Shown here piece by piece: positions 1 through 64,000 of a stretch of 64,000 nucleotides of DNA. The notes below the pieces were generated by a model, which saw only the letters and a list, made by a program, of their open reading frames with translations, had not been told where the DNA came from and searched no databases. The stretch is from Lutibacter sp. (GTDB lineage Bacteria > Bacteroidota > Bacteroidia > Flavobacteriales > Flavobacteriaceae): positions 62,001-126,000 of the forward strand of contig NZ_JAEINV010000010.1 in assembly GCF_016342705.1 (NCBI RefSeq). Reading direction: 5' to 3'. How positions within the stretch are numbered: the stretch's first letter is position 1; every line of letters starts with the position of its first letter. A program made the translations under genes and the position numbers.

Positions 1-831
1 TTTTAACGCATGAGTTTTAATTACTTTATAGGTTGAAAGACCTTTTGCTTTGGCAGTTCTTATGTAATCTTGCGTTAAAACTTCTAACAAAGAATTTCGC
101 ATTAATTGAATTACAACCGCTAATGGTCTAATTCCTAAAACAACTGCTGGAAGCAATAAATTTTTCCATTGAATGTAAATCTTTTCACCAAAATCATCTA
201 CTTCAAATAAACTTCCTGTCATATTTAAATGGGTGTATTTATGCCATACAAAACCAAATAACCATGCAAATAAAATGGCGCTAAAAAATGACGGAACGCT
301 CATTCCTAAAGTGCTAATTATGGATATAATTCTGTCAAATAGTGAATCTTTAAAAAGTGCCGATAAAATACCAAAAAACACGCCCACCAAAATTGCAATT
401 GTAATAGCTGAAACTGCTAAAATTGCTGTATTAGGCATTGTTTCACTAATAACATCAGATACATTTTTATCATTTTTTTGAAACGATTTTCGCAAATATG
501 GATATTTTAAAACTACTGATTTTTGACCAAACGCAAACAATTGAACATACGAATATTTATTTTTGCTCAAAAAAGTATAATCATCACTATTTTTTGAATG
601 CACAGAAATTGGAGATAAATCGTTCAAATAATAAAAATATTGTGTACTTAACGGCTGGTCAAAACCATATTTTTTTCTAATATTTTGAAGCTGCTCTGTA
701 TCTTCTCGTTGATCTAACATCATACGAGCAGGATCGCCCGGAAGCACATTAAACAAAAAGAAAATAACAGTAATCACTCCTAAAAGTGTTACTATTCCGT
801 ATCCTATTTTATTTAAAATATAATTAAACAA
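1..831 (-). CDS. ABC transporter permease, DppB/OppB family (partial, C-terminus off the window)
   Basis: Inner-membrane permease subunit of a binding-protein-dependent transporter of the dipeptide/oligopeptide/nickel family. I translated the minus strand from 831 to 1 and found 277 open codons. The N-terminus begins LFNYILNKIGYGIVTLLG, a first membrane segment, and is followed by a VLPGDPA motif. Near the window edge there is the EVLTQDYIRTAKAKGLS segment, the hallmark cytoplasmic EAA-type loop of this family. The start is a TTG at 831; no better ATG lies upstream in frame. The middle region (roughly 451-660) is a long non-membrane insertion compared with short DppB proteins. The C-terminal part is cut by the window edge. 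Substrate cannot be inferred. It is divergent from pyrF. Confidence 0.85.
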   Translation of the reverse strand, partial: MFNYILNKIGYGIVTLLGVITVIFFLFNVLPGDPARMMLDQREDTEQLQNIRKKYGFDQPLSTQYFYYLNDLSPISVHSKNSDDYTFLSKNKYSYVQLFAFGQKSVVLKYPYLRKSFQKNDKNVSDVISETMPNTAILAVSAITIAILVGVFFGILSALFKDSLFDRIISIISTLGMSVPSFFSAILFAWLFGFVWHKYTHLNMTGSLFEVDDFGEKIYIQWKNLLLPAVVLGIRPLAVVIQLMRNSLLEVLTQDYIRTAKAKGLSTYKVIKTHALK

Positions 832-877
832 ATTGTATTATTTGGTGAACAAATATAACTTAAAGTATTAAAATTAC

Positions 878-885
878 TACTTTTG
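878..885 (+). promoter_or_regulatory. Bacteroidetes -7 box for pyrF
   Basis: TACTTTTG matches the TAnnTTTG -7 consensus of the Bacteroidetes primary sigma factor. It sits about 21 bases before the pyrF ATG at 907, which argues against an upstream TTG start that would overlap the promoter. No clear TTG -33 box was seen. Confidence 0.5.
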
Positions 886-906
886 CACAACTCTTTATTT
901 GAACTT

Positions 907-1728
907 ATGAACAAACAAGAACTCATTTCACAAATTCAACAAAAAAAATCATTTTTATGTATTGGATTAGATGTTGATATTACTAAAATTCCAAAACATT
1001 TATTAACTTGTGAAGATCCTATTTTTGAATTCAACAAACAAATTATTGATGCCACGCATCATTTAGCTATAGCCTACAAACCAAATACAGCTTTTTACGA
1101 AGCTTACGGAATAAAAGGTTGGCAAGCTTTGGAAAAAACCATTAATTATATAAATAAAAATTATCCGGAACTTTTTACCATTGCAGATGCTAAACGTGGC
1201 GACATTGGAAATACTTCCACCATGTATGCCAAAGCTTTTTTTGAAGATTTAAATTTTGATTCTGTAACTGTTGCGCCTTATATGGGAAGCGATTCTGTAG
1301 AACCTTTTTTAGCTTTTAAAAATAAAATAACCATTTTATTAGCATTAACATCTAACAAAGGAGGTTTAGATTTCCAAGGTTTGAAAACTGAAAATAATGA
1401 ATTATATAAAGAGGTTTTAAAAACCGCGTTGACTTGGCAAAATGCTGAAAATTTAATGTTTGTAGTTGGAGCAACAAAAGCTGAATATTTTTCTGAAATA
1501 CGAAAAATTGTACCAAATCATTTTTTATTAGTTCCTGGAGTTGGTGCTCAAGGGGGAAATTTACAAGATGTTTGCAAATATGGATTAACTAAAAATTGTG
1601 GCTTGTTAATTAACTCATCCCGTGGAATTATTTACGCTGGAAACGATAAAAACTTTGCTGAAACTGCAAAAAAAGAAGCGTTTAAATTACAACAGGAAAT
1701 GGAACAAATTTTAAATGAAAACAATTAA
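907..1728 (+). CDS. pyrF: Orotidine 5'-phosphate decarboxylase (type 2)
   Basis: Decarboxylates OMP to UMP, the last step of de novo pyrimidine synthesis, in the cytoplasm. The 273-residue product carries the type-2 PyrF hallmarks: FLCIGLDVD near the N-terminus, the catalytic [10 protein letters not shown] loop (Lys-Asp set), APYMGSD, and a phosphate-binding region ending in [11 protein letters not shown]. Length fits the subfamily (about 270). I start at ATG 907 because a longer reading from TTG 883 would overlap the apparent -7 box at 878-885. The 3' end overlaps the next gene by 14 bp, suggesting translational coupling. Confidence 0.95.
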
Positions 1729-2521
1729 AGATCAAATTGGTAGAGAAATTACCTTAAAAAATACTCCAATAAGAATTGTATCACTAGTTCCGTCACAAAC
1801 CGAATTACTATGCGATTTAGCTTTGGAAAATGAATTGGTTGGGATCACTAAATTTTGTGTTCATCCATATCATTTAAAATCTACAAAAGAAATAGTTGGA
1901 GGAACCAAAAAAGTGGATTACGAAAAAATTAAAGCATTAAATCCTGATTTTATTTTGTGCAACAAAGAGGAAAACGCTTATGATATGTTGCCTGATTTGG
2001 AAAAAATTGCTCCAACATATTTTTCTGATGTTAATACACTGAATGATTCTATAGATTTAATTTTACACTTAGGCTCCATTTTTAACAGACGCACAGAAGC
2101 AGATAATTTAGCGCACAAAATAGAATACAAACTAGCAGATTTTAAGCAATTTACAAAAGATAAACCCATTAGAAAAGTGGCCTATTTTATTTGGGCAAAA
2201 CCTTGGATGGTGGCCGGAAATGATACTTATATAAATGAAATGTTGCAACTAAATAAGTTTGAAAACATTTATGATACAATGAGTCGTTACCCGAAAGTTG
2301 AAATAAATAAAATTAGATATGATGGCGACCCAGATGTGGTAATTTTATCATCTGAACCATTTCCTTTTAAAGATGAACATGCAATGGAAATTGCATCCTT
2401 TACTAACAGATCTATTACTGTTTTTGGTGATGGAGAAATGTTTAGTTGGGCAGGCTCTAGAACACTTTTAGCTTTTGATTATTTTAAAAAACTACACGAA
2501 AAACTAGAAAGTCATTTTTAA
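1715..2521 (+). CDS. BtuF-like helical-backbone metal/cobalamin receptor domain protein without a signal peptide
   Basis: A 268-residue protein of the TroA/BtuF periplasmic-binding superfamily. It shows the [15 protein letters not shown] opening of cobalamin or siderophore receptors, an [14 protein letters not shown] segment, and a C-terminal SWAGSRT. Family members normally bind corrinoid or chelated iron and hand it to an ABC importer. This one begins [15 protein letters not shown] with no signal peptide or lipobox, so export is not supported; a cytoplasmic role or a missed N-terminus are possible. It overlaps pyrF by 14 bp in another frame. No transporter ATPase or permease of the BtuCD type is adjacent. 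Ligand unknown. Confidence 0.75.
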
Positions 2522-2530
2522 ATGTGAATC

Positions 2531-2602
2531 ATGTTGAACTTGTTTCAGCATCTCATATTACATTCGCAAAATATGGATAAGATGCTGAAACAAGTTCAGC
2601 AT
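2531..2602. repeat. REP-like inverted pair
   Basis: Two 22-bp arms, 2531-2552 and 2581-2602, are inverted copies with one mismatch. Each arm is itself nearly palindromic (TGCTGAA-acaag-TTCAGCA). The same core recurs at 19510-19582, 29272-29345 and inside icmF at 9135-9160, so it is a dispersed family of small palindromes. Confidence 0.75.
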
Positions 2603-2617
2603 AACGGAAAACAAACT

Positions 2618-2651
2618 AAAAAAGCCTTTCAAAAATTTTGAAAGGCTTTTT
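2618..2651. terminator. Bidirectional rho-independent terminator
   Basis: A perfect stem AAAGCCTTTCAAAA/TTTTGAAAGGCTTT has A and T runs at its two ends. It lies between the convergent BtuF-like gene and the DUF4197 lipoprotein gene and could stop transcription from both sides. Confidence 0.85.
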
Positions 2652-2674
2652 AAATTAAATTATTTACAACTATT

Positions 2675-3376
2675 TTATTTATCCTGCAAAGCAAAAACTT
2701 TCTTTAATAAATCTGAAGTTCTGCTACTTATTTTAGTTCTAATATCGTTTTCTTCAACTGCTACCATTGTAAAAACTCCTTTTAAAGCTTCTTCAGTAAC
2801 ATAATTGGTTAAATCAGGATTTACTTTATTAACCAAAGGAATATTGTTGTATTTAGTAATTAAATCTGACCAAATTTTATCAGCACCTACTTTTTGAAAA
2901 GAATTGGCTATAATTGGATTAAATTTTTGATACAAAGCATCTGAAGTAGTATTTTGTAAATACATGGTTGCTGCATTATTTTCTCCTAACAAAATATTCT
3001 TTGCATCGCTAAAAGACATTCCTTTTATAGCATCAACAAAAATTGGAGTAGCCTCACCTACTGCATCTTCTGCCGCTCTGTTTAAAACTTTTAAACCTTC
3101 ATCAGCTAATTTTGATAAACCAATTTTACGCAATGTATTGTCAACTTTTTGTAATTCCTCAGGTAATAAAATTCTGGTCAATTCATTTTTAAAAAAACCG
3201 TCTTCAACAGCTAATTTACTCACCTGATTTGTAATTCCGTTGTTTAATGCTTCTTTTAATCCGTTTCCAATTTGATCATTTGTAATCATTCCGTTAGGTA
3301 ATTGATTCACAACTTGCTGTAATTCAGCACAAGCTGATAATTGAAACACTACAATTAATAGTAGTAATTTTTTCAT
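2675..3376 (-). CDS. DUF4197 family lipoprotein
   Basis: A 233-residue predicted lipoprotein: MKKLLLLIVVFQLSACAE has a hydrophobic signal and an LSAC lipobox, so the mature protein starts at Cys16 and should be membrane-anchored. The remainder is a helical domain that I recognise as DUF4197 (segments such as QIGNGLKEALNNGI and a conserved MSFSDAKNILLG). Function of the family is not established. An in-frame extension to 3442 is possible, but ATG 3376 puts the signal peptide at the N-terminus. It is followed by the terminator at 2618-2651. Confidence 0.85.
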   Translation of the reverse strand: MKKLLLLIVVFQLSACAELQQVVNQLPNGMITNDQIGNGLKEALNNGITNQVSKLAVEDGFFKNELTRILLPEELQKVDNTLRKIGLSKLADEGLKVLNRAAEDAVGEATPIFVDAIKGMSFSDAKNILLGENNAATMYLQNTTSDALYQKFNPIIANSFQKVGADKIWSDLITKYNNIPLVNKVNPDLTNYVTEEALKGVFTMVAVEENDIRTKISSRTSDLLKKVFALQDK

Positions 3377-3386
3377 CTTTATAGTA

Positions 3387-3554
3387 TTATTTAAATTTTC
3401 CTGTTTTAAAATCATATCCATATGGGCAATGCTTACAGCCATTTTTACAGCAATAACCTCTTTTTAAATGGTATTGCTCAGTAAAAACTTTGTAACCTTG
3501 CTCGTTTACATAAAAATCTCCTTCTTCCAAAGTTGTGATATTGTTAAAAGTCAT
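3387..3554 (-). CDS. DUF5522-like small cysteine-rich protein
   Basis: A 55-residue protein with the pattern YCCKNGCKHCPYGY near its C-terminus. Four clustered cysteines of this kind suggest a metal or Fe-S site. I recognise it as the small DUF5522-type family of Bacteroidetes and Proteobacteria; function unknown. The ATG at 3554 is preferred over 3572 because a TAttTTTG -7 box lies at 3560-3567, between the two. That spacing would give an almost leaderless transcript. The DUF4197 lipoprotein gene follows 10 bp downstream on the same strand. Confidence 0.75.
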   Translation of the reverse strand: MTFNNITTLEEGDFYVNEQGYKVFTEQYHLKRGYCCKNGCKHCPYGYDFKTGKFK

Positions 3555-3559
3555 AGCTG

Positions 3560-3567
3560 CAAAAATA
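3560..3567 (-). promoter_or_regulatory. -7 box of the DUF5522 gene
   Basis: TATTTTTG on the minus strand matches TAnnTTTG. Only five bases separate it from the ATG at 3554, implying a start of transcription at or next to the start codon. Confidence 0.45.
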
Positions 3568-3570
3568 GTC

Positions 3571-3600
3571 AAAAAAAAACGCTCTGAAAATTCAGAACGT
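3571..3600 (-). terminator. Rho-independent terminator of the DUF4136 gene
   Basis: Read on the minus strand, a stem ACGTTCTGAA/TTCAGAGCGT (one mismatched pair) is followed by a run of nine T. It sits 21 bp after the stop of the DUF4136 lipoprotein gene. Confidence 0.75.
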
Positions 3601-3620
3601 CTTTAGGTTTCCTTTTTCAA

Positions 3621-4151
3621 TTATTTCTCAATTCCAGGAGGATATTTCGCCATTATTTCACCAACAAACTCCTTTATTCTTTCTTCTTTTTTAGTAACGT
3701 TTCCAGAAGTATTTAAAGCGCCGCTTCCAATACCTTGCCAAGCTAATTCTTTGCTTTTAGCATCAATTAAATCCACAAACAACGTGCCTTCTGTATATTT
3801 TGAAATATGCATACCAAAGTTTGGTCCGTAATACCAAGGATGCCAACCCATGTACATATTATTGTTATATACATCTACTTTTTGACGTGATTTTGTAAAA
3901 ATATTGACTAAAATATCAGGATTTTCAGAAATAGTTAATCCTTTTGCCAACAATTCATTCTCAATAGCTTTTAAAATTCTACGTTTATCTAAATCTGAAA
4001 TTTCTACTTTATCAATTCCCTTTTTGTAAAACGCAAATGTTTTAAATTTTGAAAAATCTGTTGCGGTATCATAATCAGAAGTTACTCGAACCGAACTACA
4101 AGATGCTACTATAAAAAGTAGGGCTAATGGTAATAATTTGAAGACTTTCAT
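3621..4151 (-). CDS. DUF4136 domain lipoprotein
   Basis: A 176-residue predicted lipoprotein; the signal MKVFKLLPLALLFIVASC ends in an ASC lipobox. The mature part matches the DUF4136 pattern: VTSDYDTATDFSKFKTFAFY at the start, an RRILKAIENELLAKGL helix, a Tyr/Trp-rich WHPWYYGP segment, and YTEGTLFVDLIDAKSKELAWQG near the end. The family is envelope-associated with unknown function. It follows hutU at a 15-bp spacing on the same strand, but no functional link to histidine breakdown is evident. Confidence 0.85.
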   Translation of the reverse strand: MKVFKLLPLALLFIVASCSSVRVTSDYDTATDFSKFKTFAFYKKGIDKVEISDLDKRRILKAIENELLAKGLTISENPDILVNIFTKSRQKVDVYNNNMYMGWHPWYYGPNFGMHISKYTEGTLFVDLIDAKSKELAWQGIGSGALNTSGNVTKKEERIKEFVGEIMAKYPPGIEK

Positions 4152-4166
4152 ATAAATAATTTTTAA

Positions 4167-6170
4167 CTAATTGAACAAATCATGTAATAATGATTCATCT
4201 ACTAAATTAGGCACAGTAACTTTTAATTTTGGTTCAATTTCCATTGCTCTTTTAATTGCAAAAGTTGCCCCTTCATTACGCGCCCAATTTCTTCTAGAAA
4301 TTCCATTATTTACATCCCAAAAAAGCATACTTTTCAAACGCTTTTCTGCTTCTACACTACCATCAAGAACCATACCAAAACCGCCATTTATAACTTCTCC
4401 CCATCCAACTCCACCACCATTATGTATTGAAACCCAGGTTGCTCCTCTAAAACTATCGCCAATTACATTTTGAATAGCCATATCTGCCGTAAATTTAGAC
4501 CCATCGTAAATATTTGAAGTTTCTCTATATGGAGAATCTGTTCCCGAAACATCATGATGATCTCTTCCTAATACAATTGGTGCTAAAATTTCACCATTTT
4601 TTATGGCGTTATTAAATGCTTCAGCAATTTTCATTCTTCCTTCAGCATCAGCATATAAAATCCGTGCTTGTGATCCAACTACTAATTTATTTTCCTGAGC
4701 ACCTTTAATCCACTGAATATTATCCGCCATTTGTTGTTGTATTTCTTCCGGTGAATTCTTTTTTATTTTTTCTAAAACTGAACAAGCAATAGCATCGGTT
4801 TTTTCTAAATCTGTTGGATTTGCTGAAGTGCAAACCCAACGAAACGGACCAAAACCATAATCAAAACACATAGGCCCCATAATATCTTGCACATAAGATG
4901 AATATTTAAAATCGATTCCGTTTTCAGCCATCACACCAGCTCCTGCTCTACTAGATTCCAGTAAAAAAGCATTTCCATAATCAAAAAAGTAAGTTCCTTT
5001 TATAGTGTGTTTATTAATTGCATTTACTTGTCTCCTTAAACTTTCCTGTACTTTTTCTTTAAACAAATCTGGATTTGAGGACATCATTTCATTAGCTTCA
5101 TCAAAAGAAATTCCTACTGGATAATAACCTCCAGCCCACGGATTATGTAAGGATGTTTGATCGGAACCTAAATCTACGTATATATTTTCATCTGCAAATT
5201 TTTCCCAAACCTCCACAATATTACCTAAATAGGCTATTGAAACCACCTCTTTTGCCGCTTTTGCTTTTTTAACTCTTTCAACCAGTTGAGTTAAATCTGA
5301 AATTTTCTCGTCAATCCAACCTTGAGACAATCGAATTTCAGTAATTTTTGGATTCACTTCTGCACAAACCGTAATACAACCAGCAATATTTCCAGCTTTT
5401 GGCTGTGCTCCACTCATTCCTCCTAAACCTGATGTTAAAAATAATTTCCCTGATAAATCTTCCTTATTTTTTGCAATTTTCCGACCAGCATTTAACACTG
5501 TAATGGTTGTACCATGAACAATTCCTTGTGGACCAATATACATATAACTTCCTGCAGTCATTTGTCCATATTGCGTAACTCCTAAAGCATTATATTTTTC
5601 CCAATCATCTTGTTTGCTATAATTAGGAATCATCATTCCGTTAGTAACCACTACTCTTGGCGCATTTTTATGTGAAGGAAATAATCCCATTGGATGCCCA
5701 GAATACATAGTCAATGTTTGCTCATCCGTCATTTCAGACAAGTATTTCATGGTAATTAAATACTGTGCCCAGTTTTGAAAAACAGCACCATTTCCACCAT
5801 AAGTAATTAATTCATGAGGATGTTGCGCAACAGCATAATCCAAATTATTTTGAATCATATGCATAATTGCTTTTGCTTGTTCGCACTTTCCTGGGTATTC
5901 GTTTATTGGACGTGCATACATTTTATAATCTGGACGAAAACGATACATGTAAATTCTTCCAAATTCTTTTAATTCATCAGCAAATTCCTTTGCTAAAATA
6001 GCATGATGCTTTTTATCAAAATATCGTAACGCATTTTTTATTGCCAATTCTTTTTCTTCTTTTGAAAGAATTTCTTTTCGCTTTGGCGCGTGATTTATAG
6101 TTGTATCGTAGGCTTTAATTGAAGGTAATTCAGCTGGAATTCCTTGTAGAATATTTTCTTGAAATGTCAT
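4167..6170 (-). CDS. hutU: Urocanate hydratase (long form)
   Basis: Converts urocanate to 4-imidazolone-5-propionate, the second step of histidine degradation, using tightly bound NAD+. The 667-residue product has the family signatures TYGGNGAVFQNWAQY, LTSGLGGMSGAQPKA (NAD binding) and GRDHHDVSGTDSPYRET. It is about 110 residues longer than the Proteobacterial enzyme, as is usual for Bacteroidetes HutU. The start at ATG 6170 (MTFQENILQGIP) is chosen over 6239, whose extension is low-complexity hydrophobic. No hutH, hutI or hutG lies nearby, so the rest of the pathway must be elsewhere. Confidence 0.95.
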   Translation of the reverse strand: MTFQENILQGIPAELPSIKAYDTTINHAPKRKEILSKEEKELAIKNALRYFDKKHHAILAKEFADELKEFGRIYMYRFRPDYKMYARPINEYPGKCEQAKAIMHMIQNNLDYAVAQHPHELITYGGNGAVFQNWAQYLITMKYLSEMTDEQTLTMYSGHPMGLFPSHKNAPRVVVTNGMMIPNYSKQDDWEKYNALGVTQYGQMTAGSYMYIGPQGIVHGTTITVLNAGRKIAKNKEDLSGKLFLTSGLGGMSGAQPKAGNIAGCITVCAEVNPKITEIRLSQGWIDEKISDLTQLVERVKKAKAAKEVVSIAYLGNIVEVWEKFADENIYVDLGSDQTSLHNPWAGGYYPVGISFDEANEMMSSNPDLFKEKVQESLRRQVNAINKHTIKGTYFFDYGNAFLLESSRAGAGVMAENGIDFKYSSYVQDIMGPMCFDYGFGPFRWVCTSANPTDLEKTDAIACSVLEKIKKNSPEEIQQQMADNIQWIKGAQENKLVVGSQARILYADAEGRMKIAEAFNNAIKNGEILAPIVLGRDHHDVSGTDSPYRETSNIYDGSKFTADMAIQNVIGDSFRGATWVSIHNGGGVGWGEVINGGFGMVLDGSVEAEKRLKSMLFWDVNNGISRRNWARNEGATFAIKRAMEIEPKLKVTVPNLVDESLLHDLFN

Positions 6171-6320
6171 ATTGTAAGGTTTATTTTTAATAATTTCTAC
6201 TATTGAAAAAACTAAAAAACTAAGGATAACGTATACCAACTCTAGAATGAGTTAATGCAATACATTTTTTATATTTAAAGTGCAAAACGTCCAAAATAAT
6301 TTCTTTTATTTGGTGTTTTA

Positions 6321-6328
6321 CAAATATA
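6321..6328 (-). promoter_or_regulatory. Candidate -7 box for hutU
   Basis: TATATTTG on the minus strand matches TAnnTTTG. It lies about 150 bases before the hutU ATG, implying a longer leader than for most genes here. Confidence 0.35.
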
Positions 6329-6366
6329 GTTCAATTTGGATTGATTTTTGAATAAGTTACCATGTA

Positions 6367-6693
6367 ATGATTATAATTATTAAACATATATTTCCTAAAA
6401 AATATTGTGGCTTAAGTATTTATCCGTTCATATTTTTGAAAAATAAATATTTAAGAACAAATAAAATTCTTTTGAATCACGAAAAAATTCACTTAAAACA
6501 ACAAGTTGAATTGATTTGGGTTTTCTTTTTTGTGTGGTATTTTATTGAATATTTAATTCGCCTTTTTCAATATAAAAATCATAACAAAGCTTATAAAAAC
6601 ATAAGCTTCGAAAGAGAAGCTTATACAAACGAAAATAACTTATACTATTTAAAAACCAGGAAATACTTTTCGTTTTTAAAATACCTTAAATAA
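6367..6693 (+). CDS. Small membrane protein with an HEKIH (HExxH) motif, unknown function
   Basis: A 108-residue protein. NHEKIHLKQQ at residues 38-47 reads as a zinc-metallopeptidase HExxH motif, followed at once by a hydrophobic helix (LIWVFFFVWYFIEYLI). A downstream FEREAYTNE segment carries glutamates that could supply a third zinc ligand. This layout resembles a stripped-down M48/M56-type peptidase core, but I cannot assign a family. The last eight bases overlap the 3' end of purU, which converges on it. Confidence 0.55.
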   Translation: MIIIIKHIFPKKYCGLSIYPFIFLKNKYLRTNKILLNHEKIHLKQQVELIWVFFFVWYFIEYLIRLFQYKNHNKAYKNISFEREAYTNENNLYYLKTRKYFSFLKYLK

Positions 6694-7540
6694 AGACTAC
6701 TGTTTTATTTTTATATACCATTACTTTTCGTTTGGTATGTAATTTAATGGCTCTGGAAAGCACAATTTTCTCCAAATCTTTTCCTTTTAAAATAAAATCT
6801 TTAATAGTATTGGTATGCGTAACACGCGTAATATCTTGCTCAATAATTGGTCCTTCATCTAAATCTTCTGTCACATAATGACTAGTCGCTCCAATAATTT
6901 TAACGCCTCTTGCAAATGCTGAATGATATGGTTTTGCACCTGGAAACGCAGGTAAAAATGAATGATGAATATTTATAATTTGGTTGGTGTACTTTTCAAT
7001 TAATTTACTGGAAACTATTTGCATATACCTAGCCAACACAATAAAATCTATTTCATACTCTTGCAACAGTTTTAATTGTAAATCTTCAGCGGCTTCTTTG
7101 GTGTCTTTTGTAATCTTAATATAATAATATGGAATATTAAAACTATTAGCAATATACTCTAAATCAGGATGATTACTAATAATTAACGGGATTTCAACAT
7201 CTAGTTCATTAGAACTATATCTACTTAAAATATCATACAAACAATGCTCATATTTTGAAACAAACAATGCCATTTTCGGCTTTATATCAGCATCAAATAA
7301 TTGCCAATTCATATTAAATTTTTCAGAAAACGTTTCAGCAAAATTTTCTTCAAATATTTCAACAGAAAACGTAGCTTTTGAAAACTCACATTCCAAACGC
7401 ATAAAAAACATTAAATTTTCCCTATCTACGTGCTGATCTATATATACAATATTACCATTTTGTTGTTGAATAAAATTTGTAACAGAGGCAATTATACCTT
7501 GTCTATCGTTACAATTTATAAGTACTATTATTCGTTTCAT
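6686..7540 (-). CDS. purU: Formyltetrahydrofolate deformylase
   Basis: Hydrolyses 10-formyl-THF to THF and formate, balancing one-carbon pools and feeding formate to purine synthesis. The 284-residue protein has an N-terminal ACT domain (residues 1-80, starting MKRIIVLINCNDRQGIIASV) and a C-terminal formyltransferase-fold domain. The latter holds the catalytic NIHHSFLPAFPGAKPYH loop and the SHYVTEDLDEGPII segment with the catalytic Asp. Length is typical. Fhs, which makes 10-formyl-THF from formate, is encoded elsewhere in this window. Confidence 0.95.
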   Translation of the reverse strand: MKRIIVLINCNDRQGIIASVTNFIQQQNGNIVYIDQHVDRENLMFFMRLECEFSKATFSVEIFEENFAETFSEKFNMNWQLFDADIKPKMALFVSKYEHCLYDILSRYSSNELDVEIPLIISNHPDLEYIANSFNIPYYYIKITKDTKEAAEDLQLKLLQEYEIDFIVLARYMQIVSSKLIEKYTNQIINIHHSFLPAFPGAKPYHSAFARGVKIIGATSHYVTEDLDEGPIIEQDITRVTHTNTIKDFILKGKDLEKIVLSRAIKLHTKRKVMVYKNKTVVFI

Positions 7541-7560
7541 TTATAGCGTTTATTAAGTGT

Positions 7561-7568
7561 CAAAATTA
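7561..7568 (-). promoter_or_regulatory. -7 box for purU
   Basis: TAATTTTG on the minus strand, matching TAnnTTTG, 21 bases upstream of the purU start codon. Confidence 0.45.
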
Positions 7569-7683
7569 TGCAAAATAAGTTTAGCCTATACCGAAATTAT
7601 AAAAGTTAGATAAATGATAATTTTAACGTTATAATTTTAAAAAAATCATAAATTGCAGTTTAAATACTAGCTAATTTTACAGA

Positions 7684-10600
7684 ATGAAAAAAATATCAGT
7701 TTATAAACCAATCAATAAAATTCGAATTGTAACTGCCGCATCACTGTTTGATGGTCACGATGCTGCTATAAATATTATGCGAAGAATTATTCAGGCAACC
7801 GGTGTAGAGGTAATTCATTTAGGTCATGATAGAAGTGTTGAAGAAGTTGTAAACTGTGCAATTCAGGAAGATGCAAATGCAATTGCAATGACTTCTTACC
7901 AAGGAGGACATATGGAGTATTTTAAATTTATGCACGATTTACTGCAAGAAAAAGGAGCTTCACAAATTAAAATATTTGGCGGCGGCGGCGGTGTTATTCT
8001 TCCTTCTGAAATAAAAGAATTAATGGCGCATGGAATTACAAAAATTTATACTCCAGATGATGGCAGAGAAATGGGATTGCAAGGAATGATTAATGATATG
8101 ATTGAAAAAAGCGATTTTCCAACCGGTGAAATTATCGATTTTTCAATAGATGATTTGTCTAAAAAAAATAACACACAAATAGCTCAGTCAATATCAGGAG
8201 CTGAAAATTTTTCTGAAAAACATGCGAAATTTATTGACGAAATTAGACAGAAAGCCGCAACGTCTAAAATTCCAGTTTTAGGAATTACAGGGACAGGAGG
8301 CTCTGGAAAATCTTCAACTGTTGACGAATTAGTTAGAAGATTTTTATACGATTTCCCAGATAAAACCATTGGAATTATATCTGTAGATCCTTCAAAAAGA
8401 AAAACTGGAGGTGCACTTTTAGGCGATAGAATTAGGATGAATTCTATTAAAAACAGCAGGGTTTATATGCGTTCTTTAGCTACCAGACAAGCAAATTTAG
8501 CGCTTTCTAAACACGTAAGTGATGCGGTTGCAATTTTAAAAATTGCTGGTTTTGATTTAGTGATTTTAGAAACTTCTGGAATTGGACAAAGTGATACCGA
8601 AATTTTAGACCACTCTGATGTTTCCCTATATGTTATGACTCCAGAATATGGGGCTGCAACACAATTAGAAAAAATTGACATGCTAGATTTTGCTGATGTT
8701 ATTGCACTCAATAAATTTGACAAACGCGGTTCTTTAGATGCCTTGCGTGATGTAAAAAAACAATACCAACGCAATCATAATTTATGGGATAAAAATGTTG
8801 ATGAAATGCCAGTTTACGGCACAATTGCATCGCAGTTTAACGATCCCGGAACTAACGAATTATATAGTGTACTTATTCAAAAAATAACCGAAAAAACTGC
8901 TGCAACTTTTGAAAGTTCTTTTGAATTAAAAAACAACACCAAAGAAAAGCAATTTATAATTCCACCAAGTAGAACTCGTTATTTATCCGAAATAACCGAA
9001 AACAACAGAGCTTACACAAAGGCTAGTTTTCAACAAAAAGAAATTGCTCAGAAATTATTTGGGATTTATAAAACTATTGAAGCAGTTTCATCAAAATTAC
9101 CAGAATTAACTAAAATTGGGTTGAATGAGGATGGGATTCTGAAACAAGTTCAGAATGACGATAATAAAATATTGACATCACTGCTTTTTAAAGAATTTTC
9201 ACGTGTTAAAATGGATTTAAACCCTCATAATTGGAACATCATTTTAAACTGGGAAACTAAAAAGCAATCGTACAAAAATGATATTTATTCTTATAAAGTT
9301 AGAGATAAAGAAATTTGTATAAAAACACACAGCGAATCCCTTTCCCACATAGAAATCCCCAAAATAGCATTACCAAAATATGAAGCTTGGGGAGATATTT
9401 TATTTTGGAGTTTAGAAGAAAACGTTCCAGGTGAATTTCCATATACAGCAGGACTTTTTCCGTTTAAAAGAACCGGTGAAGATCCAACAAGAATGTTTGC
9501 TGGTGAAGGTGGTCCGGAACGTACAAATAGAAGATTTCATTATGTAAGCTTAGGATTGCCCGCAAAACGCTTATCAACTGCCTTTGACTCGGTAACTTTA
9601 TATGGAAATGACCCAGATGTTCGTCCAGATATTTACGGTAAAATTGGAAATGCAGGAGTTTCTATTTGTTGCTTAGATGATGCTAAAAAATTGTATTCTG
9701 GTTTTGAACTAACCAATGCAATGACATCCGTTTCTATGACAATTAACGGCCCCGCACCAATGATGTTGGCATTTTTTATGAATGCTGCTATTGATCAGGA
9801 ATGTGAAAAATATATTATTAAAAATGGTTTAAAAGCTGAAATTGAAGAAAAAATAGTTGCTATTTACAAGAAAAAAGGAACCGAAAGACCAAAATACCAA
9901 GGAGATTTACCTGAAGGAAATAACGGTTTAGGATTGTTATTATTAGGTGTTACTGGGGATGAAGTATTACCAAATGATGTGTATAAAAAAATAAAAACCG
10001 AAACTATTTCAACGGTTAGAGGAACTGTTCAAGCAGATATTTTAAAAGAAGATCAGGCACAAAACACGTGTATTTTTTCCACAGAATTTGCCTTGCGATT
10101 AATGGGTGATGTTCAGGAATATTTCATAAAAAATAATGTACGTAATTTTTATTCGGTTTCTATTTCTGGCTACCATATTGCAGAAGCTGGAGCGAATCCA
10201 ATTTCACAATTAGCGTTTACCTTAGCAAACGGATTTACCTATGTTGAATATTATTTATCGAGAGGAATGGATATTAACAAATTTGGTCCAAATTTATCCT
10301 TTTTCTTCTCCAACGGTGTAGATCCAGAATATGCTGTAATTGGCAGAGTTGCCCGTAAAATTTGGGCAAAAGCACTAAAAAATAAGTACGGAGCAAACGC
10401 CAGAGCACAAATGCTGAAATATCATATTCAAACATCTGGAAGAAGTTTACACGCTCAAGAAATAGATTTTAATGATATCCGAACAACGCTGCAAGCATTG
10501 TATGCTATTTATGATAATTGCAATAGCTTACACACCAATGCGTACGATGAAGCGATCACTACACCAACCGAAGAAAGCGTAAGAAGAGCAATGGCAATTC

Positions 10601-11118
10601 AGCTAATTATCAACAAAGAATTAGGGTTAACAAAAAATGAAAATCCGATTCAAGGGGCTTTTATTATTGAAGAATTAACTGATTTGGTTGAAGAAGCTGT
10701 ATATAAAGAATTTGATAGAATTACCGAACGCGGTGGTGTTTTAGGCGCTATGGAAACCATGTACCAAAGAGGGAAAATTCAAGAAGAAAGTTTGTATTAT
10801 GAAACGTTAAAACACAATGGTGAATTTCCAATTATTGGTGTAAACACCTTTTTAAGTAGTAAAGGCTCTCCAACTGTTTTACCCCAGGAAGTTATTAGAG
10901 CTACGGAAGAAGAAAAACAATATCAAATTACTGTTGTTAAAAATTTAAATAAAGGAAATGCAACTAAAACTTCAGTCCAAATTGAAATGTTGAAACAAAA
11001 ATCTATCACTAACGAAAATATTTTTGAACAACTCATGGAAGCTTGTAAAGTTTGCTCAATTGGTGAAATAACAGAAGCTTTATTTGAAGTTGGCGGACAA
11101 TATAGACGAAATATGTAA
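7684..11118 (+). CDS. icmF: Fused isobutyryl-CoA mutase (IcmF-type), B12 domain / GTPase chaperone / mutase
   Basis: A coenzyme-B12 radical enzyme interconverting isobutyryl-CoA and butyryl-CoA, with a built-in G-protein chaperone. Of its 1144 residues, 1-140 form the cobalamin domain (DGHDAA; His25 is the likely lower cobalt ligand). The MeaB-like GTPase has a P-loop at about 200-212 ([12 protein letters not shown]). From about 500 follows the substrate barrel. Two active-site positions decide specificity: Phe592 in GLFPF where methylmalonyl-CoA mutase has Tyr, and Gln793 in KEDQAQNT where it has Arg. Both are the isobutyryl-type residues, so methylmalonyl-CoA mutase is less likely. Residues 480-495 come from a dispersed REP-like repeat lying in the interdomain linker. 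A TAatTTTA box at 7672-7679 leaves almost no leader. Confidence 0.9.
9135..9160 (+). repeat. REP-like half element inside icmF
   Basis: The core ATTCTGAA-acaag-TTCAGAAT is an 8-bp-arm palindrome followed by GACG. It matches the right arm of the intergenic element at 29314-29345 almost base for base. Here it is in frame and encodes [10 protein letters not shown], in the linker between the GTPase and mutase domains. Confidence 0.8.
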
Positions 11119-11121
11119 ACT

Positions 11122-11520
11122 TTATAATAAAGATTTTACATAACTTCTATACATTCTTTTTAAAAGAATAAGTTCTTTGCGAAGCATTCTCACAAAGTCT
11201 TTACCACTAATTTTAGAACTTTCAAGGTTTAAACAATCTTCATACAAACAATCAATAAAATAATGAAGTGACTTTGCGTATTTTAATTTTAAAACTGGGT
11301 TTTCCTGCGTTTCTGTTTCTGCAATTTTAGGAACCAAACCCAAAGAATTCATTACCAAACTATCTGCATACAAATCATAATTTTTCACCGAAGAACACAT
11401 AGATAAAATAGTTTTATCATTGGTAACATACGAAGCAATTTGACGCGACAATTTAAAAATCTCTAATGATTTTTTATATAAATTTAAATGACTTAACCTA
11501 TGTTCTTGATAATTTTTCAT
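11122..11520 (-). CDS. Four-helix-bundle protein (S23/IVP-like), unknown role
   Basis: A 132-residue all-helical protein starting MKNYQEHRLSHLNLYKKSLE. The pattern of a short N-terminal segment, LYKKSLEIFKLSRQIA, and later long amphipathic helices resembles the four-helix-bundle family related to 23S rRNA intervening-sequence proteins and avd. The match is structural in feel rather than by a strict motif, so the assignment is tentative. No reverse transcriptase or variable repeat is nearby, so there is no evidence of a diversity-generating element. Its stop lies 3 bp from the convergent icmF stop. Confidence 0.6.
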   Translation of the reverse strand: MKNYQEHRLSHLNLYKKSLEIFKLSRQIASYVTNDKTILSMCSSVKNYDLYADSLVMNSLGLVPKIAETETQENPVLKLKYAKSLHYFIDCLYEDCLNLESSKISGKDFVRMLRKELILLKRMYRSYVKSLL

Positions 11521-11639
11521 TTCCCCTTTAAAATAGCAACACAAATCTACCAACATTTTAAAATTTTTATATTTAATAATTAAAGTGTAAATTTATTTTA
11601 CTTTAATTATTAATGCTTTTATAAGTTAAAACTTTAATT

Positions 11640-12095
11640 ATGAAACTAGATGATATCAGTTGGAAAATATTAAAATGCTTGCAAAAAAATGCCAGACAGT
11701 CTAATACTGAAATTTCAAAACAAGTAAACATTTCTTCTCCAGCCGTTGCAGAACGCATCCGGAAAATGGAAGATATTGGTATAATACAAGGGTATTATGC
11801 TAAAGTTTCTCATTATGAAACTGGCCATCAATTAAAAGCAATTATAACTTTAAGAGCCTTTATGGGCAGGCTAAAACCTTTTTTAGAAATAGTTAAAAAT
11901 TTTGATGAAGTTGTAAACTGTTATAGAATTACAGGAAATGAAAATATTGTAATGGAAGTAGTTTTTAACAACCAAAAACATTTAGAAAAATTTATTGATC
12001 AACTAATTACGTATGGCGAAACCAGAACCCATATTGTACTTACTAATGTTGTTGAAAATAATCCAATTATAAAAAGAACAAATCTTAATTTATAA
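11640..12095 (+). CDS. Lrp/AsnC family transcriptional regulator
   Basis: A 151-residue regulator with an N-terminal winged helix-turn-helix (LDDISWKILKCLQKNAR, then SPAVAERIRKMEDIGII) and a C-terminal RAM/AsnC ligand-binding domain. Proteins of this family respond to amino acids and form octamers on DNA. It is divergent from the four-helix-bundle gene with a 119-bp AT-rich intergenic region, and could regulate that gene or itself. Effector unknown. Its stop codon abuts the recQ stop codon with no spacer. Confidence 0.9.
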   Translation: MKLDDISWKILKCLQKNARQSNTEISKQVNISSPAVAERIRKMEDIGIIQGYYAKVSHYETGHQLKAIITLRAFMGRLKPFLEIVKNFDEVVNCYRITGNENIVMEVVFNNQKHLEKFIDQLITYGETRTHIVLTNVVENNPIIKRTNLNL

Positions 12096-14210
12096 CTAAC
12101 TATTACTATCAATAATTGTAAGCGCTAACCGAATTTTAAAATACTCAATTTCACTGTTAAAATATTCAAAATAGGGTCTTAATGCTTGCGGGCTTTCTAA
12201 CTCTTTCTTTGCTTCTCTAACTTTTTCAACTTCTTCTTTAGTAACAAAATTGTAAATATCAATCGCTTTTCCGTCGGAATATAATTTTGCTAAATGAGAA
12301 AAAATAGTAGTTGATTTTAAATTTCTATTTTCAGCAATTTCATCAATTGTAAAACCTTCTTTATACAATTCATACGTAATTAAATTAGTGTCTTTTTTCT
12401 TAGGTTTTCTCTTTTTCTCACCCATAAAACTGATAATTTCGGCAATAAATTCATCACCATAAACTTCCAATTTTCGTTGTCCAACACCGCTAATTTCTAA
12501 CAAATCGCTTTCACTCATTGGTCTAGCGCGTTCCATTTCTTTTAAAGTAGCATCACTAAATACTAAATACGCAGGAATATTTTCATCTAAAGCTATTTGA
12601 TGACGCAATTTCCTCAATCTTTCAAACAACGTATCTTTTTTAGCTTTGGCTACTTTTGGTTCTTTTTGCAAAACTTGTTGTTCTTTAACCTCAACAGCAC
12701 GTGTTAGGTTTACAATTTCCTTTTCAAACAATACTTTTTTTGAAAATTCTGTTAAACGCAAGGCATTATTTTTATGAAAAGCTATTTCACAATAGCCTTG
12801 ATTTATTAATTGAATAATATATTGTTGCCAATCGCGCCAAGAAATATCTTTACCAACTCCGTGAGATTTCAACGTATCGTATCCTCTATCTAAAATAGTT
12901 GCATTATGTGCGCCTCTTAACACATCAATTACAGTTCCTATGGCTTCTGTTTCATTTAATCTGGAGACAACAGAAAGTGCTTTTTGGGCAATTATTGTTC
13001 CGTTAAAAACTTGTGGTGGATTTTTGCATACATCACAATTTCCACAATTTTCAGATAATAATTCTCCAAAATAACTCAATAAAATTTTTCTTCGGCAAGT
13101 AGTTGCTTCAGAAAATTGTTTCATTCGTTCTAATTTTGCAACCTGAACTTCTTCATTACTTGCACCACTCATAAACTTCCGTAACTGAATTACATCTGAA
13201 TAACTATGAAAAAGTAACGCTTTTGCATCCAATCCGTCACGTCCACATCTTCCAATTTCCTGATAATAGCCTTCAATATTTTTAGGCATATTATAATGAA
13301 TTACCCAACGAACATTGGATTTATCAATTCCCATTCCAAAGGCAATAGTAGCACAAACAACTTGCGTTTTATCGTAAATAAAATCTTCTTGCGCTTTGGT
13401 TCGTTCTAAAAAATTTAATCCGGCGTGATACGATTTTGCATTAATACCATTTTGCCTTAATTTTTCAGCTAATTGCTCGGTAGATTTTCTACTTAAACAG
13501 TAAATAATTCCTGCTTCCGAAGGTTTTTTCTTAATAAATTTTATAATTTGACTTACTCTATCATTTGCTGGACGAACTTCCAACTCAATATTCTTTCTAT
13601 CAAACGATGATAAAAACTGAATGGCTTTTGGAATACTTAATTGCTCTAAAATATCTTTTCTTGTTGCTTTATCAGCCGTTGCAGTTAAAGCAATAATTGG
13701 TGTGTTTGGCAATAATTTTTTAAAAAAATTAAGCTGCTGATACGAAGGCCTAAAATCGTGTCCCCAAGAAGAAATACAATGCGCTTCATCAATAGCAATG
13801 CAACTTATATAGTTTTCATTTAAAATATTTTCTAAAAAACTTAAACTTTCTGGAGCAACATATAGTAACTTAATTTCTTTAGCAACAACCTTATCAAAAA
13901 TGGCTTCTTGTTCAAATTTTTCCTGACTGCTGTTATAAAAATCTGCAGCAATTCCGTTCGCATTTAATCCATCAACTTGATCTTTCATTAATGCTATTAA
14001 TGGTGAAATTACCAAGGTTACTCCTTCAAATAATAATGCTGGCAATTGAAAACAAATAGATTTTCCACCACCAGTTGGCATAATTACTAAATTATCTTTT
14101 TTCAATAAAACAGATTCAACAATGGCTTGTTGTTGATCACGAAAGCTATCGTAACCAAAATATTTTTTTAATGTAGGAAGTATTTTTTCTTGTGTTTCTT
14201 TTAATAGCAT
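12096..14210 (-). CDS. recQ: ATP-dependent DNA helicase RecQ
   Basis: A 3'-5' DNA helicase for recombination and repair of stalled forks. Visible features of the 704-residue protein are a Walker A-type MPTGGGKSICFQLPA, the DEAH box IDEAHCISSWGHDFRP, helicase motif VI QEIGRCGRDG, the zinc-binding Cys cluster (CRRKILL then CGNCDVC), and an HRDC domain near residues 525-600. An additional helix-turn-helix-like C-terminal tail follows. Length is somewhat above E. coli RecQ (about 610) because of this tail, common in Bacteroidetes. It converges on the Lrp gene with zero spacing. Confidence 0.95.
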   Translation of the reverse strand: MLLKETQEKILPTLKKYFGYDSFRDQQQAIVESVLLKKDNLVIMPTGGGKSICFQLPALLFEGVTLVISPLIALMKDQVDGLNANGIAADFYNSSQEKFEQEAIFDKVVAKEIKLLYVAPESLSFLENILNENYISCIAIDEAHCISSWGHDFRPSYQQLNFFKKLLPNTPIIALTATADKATRKDILEQLSIPKAIQFLSSFDRKNIELEVRPANDRVSQIIKFIKKKPSEAGIIYCLSRKSTEQLAEKLRQNGINAKSYHAGLNFLERTKAQEDFIYDKTQVVCATIAFGMGIDKSNVRWVIHYNMPKNIEGYYQEIGRCGRDGLDAKALLFHSYSDVIQLRKFMSGASNEEVQVAKLERMKQFSEATTCRRKILLSYFGELLSENCGNCDVCKNPPQVFNGTIIAQKALSVVSRLNETEAIGTVIDVLRGAHNATILDRGYDTLKSHGVGKDISWRDWQQYIIQLINQGYCEIAFHKNNALRLTEFSKKVLFEKEIVNLTRAVEVKEQQVLQKEPKVAKAKKDTLFERLRKLRHQIALDENIPAYLVFSDATLKEMERARPMSESDLLEISGVGQRKLEVYGDEFIAEIISFMGEKKRKPKKKDTNLITYELYKEGFTIDEIAENRNLKSTTIFSHLAKLYSDGKAIDIYNFVTKEEVEKVREAKKELESPQALRPYFEYFNSEIEYFKIRLALTIIDSNS

Positions 14211-14226
14211 TCAGTGTAATTTTTTA

Positions 14227-14234
14227 CAAAAATA
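14227..14234 (-). promoter_or_regulatory. -7 box for recQ
   Basis: TATTTTTG on the minus strand, a TAnnTTTG match 17 bases before the recQ ATG. Confidence 0.45.
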
Positions 14235-14418
14235 CATTTAATTAACAAATTAGAAGAAATTGAAATAAACTAGCTTATTTTTATCTTTAATTCAAAATAC
14301 CTACTGCTGAATGCATAGCATTTAATATTATAGTAAAAATTGCTACAAATGTTTATTCTAAAGGCAATAAACACAAGGTTAACAACAAAAAAAAAGTGCA
14401 TCCCAATTAAAACTTTCG

Positions 14419-14426
14419 TAATTTCG
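14419..14426 (+). promoter_or_regulatory. Candidate -7 box for the gatA operon
   Basis: TAATTTCG, a one-base variant of TAnnTTTG, 42 bases before the first ATG of the operon at 14468. Confidence 0.3.
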
Positions 14427-14467
14427 CACACTTGACGTTTAATTATAATAAACAAAAAAATAAAGAC

Positions 14468-14734
14468 ATGAGTAAAATAATGACAGTCGACATATTGTCG
14501 AGTATTAAAGGAGCGCAACCCTCAGAGGCTGTGAATAAATTATTTGATGTGATTAAAAATGCACATACCAATAATAATTCTTTAAATAATGTCAATTATA
14601 ATTGCGTGTCTGTAAACGACCTTAGAGAAGATATTGTAGTAGAAAGTTCGGCTATTGAAAAAGAATTAATTATAGAAAACTTTCCGAACAAAAAAAACGG
14701 TTATCTAGTAGTTGCTAAAATTATAGAAGACTAG
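14468..14734 (+). CDS. Small protein of unknown function at the head of the gatA operon
   Basis: An 88-residue soluble protein, MSKIMTVDILSSIKGAQ..., with mixed helix and strand character and no membrane segment or Cys motif. I do not recognise the family. It ends two bases before the gatA ATG, so the two are very likely co-translated. Its position where a gatC might be expected is notable, but it lacks the characteristic GatC N-terminal helix pattern and I do not call it GatC. The start at 14468 gives a conventional N-terminus and leaves a leader after the -7 candidate; an extension to 14432 is open. Confidence 0.6.
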   Translation: MSKIMTVDILSSIKGAQPSEAVNKLFDVIKNAHTNNNSLNNVNYNCVSVNDLREDIVVESSAIEKELIIENFPNKKNGYLVVAKIIED

Positions 14735-14736
14735 TT

Positions 14737-16134
14737 ATGGAATCTCAAATAAAAGCATTGCACCAACAATTGGTGACAAAACAGATTACTTGTACTGCTT
14801 TGGTACAAGAAAAATTAGACCTACTTAAAAAGAACACACACCATACTGTTAATTCTTTATTAGATACTTTAGCATTAGATTTAGCTAAAAAAGTGGATGA
14901 AAAAATTGCAAAAGGTGAAGAAATTGGCTTGTTAGAAGGCATTCCGTTTGGAATTAAAGATGTATATATGTTGCAAGGAACTTTTGCAACTGCAAGTTCA
15001 GATTTATTAAAAAATTACAAATCGGCTTATACTGCAACAGCCATTCAAAAGTTGTTAGACGCTGGAGCAATTCCGTTGGTTAAAGAAAACTGCGATAGTT
15101 TTGGACACGGTTCCTCTAGTGAAAATACTATTTTTGGCGCTGTAAAAAATGCAGTAAACACCAACTTAGTTGCTGGTGGTTCTAGTGGTGGATCTGCAGT
15201 AAATGTTGCTTTAGATTACACTGTTTTTTCTATTGGTGGAGATACTGGAGGGTCCATTCGTCAGCCTGCAGGTTACAACAATATTTATGGTTTAAAACCT
15301 ACTTACGGACGTATTTCTAGATACGGTTTAATGGCGTACGCATCAAGTACAGATTGCGTTGGACCTTTAGCAAAATCTATTGAAGATATTAGAATTGTGT
15401 TAAATGTAATGAGTGGAAAAGATGCTAAAGATCAAACATCCATCAACTCATCTGAAATAACTGAAGATGCTATTTTAAAAAACACTGTTAAAACTGTTGG
15501 TTATTTCAAAAACTTTATTGAAAATGACGCTATTGACCCTAAAGTTAAAGCCGCTTTTTTACAAAGTATTGAAAAAATTAAGTCAAAAGGAATTAAGGTA
15601 AAAGAATTAGATTTCTTCCCATCGGATATTTTGGTTTCAACATATTACACCTTGGCAATGGCGGAAACTGCTTCAAACTTATCTCGATTAGATGGAACAA
15701 ATTATGGAAATAGAATTGAATCGGAAAACTTAAAAGAAACGTATTCGGTAACACGCTCAGAAAACTTTTCAGAAGAAACTAAACGAAGAATTGTTGGTGG
15801 AAATCAAGTTTTATCACAAGGTTTTTCTGATGAAATTTATTTAAAAGGATTGGCTATTCGCGATCAAATTTCTGCAAATTTCACCAAAGATTTTGAAGAA
15901 GTTGATATTATTTTATCGCCAGTTACACCAAGCTCTCCACCAAAAATTGGTGATAGCTTAAAAGATCCTTTGGCTATGTATTTATCCGATGCTTATACTG
16001 TTGGGTTTAGTTTAGGACAATTACCAACCTTAACTGTGCCGCAAGGAACTGCAACCGGCTTACAAATTACCGCAGCAAAAAATAATGAAGAATTGATATT
16101 GAAGTTTGCTAACTTCTTAAAAGATACAATATAA
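14737..16134 (+). CDS. gatA: Aspartyl/glutamyl-tRNA amidotransferase subunit A
   Basis: Glutaminase subunit of the GatCAB complex, which makes Gln-tRNA(Gln) or Asn-tRNA(Asn) from mischarged precursors. The 465-residue amidase-signature protein shows the full Ser-cisSer-Lys triad: Lys74 in GIPFGIKDVY, Ser149 in AGGSSGGSA, and nucleophile Ser173 in GGDTGGSIRQPA. Spacing between them matches the family exactly. Its last base is the first base of the gatB-aspS gene (overlap ATAATGG), so subunits A and B are translationally coupled. GatC is not encoded in the window. Confidence 0.95.
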   Translation: MESQIKALHQQLVTKQITCTALVQEKLDLLKKNTHHTVNSLLDTLALDLAKKVDEKIAKGEEIGLLEGIPFGIKDVYMLQGTFATASSDLLKNYKSAYTATAIQKLLDAGAIPLVKENCDSFGHGSSSENTIFGAVKNAVNTNLVAGGSSGGSAVNVALDYTVFSIGGDTGGSIRQPAGYNNIYGLKPTYGRISRYGLMAYASSTDCVGPLAKSIEDIRIVLNVMSGKDAKDQTSINSSEITEDAILKNTVKTVGYFKNFIENDAIDPKVKAAFLQSIEKIKSKGIKVKELDFFPSDILVSTYYTLAMAETASNLSRLDGTNYGNRIESENLKETYSVTRSENFSEETKRRIVGGNQVLSQGFSDEIYLKGLAIRDQISANFTKDFEEVDIILSPVTPSSPPKIGDSLKDPLAMYLSDAYTVGFSLGQLPTLTVPQGTATGLQITAAKNNEELILKFANFLKDTI

Positions 16135-19100
16135 TGGAATTGGAGCAATTACAGGCGGCTATTAAAGCCCACGATTTAGAATTGGTTATTGGACTGGAAA
16201 CTCACGTTCGATTAAATACTAAAACCAAGTTATTTTGTTCTTGTCCAAATCAAGAAATTGAAACACCAAACCAAAACATTTGTTCGGTTTGTACTGGTCA
16301 AATGGGCGTTTTACCAGCATTAAATAAAGAAGCTATAACCAAAGCTATCTATTTTGGAAAAGCGGTAGATTCTTCATTTTCTAATGAAGTAATCTCTTGG
16401 GATAGAAAACATTACGAATATCCAGACAACCCGAAAAATATACAAATAACACAATATCATAATCCAATTATTCCGGACGGACAAGTTTCTTGTTACCGAA
16501 ATGATGGTTCTCAGTTTACTGTTAATTTAACGCAAGTTCATATAGAAGAAGATGCCGCCAAATTAATGCACGAGAAAAAAGTTTCGTTGGTAGATTTCAA
16601 CAAAGCCGGAGTTCCGCTTATTGAAATAGTAACTGAACCTTGCATTAGAAATATTGAAGATGCCTCTATTTACGCGCAATACATTCAACGTATAGTTCAA
16701 AACTTAGGAATTTCTGAAGCTAACCTAGAAAAAGGCGAATTTAAATCGGATGTTTCGGTTTCTCTCCGTAAAAAAAGAAGCTACGATTTAAATCCACGTA
16801 CAGAAATTAAAAACTTAAACTCTTTTAAGTTTATGGTGGAAGCTTTAAAAGAAGAAATTGAAAAACAGTTTAATTATTATATTGAACATAAAGAGTTTAG
16901 ACCTGATCAAACCACTGTTTTATGGGATGCCGATTTAAAGCAAACCAAAACAATGCGTAAAAAGGAGTTTGAAGCCGATTATCGTTTTATTTCAGAGCCA
17001 GATTTACCTTTTGTAAATATAAAAGACCTCATAAACACTATTAAGGTTGATAACAGCTCATTACCTTATGCAGTGGAATCCATTTTAATACAAGGTGGCG
17101 TTTTACCACAAGATGCTAAGTTTTTTACTGCAGATGCTGATCGTTCTAAAACGTTTATGGCGATAAATAATGTGCTAAAAGATCCTTCTTTTGTTGCCAA
17201 AACATTGGTAAATAATTTAAGCGCTGATGAATATTCAAAAATTAAAAATATTGAACATTTAATTGAAATTTTCCAATTATTTAAAGCTGAAAAAATTACA
17301 GTTGTATTGGTTCAAAATGCTATAACTTCTTATTTAAAAGATAGAACTTTTGATTACAATAAATACTTTGAAGAAAATACTATTTCAGATGCTCAAATTA
17401 AAAATGCTATTGATAAAGTAATTTCAGAAAACGAAGCAATCGCCAATGAAATTAAAGCAGGAAATAGTGGAAAATCAGGTATTTTAGTTGGGAAAATTAT
17501 TTCAATTATTGGAAAAGGCGCTTCAGGAAAAGTAATCAGAGAAGGTATTTTAGCTGCTTTAGGTGCTGATGAAATACAAGGCTCAAAAAATGAGCTTCAA
17601 AAATCAAAAATAGAAGGCGCAACTACTTCATCAAAAGAACAAGAAGAAGTATTGCCAGAAATTCCTATTGTAATAAAAGAAAATTATAGAACACATTTAA
17701 TTACTAGTTTAACTGAAGAAAATATCAACGATAAAATTTCTTTGGCAGGTTGGGTTTCTAGTGTTCGTGACCACGGAGAATTAATTTTTATTGACTTACG
17801 TGATTCAAGTACTGAAATTTTTCAAGTGCGATTAAGTAGAGAATCGTTTCCAAATTTAGATGAATTGGTAAAGTTAAAACCAGAATCTGTAATTATGGTT
17901 ACCGGAGTTGTAGTACAACGTAATGCCGATGATTACAATGCTGCTTTAAGAACTGGTGAAATTGAATTAGAAACTTCAGAATTAGAAATATTAAATCTTT
18001 CTAAAACATTGCCTTTTGAAATAAAAAGAGCCACAAAAACAAATGAAAATGTTCGTTTTCAATACAAGTTTTTAGATCATAGAAATGATGATGTTAGAAG
18101 AGTTATTGTAAACCGCCATAAGGTTATAAAATTATTACGTGACATTTTAGATGAAGAAAATTTCTTAGAAATTGAGACACCAATTTTAAGTGCCGGAACC
18201 GATGAAGGAGCACGTGAGTTTATTGTTCCAACACGTAAACAACCTGGTTTCTTTTATACCTTACCGCAAGCGCCTCAGCAATTTAAACAAATGTTAATGG
18301 TAAGTGGTTATGAAAAGTATTTTCAAATTGCACGTTGTTTTAGAGATGAAGATTCTCGTGGAGATCGTCAGCCAGAATTTACGCAATTAGATTTAGAAAT
18401 GGCTTTTGCCAGTATGCAACAAATTATAGATTTAAACACTAAAATGTTTAATGAAGTAGTGAAGAAAATATACGGCAACAAATGGATTTTACGTCCGTTT
18501 GAAGTAATTACTTACCAAGATGCTATGGACAAATACGGTTGTGACCGACCAGATTTACGTTTCGGATTACAATTACAAGACATTACAACTATTGTTAAAG
18601 ACACAACTTTTCAGGTATTTAGCAAACCAATTGAAGATGGCGGAATTGTAAAATGTATTAAAGTTTCTGCAAAAGAACAAGGAAGCAAACGCTTATCTAA
18701 AGGACAAATAGAAAATTTAACTTCTATTGCCCAACAACACGGTTTAGGTGGTTTGGCTTATATTATTGTAAATGAAGATGAATTACAATCGCCAATTATT
18801 AAATTTTTAGGTGAAGATATTGCAGCAGGAATTATAAAAGTTACCAATGCACAAATTGGTGATATTGTATTTTTCTCAGCAGCAGATTATGCAACTGCCA
18901 ATAAGGCTTTAGACGCTGTTCGTCAGGAATTAGGTAAAATATTACATTTAATAAATCCAAAGGAATTACGCCCAGCTTGGGTAATAGATTTTCCAATGTT
19001 TGAAAGAACTGATGAAGGAAGATGGACATTTACCCACAACCCTTTTTCTATGCCAGCTGTGTACGATTTAGAAAAACATATGAAAGGTATTGATGCTGAA

Positions 19101-19466
19101 ATTGGAACCATTATAGCCCAACAATACGATTTAATTTTAAACGGTTACGAAATTGGTGGAGGATCGGTTCGAGCACATAAATCTGAAATTTTAGAAGCAA
19201 CCTATAGAAATATGGGTTACAATAAAGAAGAAATGATTAAAAGTGTGGGAACTATGTACAAAGCTTTTCAATACGGAGCGCCGCCACACGGTGGAATTGC
19301 TTGGGGAGTTGACCGTTTAATGATGATTTTAGAGAAAAAAGCTTCTATTAGAGAAGTAATGGCTTTCCCAAAAACTGGAACTAGTGAAGATTTATTATTC
19401 GGAGCGCCATCGCTTTTATCTGATAAAAAGGTAGAAGAAATGAATGTGAAGATTATTAGAAAATAA
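16134..19466 (+). CDS. gatB-aspS: GatB-AspRS fusion: amidotransferase subunit B joined to aspartyl-tRNA synthetase
   Basis: One 1110-residue reading frame carries two complete enzymes. Residues 1 to about 485 are GatB, with the LVIGLETHVRL opening, zinc cysteines in LFCSC and CSVC, and a C-terminal YqeY-like tail (GKIISIIGKGASGKVIREG). A charged linker of about 30 residues follows. From about 520 comes a bacterial-type AspRS: OB-fold anticodon domain (AGWVSSVRDHGELIFIDLRD), motif 2 (ARCFRDEDSRGDRQPEFTQ), a GAD-type insert, and motif 3 (GGIAWGVDRLMMIL). His547 in RDHG is the residue type found in non-discriminating bacterial AspRS, which also charges tRNA(Asn). That fits a physical coupling of mischarging and amidation. 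Confidence 0.95.
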   Translation: MELEQLQAAIKAHDLELVIGLETHVRLNTKTKLFCSCPNQEIETPNQNICSVCTGQMGVLPALNKEAITKAIYFGKAVDSSFSNEVISWDRKHYEYPDNPKNIQITQYHNPIIPDGQVSCYRNDGSQFTVNLTQVHIEEDAAKLMHEKKVSLVDFNKAGVPLIEIVTEPCIRNIEDASIYAQYIQRIVQNLGISEANLEKGEFKSDVSVSLRKKRSYDLNPRTEIKNLNSFKFMVEALKEEIEKQFNYYIEHKEFRPDQTTVLWDADLKQTKTMRKKEFEADYRFISEPDLPFVNIKDLINTIKVDNSSLPYAVESILIQGGVLPQDAKFFTADADRSKTFMAINNVLKDPSFVAKTLVNNLSADEYSKIKNIEHLIEIFQLFKAEKITVVLVQNAITSYLKDRTFDYNKYFEENTISDAQIKNAIDKVISENEAIANEIKAGNSGKSGILVGKIISIIGKGASGKVIREGILAALGADEIQGSKNELQKSKIEGATTSSKEQEEVLPEIPIVIKENYRTHLITSLTEENINDKISLAGWVSSVRDHGELIFIDLRDSSTEIFQVRLSRESFPNLDELVKLKPESVIMVTGVVVQRNADDYNAALRTGEIELETSELEILNLSKTLPFEIKRATKTNENVRFQYKFLDHRNDDVRRVIVNRHKVIKLLRDILDEENFLEIETPILSAGTDEGAREFIVPTRKQPGFFYTLPQAPQQFKQMLMVSGYEKYFQIARCFRDEDSRGDRQPEFTQLDLEMAFASMQQIIDLNTKMFNEVVKKIYGNKWILRPFEVITYQDAMDKYGCDRPDLRFGLQLQDITTIVKDTTFQVFSKPIEDGGIVKCIKVSAKEQGSKRLSKGQIENLTSIAQQHGLGGLAYIIVNEDELQSPIIKFLGEDIAAGIIKVTNAQIGDIVFFSAADYATANKALDAVRQELGKILHLINPKELRPAWVIDFPMFERTDEGRWTFTHNPFSMPAVYDLEKHMKGIDAEIGTIIAQQYDLILNGYEIGGGSVRAHKSEILEATYRNMGYNKEEMIKSVGTMYKAFQYGAPPHGGIAWGVDRLMMILEKKASIREVMAFPKTGTSEDLLFGAPSLLSDKKVEEMNVKIIRK

Positions 19467-19475
19467 ATAAAATTT

Positions 19476-19613
19476 AAAAGAGGCCGTCTAAATAGTTGGT
19501 TTTGGTCAACCTGAACTTGTTTCAGGTTCTCATTCTGATGAATAATCAAGTATGTTAAGATTCTGAAACAAGTTAAAAATGAAGACTTTTAACTCTGTTT
19601 AGACAGCCGCTTT
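19476..19613. repeat. Long hairpin element containing an inverted REP-like pair
   Basis: Outer arms 19476-19492 and 19598-19613 (AGGCCGTCTAAA against TTTAGACAGCCGCT) enclose an inner inverted pair around AACTTGTTTCAG. The same organisation occurs at 29238-29373. It lies between the convergent gatB-aspS and TonB-receptor-like genes and could act as a terminator for both. Confidence 0.75.
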
Positions 19614-19615
19614 CT

Positions 19616-22279
19616 TTATAAATTATAGCCCACAGTAAACATTACAATTCTTGGTAAAATATATGTTTTTTGATCAGAAATTATATAGGATGAAAAGCTA
19701 TTTGAACTTTTATATTTTACCTTTAATAAATTTTGTGCATCTATTTTAAAACTCCAAGCACTGTCTTCATTTTTATAAGAAAGCGTTGTGTTTGCTAATT
19801 GGTACTTATTTTTTTGATTTGAAGTTTTATTAATGTAGTTATAATTTTCGTACTCAAAAGAAAAAATAAACCCTTTTAAAAAATCATAATCTATAGTTAA
19901 ATAAGGCTGATTGGTAACAAATTTTGATGTTTGATTACTCGATGTGTAATTACCAAAATCTTGTTTAAAACCTACTTCAACTGTTGGAAATTTATCAAAC
20001 AATGTTTTTGCTGACAAGTTATAGCCAACACTATTATTTTTATTTGTAACCACTTTAGTATCTATATTTTGAATATAGGACAACCTAGAAGCTTGTGTAT
20101 TGATTCCGTATTTTATTTTCTTTATTTTTTTATCAATAGTTACACTAAAATTTAATCGCTCCTCAGGATTATTTATAAGTATTGGTGAAATAAATTGATT
20201 GGTTTCTTCAAACTGAACAGTGTTTTGAATTCCTTTTACTTTTTTACTATAATTAATAGCACTAAACAACATTAACCCTCTGTACAAACTAAATCTGTTA
20301 TAATAAATACGAGCTGTGTGAAATAGTTCATTTTCTAAGTTTTCATTTCCTTTAAATACTGAATTGTACGAACGTAAATAAAAACGGTTTGCCAATTTTG
20401 ACGCATCTGAAAAGGCGGTTTTTAACTGATAATTTATTTTTATTTTTTTAGAGTTACTAAACTCTATTTTTGCTGAAAAATCTGGCAAAAGTACTGTTTT
20501 TTGATGATTTTCAGTTGTAACTTGTTGTGTTTCCCAATTATAATTGTGCAAAAAAGCACCTTGCTTTAATTCAAAAATACCTGCTTTAAATTTGTAATGA
20601 ACACCAACAAATAAATCGTTGAGCGTTAAATCTATAGCATTTCCAAAACCTGAGTTATCAAAACTGTTCACAGAACCATCCGCTAACAACTGACTATCTT
20701 CCGTTACAAAAGAGTCTTTAGTATAGTTATTTCCAATAGTGGTATATATGTGATTAAAATTATTGAGCACCCAATAATGCTTAAAAATAGCATTAATTGT
20801 TGTAGTAGTTGTTTCTTTTAACTGTTTAATACTATACTGATCCGATTCTTCTACGGGAATTAAACCTTGTAAAATTGGTTGATTTGTTTCCCATAAAGTC
20901 ATTGGATTATTTTCATCTAAAACAGCATCAACAGCAAATGAAAAGGAATGCTTTTGGTTCATTTTTTTATGCCATTCTATATTTTGATTTAGATACTTTG
21001 AAACAGCTTCATTCTTTTCTGAAATATGGTTTTGTTCATTTTCAATAACTGATAAAATGGTGTTATTTTTATTATTATCGGTTTTTTTGAACTGTGATTT
21101 AAAATACCATTGTTCATTTTTATTGGGTGCATATTCAATGTTTAACTTCCCAATACCCAGTATATTTCTTGTCGCAGAATTATGGGCTGTTTCTTCGGTA
21201 AATGCAGTATATTGATTGATGGATTCTTGATATGTTTCATTTTTTGAATGTGAAAAAATAGCATATCCAGAAATGTCTAATTTACTATTCACTACTTTGG
21301 TAATGTTTAATGCGCCAAATTTATTGTTACTAGTTACAATATCTTGGGTTTCTAAAAATTGAGAAAAATCACTAGCTGAAATATTGTAAATTGAACCATC
21401 GCTTTTTAAAAATGCACTAACGCCACCTTGAAAATTCATATAATCTTTAAACGTAAAAGTTTTCTCTCCTGTATTATTTAAATTTCCAATAAAATTAACA
21501 TTGGTTTTTGGACTGTAATAGAACAAATTACTGTGGGTTCGGAAAAAATCTTTATTTCCTTTTCCAACTTCAATATCGCCAAAGGCAAATTGCTTTTTAT
21601 CTTTTTTTAAGAGTATGTTCATTGCTACATCTTCAGAATCTGACACGTTTTTTAAAAAGGCAATTTCATTATAATTATCAATTACCTGAACTTTATCAAT
21701 AGCATTTGCAGGAATATTTTCAACGGCTAGTTTGGTGCCTCCATTAAAAAACTTTTTACCTTCCACTAACATTTTGGTTACTTTTTTACCTTGTACTGTA
21801 ACACTTCCATTTTTATCTACCTCAACACCTGGCAGTTTTTTAAGTACATTTTTTAGTTTACGTTCATCGCCAGTAACAAATTTACTGGTATTGTAGGTTA
21901 TAGTATCTTCTTTTACAGTAACTGGCAACTCAATAATAACTTCTTGCAATTGATTTGGTGCATCTTTTAAAACAATGTTTTTTAGTGCATTTTCGGAAGC
22001 TACCAATTTAAAATTAGTGGTTTTAAAACCCATATAACTCACAGAAATAGTATAGGTATCATTTTTTGTGAGTTCTAATTTGTACAAACCAGCATCATCT
22101 GTAATTGCAAATTGTAAATTTTTTGTAAGGTCTGCAGGTTTGGCAATAACATTGGCATAGCTTAGCGGATTTTGTAAACTATCGTTTACACTTCCTTTTA
22201 AAGTAATGGTTTGGGCGTTTGAATACAACGCCCCAACAAGAACACAACATATTATAGCAATTTGTTTTTTTAAAATCAT
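19616..22279 (-). CDS. TonB-dependent-receptor-like outer membrane beta-barrel protein with carboxypeptidase-like regulatory domain
   Basis: An 887-residue exported protein. Its signal peptide ends ...LYSNAQ; then comes a carboxypeptidase-D-like Ig domain (about 25-105: GSVNDSLQNPLSYANVIA, VSYMGFKTTNFKL). Next is a plug-like region (about 130-225: LKKLPGVEVDKNGSVTVQGK, ENIPANAIDKVQVIDNYNE). The rest is a long beta-barrel of the outer-membrane OMP_b-brl type ending in an aromatic residue pattern (IVMFTVGYNL). Such proteins lack an obvious TonB box and their substrates are unknown. Genes of this kind often sit beside GLPGLI genes in Bacteroidetes, and here it is the last gene of the peptide/GLPGLI array, 57 bp after a GLPGLI stop. 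Confidence 0.85.
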   Translation of the reverse strand: MILKKQIAIICCVLVGALYSNAQTITLKGSVNDSLQNPLSYANVIAKPADLTKNLQFAITDDAGLYKLELTKNDTYTISVSYMGFKTTNFKLVASENALKNIVLKDAPNQLQEVIIELPVTVKEDTITYNTSKFVTGDERKLKNVLKKLPGVEVDKNGSVTVQGKKVTKMLVEGKKFFNGGTKLAVENIPANAIDKVQVIDNYNEIAFLKNVSDSEDVAMNILLKKDKKQFAFGDIEVGKGNKDFFRTHSNLFYYSPKTNVNFIGNLNNTGEKTFTFKDYMNFQGGVSAFLKSDGSIYNISASDFSQFLETQDIVTSNNKFGALNITKVVNSKLDISGYAIFSHSKNETYQESINQYTAFTEETAHNSATRNILGIGKLNIEYAPNKNEQWYFKSQFKKTDNNKNNTILSVIENEQNHISEKNEAVSKYLNQNIEWHKKMNQKHSFSFAVDAVLDENNPMTLWETNQPILQGLIPVEESDQYSIKQLKETTTTTINAIFKHYWVLNNFNHIYTTIGNNYTKDSFVTEDSQLLADGSVNSFDNSGFGNAIDLTLNDLFVGVHYKFKAGIFELKQGAFLHNYNWETQQVTTENHQKTVLLPDFSAKIEFSNSKKIKINYQLKTAFSDASKLANRFYLRSYNSVFKGNENLENELFHTARIYYNRFSLYRGLMLFSAINYSKKVKGIQNTVQFEETNQFISPILINNPEERLNFSVTIDKKIKKIKYGINTQASRLSYIQNIDTKVVTNKNNSVGYNLSAKTLFDKFPTVEVGFKQDFGNYTSSNQTSKFVTNQPYLTIDYDFLKGFIFSFEYENYNYINKTSNQKNKYQLANTTLSYKNEDSAWSFKIDAQNLLKVKYKSSNSFSSYIISDQKTYILPRIVMFTVGYNL

Positions 22280-22336
22280 TTAAACCTATTTAATGTTTTC
22301 CGAAAAGATGCTTCATTAATTTCAAGATTTTTGGCT

Positions 22337-23089
22337 TTAATTTCGTTTTATACTCTTTAAAAAATCATACGCCCTTTTTTTGCTTATTTCATTGTATTCA
22401 TCCTTTGTTACCTCTTTCCCTTTAGTTGGCTTTATTATTTTAGTGTCTTTTTTGGTATTTAACTCGATTGTTGAGGCATAAAAACGAACGTTTTGATATT
22501 GTATTTCTATAATTAAACCCGGTAAACCACCAAAACCTACAGGACCAAAACCAAATGGAATTTCAGGTGCATACCAAGCTTCAACAGGATGATTAAATAT
22601 ACCTACATTATTTTCAACAACTTTTGTAGTGAGCGCCTTATAACATTTATAGTTACCTATTAATTTACTCTCACTGGTAAGTTGCCATTTTATGGAGTCT
22701 AAGTTTGAAACTATATTAAAAATTTCTCCTGACATCTCAACACTTCTTATAGCCTCTTTTGTTTTTAAATTCACATAAAAATCACCACTTGCATCTCCTG
22801 CACCTACAATAAATTTTAGTGATTTTTCATCTGTTTCAATTGCTAAATTTTCTTCAAATGAAAATAATGATTCATTATTATTAATAATCAGATTGTACCG
22901 TAAACTATTGCTACTCTCTTTTAAACCATCTTGTATGGTATTCAATATTTTTTGCTTCTCTGGATTGCTATTATTTATTGGGTAGTAGTTTATTATATCT
23001 TTTTTATACATAACAAAAACTTTCCCATTCTGAGAAAAACTTAGTATTGTAAATAATAATAGTGTTGATAAAAGAATTATTTTTTTCAT
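22337..23089 (-). CDS. GLPGLI family protein, copy 1
   Basis: A 250-residue exported protein of the Bacteroidetes GLPGLI family; function not established. It has a signal peptide (ILLSTLLLFTILSFSQN) and the family core: IGNYKCYKALTTKV with the conserved Cys, VEAWYAPEIPFGFGPVGF, and the name-giving GGLPGLIIEI. The C-terminal TKGKEVTKDEYNEI tail is shared by the paralogues. It lies 12 bp after the second GLPGLI gene without a peptide gene between them, and 57 bp before the receptor-like gene, so these three form a tight unit. Confidence 0.9.
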   Translation of the reverse strand: MKKIILLSTLLLFTILSFSQNGKVFVMYKKDIINYYPINNSNPEKQKILNTIQDGLKESSNSLRYNLIINNNESLFSFEENLAIETDEKSLKFIVGAGDASGDFYVNLKTKEAIRSVEMSGEIFNIVSNLDSIKWQLTSESKLIGNYKCYKALTTKVVENNVGIFNHPVEAWYAPEIPFGFGPVGFGGLPGLIIEIQYQNVRFYASTIELNTKKDTKIIKPTKGKEVTKDEYNEISKKRAYDFLKSIKRN

Positions 23090-23101
23090 AAAATCTATTT
23101 T

Positions 23102-23830
23102 TTATCTCTTCATAAAACCACCCATCATTTCCCTAATTCTTTCTTTATATTTTTCTTCTGAAATAATTCTACCTTTAAATAGTTTAATTACAGGTTTCTC
23201 TTTAGGATACAATTCAATTTTATCTGCGTAAAAAGTAAAATGTGTATCCTTCAACTCAAGTATCAATCCAGGTAAACTATTAAATTGTTTGGGTCCAAAC
23301 GGAACTGAAATTTCAGGTGTATACCACGCTACTATTTCAAATGTATATTCTCCTGTTGAATTTGTATTTGTTACACTTGTAGTAGCCTTATAACATTTAT
23401 AGTTTTTTATAAACTTTTTTTCCTGTGAAAGTACCCATTTTATTTTTGAGGGTTGTGATTCGATTAAAAAATCTTCTCCATTAACCTTTCTATATTGTAT
23501 ATCATTTTCTAAATCAGAAAAATAACTACCATTACTTATTAATTTATCTGCAAATACTCCTGCGTTTAAGTTAATATCACTATCCATTTTATTGCTGACA
23601 GAAAAAAATGATGTTTGGTTGAAAAACTCCAATTTAAATATTACTTCTGCCATATATTCATTTATCCCATTAAAATGATCCTTTACAATTTGTTTCGTTT
23701 TTACACCATTTAATACTTCATTTGGATTAGAACTATGTTTATAATAAGCAAAGCCATAAACATCTTTGCTTTGGGAATAACTATTTATTATTTGAAAAAG
23801 TAGGAATGCAATTACTATAATTTTTTTCAT
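23102..23830 (-). CDS. GLPGLI family protein, copy 2 (SLPGLI variant)
   Basis: A 242-residue exported GLPGLI-family protein with signal peptide ...LFQIINSYSQS. The core reads FIKNYKCYKATTSV, VAWYTPEISVPFGPKQF and NSLPGLILEL, so the first Gly of the motif is Ser. The C-terminus has the shared KGRIISEEKYKERI tail. It follows the first small peptide gene after a 38-bp hairpin and precedes copy 1 by 12 bp. Divergence from copy 1 is high outside the core, so the duplication is old compared with the repeated leaders. Confidence 0.88.
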   Translation of the reverse strand: MKKIIVIAFLLFQIINSYSQSKDVYGFAYYKHSSNPNEVLNGVKTKQIVKDHFNGINEYMAEVIFKLEFFNQTSFFSVSNKMDSDINLNAGVFADKLISNGSYFSDLENDIQYRKVNGEDFLIESQPSKIKWVLSQEKKFIKNYKCYKATTSVTNTNSTGEYTFEIVAWYTPEISVPFGPKQFNSLPGLILELKDTHFTFYADKIELYPKEKPVIKLFKGRIISEEKYKERIREMMGGFMKR

Positions 23831-23861
23831 TTTAATTTAATTTATTTATCTAAAATATTAT

Positions 23862-23899
23862 GAAGGAGAAAATTTGATGATCAAATTTTCTCCTTTAAT
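23862..23899 (-). terminator. Stem-loop between peptide 1 and GLPGLI copy 2
   Basis: On the minus strand, a 15-16 bp stem AAGGAGAAAATTTGA/TCAAATTTTCTCCTT with a three-base loop follows the peptide stop. Only a weak T-rich tail follows, so partial termination or an RNA-stability element is as likely as a full terminator. Confidence 0.6.
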
Positions 23900-23915
23900 A
23901 AAATTCTAATTGAAT

Positions 23916-24239
23916 TTATCCCATATTACCTGCTTCAACAATTTCTTGATAGGTATATCCCTCACAAAGAGCATAAGCTACATTCATATTAAAAAATATT
24001 TGTTCATCACTCATACCAGCTATATGGGAAGATTCTCCAACCGCTAAGGCTTGTTCTTCGCAAAATCTATCTGATTCAGCTATTTGGCTTAGCTTTAGAT
24101 TTTTGAAATTCTCAACATTTGAATTAGCATTCACCATTGATAAACTTGCAAAAACAAATACTACACTTAAAATTATTTTTTTACTCACCATTTTTAAATT
24201 TACAACTTTGTGTTCGTGATTTTTCTTTGAAAAGTTCAT
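23916..24239 (-). CDS. Secreted two-cysteine small protein, peptide 1 of the array
   Basis: A 107-residue predicted secreted protein. The signal segment KKIILSVVFVFASLSMVNA is nearly identical to that of peptides 2 and 3, with an ANA/VNA-type signal peptidase I site. The mature part, about 70 residues, is acidic and helical with exactly two Cys (FCEEQAL ... YALCEGY) spaced Cx31C. Outside the signal it is almost unrelated to its paralogues. Translation may start at ATG 24239, which has the same upstream context as the other peptides, giving a 17-codon N-terminal extension (MNFSKKNHEHKVVNLK), or at the internal MVSKK. GLPGLI copy 2 follows. Function unknown. Confidence 0.75.
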   Translation of the reverse strand: MNFSKKNHEHKVVNLKMVSKKIILSVVFVFASLSMVNANSNVENFKNLKLSQIAESDRFCEEQALAVGESSHIAGMSDEQIFFNMNVAYALCEGYTYQEIVEAGNMG

Positions 24240-24265
24240 TTTATTAAAATTTAAATTTGTTAATT

Positions 24266-24440
24266 GCACATAAATGTGCCTTTTTATTTTGTTCACACTG
24301 CGAGGAGTTTTAGTTTTGCAACACTTCCTTTGTTTGTATATATTAGCTATGTCATAGTCAATAGTTTTAGGTTAAACATTTTATTAGCGTATTGTGTTCT
24401 TAAAATTTTTACCAGCAGAGGATTTTTATTTTATTATTGA
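24266..24440 (-). repeat. Cassette leader, copy A
   Basis: Repeated leader upstream of peptide 1. It holds the short hairpin GCACA-taaa-TGTGC (24266-24279), a degenerate version of the 13-bp long-range inverted repeat (24326-24338 with 24411-24422), and the palindrome CTATGTCATAG (24347-24357). It fills the gap between GLPGLI copy 3 and peptide 1. Copy A is the most diverged of the four. Confidence 0.75.
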
Positions 24441-24452
24441 ATACAATTATTT

Positions 24453-25196
24453 TTAATATTCCTCTCTTTCTAATTGATCCTTTTTTTTATATAATATTCT
24501 ATAAATGGAATCATATTCAATTTTATTGACCTCCTTACCTGTTCTAGGTTCATCTATCTCAATTTTATTTATTGAATTTAAATTTAGCTTTTCTAAATAA
24601 TATGTAAAGATGTCTACTTTAAGTACAACTATTAACCCTGGTAAACCTCCACTGCCCATTGGTCCAGTGTTAACAGGAATTTCAGGAGTATACCAAGCTT
24701 CTATAATTTTATTATTCCTCTTCGTTGAATCAACCGATATGGCCTTATAACAAATATATTTATCCATTCTAATTTTTTCATTTGTTAATTTCCAATTATA
24801 ATCATCAAAGTTTTTAATAATTCTAAAGACCTCCCCTAAACTTTCCTTTTGTTGAATGACTTTTTTTGAAATCAGATTTGAATAAATTTTTCCTGTTATT
24901 TTTGCTTTAACACTTGCCATATCAATTTTAGAAGAACTCACATTTAAATTGGATTCATAATAAAAAAGCGAGCTATAATTGTTGAAGATTAATTTAAATT
25001 TAGTACTACTTGGACCACTCGAATCATCTATAGTATTCTTTAAAATATTAATATCTTTTGCAGTACTATTTTCAATTTTATTGAAATCAATAGTTGTTTT
25101 TAAACCATAAATAGCAACACCATTTATGTTTTGTGAGCATATTTCATTGAATATTAAAAATAAAATTATTGATAAAATCTTTATTTTATTAAACAT
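24453..25196 (-). CDS. GLPGLI family protein, copy 3
   Basis: A 247-residue exported GLPGLI-family protein (signal ...LIFNEICSQN). Core elements are MDKYICYKAISVDS with the conserved Cys, IIEAWYTPEIPVNTGPMGS and GGLPGLIVVL; the usual Phe-Gly-Pro is Thr-Gly-Pro here. The C-terminal region has TGKEVNKIEYDSI followed by a charged KKKDQLERE tail. It starts 24 bp after peptide 2, with no stem-loop between, unlike the other pairs, so this pair is probably the most tightly co-expressed. Confidence 0.88.
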   Translation of the reverse strand: MFNKIKILSIILFLIFNEICSQNINGVAIYGLKTTIDFNKIENSTAKDINILKNTIDDSSGPSSTKFKLIFNNYSSLFYYESNLNVSSSKIDMASVKAKITGKIYSNLISKKVIQQKESLGEVFRIIKNFDDYNWKLTNEKIRMDKYICYKAISVDSTKRNNKIIEAWYTPEIPVNTGPMGSGGLPGLIVVLKVDIFTYYLEKLNLNSINKIEIDEPRTGKEVNKIEYDSIYRILYKKKDQLEREEY

Positions 25197-25220
25197 ACCA
25201 GTCCTCTATTTATTAAGTAT

Positions 25221-25517
25221 TTATATCCACCCCAAATCATTAGCTATTTCACATAACTGCTTTAGTGAATCAGCAGTTTCATTAATAAGCTCTTCATCAT
25301 CACTTACTTCTTTTAATTTTGCTTTTATCCAAATTTTAAAAGCCCAACATTTCGCACTTTCAATCCCATTTAAATCATAATTAATATATTCAATCATATT
25401 TAATTGATTTATTTGGAATTGTAATTTCATTGGATTTGGAATCTCCTTTATATTTTCCGCATTAACCATTGCAAAACTTGCAAAAACAAATACTATACTT
25501 AAAATTATTTTTTTCAT
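25221..25517 (-). CDS. Secreted two-cysteine small protein, peptide 2 of the array
   Basis: A 98-residue predicted secreted protein: MKKIILSIVFVFASFAMVNA signal, then a 78-residue mature part with two Cys (SAKCWAF ... KQLCEIA) spaced Cx31C, as in peptides 1 and 3. The segment between is predicted helical with a charged turn (KEVSDDEEL), compatible with a disulfide-pinned helical hairpin. It lacks the 17-codon extension seen in peptides 1 and 3. It is headed by the 480-bp leader copy B and followed 24 bp later by GLPGLI copy 3. No recognised family. Confidence 0.75.
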   Translation of the reverse strand: MKKIILSIVFVFASFAMVNAENIKEIPNPMKLQFQINQLNMIEYINYDLNGIESAKCWAFKIWIKAKLKEVSDDEELINETADSLKQLCEIANDLGWI

Positions 25518-25993
25518 TTTATTAAAATTTAAATTAGTTAATAGCGCATAATTGCGCTTTAATATTTTGTTAGTTCTGCGTGGTGTATTACTTTTGCAAC
25601 ACTTCCTCTGTTTGTATTAATTAGCTATGTCATAGTTGGTTGGTTTTAGGTTAAACATTTTATTAGCGTATTGTGTTCTTAAAATTTTACAAACAGAGGA
25701 TTTTTATTTTACTCCGCTTAATAACAATAGATAAATTACCTTTTTTAAGCTTTATTAAAACTTAAAGGCAGCAAAAAAAATCTCATTACGAGTTTATTCT
25801 TTTTTCTTAAAAATATGTAGTAAATAGCAATTTACAGCAGTATTCTTTTTCATATAACAATTTTGTATTCGGTTTTAAATCTTTCTTCAGGTTAAATGTA
25901 TAAAAAAAAAAAAAAGACTTGGAAAAATATTTTCACTAATTATCTAAATTTAAAATCAGTTTAAATAATAATATTTATCTTATTTTTAAAAAA
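25518..25993 (-). repeat. Cassette leader, long copy B (about 480 bp, no gene)
   Basis: This gene-free stretch is a near-identical copy of 28363-28845. From the peptide start outward it holds the hairpin GCGCA-taat-TGCGC (25544-25557), the 13-bp inverted repeat (25604-25616 with 25688-25700) and the palindrome CTATGTCATAG (25625-25635). Further out are a 19-codon mini-ORF (25853 down to 25794, MKKNTAVNCYLLHIF...), a possible -7 box TACATTTA (25893-25900), and an A14 tract (25902-25915). Homology with copy D runs to the region just before GLPGLI copy 4, so a duplicated array head has been inserted inside the array. Confidence 0.85.
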
Positions 25994-25995
25994 AG

Positions 25996-26742
25996 TTAAT
26001 TTCTTCTACTTTTATCAATTTCTTTATATTTATTTAATAATTGTTCATGAGTTATAATTTTACCTTTTTCAGGCTTTTTAATTTTAGGCTCATTTTTAGA
26101 ATTTAATTTTATTGAAGTTGCATAATATGTTATACCTCCTTCTGTTAATTCTAAAATAAGACCTGGCAAACCTGCATAATATTTTGGACCAAAACCATTT
26201 GAAATTTGAGGAGTATACCAAGCTTCAACTACTATCCTTTTTTTAGGGTTTACTTTTATTGCTGTTGCTTTAAAACAAGTATAAACTCCTATTTGTTTGG
26301 ATTCGTTTGATAATTTCCAACCTATTTCATTTAAAATTCTTTTTATAATCATTCCTTTATCAAAAGAGCCTAATTCCTCTAATGAGACACTATCTTTCAG
26401 GCTTGTGTAAAATTTACTATCACTAGCCGTAAAAATCTTAGCATAATCTATACTGGCATAATTATTTTCTGAACCCAAAATTTCTTTCCAAAAATAATTA
26501 GAGCTATCTTTATTAAAAACCAAATTAAATTCAAATGAATCTTGGTATTCCTTTAAGCTTTCATTTATATTATAAAGGGTTTCAGCTTCTCCTGGTTTTC
26601 CAAATTGTTTTAATGAATCAATATTAAACATATCTGTAGCTCTATATTTATAAACTACTTCACCTGTAAATTTCTGAGCATACATTGAGTTGTTAATTGT
26701 GATTAACAATATTGTCAAATAAATGTATTTGATTAAATCCAT
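25996..26742 (-). CDS. GLPGLI family protein, copy 4
   Basis: A 248-residue exported GLPGLI-family protein with a signal segment ILLITINNSMYAQK. It shows IGVYTCFKATAIKV (conserved Cys), VVEAWYTPQISNGFGPKYY and AGLPGLILEL, then the shared C-terminal KGKIITHEQL tail. It begins TGEVVYKYRATD, a typical opening strand for the family. It lies 69 bp downstream of peptide 3 with a strong stem-loop between them. Its stop is directly at the end of leader copy B. Confidence 0.9.
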   Translation of the reverse strand: MDLIKYIYLTILLITINNSMYAQKFTGEVVYKYRATDMFNIDSLKQFGKPGEAETLYNINESLKEYQDSFEFNLVFNKDSSNYFWKEILGSENNYASIDYAKIFTASDSKFYTSLKDSVSLEELGSFDKGMIIKRILNEIGWKLSNESKQIGVYTCFKATAIKVNPKKRIVVEAWYTPQISNGFGPKYYAGLPGLILELTEGGITYYATSIKLNSKNEPKIKKPEKGKIITHEQLLNKYKEIDKSRRN

Positions 26743-26762
26743 ATCTATTGTATTTAAAAGTT

Positions 26763-26792
26763 AAGCCACAGATTTTTGCAAAACTGTGGCTT
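26763..26792 (-). terminator. Stem-loop between peptide 3 and GLPGLI copy 4
   Basis: AAGCCACAG and CTGTGGCTT pair perfectly, with an AT loop of 12 bases. The minus-strand tail after the stem is T-rich but not a clean T run, suggesting an attenuator that lowers expression of the downstream GLPGLI gene relative to the peptide. Confidence 0.65.
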
Positions 26793-26811
26793 TGTTAATA
26801 TTAAAAATCAT

Positions 26812-27111
26812 TTATTGTGGCTCACTTTCTTCCAAACACAATTCTTCAGCTCGAATAGCTATTTTAATTGCCTCAATAAAATCACCCGTTGTTTCGTATG
26901 CCGCATCACGAGTAAATTCGTACACTCTATCGCAAAAATCATCATAAACAACAATTCTTTCAATTTGCTTATTGATAACATCATTCTTTATATTTTCCGC
27001 ATTCACCATTGCTAAACTTGCAAAAACAAATACTATACTTAAAATTATTTTTTTACTCACCATTTTTAAATTTACAACTTTGTGTTCGTGATTTTTCTTT
27101 GAAAAGTTCAT
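26812..27111 (-). CDS. Secreted two-cysteine small protein, peptide 3 of the array
   Basis: A 99-residue predicted secreted protein. After a 17-codon extension (MNFSKKNHEHKVVNLK, shared with peptide 1) comes the signal SKKIILSIVFVFASLAMVNA. The 61-residue mature part is acidic with two Cys (YDDFCDRVY ... AEELCLEES) spaced Cx31C. Both Cys positions and a Leu just before the second match peptides 1 and 2, but little else does. The 5' region is near-identical in DNA to peptide 1, so the sharp fall in similarity at the mature boundary is real. GLPGLI copy 4 follows. Confidence 0.75.
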   Translation of the reverse strand: MNFSKKNHEHKVVNLKMVSKKIILSIVFVFASLAMVNAENIKNDVINKQIERIVVYDDFCDRVYEFTRDAAYETTGDFIEAIKIAIRAEELCLEESEPQ

Positions 27112-27338
27112 TTTATTAAAATTTAAATTTGTTAGTAACGCATAATTGTGCTTTTATATTTTGTTTGTACTGCGAGGTGTATTACTTTTGCAACACTTTC
27201 CTCTGTTTGTATTAATTAGCTATGTCATAGTTGGTTGGTTTTAGGTTAAACATTTTATTAGCGTATTGTGTTCTTAAAATTTTACAAACAGAGGATTTTT
27301 ATTTTATTCAACTCTTGTTTATTTATTCCTACTCAAAT
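27112..27338 (-). repeat. Cassette leader, copy C
   Basis: Leader upstream of peptide 3, following GLPGLI copy 5. It contains the weaker short hairpin ACGCA-taat-TGTGC (27138-27151), the perfect 13-bp inverted repeat (27199-27211 with 27283-27295) and CTATGTCATAG (27220-27230). The outer half present in copies B and D, with mini-ORF and poly-A tract, is absent. Confidence 0.8.
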
Positions 27339-28073
27339 CTATTTTTTAAAACCATTAAACATTCTCTTACTTAAATCATTGAATTCCTTTTGAGTTATAC
27401 TTCTACCGCGCATGGGTTCGTTTATTTCAAGATGATCAAATATTTCAATACTTTTTAGTTTAAACAAAATATTTCCTTCTTCAAGTTGAACTATAAGACC
27501 AGGAAGCCCATTGTATTCCTTTGGTCCATAATTAAAAGGTAATTCCTTTGAATACCAAGCTACTACTAATTGTTCTTCGACTCCTCTTGAACCTTCAATA
27601 TATTTTTTTGTTGTAGCTTTATAACAATTATAAATCCCTATCTTCTTAACATCTTTATAAATTATCCATTCAAATTTAGGAACTTCTAACAAAAAATCTT
27701 GACCAAAAGAGTTCTTACTTTGTATAGTTTTTTTATTATTGAAATAATATGATCCTTTAAACCTGCCGATTCTTTTCAGAATTTTTATACTATTCTTATT
27801 AATTTCAAGTTGGTTTGGAAGATAAAACAAGGAATTTTTTTTATCAAAATCTAAAACAAAATTTACAGATTCAGAATAAGAAAGGCTTTTTTTGTAATCA
27901 GCTCTCATTTTAAATAACATTTGCTTTTTTTTGGAATCCATTGAACTTTCATCAATTTTAGAAATACTATCATTATTGTAAAAATGGATATTATATAATG
28001 CTTTGTATGAATTTTGGCTATTTACACTTTTACTTATTAAAAATAAAAGAAATAATATTTTAATATATTTCAT
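27339..28073 (-). CDS. GLPGLI family protein, copy 5
   Basis: A 244-residue exported GLPGLI-family protein (signal ...LFLLFLISKSVNSQN), the first of the five in transcription order. It has IGIYNCYKATTKKY with the conserved Cys, VVAWYSKELPFNYGPKEY and NGLPGLIVQL, and the C-terminal MRGRSITQKEFNDL tail. It is lysine-rich compared with the others (for example KIDESSMDSKKKQMLF). It follows peptide 4 after a stem-loop at a 79-bp spacing. Confidence 0.9.
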   Translation of the reverse strand: MKYIKILFLLFLISKSVNSQNSYKALYNIHFYNNDSISKIDESSMDSKKKQMLFKMRADYKKSLSYSESVNFVLDFDKKNSLFYLPNQLEINKNSIKILKRIGRFKGSYYFNNKKTIQSKNSFGQDFLLEVPKFEWIIYKDVKKIGIYNCYKATTKKYIEGSRGVEEQLVVAWYSKELPFNYGPKEYNGLPGLIVQLEEGNILFKLKSIEIFDHLEINEPMRGRSITQKEFNDLSKRMFNGFKK

Positions 28074-28086
28074 TGTAATAAAGATT

Positions 28087-28111
28087 ATCCCTCCATAATT
28101 TATTTGGAGGG
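28087..28111 (-). terminator. Stem-loop between peptide 4 and GLPGLI copy 5
   Basis: TCCCTCCA and TGGAGGGA pair, with a 9-base AT loop. As with the other two stem-loops in the array, it separates a peptide gene from its GLPGLI partner and is followed by only a weak T-rich tail. Confidence 0.6.
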
Positions 28112-28152
28112 AATTAAATTATATGGTATATTAATTGATTAATTTTTTCAAC

Positions 28153-28362
28153 TTAATTACCCATACATTCTTCATAGGCTTCTTCAAAGACATAATATTC
28201 TTCCTCATATGATAACCAACCTGTTCCATACCAAGTTCTGGAATCTTCATTAGCCATATAAACGGCTATTTCGGCTGACTCATAACAATCTACACTATTT
28301 TGAGCTGATCCAATCGTAGTAACCCCAAGAACAAAAACTAGTCCTAATATTATTTTTTTCAT
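28153..28362 (-). CDS. Secreted two-cysteine small protein, peptide 4 of the array
   Basis: A 69-residue predicted secreted protein, the first gene of the array. Its signal MKKIILGLVFVLGVTTIGSAQ differs from the other three. The mature part is only 49 residues, strongly acidic and Tyr/Trp-rich, with two Cys (SVDCYES ... YEECMGN) spaced Cx39C rather than Cx31C. It therefore shares layout, not sequence, with peptides 1-3. The same leader elements precede it (copy D). Function unknown; size and secretion would allow a toxin, signal or binding role, none of which is shown. Confidence 0.7.
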   Translation of the reverse strand: MKKIILGLVFVLGVTTIGSAQNSVDCYESAEIAVYMANEDSRTWYGTGWLSYEEEYYVFEEAYEECMGN

Positions 28363-28845
28363 TTTAGTAAAATTTAAATTTGTTAGTAGCGCATAAATGC
28401 GCTTTAATATTTTGTTAGTACTTCGAGGTGTATTACTTTTGCAACACTTTCCTCTGTTTGTATTAATTAGCTATGTCATAGTTGGTTGGTTTTAGGTTAA
28501 ACATTTTATTAGCGTATTGTGTTCTTAAAATTTTACAAACAGAGGATTTTTATTTTACTCCGCTTAATAACAATAGATAAATTACCTTTTTTAAGCTTTA
28601 TTAAAACTTAAAGGCAGCAAAAAAAATCTCATTACGAGTTTATTCTTTTTTCTTAAAAATATGTAGTAAATAGCAATTTACAGCAGTATTCTTTTTCATA
28701 TAACAATTTTGTATTCGGTTTTAAATCTTTCTTCAGGTTAAATGTATAAAAAAAAAAAAAAAGACTTGGCAAAATAATTTTATTATTAAGCCATATTTAA
28801 AATCAGTTTAAATAAGAACATTATTTATCCTATTTTTACACCAAA
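28363..28845 (-). repeat. Cassette leader, long copy D and array head (about 480 bp, no gene)
   Basis: Gene-free stretch between peptide 4 and the divergent DUF423 gene. It holds the hairpin GCGCA-taaa-TGCGC (28389-28402), the 13-bp inverted repeat (28450-28462 with 28534-28546), CTATGTCATAG (28471-28481), the 19-codon mini-ORF (28699 down to 28640), a possible minus-strand -7 box TACATTTA (28739-28746), and an A15 tract (28748-28762). Copy B has A14 at the same place. The promoter of the DUF423 gene probably lies at its upper end. Confidence 0.85.
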
Positions 28846-28853
28846 TTAATTTT

Positions 28854-29234
28854 ATGTCACAATTCACATTATTATTTGCCAGTATTTTAGGAGGTTTAGC
28901 CGTTATTTTTGGCGCATTTGGAGCGCACTCGTTGAAAAAACTCTTAAATGAAGATCAATTAAAAAGTTTTGAAACTGCTGTAAAATACCAACTATATCAT
29001 GCTATTGTTTTATTAGTTATTGGGTTTAATTTAAGTTTAGAAACTTCACTAGAAAAATATATGGTGTACAGTTTTATAATTGGGATTTTGCTGTTTTCAT
29101 TTAGTATTTATGGCTTGGTTATTTCTTCAGCAAACAATAAAAAATTAAAATTTTTAGGCCCAATTACGCCACTTGGAGGGTTGTTTTTGGTGTGTGGTTG
29201 GATTTTGTTATGTTTTTCAATATTGAATTTATAA
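28854..29234 (+). CDS. DUF423 family membrane protein
   Basis: A 126-residue inner-membrane protein with four predicted helices. The opening ILGGLAVIFGAFGAHSLKKLL and the segment FETAVKYQLYHAIVLLVIG are the signature of DUF423 (YwdK/YgdD-like). The family has no established function. A TATTTTTA box just upstream (28831-28838) is a possible -7 element. It is divergent from the peptide array and followed by the hairpin element at 29238-29373. Confidence 0.9.
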   Translation: MSQFTLLFASILGGLAVIFGAFGAHSLKKLLNEDQLKSFETAVKYQLYHAIVLLVIGFNLSLETSLEKYMVYSFIIGILLFSFSIYGLVISSANNKKLKFLGPITPLGGLFLVCGWILLCFSILNL

Positions 29235-29237
29235 CAT

Positions 29238-29373
29238 AAAAGAGGCTGTATAGAAAGTGAAGTTTTCGTCAACCTGAACTTATTTCAGGTTCTCATAATG
29301 ATTGAAAATCAGAATATTGAGATTTTGAAACAAGTTCAGAATGACGGCTTTTAACTCTTTTTATACAGCCTCT
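29238..29373. repeat. Long hairpin element, second copy
   Basis: Outer arms (AGAGGCTGTATA at left, TATACAGCCTCT at right) enclose an inner inverted pair (CCTGAACTTATTTCAGG against TTTTGAAACAAGTTCAGAA). Organisation matches 19476-19613. It lies between the convergent DUF423 and porin genes and may terminate both. Confidence 0.8.
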
Positions 29374-29409
29374 AATAAAAATCTACTAACTAAAGTTTTT
29401 GTCTATAAT

Positions 29410-30660
29410 TTATTTTGAAGAAAATAATTTAGGGTTAAAAGTAAACATAATCCAACTCCAAGAACTGTTCTCATCTTTATCACCTCCTTTTAATACTTCC
29501 ATAGAATTTGTTCCGTACATTTTAGAATAACCTGCGCTAAATGCAATATTATTAGCTACTTTATAACCAATTGTAAAATCAATTTCAGTTCCTAATTTAC
29601 TATCCATTTTAGTACCTCCACTATAAATATCTGCAGCAGAAGAGAAGAAATGAGGAATAACCTTTGCTGAAAACTTGTCTTTATTATAACCAACAAAAGC
29701 ATTAATATCCACTAAACCAACAGAACCTCCGTGGTTTCCAACATAAAAATAATCCATCCAACCATTAAATTTGTGGTTTGTACCATATAACGGATTGAAG
29801 GATTTTACGTCTAAACTTGAATCATTCATATCTTTACCGGATAAATATTCAGCACCTAATCCAAAAGAAAATAATTCTGAAGCTTTATAACTTAAATTTC
29901 CTGAAAAGTTTGATGCAGAAACATCTTTATCTGAAATTTTTCCAGTTTGAACATATATAGAAAAATCTGAAGCAAATTTTCCTTCTTTATACGTAATATA
30001 TGTACCCAAAGTTTGAGAATAATCTACTTTTTGATCTCCAGAATTTAAATATTCAACACCATTATTTAAAGCTAATAAGCTTAAACCTACTTTATCAATT
30101 GCTGTGTGATAATACGCATATTGAAATGTTTTGTAACCAGCAATATTGCTATATAAATTATCTACACCAGCTTGGCTATCTGCATTTAAAGCAAATCCTA
30201 CATCTAAATTACTTTTTTCTGAAGTCTTAAATTTGACAATCATAGCATCATGGCTTCTAGCTTGTTGTGCCCAACCTACATTTCCAAAAATTCTACTGTC
30301 ATCATATACAATTTCTTGACGACCAAATTTTAATGAAAATTTATCAGATAATAAAGCCTCAGCCCAAGCTTCGTGTAACATAGTTGCGTTGTCATCAGCT
30401 CCTAAAGTGCTAATATCTCCCCAAACTCTTACGTTTTGTAAAGAAACTCCTAACTTAATTTTGTCTTGACTAAAATTAAAATTTAAACGTGAACGTTGTG
30501 AAATAAAGTTTGCTCCATCTGCATTTGTAGCTGATAAGGATCCATAGCCATGTTTGTTCTCAAAACGTGGTCTAATTTCAGCAGAAAGATCAAATTGTTG
30601 TGCATAATTTGTTGTTACCATTAATGTAACTAAAAGTGTAAAATAAAAATACTTTCTCAT
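29410..30660 (-). CDS. Alginate-export-like outer membrane beta-barrel porin
   Basis: A 416-residue exported protein: signal ...LMVTTNYAQQ, then a beta-barrel of the alginate export family. Typical elements are FDLSAEIRPRFENKHGYG, SQRSRLNFNFSQDKIKLGVSLQNVRVWGD and KFGRQEIVYDDSRIFGNVGWAQQ. Members form outer-membrane channels for anionic or polysaccharide substrates, but in Bacteroidetes the solute is usually unknown. It is separated from norF by 110 bp containing its own possible promoter, so it may not belong to the nor operon. A TATTTTCG box lies at 30721-30728. Confidence 0.8.
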   Translation of the reverse strand: MRKYFYFTLLVTLMVTTNYAQQFDLSAEIRPRFENKHGYGSLSATNADGANFISQRSRLNFNFSQDKIKLGVSLQNVRVWGDISTLGADDNATMLHEAWAEALLSDKFSLKFGRQEIVYDDSRIFGNVGWAQQARSHDAMIVKFKTSEKSNLDVGFALNADSQAGVDNLYSNIAGYKTFQYAYYHTAIDKVGLSLLALNNGVEYLNSGDQKVDYSQTLGTYITYKEGKFASDFSIYVQTGKISDKDVSASNFSGNLSYKASELFSFGLGAEYLSGKDMNDSSLDVKSFNPLYGTNHKFNGWMDYFYVGNHGGSVGLVDINAFVGYNKDKFSAKVIPHFFSSAADIYSGGTKMDSKLGTEIDFTIGYKVANNIAFSAGYSKMYGTNSMEVLKGGDKDENSSWSWIMFTFNPKLFSSK

Positions 30661-30692
30661 TGGTATTTGTTTTAATTATTTTTCGATTTAAT

Positions 30693-30718
30693 ATATAAAG
30701 ACCTTCTTGTCTTTATAT
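30693..30718. promoter_or_regulatory. Inverted repeat between norF and the porin gene
   Basis: ATATAAAGAC and GTCTTTATAT form perfect 10-bp arms around six bases. No T run follows on the minus strand, so it may be an operator or 5' leader hairpin of the porin gene rather than the nor operon terminator. Confidence 0.5.
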
Positions 30719-30770
30719 GGCGAAAATACAAGCTATAAAGCAACTAAATACTGATTTTTATCAACTTTAG

Positions 30771-31019
30771 TTATTTTAGAATAAAAATTATAATTCCAAT
30801 TACCACAAACAAATAAATGAAAATTGAATATTTCCAAAAAATATGGGCGCTTCTCATTTCCATAAAATAAAATGAAACACCTAAAAATTTAATTGCAGAA
30901 AGCACTAAAATAATAATTGTAGAAACTGTTGTTGCTATTGTTAAATTTGAAACCAACGCAGTACTTATTGTTAGCAAAATAAGAACTATCCATACTGTTA
31001 AAAGAAGGTTTTTTTTCAT
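30771..31019 (-). CDS. norF: NorF-like small membrane protein (cytochrome oxidase subunit IV family)
   Basis: An 82-residue protein with three hydrophobic helices and the small-subunit signature SAIKFLGVSFYFMEMRSAH. Proteins of this type accompany heme-copper oxidases as subunit IV; beside a subunit-III-like NorE in a nor cluster the likely identity is NorF. NorF supports full NO reductase activity in denitrifiers. It begins one base after the norE stop, the last gene of the operon. Confidence 0.75.
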   Translation of the reverse strand: MKKNLLLTVWIVLILLTISTALVSNLTIATTVSTIIILVLSAIKFLGVSFYFMEMRSAHIFWKYSIFIYLFVVIGIIIFILK

Positions 31020-31020
31020 T

Positions 31021-31599
31021 TTAAAAAAGTAAATAAATTACGGGAAACAATAACAGCCAAATTAAATCGCACATATGCCAAAAAGCGGCACTCGCTTCAA
31101 AATCTTCTAAAATAATTGTTGCTTTTCTCTTTAAACTAATGTAGTTGAACATTAAAATCACCAATCCAACCAGCACATGAATCACATGAAACAAGGTTAA
31201 CATCCAATAAAATGAGAAAAATGTATTGTATCCAATTGTGATACCTAATTCCAGTTTAAAATAATATTCTACACTTTTTAAAAGTAAAAATAGCACACCA
31301 CCAAACATTGTAAATTTTAAAAAGCGTGTTGCTTTTTTTAAATCATTTTCTTTGAAACTCTCAACAGATTTAGCCATAAAAAAACCGCTTGTTAATAAAA
31401 ACACAGTGTTTATGGCTCCAAAACCTGTATTCAATAACAGTTTAGAGGTATGAAAAACTTCGGGCTCATCTTTGCTGTATAAAACCATGGCTATTAAAGC
31501 TGCACCAAAAGTGAATAATTCTAGGAAAATAATAATCCATAATAAAATACCTCCTGGTGGATATGCAATATTTTTAGTGTTTATTTGTGCTGTTTTCAT
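31021..31599 (-). CDS. norE: NorE-like cytochrome c oxidase subunit III family protein
   Basis: A 192-residue integral membrane protein with five helices. It belongs to the heme-copper oxidase subunit III family: GGILLWIIIFLELFTFGAALI at the start, NTVFLLTSGFFMAKSVE, and the family's FHVIHVLVGLVIL and ASAAFWHMCDLIWLLLFPVIYL. No subunit I or II of an aerobic oxidase is adjacent; the neighbours are nor genes, so NorE is the best call. It follows the DUF438 gene by 3 bp. Confidence 0.85.
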   Translation of the reverse strand: MKTAQINTKNIAYPPGGILLWIIIFLELFTFGAALIAMVLYSKDEPEVFHTSKLLLNTGFGAINTVFLLTSGFFMAKSVESFKENDLKKATRFLKFTMFGGVLFLLLKSVEYYFKLELGITIGYNTFFSFYWMLTLFHVIHVLVGLVILMFNYISLKRKATIILEDFEASAAFWHMCDLIWLLLFPVIYLLF

Positions 31600-31602
31600 A
31601 CA

Positions 31603-32580
31603 TTAATCCCAATCTAATAAACGTTTTTCGCCTTCTAACTTTTGAATATCGGTTACATCTTGAGACATTTCAATTACACCTCTATATTTTTTGTTATTAT
31701 CACGAATAGCAAAATAACGGATATGAATTTGGCGTCCTCTAAAATTGAACCAAAACTCGGCAACATCTTTTGTGCCTGATTTAAATTCTTCCACAATTCG
31801 TAATACCATATCCACACTTTTTGGTGGGTGACAAAAACGAACTTCACGACCAATAATTCCTTTGCTACGAGGAAAAACACGATCTTCTCCTCTATTGTAA
31901 AAAATTACTTTATCGTTTTCATCCACAAAAGTGATGTCAACTGGTAAAAAACGAAGCAATAAATTTACTTGTTCAGGTGTCATATAACCTTCATCATAAT
32001 GAAATGTGTTTTCTAAAGAAAAAGACAAATCTCTTTTAGAAAAATCTTCACTTGGGTGCACATATGTTTCTTGCTCAATTGCAGGATATGGTAATGGTTT
32101 TTCTAACAACATCCAACCAATTTCCTCATCGCCTTGGTAAAATTCTTTCCATTCGTCTTCCGATAATAATTCCATTGAATTTGGAAACAACTTCATATCT
32201 TCAATAGATAATAATCGTTTAATTCCTTCAATTAAATACGGAACATTATCAATTATTTTTGCTGTATTCTTTTCCGTATTATAGGTGTTTAACAAACGTA
32301 TTTGATCTCGTAAATTATCATGAAAAGACCACATTCCTTGACTTGGACCTTCCCAACCGTGTTTTTCTAAATACGGAAATAATTGATTTTCTTTTCTTGA
32401 AAATCGTTTTTCAATAGTTGTTAACTGATTGAAAACATTAAAATATTTTTGAAAATCGGCAACAGGATTAGCATCGTATAATTCTGATAATAAATTTTGA
32501 ATTAGTTCGCTTTCTTGGTAATATACTTTTACTGGATGCCCAATTGGTAATTTTTCTACAGTTGATAAAAATGAATTCAT
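31603..32580 (-). CDS. DUF438 / hemerythrin-like and PAS domain protein
   Basis: A 325-residue cytoplasmic protein. Residues about 1-140 form a helical hemerythrin-like domain (KENQLFPYLEKHGWEGPSQG, then WSFHDNLRDQI), with the FHDNLR and KLFPNSMELL patterns of the DUF438/HHE group. Residues about 195-315 form a PAS domain (FLPVDITFVDENDKVIFYNRG, GREVRFCHPPKSVDMV, MSQDVTDI). Such proteins are proposed redox, NO or O2 sensors but have no output kinase here. Placed between ric and norE with spacings of 18 and 3 bp, it is very likely part of the NO response. Confidence 0.85.
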   Translation of the reverse strand: MNSFLSTVEKLPIGHPVKVYYQESELIQNLLSELYDANPVADFQKYFNVFNQLTTIEKRFSRKENQLFPYLEKHGWEGPSQGMWSFHDNLRDQIRLLNTYNTEKNTAKIIDNVPYLIEGIKRLLSIEDMKLFPNSMELLSEDEWKEFYQGDEEIGWMLLEKPLPYPAIEQETYVHPSEDFSKRDLSFSLENTFHYDEGYMTPEQVNLLLRFLPVDITFVDENDKVIFYNRGEDRVFPRSKGIIGREVRFCHPPKSVDMVLRIVEEFKSGTKDVAEFWFNFRGRQIHIRYFAIRDNNKKYRGVIEMSQDVTDIQKLEGEKRLLDWD

Positions 32581-32598
32581 TGTACTATTTTTATATGT

Positions 32599-33309
32599 TT
32601 ATGCAACAATTTTTAAAATTTTTGGAATAAATACATGAGTATTAAAATGCATGTATTTTTGAAGTTTATGATCTAATTCTTGTAATTTTTCATATAAAAA
32701 TCGGTACGAATTACAAGCTTCATTTGGCGCAGCGTAATGTGATGATAGTTTTGAAATTTCTTTAAATGTATCACTCACCAAATGTTGCGCAATTTCGCTT
32801 TTGTTCAAAGCTTTTTTAACACTTTCAATTTGAGTTGTTGAAATATCCGCTGTACTATTATTTAATGCTAAAACACTTTCTATAGCAGGAAACAAACTAG
32901 TTTCAGTATTTTTAACCATTTCAACTAACACAATTTCAACGGCTTGCATTAAGTTGTTTATTTCCAAAACTTCTTTATGGTCACTTCCATGAACCTCAGC
33001 AACTTTAGCTGACAAAGGCATTATTTGAGGAAGTGTTTCATAAATATATTGATGAAAATCTTCCGTTGCTTGTTCCATTAAAGTTGTAATATCTAAATCG
33101 TTCAGATTTTGTTCACCTGAAATTTTGTTATTAATAGCATCTATTTCTTGCTTTAATATTTCAAAATCTACTCCAATTTTTTTACAAGCGTTTTCTAAAG
33201 TTACGCCTCCTCCACAGCAAAAATCGATATTGTATTTACTAAAAATGTGATCTGATCCTAATTTTTTTGATACAACTTCTGCAACTGTATTTTCTTTAGT
33301 AATTGTCAT
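32599..33309 (-). CDS. ric: Iron-sulfur cluster repair di-iron protein (Ric/YtfE/ScdA)
   Basis: Restores Fe-S clusters damaged by NO or oxidative stress. The 236-residue protein has the N-terminal ScdA domain with the YNIDFCCGGG motif (VAEVVSKKLGSDHIFSKY before it) and a C-terminal hemerythrin-like di-iron domain with several His and Glu (DFHQYIYETLPQI, EVHGSDH, ETSLFPAIE, HYAAPNEACNSYR). It sits 10 bp after norD. Its presence in a nor operon is a common arrangement for NO detoxification. Confidence 0.92.
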   Translation of the reverse strand: MTITKENTVAEVVSKKLGSDHIFSKYNIDFCCGGGVTLENACKKIGVDFEILKQEIDAINNKISGEQNLNDLDITTLMEQATEDFHQYIYETLPQIMPLSAKVAEVHGSDHKEVLEINNLMQAVEIVLVEMVKNTETSLFPAIESVLALNNSTADISTTQIESVKKALNKSEIAQHLVSDTFKEISKLSSHYAAPNEACNSYRFLYEKLQELDHKLQKYMHFNTHVFIPKILKIVA

Positions 33310-33319
33310 AATTAATAAT

Positions 33320-35089
33320 TTATGATTGATGTTTTATTTTCTCATATAGTTGAACCATAGACTTTAACAATTCAACTGGTGTTGTTAATATTTGATAATG
33401 ATTTTGCCCAAACATTTGTGGCAAATAATATTTTGCTTGCGCCTCAATTGCCAAAGCATACGAATTAATATTGCGTTCATTTAATTCTCTTAATGCTTGT
33501 TTTACATCATTTACGCCGTATTTTCCTTCGTATTTATCGTAATCGTTTGGTTTTCCATCCGACAATAAAATCACCCATTTATTTTTTGTGCTTCTTTTGT
33601 CAAGCATTGCACCTGAATGTCGTAATGCGGCTCCAATTCTGGTATATCCGCTTGGTTCAACAGCACCCACTTTAAATTTTGCTTTATTCCAATCTTCATC
33701 AAAATCTTTTATGGTGATGTACGAAGAATGATTTCTTGTTTTTGAATAAAAACAGTCGATTGAAAAATCGATATTAAATTCATTTAAAATTTCTCCAAAT
33801 AAAATTGAAACCTGCTTTTCCACATCAATAACTCTGTTTCCTGCAGCATAACCATCGCTTGATAAACTGATGTCTAACAATAATAAAATGGATAAATCTT
33901 TCTCTTTTTTTCGTTTTGAAATGTATATATTTTCTGATGGTGTGTGTTTTGAATGCACATCTACAAATAAATCTGTAATAGCATCAATATCAAACTCTTC
34001 TCCTTGTAATTGTCTTTTTTGTTGTTGGTATTTATTGTTTACAGAAGTCAGCATTTTTCGCAAACCCATTAAAGTACTATTGTTTTCTTTTATCGTTTTT
34101 TTATAGTAATTCACATTATTTTTTACCAATGTTTTTGGGTACACTTTACAAAAATCTTCTTTGTACACTCGTTTTGTATAATCCCATTCGTCGTATTTAA
34201 TGTGATAGCCATTTGCATCAAAATCAGCACTTTCAGAAACTGTTGTATTTTCAATAAAATCGGCCTGATACACAGAATGTGCCGTATCATCAACACGCAC
34301 CGTGTATTTCATATTCACATCTTCCAACGCATTTGAATGGTCGTCTAATTCGTCTTCACCATCAAAATCTCTAAAATTTCCACCAAATTCTTCAGCAGTT
34401 TCAACCTTTTCAAATTGATGTTGCAATACTGCATCTTCTTGCTGTTTTATATCTACTTGAACCGAAATAATTTCTTCAACCGCTTTCGATTTTAAAATAG
34501 TTTTTGGCTGTTCTTCAGCTGCCTTTTTTACTTTGTCTGAAAAATTGTTTAAACTATTTTCTGAATCTTCTTCAGGATTATTTCGCATCCATTTTCCGTA
34601 GATAAATGAAAAATCTGCCAACGTTTCTTCTTTTACTTTTGAAGTATAAAACGTTTTTAAATTGGTATAATATTTTTCTGTAATTGGAAACTGTTCAAAC
34701 AACAAATCCAATATTTCTTTTGAAGTTTCTTGTGCTTTTTGTTGAGATTCTAATAACTCATGTTCCTGATTATCATTCCAATTTAAGTTTAAATTCTTTT
34801 GAACTGATAAATACAAAACTCTAAATAAATAATAGGCAATATTTTCATCGGTTGAAGGAAAATCTGTAAACTTTGTTGGTAAAAAGAAGTTATTATTTTT
34901 AAAACCACCTTCACGTTCTGCTTCGTAAATCTCAATAGATTCGCCAGTAATTGCACGCGCCAATAGTACTAAACGAGGTTTAATATCTGCTAAATTTACC
35001 GCAGCTATATTTTCCGCTAATTTTGCCTTCTTTTTTCTTTTGAAATAGTAGGCTAGTTTAGTAAATATGTATTCATCTGGCTCGAACAT
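33320..35089 (-). CDS. norD: NorD-like von Willebrand factor A protein
   Basis: A 589-residue cytoplasmic protein needed to activate NO reductase, working with the NorQ ATPase. The C-terminal vWA domain (about 395-585) has an intact MIDAS-type DISLSS sequence and VILLSDGKPNDYDKYEG. The N-terminal half is long and acidic with a low-complexity stretch around residues 205-275. Length and layout match NorD rather than CoxE. It starts 27 bp after norQ. Confidence 0.88.
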   Translation of the reverse strand: MFEPDEYIFTKLAYYFKRKKKAKLAENIAAVNLADIKPRLVLLARAITGESIEIYEAEREGGFKNNNFFLPTKFTDFPSTDENIAYYLFRVLYLSVQKNLNLNWNDNQEHELLESQQKAQETSKEILDLLFEQFPITEKYYTNLKTFYTSKVKEETLADFSFIYGKWMRNNPEEDSENSLNNFSDKVKKAAEEQPKTILKSKAVEEIISVQVDIKQQEDAVLQHQFEKVETAEEFGGNFRDFDGEDELDDHSNALEDVNMKYTVRVDDTAHSVYQADFIENTTVSESADFDANGYHIKYDEWDYTKRVYKEDFCKVYPKTLVKNNVNYYKKTIKENNSTLMGLRKMLTSVNNKYQQQKRQLQGEEFDIDAITDLFVDVHSKHTPSENIYISKRKKEKDLSILLLLDISLSSDGYAAGNRVIDVEKQVSILFGEILNEFNIDFSIDCFYSKTRNHSSYITIKDFDEDWNKAKFKVGAVEPSGYTRIGAALRHSGAMLDKRSTKNKWVILLSDGKPNDYDKYEGKYGVNDVKQALRELNERNINSYALAIEAQAKYYLPQMFGQNHYQILTTPVELLKSMVQLYEKIKHQS

Positions 35090-35116
35090 TTTTTTTGGCT
35101 TTTGGCTATTGGCTAA

Positions 35117-35896
35117 TTATATCATTAAATTACATAAATCTTTTAAGGCTTCTATCACTTCTAAATCGTCTGTTAAAGGTTCTACAACAGCAACTTCAAC
35201 TGATAATCTTTTTGGTAATCCACTATGAATTAATTTAGCTGCATCCACCAACAAACGTGTTGAAACAGTTTCTGCCAAACCTAGTTCGGTTAAATTTCTA
35301 ATTTTAGTAGCAATATTTACCAATTTTTTAGCCATTGAACTATCAATTCCTGTTTCATTCACTAAAATTTCAGCTTCAATTTTCTCTTCAGGATATGCAA
35401 ATGAAGTAGCTATAAAACGCTGACGAGTAGATGGTTTTAACTCTTTAAATCCTTTTTGATAACCTGGATTAAAAGATGCTACCAACATAAAATCTTCGTG
35501 AGCTTTCACTGTAATTCCTAACTTATCAATAAACAATTCACGACGGTGATCTGTTAAAGAGTGAATTGCTACAATTACATCTGGTCTGGCTTCCGCAATT
35601 TCATCTAAATAAATAATGGCGCCTTGCTTAATTGCAGTTGTTAATGGTCCGTCCGACCAAATTGTTTCGGCTCCTTTTATAATATATCTACCAACTAAAT
35701 CTGTTGATGAAGTTTCTTCATGGCAACTTATTGTAATTAGCTTTTTGTTTAATTTTGAAGCCATAAACTCTACAAACCTAGATTTTCCAGTACCTGTTGG
35801 CCCTTTTAATAAAAACGGTATTTTGTTTTTATAAGCGTGTTCAAATACCTCAACTTCTTTGCCTATTTGATGGTAATATGGTAATTGAGTGTTCAT
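35117..35896 (-). CDS. norQ: NorQ/CbbQ-type AAA+ ATPase
   Basis: A 259-residue MoxR-group ATPase that inserts or remodels metal centres in NorB together with NorD. Walker A is LKGPTGTGKSRFVEF, Walker B GAIIYLDEIAEARPDV, and sensor 1 LVASFNPGYQKGFK. The arginine finger region (STRQRFIATSFAYP) is typical of CbbQ/NirQ/NorQ. It lies 132 bp downstream of norB with an inverted repeat in the gap, the widest spacing in the operon. Confidence 0.93.
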   Translation of the reverse strand: MNTQLPYYHQIGKEVEVFEHAYKNKIPFLLKGPTGTGKSRFVEFMASKLNKKLITISCHEETSSTDLVGRYIIKGAETIWSDGPLTTAIKQGAIIYLDEIAEARPDVIVAIHSLTDHRRELFIDKLGITVKAHEDFMLVASFNPGYQKGFKELKPSTRQRFIATSFAYPEEKIEAEILVNETGIDSSMAKKLVNIATKIRNLTELGLAETVSTRLLVDAAKLIHSGLPKRLSVEVAVVEPLTDDLEVIEALKDLCNLMI

Positions 35897-35928
35897 TTTT
35901 ATTTTTTATTGATTTATTAGATTAAAAA

Positions 35929-35989
35929 CCAGAGTTTTGGAATTTTCAGAAAACAAGTTTGGTCGTTTGCTTATTATCTCAAACTCTGG
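35929..35989 (-). other. Inverted repeat in the norB-norQ gap
   Basis: CCAGAGTTT at 35929-35937 and AAACTCTGG at 35981-35989 are perfect 9-bp arms around about 43 bases. It may form an RNA processing or stability hairpin that sets norCB expression above norQD. No T run follows. Confidence 0.4.
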
Positions 35990-36028
35990 CATCAATCTAA
36001 AAAACTACAATTTTATATTTTTTGCTAA

Positions 36029-37366
36029 CTATTCATTAATTTCTAAAGCTTCATCGGTTGGTTTACCGTGCTTATAAAAATCAATAATATATAATCCAAT
36101 TCCTGTTGTAAACATAGTTGCACATAATATCAACACAACAAAATGAATGCTAATTTCCTTTTGAACTTGCATAAAGTCCATTCCAAACTTACGTTCTAAA
36201 TAAACCTGAGCAACTCCTGCAACTCCAAAAGCAACTGTCATTCCAATCATACCAATATTAGCTAACCAAAAAGCCATTCTACCAGTTGCGCTATCATATA
36301 ATTTTCTACCTGTCATATTTGGCAAAGCATAACTTATAATTGCTAAAACAATCATAGCATACGCTCCCCAGAATGCTAAATGTCCGTGCATTGCAGTTAC
36401 TAAAGTTCCGTGTGTATATAAATTTGTTTGTGGTAACGTATGTGCAAAACCTAATAAACCTGCTCCAACAAAGGAAACAATTGCAGAACCTAATGTCCAG
36501 TATAATGCTAATTTGTTTGGATGTTTTTTCTCTCCTTTTCTATACATATTTACGGCAAATAATGCCATTGCTAAAAATGCTAAAGGCTCTAATGCTGAGA
36601 AAATTCCACCAACAACTAACCAAATTTTATTTACACCTATGTAGTAGTAATGGTGACCAGTTCCTAAAACTCCTGATAAAAAAGTTAATCCAACAATTAC
36701 ATAAAGCCATTTTTCAATAACTTCTCTGTCAACACCAGTTAATTTGATTAATAAGAATGATAAAATACCACCCATAATTAATTCCCAAACTCCTTCTACC
36801 CATAAATGAACAACCCACCAACGGAAAAATGAATCAGTAACTTGGCTATCAAAAGGTAACATTCCTGGTAAATACAGCAACGCAGCAAATAATAATCCCA
36901 TTGAAAGCACTAGTGCTGTAGTTGTACGTCTTTTAGATTTAAATAATGTAGTTAAAATTAATCCTAAGAATAATAGTACATTAACTACTACCAAATAATC
37001 TAAAGGGCGAGGAATTTCTAAAAATTTACGTCCTTCCCAAATATTGAAATGGAATCCAACAACTGCTACAACACCAACAACTGCTAAACTTATTAATTGT
37101 ACATATGCCAATTTTACGTTTACCAATTCTCTTTGAGCCTCTTCAGGAATAATATAGTACGCTGCTCCCATAAAACCAGACAACAACCAAACTACTAATA
37201 AGTTGGTATGTACTGCTCTTGCGGTATTAAATGGAATAAATTCGTGTAAATTATCAAATCCTATTCGGGCAAAACCCATAATAAAACCGTAGGTAATTTG
37301 TAATACTAACAATAGCATAGAAAGGGCAAAAAACCAATATGCTACTTTTTGTGATTTATATTTCAT
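36029..37366 (-). CDS. norB: Nitric oxide reductase subunit B (cNor type)
   Basis: Catalytic subunit reducing 2 NO to N2O at a heme b3-FeB site in the inner membrane. The 445-residue, 12-helix protein keeps all ligands: heme b His in RAVHTNLLVVW, FeB His and the NorB-specific Glu in WVVHLWVEGVWELIMGG, the His pair in GTGHHYYYIG, and the two heme His in TAMHGHLAFWGAY. The Glu in VEGVWE distinguishes NO reductase from oxygen-reducing relatives. It follows norC by 11 bp, which together with the absence of a quinol-oxidase extension supports the cytochrome-c-dependent type. Confidence 0.96.
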   Translation of the reverse strand: MKYKSQKVAYWFFALSMLLLVLQITYGFIMGFARIGFDNLHEFIPFNTARAVHTNLLVVWLLSGFMGAAYYIIPEEAQRELVNVKLAYVQLISLAVVGVVAVVGFHFNIWEGRKFLEIPRPLDYLVVVNVLLFLGLILTTLFKSKRRTTTALVLSMGLLFAALLYLPGMLPFDSQVTDSFFRWWVVHLWVEGVWELIMGGILSFLLIKLTGVDREVIEKWLYVIVGLTFLSGVLGTGHHYYYIGVNKIWLVVGGIFSALEPLAFLAMALFAVNMYRKGEKKHPNKLALYWTLGSAIVSFVGAGLLGFAHTLPQTNLYTHGTLVTAMHGHLAFWGAYAMIVLAIISYALPNMTGRKLYDSATGRMAFWLANIGMIGMTVAFGVAGVAQVYLERKFGMDFMQVQKEISIHFVVLILCATMFTTGIGLYIIDFYKHGKPTDEALEINE

Positions 37367-37377
37367 GATGCTTTTGT

Positions 37378-37839
37378 TTAGTTGTTAATTTTATCTTTTG
37401 CTAAAGGCGAAACAATTCTATCGAAACCATTTAAATCAATTTTTCCAATCCATTTAAAGAAAGCTACCACATCGCTAGCTTCTTGTTCGGTCATTCCATA
37501 TGCAACCATTTTTCTTCCGTTTGGCTGCCAAGGTCCTTTAGACATTAAAATACTTTTTATTACTTCCTCACCATTTCCATCATAACGAACGTTTAATCTA
37601 TCTACTACTTTAGTAAGTTCTGGCGCATAATAAGCACCTTCTCCCAGAATAGTATGACAGCCCATACAGTTATTAGATTCCCAAATTTCTTTCCCTCTAA
37701 CTACTTCCGCAGTAAGGTTTTCATGATTTGTTTGGTCTGCTCCTTCTGATAATGAATACACCGTAAGTCCTATAAATATTAGGAAGGTTACCAATGTACC
37801 ACCAAGAAAGAACGCCCTTGCTTGTTTTTTAGATAACAT
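37378..37839 (-). CDS. norC: Nitric oxide reductase subunit C, cytochrome c
   Basis: Membrane-anchored c-type cytochrome passing electrons to NorB. The 153-residue protein has one N-terminal helix (FFLGGTLVTFLIFIGLTVYS) with the heme domain outside. The heme motif is SNNCMGCHTILGEGAYYAPEL (CxxCH), and a likely axial Met lies in GRKMVAYGM. Length fits NorC. It is the first structural gene of the operon, with a -7 box at 37908-37915 and a large palindrome upstream. Covalent heme attachment would depend on a system such as CcsBA encoded at 40241. Confidence 0.95.
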   Translation of the reverse strand: MLSKKQARAFFLGGTLVTFLIFIGLTVYSLSEGADQTNHENLTAEVVRGKEIWESNNCMGCHTILGEGAYYAPELTKVVDRLNVRYDGNGEEVIKSILMSKGPWQPNGRKMVAYGMTEQEASDVVAFFKWIGKIDLNGFDRIVSPLAKDKINN

Positions 37840-37907
37840 GTTTTAAAAGAGTTTAATTTAGTTAAATTGATTATTATATTAAAGGACCTTTTTATCTTTT
37901 ATTATTG

Positions 37908-37915
37908 CAAAAATA
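37908..37915 (-). promoter_or_regulatory. -7 box for norC
   Basis: TATTTTTG on the minus strand, a full TAnnTTTG match. The centre of the palindrome at 37927-37960 is about 41 bases upstream of the start point this box predicts. Confidence 0.55.
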
Positions 37916-37926
37916 TATAATTTTTT

Positions 37927-37960
37927 AATAAGAATTATGACGATTGTCATAATTCTTATT
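37927..37960. promoter_or_regulatory. 34-bp perfect palindrome upstream of norC
   Basis: Arms AATAAGAATTATGAC and GTCATAATTCTTATT are perfect over 15 bp around GATT. It overlaps the stop codon of the rrf2 gene. The core ATGACgattGTCAT resembles the sequence at 40186-40199 before ccsBA. On the minus strand no T run follows, so an operator is more likely than an rrf2 terminator. The position suits a class II CRP/FNR activator, or an Rrf2 site. Confidence 0.6.
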
Positions 37961-38420
37961 TTTTTTCAAAATCCGTAGAAATATCTTTTAGTGTTAGCTT
38001 TCTTCCTTGAGCAATAATTTCTTTGGAAAATTCCATGATACTTAAATCTCTGAATTTTCCTAAAATACCATTTTTAAAAGGTTCAACTATAAAATGAACT
38101 GGACAAGGATTTAAACCATCACATTCAGAAAGGCCTAAAAAACATTCGTTTAACCTAGATAATCCATCAATATTTTCAATAATATCCAATACTGTTCTTT
38201 TTCCATTTTTTTTAGTCAAATAAAAACCTCCATTTGGTCCTTTAGTTGAAGAAATGATCTTACCACGCACTAATTGCTGGAATAATTTAGCTAAAAAAGG
38301 ATTAGGTACATCAATGCTTTCAGCGATTACTTTTACACTTATTTTATGGGTTTCACTTGAATGTTCTGCCAAAAACAATGTTGATAAAATGGCATACTTA
38401 CTTGCACGAGATAACATCAT
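37956..38420 (-). CDS. Rrf2 family transcriptional regulator, candidate NO sensor (NsrR-like)
   Basis: A 154-residue regulator with an N-terminal winged helix-turn-helix (SRASKYAILSTLFLAEH, VPNPFLAKLFQQL, GPNGGFYLTKK) and three Cys spaced CX6CX5C (Cys93, Cys100, Cys106) able to hold an Fe-S cluster. The cysteine trio is typical of cluster-sensing Rrf2 members such as NsrR or IscR. Directly upstream of norC, an NO-responsive role is the natural inference, but activator or repressor function cannot be read from the sequence. It starts MM, so 38417 is an equivalent start. A TAATTTTG box lies at 38453-38460. Confidence 0.88.
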   Translation of the reverse strand: MMLSRASKYAILSTLFLAEHSSETHKISVKVIAESIDVPNPFLAKLFQQLVRGKIISSTKGPNGGFYLTKKNGKRTVLDIIENIDGLSRLNECFLGLSECDGLNPCPVHFIVEPFKNGILGKFRDLSIMEFSKEIIAQGRKLTLKDISTDFEKK

Positions 38421-38452
38421 AATAAATAATATTGTTTGATTTCTTTAGAATG

Positions 38453-38460
38453 CAAAATTA
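38453..38460 (-). promoter_or_regulatory. -7 box for the rrf2 gene
   Basis: TAATTTTG on the minus strand matches TAnnTTTG, 33 bases before the rrf2 start. Confidence 0.45.
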
Positions 38461-38481
38461 ACAAAAAAAGAGTAACAAGTA

Positions 38482-39858
38482 TTATATTTTTTTAAATTTA
38501 ACCGTAAAGTGCCTCATAATAGGTGCTTCATCGCTAATTATGAATCCAGATTTTGCTTCATTTCTTGTATCAAAAATATTTTTTATAGAGGCTGCAATAT
38601 AATCCATATGGTTATTTGTATACGTTCTTCTTGGAATTGCTAAACGCACTAATTCTAATTCTGGATATCTATTTTCTCTAGTTACAGGATCTCTATCCGC
38701 TAATACAGTTCCAATTTCAACACCTCGAATTCCACCTACAACATATAATTCAACAGCTAAAGCTTGTCCTCTATATTCATTACGAGGAATTGTTGGCACA
38801 AATTTATTGGCATCTAAATAAATAGCATGACCTCCAAACGGTTGTTGCACAGGAACACCATAATCAACTAATTTCTGCCCCAAATAATCTACTTGCTCCA
38901 CCCTACTTTCTAGATAATTAAATTCAGTAGATTCATTTAAACCCACTGACAATGCACCCATATCTCTACCATTCATTCCACCATAAGTTATAAAACCTTC
39001 AAACATAATATTAAAAACAGTGGCTTGTTTAAAAACTTCTTTACTATTTAAAGCTATAAAACCTCCCATATTTACCAATCCATCTTTTTTAGCACTCATG
39101 GTCATTCCATCACCATAAGAAAACACTTCTTTTACAATTTCTTTAATAGTTTTATCAGCATAACCTTCTTCTCTTTTTTTGATGAAATACGCATTTTCAG
39201 AAAAACGAGCTGCATCAAAATATAATGGAATTCCATATTTTTTACAAAGTTCAGAAACCTCTTTTGTGTTTTTAACAGATACTGGTTGCCCGCCTGCACT
39301 ATTGCAAGTAATAGTTAAAATTACAAACGGAATTTTTTCTTTTGGATGTTGTTTAAATACTAGTTCTAATTTTTTTAAATCTATATTTCCTTTAAATGGA
39401 TGCACAACTGAAGTATCAAAAGCTTCATCAATAGTACAATCTATTGCAGATGCTTTTCTGAATTCAATATGTCCTTTTGTAGTATCAAAATGAGAATTTC
39501 CTGGCACAACATCTCCTTCTTTAACCAATGCAGAAAACAAAACATTCTCCGCTGCTCTACCTTGATGCGTTGGTAAAAAATATTTAAACCCTGTAATCTT
39601 CTTTACTGTCTTTTTTAATTTTAAAAAAGAAGATGATCCTGCATAACTTTCATCACCAATCATCATTTCTGCCCACTGTTTATCGCTCATTGCGCCTGTT
39701 CCAGAGTCTGTAAGCAAATCAATAAAAACTTTATCAGATGATAGGTTAAATAAGTTATAATGTGCTTTTTTTATCCATTTTAAGCGTTGTTCTTTAGTTG
39801 ATCTGTTAATAGATTCAACCATTTTAATTTTATACGGTTCAGCATATGGTAATTCCAT
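38482..39858 (-). CDS. tnaA: Tryptophanase
   Basis: PLP enzyme splitting tryptophan into indole, pyruvate and ammonia. The 458-residue protein aligns with both TnaA and tyrosine phenol-lyase, but the distinguishing positions favour TnaA. GVEIGTVL replaces the MERG segment whose Arg binds phenol in tyrosine phenol-lyase. IMRHFTVKF carries the C-terminal His where tyrosine phenol-lyase has Phe. HFDTTKGH and TCNSAGGQPVS are also tryptophanase-like. The PLP lysine lies in MSAKKDG. It could make the host an indole producer. It has a long leader (see 39859-40240) and no adjacent tryptophan permease. Confidence 0.9.
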   Translation of the reverse strand: MELPYAEPYKIKMVESINRSTKEQRLKWIKKAHYNLFNLSSDKVFIDLLTDSGTGAMSDKQWAEMMIGDESYAGSSSFLKLKKTVKKITGFKYFLPTHQGRAAENVLFSALVKEGDVVPGNSHFDTTKGHIEFRKASAIDCTIDEAFDTSVVHPFKGNIDLKKLELVFKQHPKEKIPFVILTITCNSAGGQPVSVKNTKEVSELCKKYGIPLYFDAARFSENAYFIKKREEGYADKTIKEIVKEVFSYGDGMTMSAKKDGLVNMGGFIALNSKEVFKQATVFNIMFEGFITYGGMNGRDMGALSVGLNESTEFNYLESRVEQVDYLGQKLVDYGVPVQQPFGGHAIYLDANKFVPTIPRNEYRGQALAVELYVVGGIRGVEIGTVLADRDPVTRENRYPELELVRLAIPRRTYTNNHMDYIAASIKNIFDTRNEAKSGFIISDEAPIMRHFTVKFKKI

Positions 39859-40185
39859 AATAATAATTTTAAAAATTTACAATAAGATTCTTTAACTTGG
39901 TTTAAAACCAATTGACTGGAAGGAAAGGGTTTACTTAATAAAACACTCTGGGCGTTTTATATATAAATAATTACTATAAAATAATTTGAAAAAACTTAAC
40001 GTATTCATGAAATTTATTTCTGATAACAAATTTACAAAATTTTAATTTTTAAAGCACTATTTTCAAATTTTTATAAAAAAATTTAGTGACAATAATCAGT
40101 AAATGTGATAAAAGTTACAGTTAACTTTACATTCGCAAAAAACTAGGTGATTTTTATCTTAAAATTATAATAATAAAGTAGTTTT

Positions 40186-40199
40186 ATGACAATTATCAT
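40186..40199. promoter_or_regulatory. Palindrome in the ccsBA promoter, related to the norC site
   Basis: ATGACAATTATCAT is similar to the core ATGACGATTGTCAT upstream of norC. It ends one base before the -7 box TAGTTTTG (40200-40207), so a bound protein would block RNA polymerase. Confidence 0.5.
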
Positions 40200-40207
40200 T
40201 AGTTTTG
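40200..40207 (+). promoter_or_regulatory. -7 box for ccsBA
   Basis: TAGTTTTG matches TAnnTTTG, 33 bases before the ATG at 40241. It also argues against an upstream TTG start at 40205. Confidence 0.5.
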
Positions 40208-40240
40208 CAAAACGTTATTTTTAATAATAAATTTAATAAA

Positions 40241-43200
40241 ATGAATAAATTTTTATCTTTTATATATTCTACCAGAATTATGGCCGTTCTTTTTCTTGTA
40301 TTTGCTGCAGCAATGGGTGTTGCAACCTTTATAGAAAATGATCACGGAACCGAAACAGCCAAAGCTTTAGTTTATAACGCTTGGTGGTTTGAAGGAATTA
40401 TGATCTTTTTTGCTATTAACTTTTTTGGAAATATTTTTAAATATAAATTATTAAGAAAAGAAAAATTAGTTGTTTTAGCATTTCACTTAGCCTTCTTTTT
40501 AATAATTGTTGGCGCCGGGATAACAAGATATATAAGTTTTGAAGGTATTATGCCAATTAAAGAAGGTGCTGTTAGTAATACTTTTCTTTCTGAAAAAAAT
40601 TATATAAGCATAGTAGTTAATGATGGGAATGAACAAAAAACTCCTTATCATAAGCCTGTTTTATTATCATCAATTAGTAAAAATAGTTTTAATTATACAA
40701 CCGATTTTAAAGGAACGGATATTTCTGTAAAATTAACAAATTACACTCCAAATGCTGAAGAAGTTTTTGAGGAAACTGAAAATGGTGAAGAGTATTTATT
40801 ATTTGTTGAATCTGGTGGAGGCGGAAGACACAACCATTATTTAAAAAAGGGAAATGCTGAAGTTGTTCACGGAGTACAGGTTGGTTTTGATTCTCCAACT
40901 AAAAATACTATCGATTTTAAAACTGTTGATGGTAGCTTAAAAATTGCATCAGCTGTTGAAGGTCAATTTTTTAGAATGGCCGATAATTTTGAAGGAAATA
41001 TAGCAAAAGATTCATTACAAGATTTTTCACTTTTAGCAGTGCATTCTATTGCTGGTTTACAATTTGTTGTACCAAAAGGACCAATAAAAGGTTCCTATAA
41101 AACAGTTTCTGGAAATAAAGAAATGAATTCTTTAGCTCAATTAGAATTTGACGTAACAGTAGGAGGAGAAACAAAACATATTAAATTAAACGGAGGGAAA
41201 TTTGCAATTCAACCTCCAACTCAATTTTCAATTGGAAATTTAAACTTTAGAATGAGTTATGGCGCTATGCAAATGCAATTGCCGTTTAGCATTAAATTAA
41301 ACGATTTTCAATTAGATAAATACCCGGGATCTGAAAGCGCTATGTCATTTGCCAGTGAAATTACTGTAATTGATCCAAGTGAAACTTTTGATTTTAGAAT
41401 TTTTATGAATCACATATTAAATTACAAAGGTTATAAATTTTTCCAATCTAGTTATAATATTACCCCAGAATATGAAGAAACACATTTATCCGTAAATCAT
41501 GATTTTTGGGGAACTACAATTACGTACATAGGATATTTCTTATTATATGCAGGATTAATATTAATTATATTTATGCCAGGTACACGTTTTGATTTCTTAA
41601 GAAAAAGTTTACAAAAAATTAAAAAAACTAAAACAACACTTTCTGTTCTAGCGTTACTTTTATTTTCTGTCTTTTCCTTTGGACAAGAACACAATCATGC
41701 AATGTCTGAAAAGCAAATTGATTCTGCTTTGGTGGCTAATGAAATTAGTTTAGAACATGCAGAAAAATTTAGTAAGCTTATTATTCAAGATGCTGGAGGA
41801 AGAATGAAACCAGTACATACCTACGCATCAGAATTATTACGAAAAGTAAGTAAACACGATACATATAAAGATATGAATGCTACTCAAGTATTTCTATCTA
41901 TTCAACAAAATCCAAGAGTTTGGTTTCAAATTCCAGTAATTTATATTGAAAAAGATAATACCAAACTAAGAGATATTGTTGGTATTCCACACGATCAAAA
42001 ATATGCAGCATTGGCAAGCTTTTTTGATGAACAAGGAATGTATAAAATTTCTGAAATTCAGCAAGAAGCTCAAAAAAGTAATATAAAAAGTAAGTTTGAA
42101 AAAGATGTTATTAATGTAGACAGAAGAGTTAATTTATTATATTCTGCTATAACTGGTGATATTTTGCGAATATTCCCTATTCCAAATGATATTAATCATA
42201 CGTGGGTATCACATAATAATATTCAACCAACAAATTTTAAAGGTCAAGATTCTTTATTTGTTCGTCAAATATTACCAATTTATTTACAAACATTATCCGA
42301 ATCCAAAACAACAAAAGACTACTCTCAATCTGATGAAATTATTGAGGGTATTATAAAATTCCAAAAAAAATATGGTAGTGATGTTTATCCTTCAGACCAT
42401 AAAATAGATTTAGAAATTGCCTATAATAAATATGATGTTTTTAGAACAATATATAGCTATTATATGTACATAGGAACGTTAATGTTCTTATTTGTAATAT
42501 TTCAAATTTTCAATTCAAACAAAGTAATAAACTACTTAATAAAAGGAAGTATTGCCATTATTATACTACTATTTTTAATGCATACTGGAGGTTTAATTGC
42601 ACGTTGGATTGTAAGTGGAAACGCTCCTTGGAGTAATGCGTATGAATCTATGATATATGTAGGTTGGGCCACCATGCTATTTGGGCTAATTTTTGGACGA
42701 AAATCATCTATGACCATTGCAGCAACAGCGTTTTTAACCGCATTTATTTTAATGGTTGCACATTGGAACTGGATGGATCCTGAAATTGCAAACCTTCAAC
42801 CTGTATTAAACTCATATTGGTTAATGATTCACGTTTCAATAATTGTTGCTAGTTACGGCCCATTTGCTTTAGGTATGATTTTAGGTTTAATTTCATTAAT
42901 ATTAATGGCTTTAACTACCCAAAAAAACAAAGCAAAAGTTGGCGCTATGATTAAAGAGTTGACCACTATTAATGAAATGTCTTTAACTGTAGGTTTAGTG
43001 ATGTTATCAATAGGAAACTTTTTAGGAGGACAATGGGCCAATGAAAGTTGGGGACGCTACTGGGGATGGGATCCAAAAGAAACTTGGGCTTTAATTAGCA
43101 TTATGATTTATGCTTTTGTATTGCATTTAAGATTAGTACCAGGTTTAAGAAGTAGATTTACGTTTAACGTATTTTCTGTTGCTGCTTTTGCTTCCATATT

Positions 43201-43360
43201 AATGACGTATTTTGGAGTTAACTTTTACCTATCCGGTTTACATTCTTATGCTAGTGGAGATAAAGTAATTACACCCGTATTTGTATACTATTCTATTGTA
43301 ATTGTAGCTATTTTATCAATTTTCGCCTATTTTAAATTCAAAAAACATTATAAAAAATAA
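40241..43360 (+). CDS. ccsBA: Fused cytochrome c biogenesis protein CcsBA (ResB-CcsA)
   Basis: System II heme-handling and cytochrome c synthetase, joining heme to apocytochromes outside the membrane. The 1039-residue protein has an N-terminal ResB/CcsB part (helices near residues 10-30 and 45-110, STRIMAVLFLVFAAAMGVATFIE) with a large periplasmic domain. A second periplasmic stretch lies in the middle (SVFSFGQEHNHAMSEKQ, about 485-750). The C-terminal CcsA part contains the WWD heme motif (WGRYWGWDPKETWAL), followed by conserved His in LHLRL and GLHSYASGD. NorC and other c-type cytochromes would need it. The operator-like palindrome at 40186 hints at shared regulation with nor. Confidence 0.93.
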   Translation: MNKFLSFIYSTRIMAVLFLVFAAAMGVATFIENDHGTETAKALVYNAWWFEGIMIFFAINFFGNIFKYKLLRKEKLVVLAFHLAFFLIIVGAGITRYISFEGIMPIKEGAVSNTFLSEKNYISIVVNDGNEQKTPYHKPVLLSSISKNSFNYTTDFKGTDISVKLTNYTPNAEEVFEETENGEEYLLFVESGGGGRHNHYLKKGNAEVVHGVQVGFDSPTKNTIDFKTVDGSLKIASAVEGQFFRMADNFEGNIAKDSLQDFSLLAVHSIAGLQFVVPKGPIKGSYKTVSGNKEMNSLAQLEFDVTVGGETKHIKLNGGKFAIQPPTQFSIGNLNFRMSYGAMQMQLPFSIKLNDFQLDKYPGSESAMSFASEITVIDPSETFDFRIFMNHILNYKGYKFFQSSYNITPEYEETHLSVNHDFWGTTITYIGYFLLYAGLILIIFMPGTRFDFLRKSLQKIKKTKTTLSVLALLLFSVFSFGQEHNHAMSEKQIDSALVANEISLEHAEKFSKLIIQDAGGRMKPVHTYASELLRKVSKHDTYKDMNATQVFLSIQQNPRVWFQIPVIYIEKDNTKLRDIVGIPHDQKYAALASFFDEQGMYKISEIQQEAQKSNIKSKFEKDVINVDRRVNLLYSAITGDILRIFPIPNDINHTWVSHNNIQPTNFKGQDSLFVRQILPIYLQTLSESKTTKDYSQSDEIIEGIIKFQKKYGSDVYPSDHKIDLEIAYNKYDVFRTIYSYYMYIGTLMFLFVIFQIFNSNKVINYLIKGSIAIIILLFLMHTGGLIARWIVSGNAPWSNAYESMIYVGWATMLFGLIFGRKSSMTIAATAFLTAFILMVAHWNWMDPEIANLQPVLNSYWLMIHVSIIVASYGPFALGMILGLISLILMALTTQKNKAKVGAMIKELTTINEMSLTVGLVMLSIGNFLGGQWANESWGRYWGWDPKETWALISIMIYAFVLHLRLVPGLRSRFTFNVFSVAAFASILMTYFGVNFYLSGLHSYASGDKVITPVFVYYSIVIVAILSIFAYFKFKKHYKK

Positions 43361-43380
43361 TAATTACCAATGCAAAAATG

Positions 43381-43388
43381 TAACTTTG
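43381..43388 (+). promoter_or_regulatory. -7 box for the membrane TPR-like gene
   Basis: TAACTTTG matches TAnnTTTG, 24 bases before the ATG at 43412. Confidence 0.45.
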
Positions 43389-43411
43389 CAAACTATTAAA
43401 AAAATATAAAA

Positions 43412-43927
43412 ATGTTTAATAAGTATATAAAATTAGTAATAGCAGGAGCAATTTTTATTTGGTCAATTTTTCAATTTGTTGAAGGGAATATAATGAATGG
43501 TATTTCATTAATTTTATTAGCTGGTATTTTTGTGTTGTTTTATTTTAAAAACGAATTTATTTTACTAGCCTTTTTACAATTAAGAAAACAAAATTTTGCT
43601 GGAGCAAGTAAATGGTTGTCATATATTAAAAATCCTAGCAGTGCTTTAATTAAAAAACAGGAAGGTTATTATAATTTTTTACAAGGAATTATGGTTTCAC
43701 AAACCAACATAACACAGGCTGAAAAATATTTTAAAAAAGCGCTTAGTTTAGGTTTAAATATGAACCATGACATTGCAATGGCTAAATTACAACTAGCAGG
43801 AATTGCAATGACAAAAAGAAGAAAAAGAGAAGCTACACTGTTAATGAATGAAGCTAAAAAGCTGGATACTCAAAATATGTTAGCTGAACAAATAAAAATG
43901 TTAAAAGACCAATTAAAGAAAATTTAA
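43412..43927 (+). CDS. Membrane protein with TPR-like repeats, unknown function
   Basis: A 171-residue protein with two N-terminal membrane helices (YIKLVIAGAIFIWSIFQFV and GISLILLAGIFVLFYF). A soluble helical part follows with TPR-like pairs (LRKQNFAGASKWLSYI, ITQAEKYFKKALSLGLNMN, ATLLMNEAKKLDTQNMLAEQ). This suggests a membrane-anchored scaffold facing the cytoplasm. I do not recognise a named family beyond DUF2892-like Flavobacterial proteins. It has its own -7 box and ends before a strong terminator. Confidence 0.7.
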   Translation: MFNKYIKLVIAGAIFIWSIFQFVEGNIMNGISLILLAGIFVLFYFKNEFILLAFLQLRKQNFAGASKWLSYIKNPSSALIKKQEGYYNFLQGIMVSQTNITQAEKYFKKALSLGLNMNHDIAMAKLQLAGIAMTKRRKREATLLMNEAKKLDTQNMLAEQIKMLKDQLKKI

Positions 43928-43943
43928 TTTTCTTTAATTTCAT

Positions 43944-43977
43944 AAAAAAAGCGCAACAAATGTTGCGCTTTTTTTAT
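43944..43977. terminator. Bidirectional rho-independent terminator
   Basis: AAAAAAAGCGCAACA and TGTTGCGCTTTTTTT form a near-perfect stem between the convergent TPR-like and LysM genes. Confidence 0.92.
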
Positions 43978-43991
43978 GCTTAACCTTTAAA

Positions 43992-45746
43992 TTATTGTAG
44001 AATTAATGGAACCAATTCTTTCGTATATTGAATTATGTAAATACCATTATTTTCAAAACTTCCGCTAGCTTTTTTAGCATAGTTAAAGGAAGATGAAACC
44101 CTAACAGATTTCCCAGCCTTTAAACCATCTTCTAATGAATCGTAACTAGCTAATCTAATTAATACATCATACGTAACATCAAACCCTCTAATAGCATAAT
44201 CACTTGGGATTGTATTATTTTCTTTTTGAAATTTTGTGAAAAAGTTTTTTATCAACACGCTATCCATATTAAAAAACTCAGCCGTAGGATAAGTAAAATT
44301 CAATTGCCCCAAATAATTATTATCTACTCCCTCAAAGTTTTTACCTTTATCTAAAGATATTAAATGAATTACAAACTTATCTGCAAGTCCTTTTAAATTA
44401 TTAATTGTAGAAGCAGTTGTTACATTATCTTCACTTATTAAAAATACCCAATTTTTAACACCTTCTTTTAATTTTTCTGAAATTCTACCACCGCCTACAT
44501 AGCCTTTTTCAGGCTTAATTACCGATACATTTTTAATCCCTTCAAAAGAATTTAGTTTATTAACAACTCTCCAAAGCACACTTTGAGATTCAGTTTTACC
44601 ATCATTAATAACAATAATGTTTTCGCCATTATAAGTTCGCTCTAAATAAGTTATTAATTTATCTTCTACCAATGCTTCTTTCGGAGAAGATTTTATTAAG
44701 TTCTCTGCACCATAAGAATCCTGACTTTTTGAGAAAAAAGGCGTAATAACAGGTGTTTTTATGTGTTTAGTTAACCATTCTGCTTTATCAAAAAACAACG
44801 GACCAATAACAATATCAGCTTCATTAAAATTCACCTTATTTACAAGACTTTGTAGCTTCGATAATGAATTTTCAGAATCAAAAAACTGAACTTTTAAAGG
44901 CACTCCTTTTTCTTTTAAAGAATCAATTGCCATTAAAGCTCCAATATGAAAATCCGCCGCAACATTAGTAATATTATTTCTACTAAAAATTGAACCTGAA
45001 ATAGAATCGTTCACTTTATTTAATTGATAAGGCAGCAAAAAAATCACCTTTAATACTTTTCCAGAATTTATATGCTCTTTAAAAGTAACTCCATGAGATT
45101 CTCTTATAAGGTTTGAATTATAATCATTAAACAATGGTACCTTAACAACTACTTCTTCGCTTTTATTTTTCTCAATTTTTAAAACCATCCCTAATTTTAA
45201 ACCATCTTTTAAATCTGGATTTAACTTTAGTAATTCAGCTTCTGTAACATCATATTTTCTGGTTAAATTATAAATAGTATTATCTTTAACAACGGTGTGT
45301 AAAATATATTCATTTTCTACTAATGTCACTTTTTGTCCATTCTCTGGAATGTTTAGTTTCATTCCAATTTTCAATCCATCTTCAAGTCCCGGATTTGCTT
45401 TAATTAAATCGTTAATAGAAACATTAAACTTTTTAGAAAGACCATAAACAGTATCCTTTGGTTGCACTTCATAAAGATTGGAATCTTTATTAATTACAGC
45501 GTTATTTTCGATAACATTATTTCCAAAATTTTTATTTGGAACAATTATAACTGTTTCGGCGTCTGGTTTTCTACTAACATCTGGATTTAATTTTAACAAA
45601 TCTCTTGTTGAAAGATCAAAATCCTTGGCAATACTTTTTATGGTTTCACCATCTTTAACGGTATAAGTTATGTATTTTTTTTGCTGAGCAAAGGAAACTA
45701 CAGAAACCAAAAAAAGAAATACTAAAAATAATTTAGATAAATTCAT
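43992..45746 (-). CDS. Exported LysM-repeat protein fused to a type 1 periplasmic-binding-like domain
   Basis: A 584-residue exported protein (signal ...LFLVSVVSFAQQ). Three LysM repeats occupy about residues 24-195, each with a DGETIKSIAKDF / KDTVYGLSKKFNVS / KDNTIYNLTRKYDVT-type core and an LNP(D/G) turn, suggesting peptidoglycan or chitin-like glycan binding. The remainder (about 215-580) is a two-lobed type 1 periplasmic-binding fold (VIFLLPYQLN, ADFHIGALMAIDSLKEKG, ADIVIGPLFFDKA, SDYAIRGFDVTYDVL). The pairing resembles LppC/LpoA-like regulators of cell-wall synthesis, an inference only. It precedes no obvious partner; guaA lies 27 bp upstream on the same strand. Confidence 0.85.
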   Translation of the reverse strand: MNLSKLFLVFLFLVSVVSFAQQKKYITYTVKDGETIKSIAKDFDLSTRDLLKLNPDVSRKPDAETVIIVPNKNFGNNVIENNAVINKDSNLYEVQPKDTVYGLSKKFNVSINDLIKANPGLEDGLKIGMKLNIPENGQKVTLVENEYILHTVVKDNTIYNLTRKYDVTEAELLKLNPDLKDGLKLGMVLKIEKNKSEEVVVKVPLFNDYNSNLIRESHGVTFKEHINSGKVLKVIFLLPYQLNKVNDSISGSIFSRNNITNVAADFHIGALMAIDSLKEKGVPLKVQFFDSENSLSKLQSLVNKVNFNEADIVIGPLFFDKAEWLTKHIKTPVITPFFSKSQDSYGAENLIKSSPKEALVEDKLITYLERTYNGENIIVINDGKTESQSVLWRVVNKLNSFEGIKNVSVIKPEKGYVGGGRISEKLKEGVKNWVFLISEDNVTTASTINNLKGLADKFVIHLISLDKGKNFEGVDNNYLGQLNFTYPTAEFFNMDSVLIKNFFTKFQKENNTIPSDYAIRGFDVTYDVLIRLASYDSLEDGLKAGKSVRVSSSFNYAKKASGSFENNGIYIIQYTKELVPLILQ

Positions 45747-45773
45747 TTATGTTATTTTTTTAAAGAAGGAAAA

Positions 45774-47306
45774 TTATTCCCACTCAATTGTTGCTGGTGG
45801 CTTAGAACTAATATCGTACACTACTCTATTAACGCCTTTTACACCGTTTATTATTTTATTAGAAGTTTTTTGTAAAAACTCATATGGTAAATTTACCCAG
45901 TCGGCTGTCATTCCATCCGTAGATTCAACGGCTCTTAAAACAACTGCTTTTTCATAAGTTCTTTCATCTCCCATAACACCTACAGAATTCACTGGTAATA
46001 ACATTGCTCCTGCTTGCCAAACACTATTATACAAACCTGCATCTTTTAAACCTTGAATAAAAATAGCATCAACTTCTTGTAACATTCTTACTTTTTCAGC
46101 AGTAATATCACCTAAAATTCGAATTCCTAAACCTGGTCCTGGAAATGGATGTCTACCTAATAACTCATCATCAATTCCCATAGAACGTCCAACTCTCCTA
46201 ACCTCATCTTTAAATAACATTTTTAAAGGTTCAACAATTTTCAACTTCATAAAGTCTGGCAAACCCCCAACATTATGATGTGATTTTATAGTTGCTGAAG
46301 GACCTCCAGAAACTGAAACTGACTCAATTACATCTGGATAAATAGTTCCTTGCGCTAACCATTTTACATCTTGAATTAAATGCGCCTCATCATCAAAAAC
46401 TTCAATAAAAACTCTACCAATTATTTTGCGTTTACCTTCAGGATCCGATTCTCCAGCCAATTCTTTCAAAAAACGTGCCGAAGCATCCACTCCTTTCACA
46501 TTCAAGCCCATATGCTTGTATTGATCCAATACATTTTCAAATTCATTTTTACGCAACAAACCGTTATTTACAAAAATGCAATATAAATTACTACCTATAG
46601 CTTTACTTAATAAGGTAGCGGCAACTGTAGAATCCACTCCTCCAGATAAACCTAAAACAACTTTATCATTTCCTATGGTTGCTCTTAATTTTTTAACAGT
46701 AGATTCCACAAAAGAGTCTGGTGTCCACGTTTGAGCAACCCCAGCAATTTTCACCAAAAAGTTTTCTAAAATTTTTAAACCATCTTTTGAATGATACACT
46801 TCTGGGTGAAATTGAATTCCGTATGAAACTTCATTTGTTAATTTAAAAGCGGCATTTTTAACATCATGCGTACTAGCAATTAACTCACTATGTTCTGGTA
46901 ATTCAACAATAGTATCACTATGACTCATCCAAACCTGACTTCCCTCAGAAACTCCTTCAAAAAACAAATCGTTTGAATTTACAAAAGATAAATTTGCTCT
47001 ACCATACTCTCTTGTATTTGAAGCAGCTACTTTTCCGCCAAAATTATGAGCCATAAATTGGGCTCCAAAACAAACACCTAACAATGGTAATTTGCCTTTA
47101 ATTTGGGATAAATCTGGATGAGGAGCATCTTCTGCTCTCACTGAAAATGGACTTCCAGAAAGAATTATAGCTTTATAATCTTCAATTTTAAAATTTTTAC
47201 TATTGTACGGAAATATTTCGCAAAAAATATTGAGTTCTCTAACTCTTCTGGCAATCAACTGTGTGTATTGCGAACCGAAATCTAAAATAAGTACCTTTTG
47301 TTGCAT
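45774..47306 (-). CDS. guaA: GMP synthase (glutamine-hydrolysing)
   Basis: Aminates XMP to GMP using glutamine and ATP. The 510-residue protein has a class I glutamine amidotransferase domain ([19 protein letters not shown], the nucleophile Cys in [20 protein letters not shown]). The ATP-pyrophosphatase domain has the P-loop [18 protein letters not shown], and the C-terminal dimerisation domain follows ([10 protein letters not shown] at the end). I start at ATG 47306, not the TTG at 47312, because a -7 box at 47310-47317 overlaps the latter. Confidence 0.96.
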
Positions 47307-47309
47307 CCG

Positions 47310-47317
47310 CAAAAATA
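47310..47317 (-). promoter_or_regulatory. -7 box for guaA, abutting the start codon
   Basis: TATTTTTG on the minus strand, only three bases before the guaA ATG. If used, transcription would begin at or about the start codon. Confidence 0.45.
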
Positions 47318-49634
<2,317 letters not shown>

Positions 49635-49661
49635 TCTGATACATTTAACACTCTTAAATTA

Positions 49662-49697
49662 ATAAAAAGACTGCTTTTTCAAGCAGTCTTTTTATTT
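49662..49697 (+). terminator. Rho-independent terminator of gyrB
   Basis: AAAAAGACTGCTT and AAGCAGTCTTTTT form a perfect stem followed by a T-rich tail, 28 bp after the gyrB stop. Confidence 0.9.
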
Positions 49698-49744
49698 TAT
49701 ACACATAATTTATTTATATTTACTTAAATAAAACCCCCTAAATT

Positions 49745-50773
49745 ATGAAAAAAATTATTCTTGTTTTTCTAACCATTTCAATCAACTTAACTATAAAAGC
49801 ACAAGATGGAATGGAGGCAATCTTACTTTCTGGAGTAAGCGACGCAAATAAATTAACCGAAGCATATATTAATCCTTCTATGAAAGGATTAATTTATAGT
49901 ATGAATGGAGGCTGGTACCATACCGCAAAAACTCATCAAACATTGGGTTTTGATATTAGTATTGGATTGAATGCATCCGTAATTCCATCATCAGAGGAAA
50001 TTTTTAATTTTTCTGATTTAGGATTATCATCAAATACAACCTCTACTTCTTTAACAGGAGCAACTGTTGCAGGACCAAATTCTTTAGAAGCACCTGTGAA
50101 GGTTTCTACAACAATTAATGGACAAAATGTTACTGCAAATTACACAATGCCAGGCGGAGTAAAAGATGATTTACCTTTAAATGCAATGCCTGCTCCATCG
50201 GTTCAATTAACTTTAGGATTACCCCACAATTTTGATATTATGCTTAGAGGCGTTCCTAGTGTTGGATCAAATGATGTAAAAGGAAACTTATTAGGAGTTG
50301 GAGTTAAAAAAGAAATTACAAGTTTATTTGGACCTATAGATAAACTACCCCTACACGTTTCTTTATTAGGGACATACACAACAATGGATGTTAATTATGA
50401 TTTACAAAATGATAGTTCTATCCAAGGAGTTAATCAAGAAGCAACTTTTAATTTAAACGCATATTCTGTTCAAGCAATTGCATCCATTAATTTTCCAATT
50501 ATCAATTTTTATGGAGGAATTGGCTATAGCGGAGGATCTTCAAAATTTAAAATGAAAGGAACTTATAATTTAGAATACAATACTGGCTATCCCGCGCCAA
50601 ATGATACAGCCGAAGTTACAGTGACTGATCCTATAAATTTAAATTTTGATACCAAAGCTTTGAAAACAACTTTAGGCACAAGAATTAGTTTAGGCTTTTT
50701 CAAATTATTTGCAGATTACACCTTGCAAGAATACAACACTATAACTGCTGGTATAGCTTTTAGTTTTAGATAG
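49745..50773 (+). CDS. DUF6588-like outer membrane protein
   Basis: A 342-residue exported protein (signal ...LTISINLTIKAQ). The body alternates short beta strands and Gly-rich turns, ends in a Phe-containing terminal strand (GIAFSFR), and shows NPSMKGLIYSMNGGWYHTAKTH near the N-terminus. I recognise the DUF6588 type, presumed outer-membrane barrels of unknown function. It is monocistronic between terminators. Confidence 0.75.
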   Translation: MKKIILVFLTISINLTIKAQDGMEAILLSGVSDANKLTEAYINPSMKGLIYSMNGGWYHTAKTHQTLGFDISIGLNASVIPSSEEIFNFSDLGLSSNTTSTSLTGATVAGPNSLEAPVKVSTTINGQNVTANYTMPGGVKDDLPLNAMPAPSVQLTLGLPHNFDIMLRGVPSVGSNDVKGNLLGVGVKKEITSLFGPIDKLPLHVSLLGTYTTMDVNYDLQNDSSIQGVNQEATFNLNAYSVQAIASINFPIINFYGGIGYSGGSSKFKMKGTYNLEYNTGYPAPNDTAEVTVTDPINLNFDTKALKTTLGTRISLGFFKLFADYTLQEYNTITAGIAFSFR

Positions 50774-50903
50774 TTAAAACCCATTTAATTTTTTGAATAA
50801 TAACTACAAACGATTTCGTAGATTCAAGCTGAATAAGCCTATATTTTAGTTAAATTTTGCTATTTTTACATCAAAATAAATTATAAACATAACAAATAAA
50901 AAT

Positions 50904-51824
50904 ATGAAAGTAACAGTAGTAGGAGCTGGTGCTGTTGGTGCAAGTTGCGCTGAGTACATAGCTATTAAAGATTTCGCTTCAGAAGTTGTTTTAATTGATA
51001 TTAAAGAAGGATTTGCTGAAGGAAAAGCAATGGACTTAATGCAAACAGCCTCATTAATGGGCTTTGACACCCAAATTACTGGTGTAACAAATGATTACTC
51101 TAAAACTGCAGGAAGTGATGTTGCAGTAATTACAAGTGGTATTCCTAGAAAACCAGGAATGACACGTGAAGAATTAATTGGAATTAACGCTGGTATTGTA
51201 AAAGCTGTATCTGCAAGTTTAGTTCAATATTCTCCAAACGTAATTATCATTGTTGTAAGTAACCCAATGGATACTATGGCTTATTTAGCTCATAAATCTA
51301 CAGGATTACCAAAAAACAGAATTATTGGTATGGGTGGAGCTTTAGATAGCGCTCGTTTTAAATTTAGATTGGCAGAAGCTTTAGGTTGTCCTCAATCTGA
51401 TGTTGATGGAATGGTAATTGCTGGTCACAGTGATACTGGAATGCTACCTTTAACACGTTTAGCTGTTAGAAATAGCGTTTCTGTTTCTGAATTTTTATCA
51501 GAAGAAAAATTAGCAGAAGTTGCTGAAGCTACTAAAGTTGGTGGAGCTACTTTAACTAAATTATTAGGAACAAGTGCTTGGTATGCACCAGGTGCAGCAG
51601 TTTCTTCAATGGTTCAAGCTATTGCTTGTGATACTAAAAAAATGTTCCCTTGTTCAGCTTTATTAGAAGGTGAATATGGCTTAAAAGACATTTCAATTGG
51701 TGTGCCTTGTATTATTGGTAAAAACGGAATTGAAAAAATTGTTGAAATTGATTTAACTGATGCTGAAAAAGCGAAATTAGCAGAAAGTGCTGATGGAGTT
51801 AGAGCAGTAAACGATTTATTGTAA
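50904..51824 (+). CDS. mdh: Malate dehydrogenase
   Basis: NAD-dependent oxidation of malate to oxaloacetate in the TCA cycle. The 306-residue protein belongs to the LDH-like MDH group. It has the Rossmann loop KVTVVGAGAVGASCAEYI with Asp in LIDIKEGFAEG (NAD specificity), substrate Arg in GIPRKPGMTREEL, SNPMDTMAYLAH, and catalytic His in VIAGHSDTGMLPL. The active-site loop Arg residues specify malate over lactate. Length is normal. Confidence 0.96.
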   Translation: MKVTVVGAGAVGASCAEYIAIKDFASEVVLIDIKEGFAEGKAMDLMQTASLMGFDTQITGVTNDYSKTAGSDVAVITSGIPRKPGMTREELIGINAGIVKAVSASLVQYSPNVIIIVVSNPMDTMAYLAHKSTGLPKNRIIGMGGALDSARFKFRLAEALGCPQSDVDGMVIAGHSDTGMLPLTRLAVRNSVSVSEFLSEEKLAEVAEATKVGGATLTKLLGTSAWYAPGAAVSSMVQAIACDTKKMFPCSALLEGEYGLKDISIGVPCIIGKNGIEKIVEIDLTDAEKAKLAESADGVRAVNDLL

Positions 51825-51843
51825 ATTTCAATAGTTTCAAATA

Positions 51844-51882
51844 AAAAAAACTCCTCAGATACTTTGTATTTGAGGAGTTTTT
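51844..51882 (+). terminator. Rho-independent terminator of mdh
   Basis: AAAACTCCTCA and TGAGGAGTTTT pair around a 15-base loop, followed by T-rich sequence, 20 bp after the mdh stop. Confidence 0.88.
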
Positions 51883-52117
51883 AATTTTTAGAATCAAAAT
51901 ATTTTTTACAACGGACATGTATATTAGGTAAATTTCATATTCTCATTCTAAAATTTAGCTATCTTTATTTCCAGTTAACTTTCAGCAGTCATCAATCTTT
52001 TGTTTATAAAAATTAATTATATTTACCTCCATACGTTATCATTAAGCTATTCAACGTTTATATAAAGGGCTAAATGTGGCGTTTACTTCAACCATCAATT
52101 TTAAAATTTAGTAAATT
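51883..52117. other. AT-rich intergenic stretch before the YwqK-like gene
   Basis: With the terminator this makes a gap of just under 300 bp. I see no ORF, RNA gene or clear -7 box; only short imperfect repeats of the type ACGTTTAT/GGCGTTTAC were noted. Confidence 0.4.
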
Positions 52118-52546
52118 ATGAAAAAAGCACTCCTTATATTTATAACCTTTTTAAGCATTAATACTATAAATGCTCAAGAAAAAATTGAAAAATACTATAA
52201 TTACGCAAAAGGAAATATAAAAGAAGCTGGTGCAATTGATAAAAATGGTTTTCCTATAGGTGAATGGAACTATTATTTAGAAAGTGGTGCGCTAGGTTAC
52301 ATAATTAATTGGGAAACTAATTTTTCAAAAGAATTTTATGAAACTGGTGAATTAAAAGTAACCAGAACATTTAATCCAGATACTGGGGCAAGTATAGGAG
52401 AATCTACCACTTATTTTAAAAATGGAAAAATTGAACTTTCGGGAAACTATGATAAAAACGGTGATAAAAACGGTGTTTTTAAAACTTTTTTTAAAAATGG
52501 GACCCTCAAGAATATTCAAACTTATATAAATGGAAAATTACAATAA
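52118..52546 (+). CDS. Exported MORN/YwqK-like repeat protein
   Basis: A 142-residue exported protein: signal MKKALLIFITFLSINTINAQ, then MORN-type repeats of the YwqK group (GNIKEAGAIDKNGFPIGEWNYYLESGALGYI, TYFKNGKIELSGNYDKNG, FKTFFKNGTLKNIQTYINGK). The YwqK family is sometimes labelled antitoxin, but here secretion makes that role unlikely, and no toxin gene is adjacent. Surface or periplasmic function unknown. It precedes the sulfurtransferase gene by 27 bp. Confidence 0.75.
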   Translation: MKKALLIFITFLSINTINAQEKIEKYYNYAKGNIKEAGAIDKNGFPIGEWNYYLESGALGYIINWETNFSKEFYETGELKVTRTFNPDTGASIGESTTYFKNGKIELSGNYDKNGDKNGVFKTFFKNGTLKNIQTYINGKLQ

Positions 52547-52573
52547 AATATTATAACCTATACTCTGAAGTAA

Positions 52574-53413
52574 ATGATAAAACATCACATTTCACCTATT
52601 ATAAATGTTACAGAATTAGTTGAACTTCACAAAGTTAATAACCCCATACTAATTGATGCTAGCAACGGAATAAACGCAAAAAAAAATTATGAAGCTAAAC
52701 ATTTGGATGGTGCACTTTTTGTTGATTTAAACTCCCAATTAGCAGCTATAAAAGAAAACCTAGCTGATGGTGGCAGACATCCCTTGCCTACATTAGAACA
52801 ATTTTCAAACACATTAACCACTTTAGGAATTTCACCAGAAAGTCACGTTATAATTTATGATGATAAAAATGGCGCAAATGCTGCGGCACGTTTCTGGTGG
52901 ATGTTAAAAGCCATTGATCATAAAAAAGTACAAGTATTAAATGGTGGAATACAAGAAGCTGAAAAATTAAACTTCCCTATAAATTCAAAAAAAGTAACAG
53001 CAAAAAAAAATACACCATATATTATTGATAATTGGAAACTTCCAACCATTAATTTAAATGACATTGAAAAAGTGGTTAAACTTAAATCTGCCACAATTAT
53101 TGATGTTAGAGAAACAACAAGATACAATGGAGAGCATGAGCCTATAGATTTGGTTGCAGGGCATATTCCAACAGCACTAAATATTCCTTTTTCAGAGAAT
53201 TTAAATAAAAACGGATTGTTTTTATCACCCTCAGAATTAAAGGACAAGTATTCAAAATTTAAAAACAACCACATTATTGTACATTGCGGATCTGGAGTTA
53301 CAGCTTGCCATTCGCTTTTAGCTTTTGATTATGCCGGTTTAAAAATTCCAATATTATATGTTGGTTCTTGGAGTGAATGGAGCAGAAATAATAAACCAAT
53401 AAAAACTAACTAA
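52574..53413 (+). CDS. Two-domain rhodanese sulfurtransferase
   Basis: Thiosulfate or 3-mercaptopyruvate sulfurtransferase of 279 residues. It has an inactive N-terminal rhodanese domain (VNNPILIDASNGINAKKNYEAKHLDGALFVD) and a catalytic C-terminal domain with nucleophile Cys in IVHCGSGVTACHSLLA. The CGSGVTA loop is that of 3-mercaptopyruvate sulfurtransferases (SseA type), whereas thiosulfate enzymes have CRxG(K/R)-like loops, so the former substrate is likelier. Cytoplasmic; no signal peptide. Confidence 0.85.
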   Translation: MIKHHISPIINVTELVELHKVNNPILIDASNGINAKKNYEAKHLDGALFVDLNSQLAAIKENLADGGRHPLPTLEQFSNTLTTLGISPESHVIIYDDKNGANAAARFWWMLKAIDHKKVQVLNGGIQEAEKLNFPINSKKVTAKKNTPYIIDNWKLPTINLNDIEKVVKLKSATIIDVRETTRYNGEHEPIDLVAGHIPTALNIPFSENLNKNGLFLSPSELKDKYSKFKNNHIIVHCGSGVTACHSLLAFDYAGLKIPILYVGSWSEWSRNNKPIKTN

Positions 53414-53456
53414 TGTTGGTTTCTATTGGCTTTAAAGTTTTTATACCTAACAAAAA

Positions 53457-55133
53457 TTAAGACAACCCAGAAATCACTCCATTTTTATCAATATTCATAC
53501 CTTCAGACGCAGGATTGCTTGGTAACCCAGGCATACGCATCATTTGCCCTAATATTGGAATAATAAATTGCGCTCCTGCAGCAATTTCAATTTCACGAAC
53601 AGTAACCACAAAGTTTTTAGGCCTTCCAATTAAAAATTCATTATCTGAAAAAGATTTTTGAGTTTTAGCCATACAAATAGCAAAATCATTAAAACCTAAC
53701 CTGTCAATTCTTTTTAAATTTAATTTTGCTTGTTTATCAAAATCAACACCATCCGCGCCATAAATTTCTTTCGCTATAATTTCAATTTTTTCTTTAACTG
53801 GCATATCCCATTTATACAAAGGCTCAAAATGCGATTTATTAGATTCTACAACTTTAACCACTGCGTGTGCCAAATCTTTTGTTCCATCACCTCCTTTTGC
53901 CCAATTTTCAGAAACTACAGCCTGCACACCTAATAATTTACAATGATTAATTACAAAATTAATTTCTTCATAAGAATCATTTACAAAAGTATTTATGGCC
54001 ACAACAGGCGCTATATTAAATTTTCTAATATTCTCAATATGTTTTTCTAAATTACAAAAACCAGCTTTAACGTTTCCTAAATTTGGAGTATTAATTTCAT
54101 CAGACTTTGCACCTCCATGATGGCGTAAAGCCTTAATTGTAGCTACTAAAACTACAGCTTTTGGATTTAAATTTGCCGCTGCGCATTTAATATTTAAAAA
54201 CTTTTCAGCACCTAAATCTGCACCAAAACCAGCCTCTGTAACTACATAATTAGATAAGGACAACCCCATTTTAGTAGCAATAATTGTATTTGTACCTTGC
54301 GCAATATTTGCAAAAGGTCCACCATGTATAATTGCAGGATTTTCTTCTAAGGTTTGCACTAAATTAGGTTGAATAGCATCTTTTAATAAAATTGCCATTG
54401 CATTTTCTGCTTTTAAATCTCGAGCAAAAACTGGCTTTTTATCAAAAGTAAATCCAATTAAAATAGCGCCTAACCTGTCCTTTAAATCTTCAAAATCCGT
54501 AGCCATACAAAGAATTGCCATCACTTCAGATGCCGGCGTAATATTAAATCCATCTTCACGAGGAATTCCATTTGCAACACCACCCAAACCAATAGTTATT
54601 TTGCGCAACGACCTATCGTTCATGTCAATAACACGCTTCCATAAAATTGTTCTTGAATCAATATTTAAATTGCAACAAGAGCTTTGTAAATTATTATCTA
54701 TTAATGCAGCTAACAAATTATTTGCTTTTTCAACAGCATTAAAATCACCTGTAAAATGCAAATTAATATCTTCCATAGGAACAACTTGAGAATATCCACC
54801 TCCAGCTGCGCCACCTTTAATTCCAAAAACAGGACCTAAAGAAGGTTCTCTTAAAACTACAATGGCCTGTTTACCAATTTTATTTAATCCTTCCGTTAAA
54901 CCTATAGACACAGTAGTTTTACCTTCACCTGCAGGTGTTGGAGTCATAGCAGTTACTAAAATTAAATTATTCGTTTTAATTTTATCTTCATCAATAAGTG
55001 TTAAAGGCAATTTAGCTTTGTACTTGCCATACATTTCTAAGTCATCTTCTTTTATACCTAATTTGCCGGCAATTTCTTTAATATGAACCAATTTTTTATT
55101 CTGAGCAATTTCAATATCTGATAAAACCTTCAT
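53457..55133 (-). CDS. fhs: Formate-tetrahydrofolate ligase
   Basis: ATP-dependent synthesis of 10-formyl-THF from formate and THF. The 558-residue protein has the P-loop MTPTPAGEGKTTVSIGLTEGL, the REPSLGPVFGIKGGAAGGGYSQVVPMEDINLHFTGD block split over the substrate site, and HGGPFANIAQGTN. Length is typical. With purU (formyl-THF hydrolysis) and purH (formyl-THF use), the window covers a small one-carbon loop. Confidence 0.96.
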   Translation of the reverse strand: MKVLSDIEIAQNKKLVHIKEIAGKLGIKEDDLEMYGKYKAKLPLTLIDEDKIKTNNLILVTAMTPTPAGEGKTTVSIGLTEGLNKIGKQAIVVLREPSLGPVFGIKGGAAGGGYSQVVPMEDINLHFTGDFNAVEKANNLLAALIDNNLQSSCCNLNIDSRTILWKRVIDMNDRSLRKITIGLGGVANGIPREDGFNITPASEVMAILCMATDFEDLKDRLGAILIGFTFDKKPVFARDLKAENAMAILLKDAIQPNLVQTLEENPAIIHGGPFANIAQGTNTIIATKMGLSLSNYVVTEAGFGADLGAEKFLNIKCAAANLNPKAVVLVATIKALRHHGGAKSDEINTPNLGNVKAGFCNLEKHIENIRKFNIAPVVAINTFVNDSYEEINFVINHCKLLGVQAVVSENWAKGGDGTKDLAHAVVKVVESNKSHFEPLYKWDMPVKEKIEIIAKEIYGADGVDFDKQAKLNLKRIDRLGFNDFAICMAKTQKSFSDNEFLIGRPKNFVVTVREIEIAAGAQFIIPILGQMMRMPGLPSNPASEGMNIDKNGVISGLS

Positions 55134-55254
55134 TTACGGTGTTTTTTGATATACAAATATATAAAATTCACAATCTGAATAAGTGATTTATATCAATGTG
55201 CTAATTTATACTTATAAAAGCGTAAAAAGAATTGTTAGTTCTTATTTGAAATTA

Positions 55255-55262
55255 TATATTTG
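55255..55262 (+). promoter_or_regulatory. secDF promoter
   Basis: -7 box TATATTTG with a TTG -33 element at 55232-55234, spaced 20 bases apart, the usual Bacteroidetes geometry. It lies 40 bases before the ATG at 55303, so an upstream in-frame extension to 55183 is not needed. Confidence 0.6.
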
Positions 55263-55302
55263 CACGTTTATTACAAATGATTCTTATATTAAATTAAATA
55301 AA

Positions 55303-58302
55303 ATGCAGAACAAAGGACTTATAAAACTATTCGCAATTCTTTTCGGATTAGTAAGTATATACCAATTATCATTTACTTGGTTTACAAATGGTGTTGAAGA
55401 TAAAGCAAAAATTTATGCTGAATCAAAATCTGATGACGGGAGGGAAATAGCAAATTTAGAAAGAGTTTATTTAGACTCAGTTGCAAATAAACCTGTTATT
55501 GATTTAGGTTTTGCTCAGTTTAGCTACAACGACATTAAAGACAAAGAGTTAAATTTAGGATTAGACCTTAAAGGTGGTATTAATGCCATTTTACAAGTAT
55601 CTGTAAAAGATATCTTAATTGGTTTATCTAACGACTCTAAAAATCCTGTTTTTAATGAAGCTATCGCAAAAGCCACTGAAGCTCAAAAAAATAGTGATAA
55701 AACTTTTTTAGATTTATTTTTTAATGAATTTGAAAAATTAAGCGCTGGTAAAGTAAAATTAAGCGATCCAAGTATTTTTGGAAACAAATCTTTAAGAGAT
55801 AAAATTAATTTTAAATTAACAGATGCGGAAGTTAAACCAATAATTGCTGATGAAATCTCAGGATCTATTAGTACCGCTTTTGAAGTATTACGAAGCAGAA
55901 TTGATAAATTTGGGGTTACACAACCAAATATTCAACGTATTGGTAACTCTGGACGTATTTTAATTGAACTACCTGGAGCGAAAGATATTGACCGTGTAAA
56001 AAAATTATTACAAAGTACTGCTGAATTACAATTTTGGGAAGTTTACTCTAACCAAGAAACTGCAAACTTCTTTTTTGCAGCAAATACAGTTATAGAAAAT
56101 CATTTAAAAGCAGAAAAAGAAGAAACTACAATTGATACTACTTCTGTAAAAGATGATTTAAATGATTTATTGGGTGAAGTATCCGACTCAATTGCAAACA
56201 AACAAGTTAATAACTTATTTACAGTTTTAACACCAAGTGTTCCTCAATCAGAAAATCAAATTTCATCTGTAATTGCTACTGCAAAAGTAGCAGATACAGC
56301 TATGGTAAATAAATATTTAGCAATGAAAGATGTTAGAGCAATGTTATCTAACGAAATGAAATATGCTAAATTCTTATGGGATGCAAAACCTTTCACTTCA
56401 ACAGTTGCAGCAACTAATGAAAGTGTTGAATTAATTTATTTATATGGAATTAAATCAAACAGAGAAGATGTTGCGCCAATTGAAGGAGATGTAATTGATG
56501 ATGCCAGCCAGGAATACGGACAATCAGGAAAGCCTGAAGTAAGTATGACAATGAATGCTACTGGAACAAAACAATGGGCTAAAATGACAACAGAGAATGT
56601 TGGTAAATTTGTAGCTGTTGTTTTAGATGATTATGTATATACTGCTCCTTCTGTAAATACAGCAATTACAAATGGTAGAACTTCTATTTCTGGTGGAAGT
56701 ATGACTGTTGTTGAAGCACAAGATATTGCAAACGTATTAAAAGCTGGTAAATTACCTGCTGCAGCACACATTATTCAATCAGAAGTTGTTGGGCCATCTT
56801 TAGGTCAGCAAGCTATTGATAGTAGTATGCTATCATTTGGATTGGCTTTATTAATTGTTTTGGCTTGGATGATTTTCTATTATGGAAAAGCAGGTGGATT
56901 CGCAAATATTGCGTTAGCAACTAACTTATTATTTATCTTCGGTATATTAACTGCATTTGGAGCTGTTTTAACTTTACCAGGTATTGCAGGTATCATTTTA
57001 ACAATTGGTATGTCAGTTGATGCAAACGTTATTATTTTTGAAAGAATAAAAGAAGAATTAAATAGTGGAAAAGGTTTAAAAGCTTCTATAGAATATGGAT
57101 TTAGTTATAAAGGTGCATTCTCAGCTATTTTAGACGCCAACGTAACATCTATGTTAACAGGTGTAATTTTATATGTATTTGGAACAGGACCTGTAAAAGG
57201 ATTTGCTTACACATTAATGGTTGGTATTGTTACCTCATTATTTTCAGCAATTTTTATAACACGATTATTAATTGACTGGTATGCTGGAAAAGGAAAATTA
57301 TTTACCTTCAATACAAGTATTACTAAAAACTGGTTTACAAATATTGATGTTGAATTCCTTAAAAAACGTAAAATTGCATATATTATTTCTGGAGCCCTAA
57401 TCATTATAAGTTTAGGTTCATTAATTTCTAACGGTTTAAATTACGGTGTAGATTTTGTTGGAGGGAGATCATATGTTGTAAAATTTGATAAACAAATTGT
57501 TGCTTCTGATGTTGCAAGTACTTTAAAAGATGTATTTGGTGATGCCCCAGAAGTTAAAACTTACGGAGAAGCTACACAATTAAAAATTACGACTAAATAT
57601 AAAATTGAGGAAGAAGGAAATCATATTGATGATGAAGTGCAAGGTTTATTGTATACTGGTTTAAAATCTTACATCTCTACTGATGTAAGTTTAGACGAAT
57701 TTAAACCTGGATATGATGGTGAGAAAAAAGTAGGAATTATGAGTTCTATTAAAGTAGAACCAACTATTGCAGATGATATTAAAACAGCTGCAGGATGGGC
57801 AATTTTAGGTTCGTTGTTAGTAATATTCCTATATATTTTATTCCGTTTTAGAAAATGGCAATACAGTTTAGGAGCAGTAGCAGCTTTATTCCATGATGTT
57901 ATTATTGTAATTGGTATTTTCTCATTATTCTATAAAGTATTACCTTTTGACATGGAAATTGGACAATCATTTATTGCCGCCATATTAACAGTACTAGGTT
58001 ACTCTATTAACGATACGGTGATTGTATTTGATAGAATTCGTGAATTTGCAGGAACACATACTTCTTGGAAATTCTCAACAGTAATTGACAAAGCATTAAG
58101 CACCACTTTAGGTAGAACAATAAACACTTCATTAACAACTTTAGTAGTTTTAATTGCAATCTTCTTATTTGGAGGAGATTCTATTAAAGGGTTTATGTTT
58201 GCGTTAATTGTTGGTATCGTAGTTGGTACTTATTCATCTTTATTTATTGCATCACCAATACTTTATGATACAGTAAAAAAATTAGATAAAACTAAAAAAT
58301 AA
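55303..58302 (+). CDS. secDF: Protein translocase subunit SecDF (fused)
   Basis: Proton-driven membrane accessory of the Sec translocon, here as one 999-residue chain with SecD and SecF. The SecD half has a first helix (FAILFGLVSIYQLSFTWF), LGLDLKGGINAIL, a large P1 domain, and helices around VEAQDIANVLKAGKLPAAAHI, TIGMSVDANVIIFERIKEEL. The SecF half starts near residue 690 (GLNYGVDFVGGRSYVVKFD) and ends with SINDTVIVFDRIREF and ILYDTVKKL. The SecD and SecF conserved motifs are intact. Confidence 0.95.
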   Translation: MQNKGLIKLFAILFGLVSIYQLSFTWFTNGVEDKAKIYAESKSDDGREIANLERVYLDSVANKPVIDLGFAQFSYNDIKDKELNLGLDLKGGINAILQVSVKDILIGLSNDSKNPVFNEAIAKATEAQKNSDKTFLDLFFNEFEKLSAGKVKLSDPSIFGNKSLRDKINFKLTDAEVKPIIADEISGSISTAFEVLRSRIDKFGVTQPNIQRIGNSGRILIELPGAKDIDRVKKLLQSTAELQFWEVYSNQETANFFFAANTVIENHLKAEKEETTIDTTSVKDDLNDLLGEVSDSIANKQVNNLFTVLTPSVPQSENQISSVIATAKVADTAMVNKYLAMKDVRAMLSNEMKYAKFLWDAKPFTSTVAATNESVELIYLYGIKSNREDVAPIEGDVIDDASQEYGQSGKPEVSMTMNATGTKQWAKMTTENVGKFVAVVLDDYVYTAPSVNTAITNGRTSISGGSMTVVEAQDIANVLKAGKLPAAAHIIQSEVVGPSLGQQAIDSSMLSFGLALLIVLAWMIFYYGKAGGFANIALATNLLFIFGILTAFGAVLTLPGIAGIILTIGMSVDANVIIFERIKEELNSGKGLKASIEYGFSYKGAFSAILDANVTSMLTGVILYVFGTGPVKGFAYTLMVGIVTSLFSAIFITRLLIDWYAGKGKLFTFNTSITKNWFTNIDVEFLKKRKIAYIISGALIIISLGSLISNGLNYGVDFVGGRSYVVKFDKQIVASDVASTLKDVFGDAPEVKTYGEATQLKITTKYKIEEEGNHIDDEVQGLLYTGLKSYISTDVSLDEFKPGYDGEKKVGIMSSIKVEPTIADDIKTAAGWAILGSLLVIFLYILFRFRKWQYSLGAVAALFHDVIIVIGIFSLFYKVLPFDMEIGQSFIAAILTVLGYSINDTVIVFDRIREFAGTHTSWKFSTVIDKALSTTLGRTINTSLTTLVVLIAIFLFGGDSIKGFMFALIVGIVVGTYSSLFIASPILYDTVKKLDKTKK

Positions 58303-58321
58303 TAACTATTGAAATTTATTT

Positions 58322-58355
58322 CAAAAACCGTTTTGACACGTCAAAACGGTTTTTG
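58322..58355 (+). terminator. Rho-independent terminator of secDF
   Basis: CAAAAACCGTTTTGA and TCAAAACGGTTTTTG are perfect 15-bp arms with a four-base loop, 20 bp after the secDF stop. Confidence 0.92.
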
Positions 58356-58410
58356 TATTTCAAATTAGCAAAGAAACTTCATTTATAAAGTAATTTTCTA
58401 ATTTGATTCT

Positions 58411-58418
58411 TACATTTG
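58411..58418 (+). promoter_or_regulatory. -7 box for the hpt-adk gene
   Basis: TACATTTG matches TAnnTTTG, 23 bases before the ATG at 58434. Confidence 0.5.
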
Positions 58419-58433
58419 TAACAAAGCATAAAA

Positions 58434-59549
58434 ATGAGCATAATTAAACTACACGACAAATATTTTAAAACGTATATATCAGCAAAAGAAATTGATGAAT
58501 CAATCAATACATTAGTCGCTCATATTTCAAATGACTTAAAAGATGAAACGCCATTGTTTATTGGAATTTTAAACGGATCATTTATGTTTGTTGCTGATTT
58601 TGTAAGAAAATATAACTATAATTGTGAAGTCTCATTTGTTAAATTAGCTTCTTATGAAGGAACAAATTCTACTGGACAAATAAAAAAATTAGTAGGTGTA
58701 AATGAGAATTTAGAAGGAAGAACCGTTGTTATATTAGAAGATATTATTGATACTGGAAATACACTTCAAGAAATATTTGAAATATTTAAAGACAAAAAAT
58801 TAAAGCAACTTAAAATTGCCACATTATTTTTTAAACCAGATGTATTTAAAAAAGAATTACCTATAGATTATATTGGAATTTCAATTCCTGATAAATTTAT
58901 AGTAGGTTACGGATTAGATTACAACGGTTTTGGACGAAATTTGGCAGATATTTATCAACTTACTACTAAACCAACTATGAAAAACATTGTTTTATTTGGC
59001 CCTCCAGGAGCAGGAAAAGGAACTCAGGCAGATTTATTAAAAGAAAAATACAACCTAAAACATATTTCAACAGGGGAAGTATTTAGATTTCATATTAAAA
59101 ATGAAACTGAATTAGGAATTTTAGCTAAATCTTTTATGGATAACGGAAATTTAGTTCCAGATGAAGTTACAATTAACATGCTTAAAGATGAGGTAAATAA
59201 AGACGGAGGTGTACATGGATTTATTTTTGATGGTTTTCCAAGAACAGAGTCTCAAGCTATTGCATTAGATGAATTTTTGGCCGAAAAAGGTCAAACAATT
59301 AATGGAATGGTTGCTTTAGAAGTTCCTGAAGATTTATTAGTTGAAAGATTGCTTGAAAGAGGAAAAACAAGTGGCAGAAGCGATGACCAAGATGAAAGTA
59401 AAATCAGAAATCGCTTTGATCAATACAACTCGAAAACAGCTGTTTTAAAAGGTTTTTACGCTTCACAAAATAAATATTTTGGCGTGAATGGCGTTGGAGA
59501 AATAAAAGATATTACTGTACGATTAAGTACAGTTTTTGATAAATTATAA
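58434..59549 (+). CDS. hpt-adk: Hypoxanthine phosphoribosyltransferase-adenylate kinase fusion
   Basis: One 371-residue chain with two nucleotide enzymes. Residues 1 to about 178 are an HGPRT: LFIGILNGSFMFVADF, then the PRPP-binding VVILEDIIDTGNTL, with the Hpt-type C-terminal VGYGLDYNGFGRNL. From Met182 it is a full adenylate kinase: P-loop NIVLFGPPGAGKGTQADLL, GEVFRFHIK, DGFPRTESQA, and lid region ERLLERGKTSGRSDD without zinc cysteines. Hpt makes IMP or GMP; Adk interconverts adenylates. Met182 might also act as an internal start for separate Adk. It is followed 38 bp later by obgE. Confidence 0.94.
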   Translation: MSIIKLHDKYFKTYISAKEIDESINTLVAHISNDLKDETPLFIGILNGSFMFVADFVRKYNYNCEVSFVKLASYEGTNSTGQIKKLVGVNENLEGRTVVILEDIIDTGNTLQEIFEIFKDKKLKQLKIATLFFKPDVFKKELPIDYIGISIPDKFIVGYGLDYNGFGRNLADIYQLTTKPTMKNIVLFGPPGAGKGTQADLLKEKYNLKHISTGEVFRFHIKNETELGILAKSFMDNGNLVPDEVTINMLKDEVNKDGGVHGFIFDGFPRTESQAIALDEFLAEKGQTINGMVALEVPEDLLVERLLERGKTSGRSDDQDESKIRNRFDQYNSKTAVLKGFYASQNKYFGVNGVGEIKDITVRLSTVFDKL

Positions 59550-59587
59550 CATAGTTAAACAAACTGTAAAAGCAGAAAATAGACATA

Positions 59588-60580
59588 ATGGTAGAGGGAA
59601 ATTTTGTAGATTATATTAAAATACACGCTAATTCTGGTAAAGGAGGACGTGGTTCTGCGCATTTACATAGAGAAAAATACGTAGCTAAAGGCGGTCCTGA
59701 TGGTGGAGATGGTGGACGTGGTGGTCACGTAATTGTTAGAGCTGATAAAAACCTTTGGACATTATACCATTTAAAATTTAAGAAACATTTTAAAGCCGAA
59801 CACGGAGGTGATGGAAGTGCATCCAGAAGTACAGGAAAAGACGGTGATGATGTTTATATAGATGTGCCTTTAGGAACCATAATACGTGATGCTGAAACAC
59901 AAGAAATCCTCTTTGAAATAACTACTGAAAACACTGAACAAATATTATTAGAAGGTGGAATGGGTGGTTTAGGTAACTGGCATTTTAAAACCTCAACAAA
60001 TCAAACACCACGTTATGCACAACCTGGAATTGATGCATTAGATGGTTGGTTTCAGTTAGAATTAAAACTTTTAGCAGATGTTGGTTTGGTTGGATTTCCG
60101 AATGCTGGAAAATCAACTTTGCTTTCTGTTTTAACAGCTGCTAAACCTAAAATTGCTGATTACGCTTTTACAACATTAAAGCCAAACTTAGGGATTGTTG
60201 AGTATAGAGATTTTCAAACATTTGTAATGGCAGATATTCCTGGGATTATTGAAGGTGCTGCCGAAGGTAAAGGTTTAGGTCATAGATTTTTGCGCCACAT
60301 TGAGCGGAATTCAATCTTATTATTTTTAATTCCTGCAGATTCAGAAAATATTCAAAAAGAATATGATATTTTATTAAACGAACTTCAACAACATAACCCA
60401 GAACTTTTAGATAAAGCTAGATTATTGGCAATTTCAAAATCTGATATGTTAGATGACGAATTAAAAAATGAAATTAGAAAAGAATTTCCTAAAGGAATTG
60501 AAACATTATTTATTTCATCTGTTGCGCAACAAGGTTTAACCGAGTTGAAAGACACTTTATGGAAAATGTTAAATTCTTAA
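59588..60580 (+). CDS. obgE: GTPase Obg/CgtA
   Basis: Essential GTPase of ribosome maturation and stress control. The 330-residue protein has the glycine-rich Obg domain (residues 1-158, [21 protein letters not shown]), then a G domain: G1 [15 protein letters not shown]3 [17 protein letters not shown]4 SKSDML. It lacks a C-terminal OCT-type extension, as usual in Bacteroidetes. The Adk half of the previous gene is a common neighbour. Confidence 0.96.
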
Positions 60581-60596
60581 AACAATAGTATTAAAT

Positions 60597-60634
60597 ATAA
60601 AAAAGAGTCGTGAAATATCACGACTCTTTTTTAT
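60597..60634. terminator. Bidirectional rho-independent terminator
   Basis: AAAAAAGAGTCGTGA and TCACGACTCTTTTTT form a perfect stem between the convergent obgE and metal-binding lipoprotein genes. Confidence 0.92.
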
Positions 60635-60652
60635 ATAAATTCATTAGCACTT

Positions 60653-61096
60653 TTATGCTTTACATGAACATAAACCTCCTCCACATTTAGAATTTGTACT
60701 TTCTAAATTTGCTGTTTCTTTTTTACAAGTACATTTTCCTGGTTCACATTTTGAACAAGCAATGTCATGTTTTTCTTGACAAGTACATTTTCCATCTGGG
60801 CAAGTGCATTCACCAGCTTCTTTACATTTACAACCTTCCGCATGTTCCATTTCAGCGGATTGTTCTTTTAAATCCATTTTACAAACTGGACAAGAACCTT
60901 CTGCATCATAGGTTTTCCCCTTTTCACAGTCCATCGGACATTGATATGTTTTAGAAGCCATTGCATCATGGTCATGACCATCATGACTTTCCATTTGAAC
61001 TTCTTCTTTCACTTCTTCTTTCTTTGTTTCTTTACAAGCTGTAAATAATACAGCAAAAGAAAAAATGGTAGCAACTACAAAAATAATTTTTTTCAT
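60653..61096 (-). CDS. Cysteine-rich heavy-metal-binding lipoprotein
   Basis: A 147-residue predicted lipoprotein: signal MKKIIFVVATIFSFAVLFTAC with lipobox Cys21. An acidic His-rich stretch (SHDGHDHDAM) comes next. A heavy-metal-binding domain follows (YQCPMDCEKGKTYDAEGSCP then CKMDL), of the kind found in copper and mercury proteins. The C-terminal 60 residues are metallothionein-like, with thirteen Cys in CxC and CxxC groupings (CTCPDGKCTC, CSKCEPGKCTC, CGGGLCSC). A metal-buffering or sequestering role in the envelope is likely; the metal is unknown. No efflux pump is adjacent. Confidence 0.85.
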   Translation of the reverse strand: MKKIIFVVATIFSFAVLFTACKETKKEEVKEEVQMESHDGHDHDAMASKTYQCPMDCEKGKTYDAEGSCPVCKMDLKEQSAEMEHAEGCKCKEAGECTCPDGKCTCQEKHDIACSKCEPGKCTCKKETANLESTNSKCGGGLCSCKA

Positions 61097-61220
61097 AAAA
61101 GTTTAATTAACGTTAAAATTGATATTTATTTTACGCCGCAAATTACTAAAAATAAAACAATAATTAATTTGTTACAACAAAATACTATATAGCTGATCCT
61201 CTATTGTTTATAAAAACTTA

Positions 61221-61664
61221 TTAGGGTTTTCTTTTTTCAGAAACTAATTCTTGATAATAATAAGCTGGAATTAAAAGCAATAAAATTATTGGATGAATTA
61301 AAAAACGTCTTAAATAAAACACGGTCAAATAACCTTCAATTAATTTATATTCTACAATTAAAAAAAAAGAAATTATTAAGAATAAATAGGAGAACAAATA
61401 CACTATACCAGAAAATAGGACTGTGTTTTTATTATTAAAAACAACAAATATAATTAATAACGAAATTAGGGAATTTATAAAAAACCGAACAGAAAGATTA
61501 GCAATATACAATCCTAAATACAAATCTGGAATTGCATTATGCAAATAGTCACTTTTAAAAAATTCAATTAAAGGATCATATAATAACGGTTCAATAAAAA
61601 CTCTTACAGCAACTAAACATAACACTAAAAAAAGTAACAATCCGTATTTAATAGCTTTCTTCAT
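61221..61664 (-). CDS. Exosortase F system-associated membrane protein
   Basis: A 147-residue protein with four or five membrane helices and few charged residues, starting MKKAIKYGLLLFLVLCLVAVRVFIEPLLYDPLIEFFKSDY. This pattern and its position, sharing one base with the xrtF stop, match the small partner regularly found beside XrtF in Flavobacteria. Function unknown; probably part of the exosortase complex. Confidence 0.85.
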   Translation of the reverse strand: MKKAIKYGLLLFLVLCLVAVRVFIEPLLYDPLIEFFKSDYLHNAIPDLYLGLYIANLSVRFFINSLISLLIIFVVFNNKNTVLFSGIVYLFSYLFLIISFFLIVEYKLIEGYLTVFYLRRFLIHPIILLLLIPAYYYQELVSEKRKP

Positions 61665-62197
61665 TAGTATTGTTTTGAAAATTTAGAAACCCAAAGTATC
61701 CATAATAAAAATGTGAAGCCATAAATTAATGCAGGAAAAAGAATATCGTGTAATAAATATTGGTGCTGAGGAAACTTATATAATGCTATAGTTATTACAC
61801 CAATTCTAAAAATATTAATAAAATATATTAACAAACTTCCAACTAAAATAAACACTAAAGTAGGCTTAAAACGTTTTGAAAAAGCCACAATAAAAGAAAT
61901 AAACAGAATAATAATGCTCATTGCATTACATCCTTCAATAACTCTGGCGATAGGTTTATTATCAATAATTACCTGATAAGACAACTCATTTGTACTTTGG
62001 ATGATTTCTGAATTATACCCTAAAATACGAATAACAAAATTACTTTTTTTAGCAACGTGCTCTGTAATTGAATCGCACTCAAAAACATCAATGGTATTTT
62101 GATTTTTACTTAAGAAAAAAGAGTACAATAAAAACAACAAGGCATAAGTCCCAAAAAATTTAATTAAAAAAAATATAACGATTTTATTATTTTGCAC
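61664..62197 (-). CDS. xrtF: Exosortase family protein XrtF
   Basis: A 177-residue integral membrane transpeptidase-like protein. The exosortase triad is present: Cys90 in VIEGCNAMSIIIL, Arg131 in INIFRIGVITI, and His150 in HQYLLHDILFPALIYG. Exosortases cut and transfer proteins with C-terminal sorting signals; the XrtF targets in Flavobacteria are not established, and no PEP-CTERM-like protein is encoded here. It is translationally coupled to the associated protein downstream and divergent from the GAF gene. Confidence 0.9.
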   Translation of the reverse strand: MQNNKIVIFFLIKFFGTYALLFLLYSFFLSKNQNTIDVFECDSITEHVAKKSNFVIRILGYNSEIIQSTNELSYQVIIDNKPIARVIEGCNAMSIIILFISFIVAFSKRFKPTLVFILVGSLLIYFINIFRIGVITIALYKFPQHQYLLHDILFPALIYGFTFLLWILWVSKFSKQY

Positions 62198-62237
62198 TCG
62201 AAAAGATTTTTAATTTTGCCTAAAATTACAAATTAAT

Positions 62238-62690
62238 ATGAATTTATCTCAACTAAAAGAATCTGCTGCAAATATAATTAGTAGCAATGAAACAAAATCC
62301 TTTAAACTACAAGCAATTTGCAATTTACTAAAAAGCGAAATTTCATACTATGATTGGGTTGGGTTTTACTTTAAAAATGGAGATAAAAAAGAATTAAAAT
62401 TAGCGGAATTTGCTGGAGAACCAACAGAACACACAATTATACCTTTTGGAAAAGGTATTTGTGGACAAGTTGCTGTTAGCAATGAAAATTTTGTAGTACA
62501 AGATGTTTCTGCTCAGGAAAATTACATTTCGTGTGGATGGAAAGTTAAAAGTGAAATTGTAATTCCAATTTTTGTTAATGGAAAGAATATTGGACAAATT
62601 GACATAGATTCTCACACAGTTAATCCATTTACAAAAAATGATGAACTTCTTTTAGAATTTATATGCACTAAAATATCACATATAATTTAA
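62238..62690 (+). CDS. GAF domain protein, possibly free methionine-R-sulfoxide reductase
   Basis: A 150-residue single GAF domain. Its Cys positions (GKGICGQVA and NYISCGWKVKSEIVIPI) match two of the catalytic cysteines of fRMsr enzymes, which reduce free methionine-R-sulfoxide. The IDIDSHTVNPFT segment is also fRMsr-like. A conserved DWVGFYF near residue 40 is present. GAF genes of this type commonly neighbour xrtF. A TAATTTTG -7 box is at 62211-62218, 20 bases upstream. Confidence 0.8.
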   Translation: MNLSQLKESAANIISSNETKSFKLQAICNLLKSEISYYDWVGFYFKNGDKKELKLAEFAGEPTEHTIIPFGKGICGQVAVSNENFVVQDVSAQENYISCGWKVKSEIVIPIFVNGKNIGQIDIDSHTVNPFTKNDELLLEFICTKISHII

Positions 62691-62770
62691 AACATGTTTA
62701 TCTTTACATTAAAATTATGTGCTATGATTTTGATTTTAACAAAATTGAAAACTAATTTTTGAAATAACAC

Positions 62771-62929
62771 ATGTTAAAATTTTCCCCAAAGAAATACCCT
62801 AAATTAAAAGAATTCATTTCTAAAAAGCTTCTTAAGGAGAATTCATCTTCAAAAAAAGACCACAACCAAAAGCAACTTAATTATTCGGAAATGGTTCATA
62901 ACTTCGAATTAAAAATTAAAAAGAATTAA
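62771..62929 (+). CDS. Small basic protein, hypothetical
   Basis: A 52-residue ORF starting MLKFSPKKYPKLKEFISKK, with 15 Lys and no membrane segment. It is followed after 77 bp by purH. Composition is like that of small RNA-binding or ribosome-associated proteins, but there is no motif, and I cannot exclude a chance ORF. Confidence 0.4.
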   Translation: MLKFSPKKYPKLKEFISKKLLKENSSSKKDHNQKQLNYSEMVHNFELKIKKN

Positions 62930-62975
62930 TAAAAATTTAGCATTCTTTTGTTTTGTTTAAACTGTTGATAATTAT

Positions 62976-62983
62976 TAGCTTTG
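62976..62983 (+). promoter_or_regulatory. purH promoter
   Basis: -7 box TAGCTTTG with a TTG -33 candidate at 62953-62955, spaced 20 bases apart, 24 bases before the purH ATG. Confidence 0.55.
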
Positions 62984-63006
62984 CGGCTTAATTAACCACA
63001 CACAAC

Positions 63007-64000
63007 ATGAGCATAACTAAAAAGGCAAAATCAGCATTAATTTCAGTATTTCATAAAGACGGGTTAGCACCAATAGTTCAAAAACTTAATGAATTAGGCG
63101 TTATTATTTATTCAACTGGAGGAACAGAAGATTTCATTAAAAAACTAGGAATTAAAGTAGTCCCTGTTGAAGATTTAACCTCATATCCTTCTATATTAGG
63201 TGGTAGAGTTAAAACGTTACACCCAAAAGTATTTGGTGGAATTTTAGCAAGACGTGAAAACGAACAAGATTTAGCCCAATTAGTTGAATATTCAATTCCA
63301 GAATTGGATATTGTTATTGTTGATTTATATCCTTTTGAAAAAACTGTTGCAAGTGGTGCTGATGAACAAGATATTATTGAAAAAATTGATATAGGTGGTA
63401 TTTCTTTAATTAGAGCAGCCGCTAAAAATTTTAAAGATGTAATTTGTGTTTCATCAATGAACCAATATGATGAGTTTTTACAAATTATGACAAACGGAAA
63501 TGGTGCAACAACATTGGAAGATCGTAAAAACTTTGCTGCAAAATCCTTTGCTGTTTCTAGCCATTACGATACTGCCATTTTTAATTATTTAAATAAAAAC
63601 GAAATTGCTTTTAGAGAAAGTTATAATACTTCTTCAATTTTAAGATATGGTGAAAACCCACATCAAAAAGGATATTTCTTTGGAAATTTAGATGAATTAT
63701 TTGAAAAATTACACGGAAAAGAACTTTCTTACAATAATTTATTAGATGTTGATGCTGCCTTAAATTTAATGAGTGAATTTAAAAATGACGATCCTACATT
63801 TGCCATTTTAAAACACAACAATGCCTGTGGATTGGCTCAAAGAAATTCTTTAAAACAAGCATATTTAGATGCTTTGGCTGGTGACCCAACTTCTGCTTTT
63901 GGAGGTGTTTTAATTTCTAATAAAACTATTGATATAGAAACTGCTCAAGAAATAAACAGTTTATTTTGTGAAGTTGTAATTGCACCAAGCTATACAATTG
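63007..64000 (+). CDS. purH: Bifunctional AICAR transformylase / IMP cyclohydrolase (partial, C-terminus off the window)
   Basis: Catalyses the last two steps of de novo IMP synthesis. 331 codons are visible. The N-terminal IMP cyclohydrolase (MGS-like) domain has KSALISVFHKDGLAPIV, the IIYSTGGTEDFI loop and GGRVKTLHPKVFGGIL. The transformylase part has begun with the catalytic region RYGENPHQKGYFF and ILKHNNACGLA, containing the Lys-His pair. The remainder (roughly 180 residues) lies beyond the window. Confidence 0.95.
   Translation, partial: MSITKKAKSALISVFHKDGLAPIVQKLNELGVIIYSTGGTEDFIKKLGIKVVPVEDLTSYPSILGGRVKTLHPKVFGGILARRENEQDLAQLVEYSIPELDIVIVDLYPFEKTVASGADEQDIIEKIDIGGISLIRAAAKNFKDVICVSSMNQYDEFLQIMTNGNGATTLEDRKNFAAKSFAVSSHYDTAIFNYLNKNEIAFRESYNTSSILRYGENPHQKGYFFGNLDELFEKLHGKELSYNNLLDVDAALNLMSEFKNDDPTFAILKHNNACGLAQRNSLKQAYLDALAGDPTSAFGGVLISNKTIDIETAQEINSLFCEVVIAPSYTI

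What the first reader, a model, noticed from the sequence alone, without database searches (positions are those of the whole stretch)
19616..28845. Array of secreted-peptide plus GLPGLI cassettes ending in an outer-membrane receptor-like gene
Transcription order is peptide 4, GLPGLI 5, peptide 3, GLPGLI 4, peptide 2, GLPGLI 3, peptide 1, GLPGLI 2, GLPGLI 1, receptor-like protein. Each peptide gene is headed by the same leader and is followed by a distinct GLPGLI protein. GLPGLI proteins are a known Bacteroidetes family without assigned function. Regular pairing with short secreted two-Cys peptides, repeated four times, suggests the two work as pairs. Possible roles are peptide processing or binding, antagonism with immunity, or surface signalling. 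The role is inference; the layout is seen.
Basis: partly seen in the sequence, partly recalled or inferred. Interest (0 to 1): 0.85.

Follow-up and report, generated by a model that had tools for sequence, protein, structure and literature searches.

The report
Peptide-carrier cassettes with a new RNA
A marine bacterium carries a row of swappable cassettes, each with an undescribed small RNA, a secreted acidic peptide and a matching basic cup-shaped protein, all ending in one outer-membrane gate, which looks like an unknown way of moving or sensing peptides.

Summary
The window is from a Lutibacter (Flavobacteriaceae): four peptide-GLPGLI cassettes, one more GLPGLI gene and one outer-membrane receptor, at a site shared by eight of the Lutibacter genomes compared, with differing cassettes.

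Before each peptide, on the other strand, lies a predicted ~105-nt RNA gene with its own TAnnTTTG promoter, a three-way-junction fold, strong covariation and no Rfam match. It occurs in half of the Lutibacter genomes and, in one family sample, in eight other genera. Of 61 readable copies, 45 diverge from a small secreted peptide with two or more Cys, and 44 have a GLPGLI gene close behind.

Peptides and GLPGLI proteins diverge together (Mantel r 0.54); peptides and RNA do not. Of 34 peptides all are acidic; 28 of 31 partner GLPGLI proteins are basic. GLPGLI is predicted to be a half-barrel like the orphan bowl domain of PNGase F-II, more distantly LolA and RseB; the receptor, a TonB-dependent transporter.

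Best reading: each GLPGLI is a periplasmic carrier for its own peptide, serving one shared transporter. Binding is inferred, direction of transport open, and tests for RNA targets found none.

The parts
28153..28362 (-). secreted peptide, first transcribed (69 aa, 2 Cys)
   Evidence: relative in L126 with 81% identity in the mature part, dN/dS 0.10
27339..28073 (-). GLPGLI protein paired with peptide 28153-28362
   Evidence: TIGR01200 131.8 bits
26812..27111 (-). secreted peptide (99 aa with N-terminal extension, 2 Cys)
25996..26742 (-). GLPGLI protein paired with peptide 26812-27111 (AlphaFold2 model m18b07740c649)
25221..25517 (-). secreted peptide (98 aa, 2 Cys)
   Evidence: relative in L119, dN/dS 0.26
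24453..25196 (-). GLPGLI protein paired with peptide 25221-25517
   Evidence: TIGR01200 133.3 bits
23916..24239 (-). secreted peptide (107 aa from the ATG, 2 Cys; the ORF listing starts it at a GTG at 24296)
23102..23830 (-). GLPGLI protein paired with peptide 23916-24239
   Evidence: TIGR01200 138.1 bits
22337..23089 (-). GLPGLI protein without a peptide of its own
   Evidence: TIGR01200 155.1 bits
19616..22279 (-). shared outer-membrane TonB-dependent-transporter-like protein with CarboxypepD_reg N-terminal domain
   Evidence: Pfam PF13715 2.6e-12, PF13620 1.9e-9; AF2 pLDDT 79.2, pTM 0.68; fold matches Cir, FhuA, BtuB
28425..28552 (+). predicted structured RNA gene with promoter, copy 1 (RNA itself from about 28446)
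   Evidence: R1 144.7 bits
27174..27301 (+). predicted structured RNA gene with promoter, copy 2
   Evidence: R1 144.7 bits; MFE -31.7 kcal/mol, z -6.4 for 27192-27306
25580..25706 (+). predicted structured RNA gene with promoter, copy 3
   Evidence: R1 138.2 bits
24302..24428 (+). predicted structured RNA gene with promoter, copy 4
   Evidence: R1 126.1 bits; its promoter variant TAGTTTTG keeps TAnnTTTG
28389..28402 (-). small palindrome GCGC...GCGC between RNA promoter and peptide start; in several other copies changes on one arm are matched on the other
   Evidence: read by eye from the alignment of 33 copies; not scored by a tool

Best explanation
The array is a modular peptide-handling system of the cell envelope. 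Each cassette makes one acidic, Cys-paired peptide with a Sec-type leader. The GLPGLI protein behind it is a basic half-barrel that binds its own peptide in the periplasm and passes it to the one TonB-dependent-transporter-like protein of the operon, more likely outward (to surface or medium) than inward. Cassettes are gained, lost and swapped at a shared site, with the conserved RNA and leader region as the constant frame. The divergent ~105-nt RNA is most likely a multi-copy regulator that ties such surface operons together. Shown by computation: layout, RNA family, co-divergence, purifying selection, opposite charges, predicted folds. Inferred: physical binding (about 0.6), outward transport (about 0.35), a regulatory role of the RNA (about 0.6, targets unknown).
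Confidence: 0.37

Rival explanations
1. Antagonism set: the peptides are narrow-spectrum toxins against related bacteria, each GLPGLI protein is the periplasmic immunity protein, and the receptor is exporter or target.
For: Hypervariable mature parts under a more constant leader, tight pairs with a partner, a shared site with variable cassette number, as expected of toxin-immunity cassettes.
Against: 34 of 34 peptides are acidic, unlike cationic bacteriocins; mature parts under purifying selection in nine chosen pairs; only weak matches (E 0.006 and 0.0097) in phage and defence libraries; extra GLPGLI genes and GLPGLI-receptor pairs without peptides.
Confidence: 0.21
2. Signalling set: the peptides are pheromones or envelope signals; GLPGLI acts as an RseB-like peptide sensor and the transporter relays to the cell, with the RNA as output or control.
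For: RseB and MucB, one of them solved in complex with a MucA peptide region, are among the fold matches; response-regulator-like genes (by eye) beside the RNA in L185 and L188; a two-component-like gene pair (by eye) beside the second GLPGLI-receptor pair; PhoP controls GLPGLI genes in Riemerella (PMC9603813, passages).
Against: No regulator ORF is evident inside the array and none was looked for systematically elsewhere; fold alone shows no function.
Confidence: 0.19
3. Scavenging set: the peptides are released to bind a nutrient (metal, haem, protein) and are taken back through the transporter, like the haemophore HasA and its receptor.
For: The transporter fold is best known for import, with HasR among the matches; acidic Cys peptides could bind metals.
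Against: Peptides hardly share sequence (mean distance 0.89), and beyond the Cys pair I saw no conserved ligand residues (by eye).
Confidence: 0.12
4. No physical partnership: peptide and GLPGLI genes only travel together by linkage, and the conserved upstream block is a regulatory DNA region.
For: Both genes are adjacent, and linkage gives correlation; the graded charge relation failed to repeat.
Against: The equally close RNA does not correlate; opposite charges, absent in 14 pairs with another small secreted protein; strand-specific folding, covariation and promoter point to an RNA.
Confidence: 0.11

Closest known systems
GLPGLI family (TIGR01200, PF09697 Porph_ging)
   Same: all five proteins pass the family cut-offs; GLPGLI genes, often in tandem, before a transporter-like gene are common in the 80 loci sampled
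   Different: no function or peptide partner in the papers found: 3 papers hold 'GLPGLI' (passages of two seen, the third seen as a listing), none hold PF09697, TIGR01200 or Porph_ging
N-terminal bowl-like domain of PNGase F-II and the B. massiliensis PNGase
   Different: there it is joined to a glycanase and described as a unique structure of unknown function (PMC9522356, passages); here it stands alone
LolA/LolB and RseB/MucB periplasmic half-barrels
   Different: no Pfam match to them; the ligand here would be an acidic peptide; functions of LolA and RseB are recalled, not tested
Oar TonB-dependent transporter (Myxococcus)
   Same: CarboxypepD_reg N-terminal domain plus transporter fold
   Different: Oar has a Pfam Plug match and a TonB box and secretes a protease, and does so without the CarboxypepD_reg domain (PMC6434023, passages); here no Plug match and the TonB box was not looked for
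DonS and FopS small RNAs of Bacteroides
   Same: small RNAs divergent from (DonS) or acting on (FopS, 14 paralogues, canonical sigma-ABfr promoter) outer-membrane transporter operons (PMC11697453, passages)
   Different: different genes; homology was tested only through Rfam; FopS represses SusC translation, while no pairing with receptor starts was found here
Type I toxin-antitoxin RNAs (istR/tisB type, recalled)
   Same: RNA divergent from a small peptide gene
   Different: the peptides have export leaders; no pairing with the own mRNA start beyond controls except in L122

Membership tests
GLPGLI family TIGR01200 | score over the curated cut-off of 50 bits | tested here: met
   5 of 5 window proteins, 118.9-155.1 bits
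LolA/LolB carriers | half-barrel fold | tested here: inconclusive
LolA/LolB carriers | sequence match to a LolA or LolB Pfam family | tested here: not met
   no such match at E <= 1 for the five GLPGLI proteins
LolA/LolB carriers | carries lipoproteins | not testable with these tools
   needs a binding assay
Oar-type TonB-dependent transporters | CarboxypepD_reg N-terminal domain | tested here: met
   PF13715 and PF13620 over cut-off
Oar-type TonB-dependent transporters | TonB-dependent transporter fold | tested here: met
   AF2 model and matches to Cir, FhuA, BtuB; strands not counted
Oar-type TonB-dependent transporters | Pfam Plug domain match | tested here: not met
   no Plug match at E <= 1
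Oar-type TonB-dependent transporters | TonB box; secretion role | not tested
   TonB box not searched; secretion needs an experiment
Flavo-1 and other Rfam RNAs | covariance-model match | tested here: not met
   window 19000-29500 at E <= 5: five matches, none on the RNA and none at its gathering score; 9 further loci: none at gathering score
Type I toxin-antitoxin | RNA pairs with the peptide mRNA | tested here: inconclusive
   duplex energy with the own start region no better than 120 controls in 27 of 28 cassettes, exception L122 (2 of 120); simple energies only, and a longer peptide mRNA would be antisense to the RNA
FopS-like transporter-repressing sRNAs | pairs with the transporter mRNA start | tested here: inconclusive
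   on average 0.64 of 70 controls bind as well, 2 of 20 receptor starts in the best tenth
Cationic bacteriocin-immunity pairs | cationic peptide | tested here: not met
   34 of 34 acidic; 10 of 11 negative in other genera

The most novel reading that the evidence does not exclude
A previously undescribed Gram-negative peptide system: a large flavobacterial repertoire of acidic Cys-paired peptides, each escorted by a dedicated basic half-barrel carrier to a shared TonB-dependent exporter, diversified by cassette exchange at a shared site and governed by a new family of divergent structured RNAs that also serves other secreted-protein operons.
Probability: 0.32. Interest if true: 0.88.

Novelty: categorically new. 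Interest (0 to 1): 0.75.

Why it matters
It gives a testable function to GLPGLI, a family named only by a motif, and links it by fold to the orphan bowl domain of PNGase F-II. It adds a candidate structured RNA family absent from Rfam. If the pairs bind, they offer a natural set of matched and swappable peptide-carrier partners, and perhaps another case of a TonB-dependent transporter working outward. I rate it categorically new because I can name no known system with this combination, while each protein fold by itself is known; should the GLPGLI proteins prove to be immunity proteins, the rating should drop to a new variant of a known kind.

Tried and rejected
RNA targets: duplex energies of each RNA with its own peptide start (28 cassettes, 120 controls each) and with GLPGLI (46) and receptor (20) starts (70 controls) were not better than controls, L122 excepted; a complementarity to the start codon that I saw by eye did not hold. 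Peptide promoter: no TAnnTTTG between RNA and ATG on the peptide strand in any of 44 copies (for four copies without an ORF in reach a 62-nt stretch was used), so how the peptide is transcribed is open. PDB sequence searches of one GLPGLI protein and the receptor: none. Mobile elements: no exact match of one RNA core pattern in viral contigs, none of one RNA copy in plasmids at E 1e-5. NVEALA as a paper term: 0 papers. RNA near GLPGLI in general: R2 hits only L007 (twice) and L008 among 80 GLPGLI loci, plus a chance-level hit in L052. RNA outside the family: a class-wide sample of 395 genomes gave the own genome and one more of the same family, but that search, like the family-wide ones, scored just 8 candidates per genome. 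Graded charge correlation: not repeated in other genera.

Dropped rows: of 64 RNA copies 3 were unreadable at contig ends; identical peptides were counted once; for the Mantel test 31 of 44 parsed copies had both peptide and GLPGLI; one search shows 14 of the fetched loci, and further copies in some genomes (for example L118, L124, L127, L138, L139) were not placed against its flanks.

Caveats of method: my ORF caller, signal-peptide rule and mature-peptide cut are crude home-made rules (the cut is wrong for the leaderless ORF of L143, and L137 is cut by a contig end). Alignments A3 and A6 are fitted to the model's structure, and the rows of A6 were found with R2, so their pair counts lean towards the structure; A1, a plain MAFFT alignment, does not, though the structure counted on it was derived from it. 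'GLPGLI close behind' means a match starting within 500 nt of the first ORF's end. labels L134 as lacking GLPGLI although one search finds one, so its GLPGLI counts are slightly low.
Full report
OBSERVATION. The genes lie as described on the - strand. Transcription order is peptide 28153-28362, GLPGLI 27339-28073, peptide 26812-27111, GLPGLI 25996-26742, peptide 25221-25517, GLPGLI 24453-25196, peptide 23916-24239, GLPGLI 23102-23830, GLPGLI 22337-23089, receptor 19616-22279. All five GLPGLI proteins pass TIGR01200. The genome holds six GLPGLI genes by this model; the sixth (contig C14) has a receptor gene behind it, a two-component-like gene pair beside it (by eye), and no peptide. The nearest named relative found is Lutibacter maritimus (L007, 86% for one GLPGLI).

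A SHARED SITE WITH CHANGING CASSETTES. In the window, L143 (the L. maritimus array), L117 and L128 the array sits between a DUF423-like gene and an AspS/GatB gene (both named by eye). The DUF423-like flank alone is seen in L123, L125, L132 and L134, so eight genomes share the site (14 loci shown). The content differs: four RNA copies and five GLPGLI genes in the window, two and four in L143, one and one in L128. Some genomes have further copies elsewhere. Within the window a 300-nt stretch is 100% identical between two cassettes (25603-25902 and 28449-28748), which points to recent exchange or duplication.

THE MISSED PART LOOKS LIKE AN RNA GENE. The block upstream of the peptides is the best conserved thing in the array. 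A DNA search with 211 bases found it in 23 of 38 Lutibacter genomes, four of them by 24 to 36 bases of the leader part only. I aligned 32 Lutibacter copies of the 122-131 nt stretch that ends about 62 nt before the peptide start. Read on the strand opposite to the peptides they fold into a three-way junction with 32 pairs (-17.5 kcal/mol); read on the peptide strand they give 6 pairs (-4.8). A single window copy folds at -31.7 kcal/mol (z -6.4) against -17.8 (z -3.2) for the other strand. In the closing stem 15 one-sided changes keep the pair as G-U on this strand, where the other strand would have A-C; one cell (L133) goes the other way. Overall 97.8% of cells pair and six pairs are changed on both sides, with 0 of 500 shuffles reaching either.

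ITS PROMOTER. In 40 of 44 copies the RNA strand has TAnnTTTG just before the stem, and in 29 of 44 a TTG lies exactly 19 bases upstream of it. Variants such as TAGTTTTG and TAACTTTG keep the motif. The peptide strand has no such motif between RNA and start codon in any of the 44. TAnnTTTG is the -7 box of the main sigma factor in Flavobacterium psychrophilum (PMC9723704, passages). A run of T follows the closing stem in most rows.

ITS RANGE. The model R1 found 39 copies in 19 of 38 Lutibacter genomes and copies in 5 non-Lutibacter genomes of a 397-genome family sample. R2, built from 45 copies, found it in 11 of the same 397 genomes, in nine genera counting Lutibacter. Searches within three of these genera gave 2 of 12, 8 of 40 and 6 of 17 genomes. 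Two genera (g8, g153) rest on matches at E 1e-4 to 5e-4 only. On the 45 copies 23 of 35 pairs are changed on both sides against 6.8 in shuffles. In 21 rows from other genera, not used for R2 but found with it, 28 of 35 pairs are, against 18.2 in shuffles and 10 to 17 in slid controls; stems 1 and 2 have 10 of 12 and 7 of 7 such pairs, while stem 3 is weaker with 65% of its cells paired. Rfam has no match on it.

WHAT STANDS NEXT TO IT. Of 64 copies, 3 end at a contig end. Of the other 61, 45 diverge from a small secreted peptide with two or more Cys, 2 from one with fewer, 8 from larger secreted proteins or lipoproteins, 4 from an ORF without a called leader, and 2 from no ORF in reach; 44 of 61 have a GLPGLI match close behind. 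The models hold no coding sequence, so this association is not built in, although the first copies were found beside peptides. In L190, L192 and L201 the peptides look like the NVEALA type (name recalled), the first two followed by lipoprotein-like genes and not by GLPGLI. The RNA thus belongs to secreted-protein operons in general, with peptide plus GLPGLI the commonest.

PEPTIDES. Thirty-four distinct peptides: 31 have an even number of Cys (23 with two, 8 with four), and in 11 of the 23 two-Cys peptides the spacing is 31 residues. Mature parts hardly resemble one another (mean distance 0.89) but are under purifying selection in nine pairs of relatives (dN/dS 0.10-0.54). All 34 are acidic, mean charge -8.6.

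PAIRS. Over 31 cassettes peptide distance follows GLPGLI distance (r 0.54, 0/2000) but not RNA distance (r -0.02, 1120/2000); GLPGLI and RNA give 0.19 (220/2000). The 12 related peptide pairs have mean GLPGLI distance 0.35 against 0.79 for the rest; nearest neighbours agree in 17 of 31. Partner GLPGLI proteins are basic (mean +6.0; 28 of 31 positive), GLPGLI proteins of L009-L086 much less so (mean +1.4; 66 of 127 positive), and other proteins of the Lutibacter loci slightly acidic (-1.6, 54 proteins). More acidic peptides go with more basic partners (rho -0.46 over 31; -0.61 over 19 clusters, 15 of 5000 permutations). In 11 pairs from other genera the opposite signs hold (10 of 11 peptides negative, 11 of 11 GLPGLI positive) but the graded relation does not (rho +0.40, p 0.22). 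Fourteen pairs with another small secreted protein (Winogradskyella and others) show no opposition, means -2.1 and -3.3.

GLPGLI IN GENERAL. Of 135 GLPGLI genes in 80 loci, the next gene is another GLPGLI in 51, a receptor homologue in 59, on the opposite strand in 15, other in 9, and absent at a contig end in 1. So GLPGLI plus transporter is the core, and peptides are additions. Small secreted ORFs stand upstream in 19 of 135 against 1 of 106 control genes; 16 of the 19 belong, by eye, to one family of about 120 residues.

MECHANISM. I commit to periplasmic carriers handing cognate peptides to a shared transporter. Binding rests on co-divergence, opposite charge and a cup-like fold. Outward transport rests only on the precedent of Oar and on the export leaders; inward transport, signalling and immunity remain open. 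The RNA's targets are unknown: tests against peptide, GLPGLI and receptor starts were negative.

LITERATURE. 'GLPGLI' occurs in 3 papers of the library; I saw passages of two, which list the genes as regulated and no more. Searches for NVEALA and for the family accessions gave none. Searches for flavobacterial small RNAs gave PMC9723704 and no mention of such a locus in the passages seen. Most papers of subscription journals are not in the library, so absence there proves little.

Noticed in passing
window 16134-19466: One 1110-aa ORF joins GatB-like and AspS-like sequence (identified by eye); it flanks the array here and its AspS part flanks it in L143, L117 and L128.
   Followed up: no
window 19499-19611 and 29262-29373: A 113-nt dispersed repeat (83% identical) lies on both sides of the array; 46 matches are listed in the genome, so it is a common interspersed element rather than array-specific.
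   Followed up: partly
window 25603-25902 and 28449-28748: 300 nt 100% identical between two cassettes, reaching beyond the RNA gene upstream: recent gene conversion or duplication.
   Followed up: no
window 26812-27111, 23916-24239; L124, L132: Some peptides carry a conserved N-terminal extension (MNFSKKNHE...) before the signal peptide.
   Followed up: no
window peptides and GLPGLI proteins: By eye, GLPGLI leaders end before Gln, as in the Bacteroidetes Q-rule (PMC5837995, start of abstract in a search listing), whereas three of four peptide leaders seem to end before Asn or Glu.
   Followed up: no
between peptides and GLPGLI genes, e.g. 28089-28111, about 26767-26797, about 23866-23895: Terminator-like hairpins seen by eye between peptide and partner gene, suggesting more peptide than carrier mRNA; not scored.
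   Followed up: no
L185 and L188: Response-regulator-like genes (by eye) stand 140-240 nt from the RNA on its other side.
   Followed up: no
L190, L192, L201: The same RNA family before NVEALA-like Cys peptides, followed by a propeller-type lipoprotein (names recalled) in L190 and L192.
   Followed up: partly
L131, L118, L123:10426: Decaying copies: a transposase-like ORF (by eye) in place of the peptide, no peptide ORF, and a lost Cys.
   Followed up: no
PNGase N-terminal domains (PDB 4r4z, 7zgn): The orphan bowl-like domain appears to be a GLPGLI-type half-barrel.
   Followed up: partly
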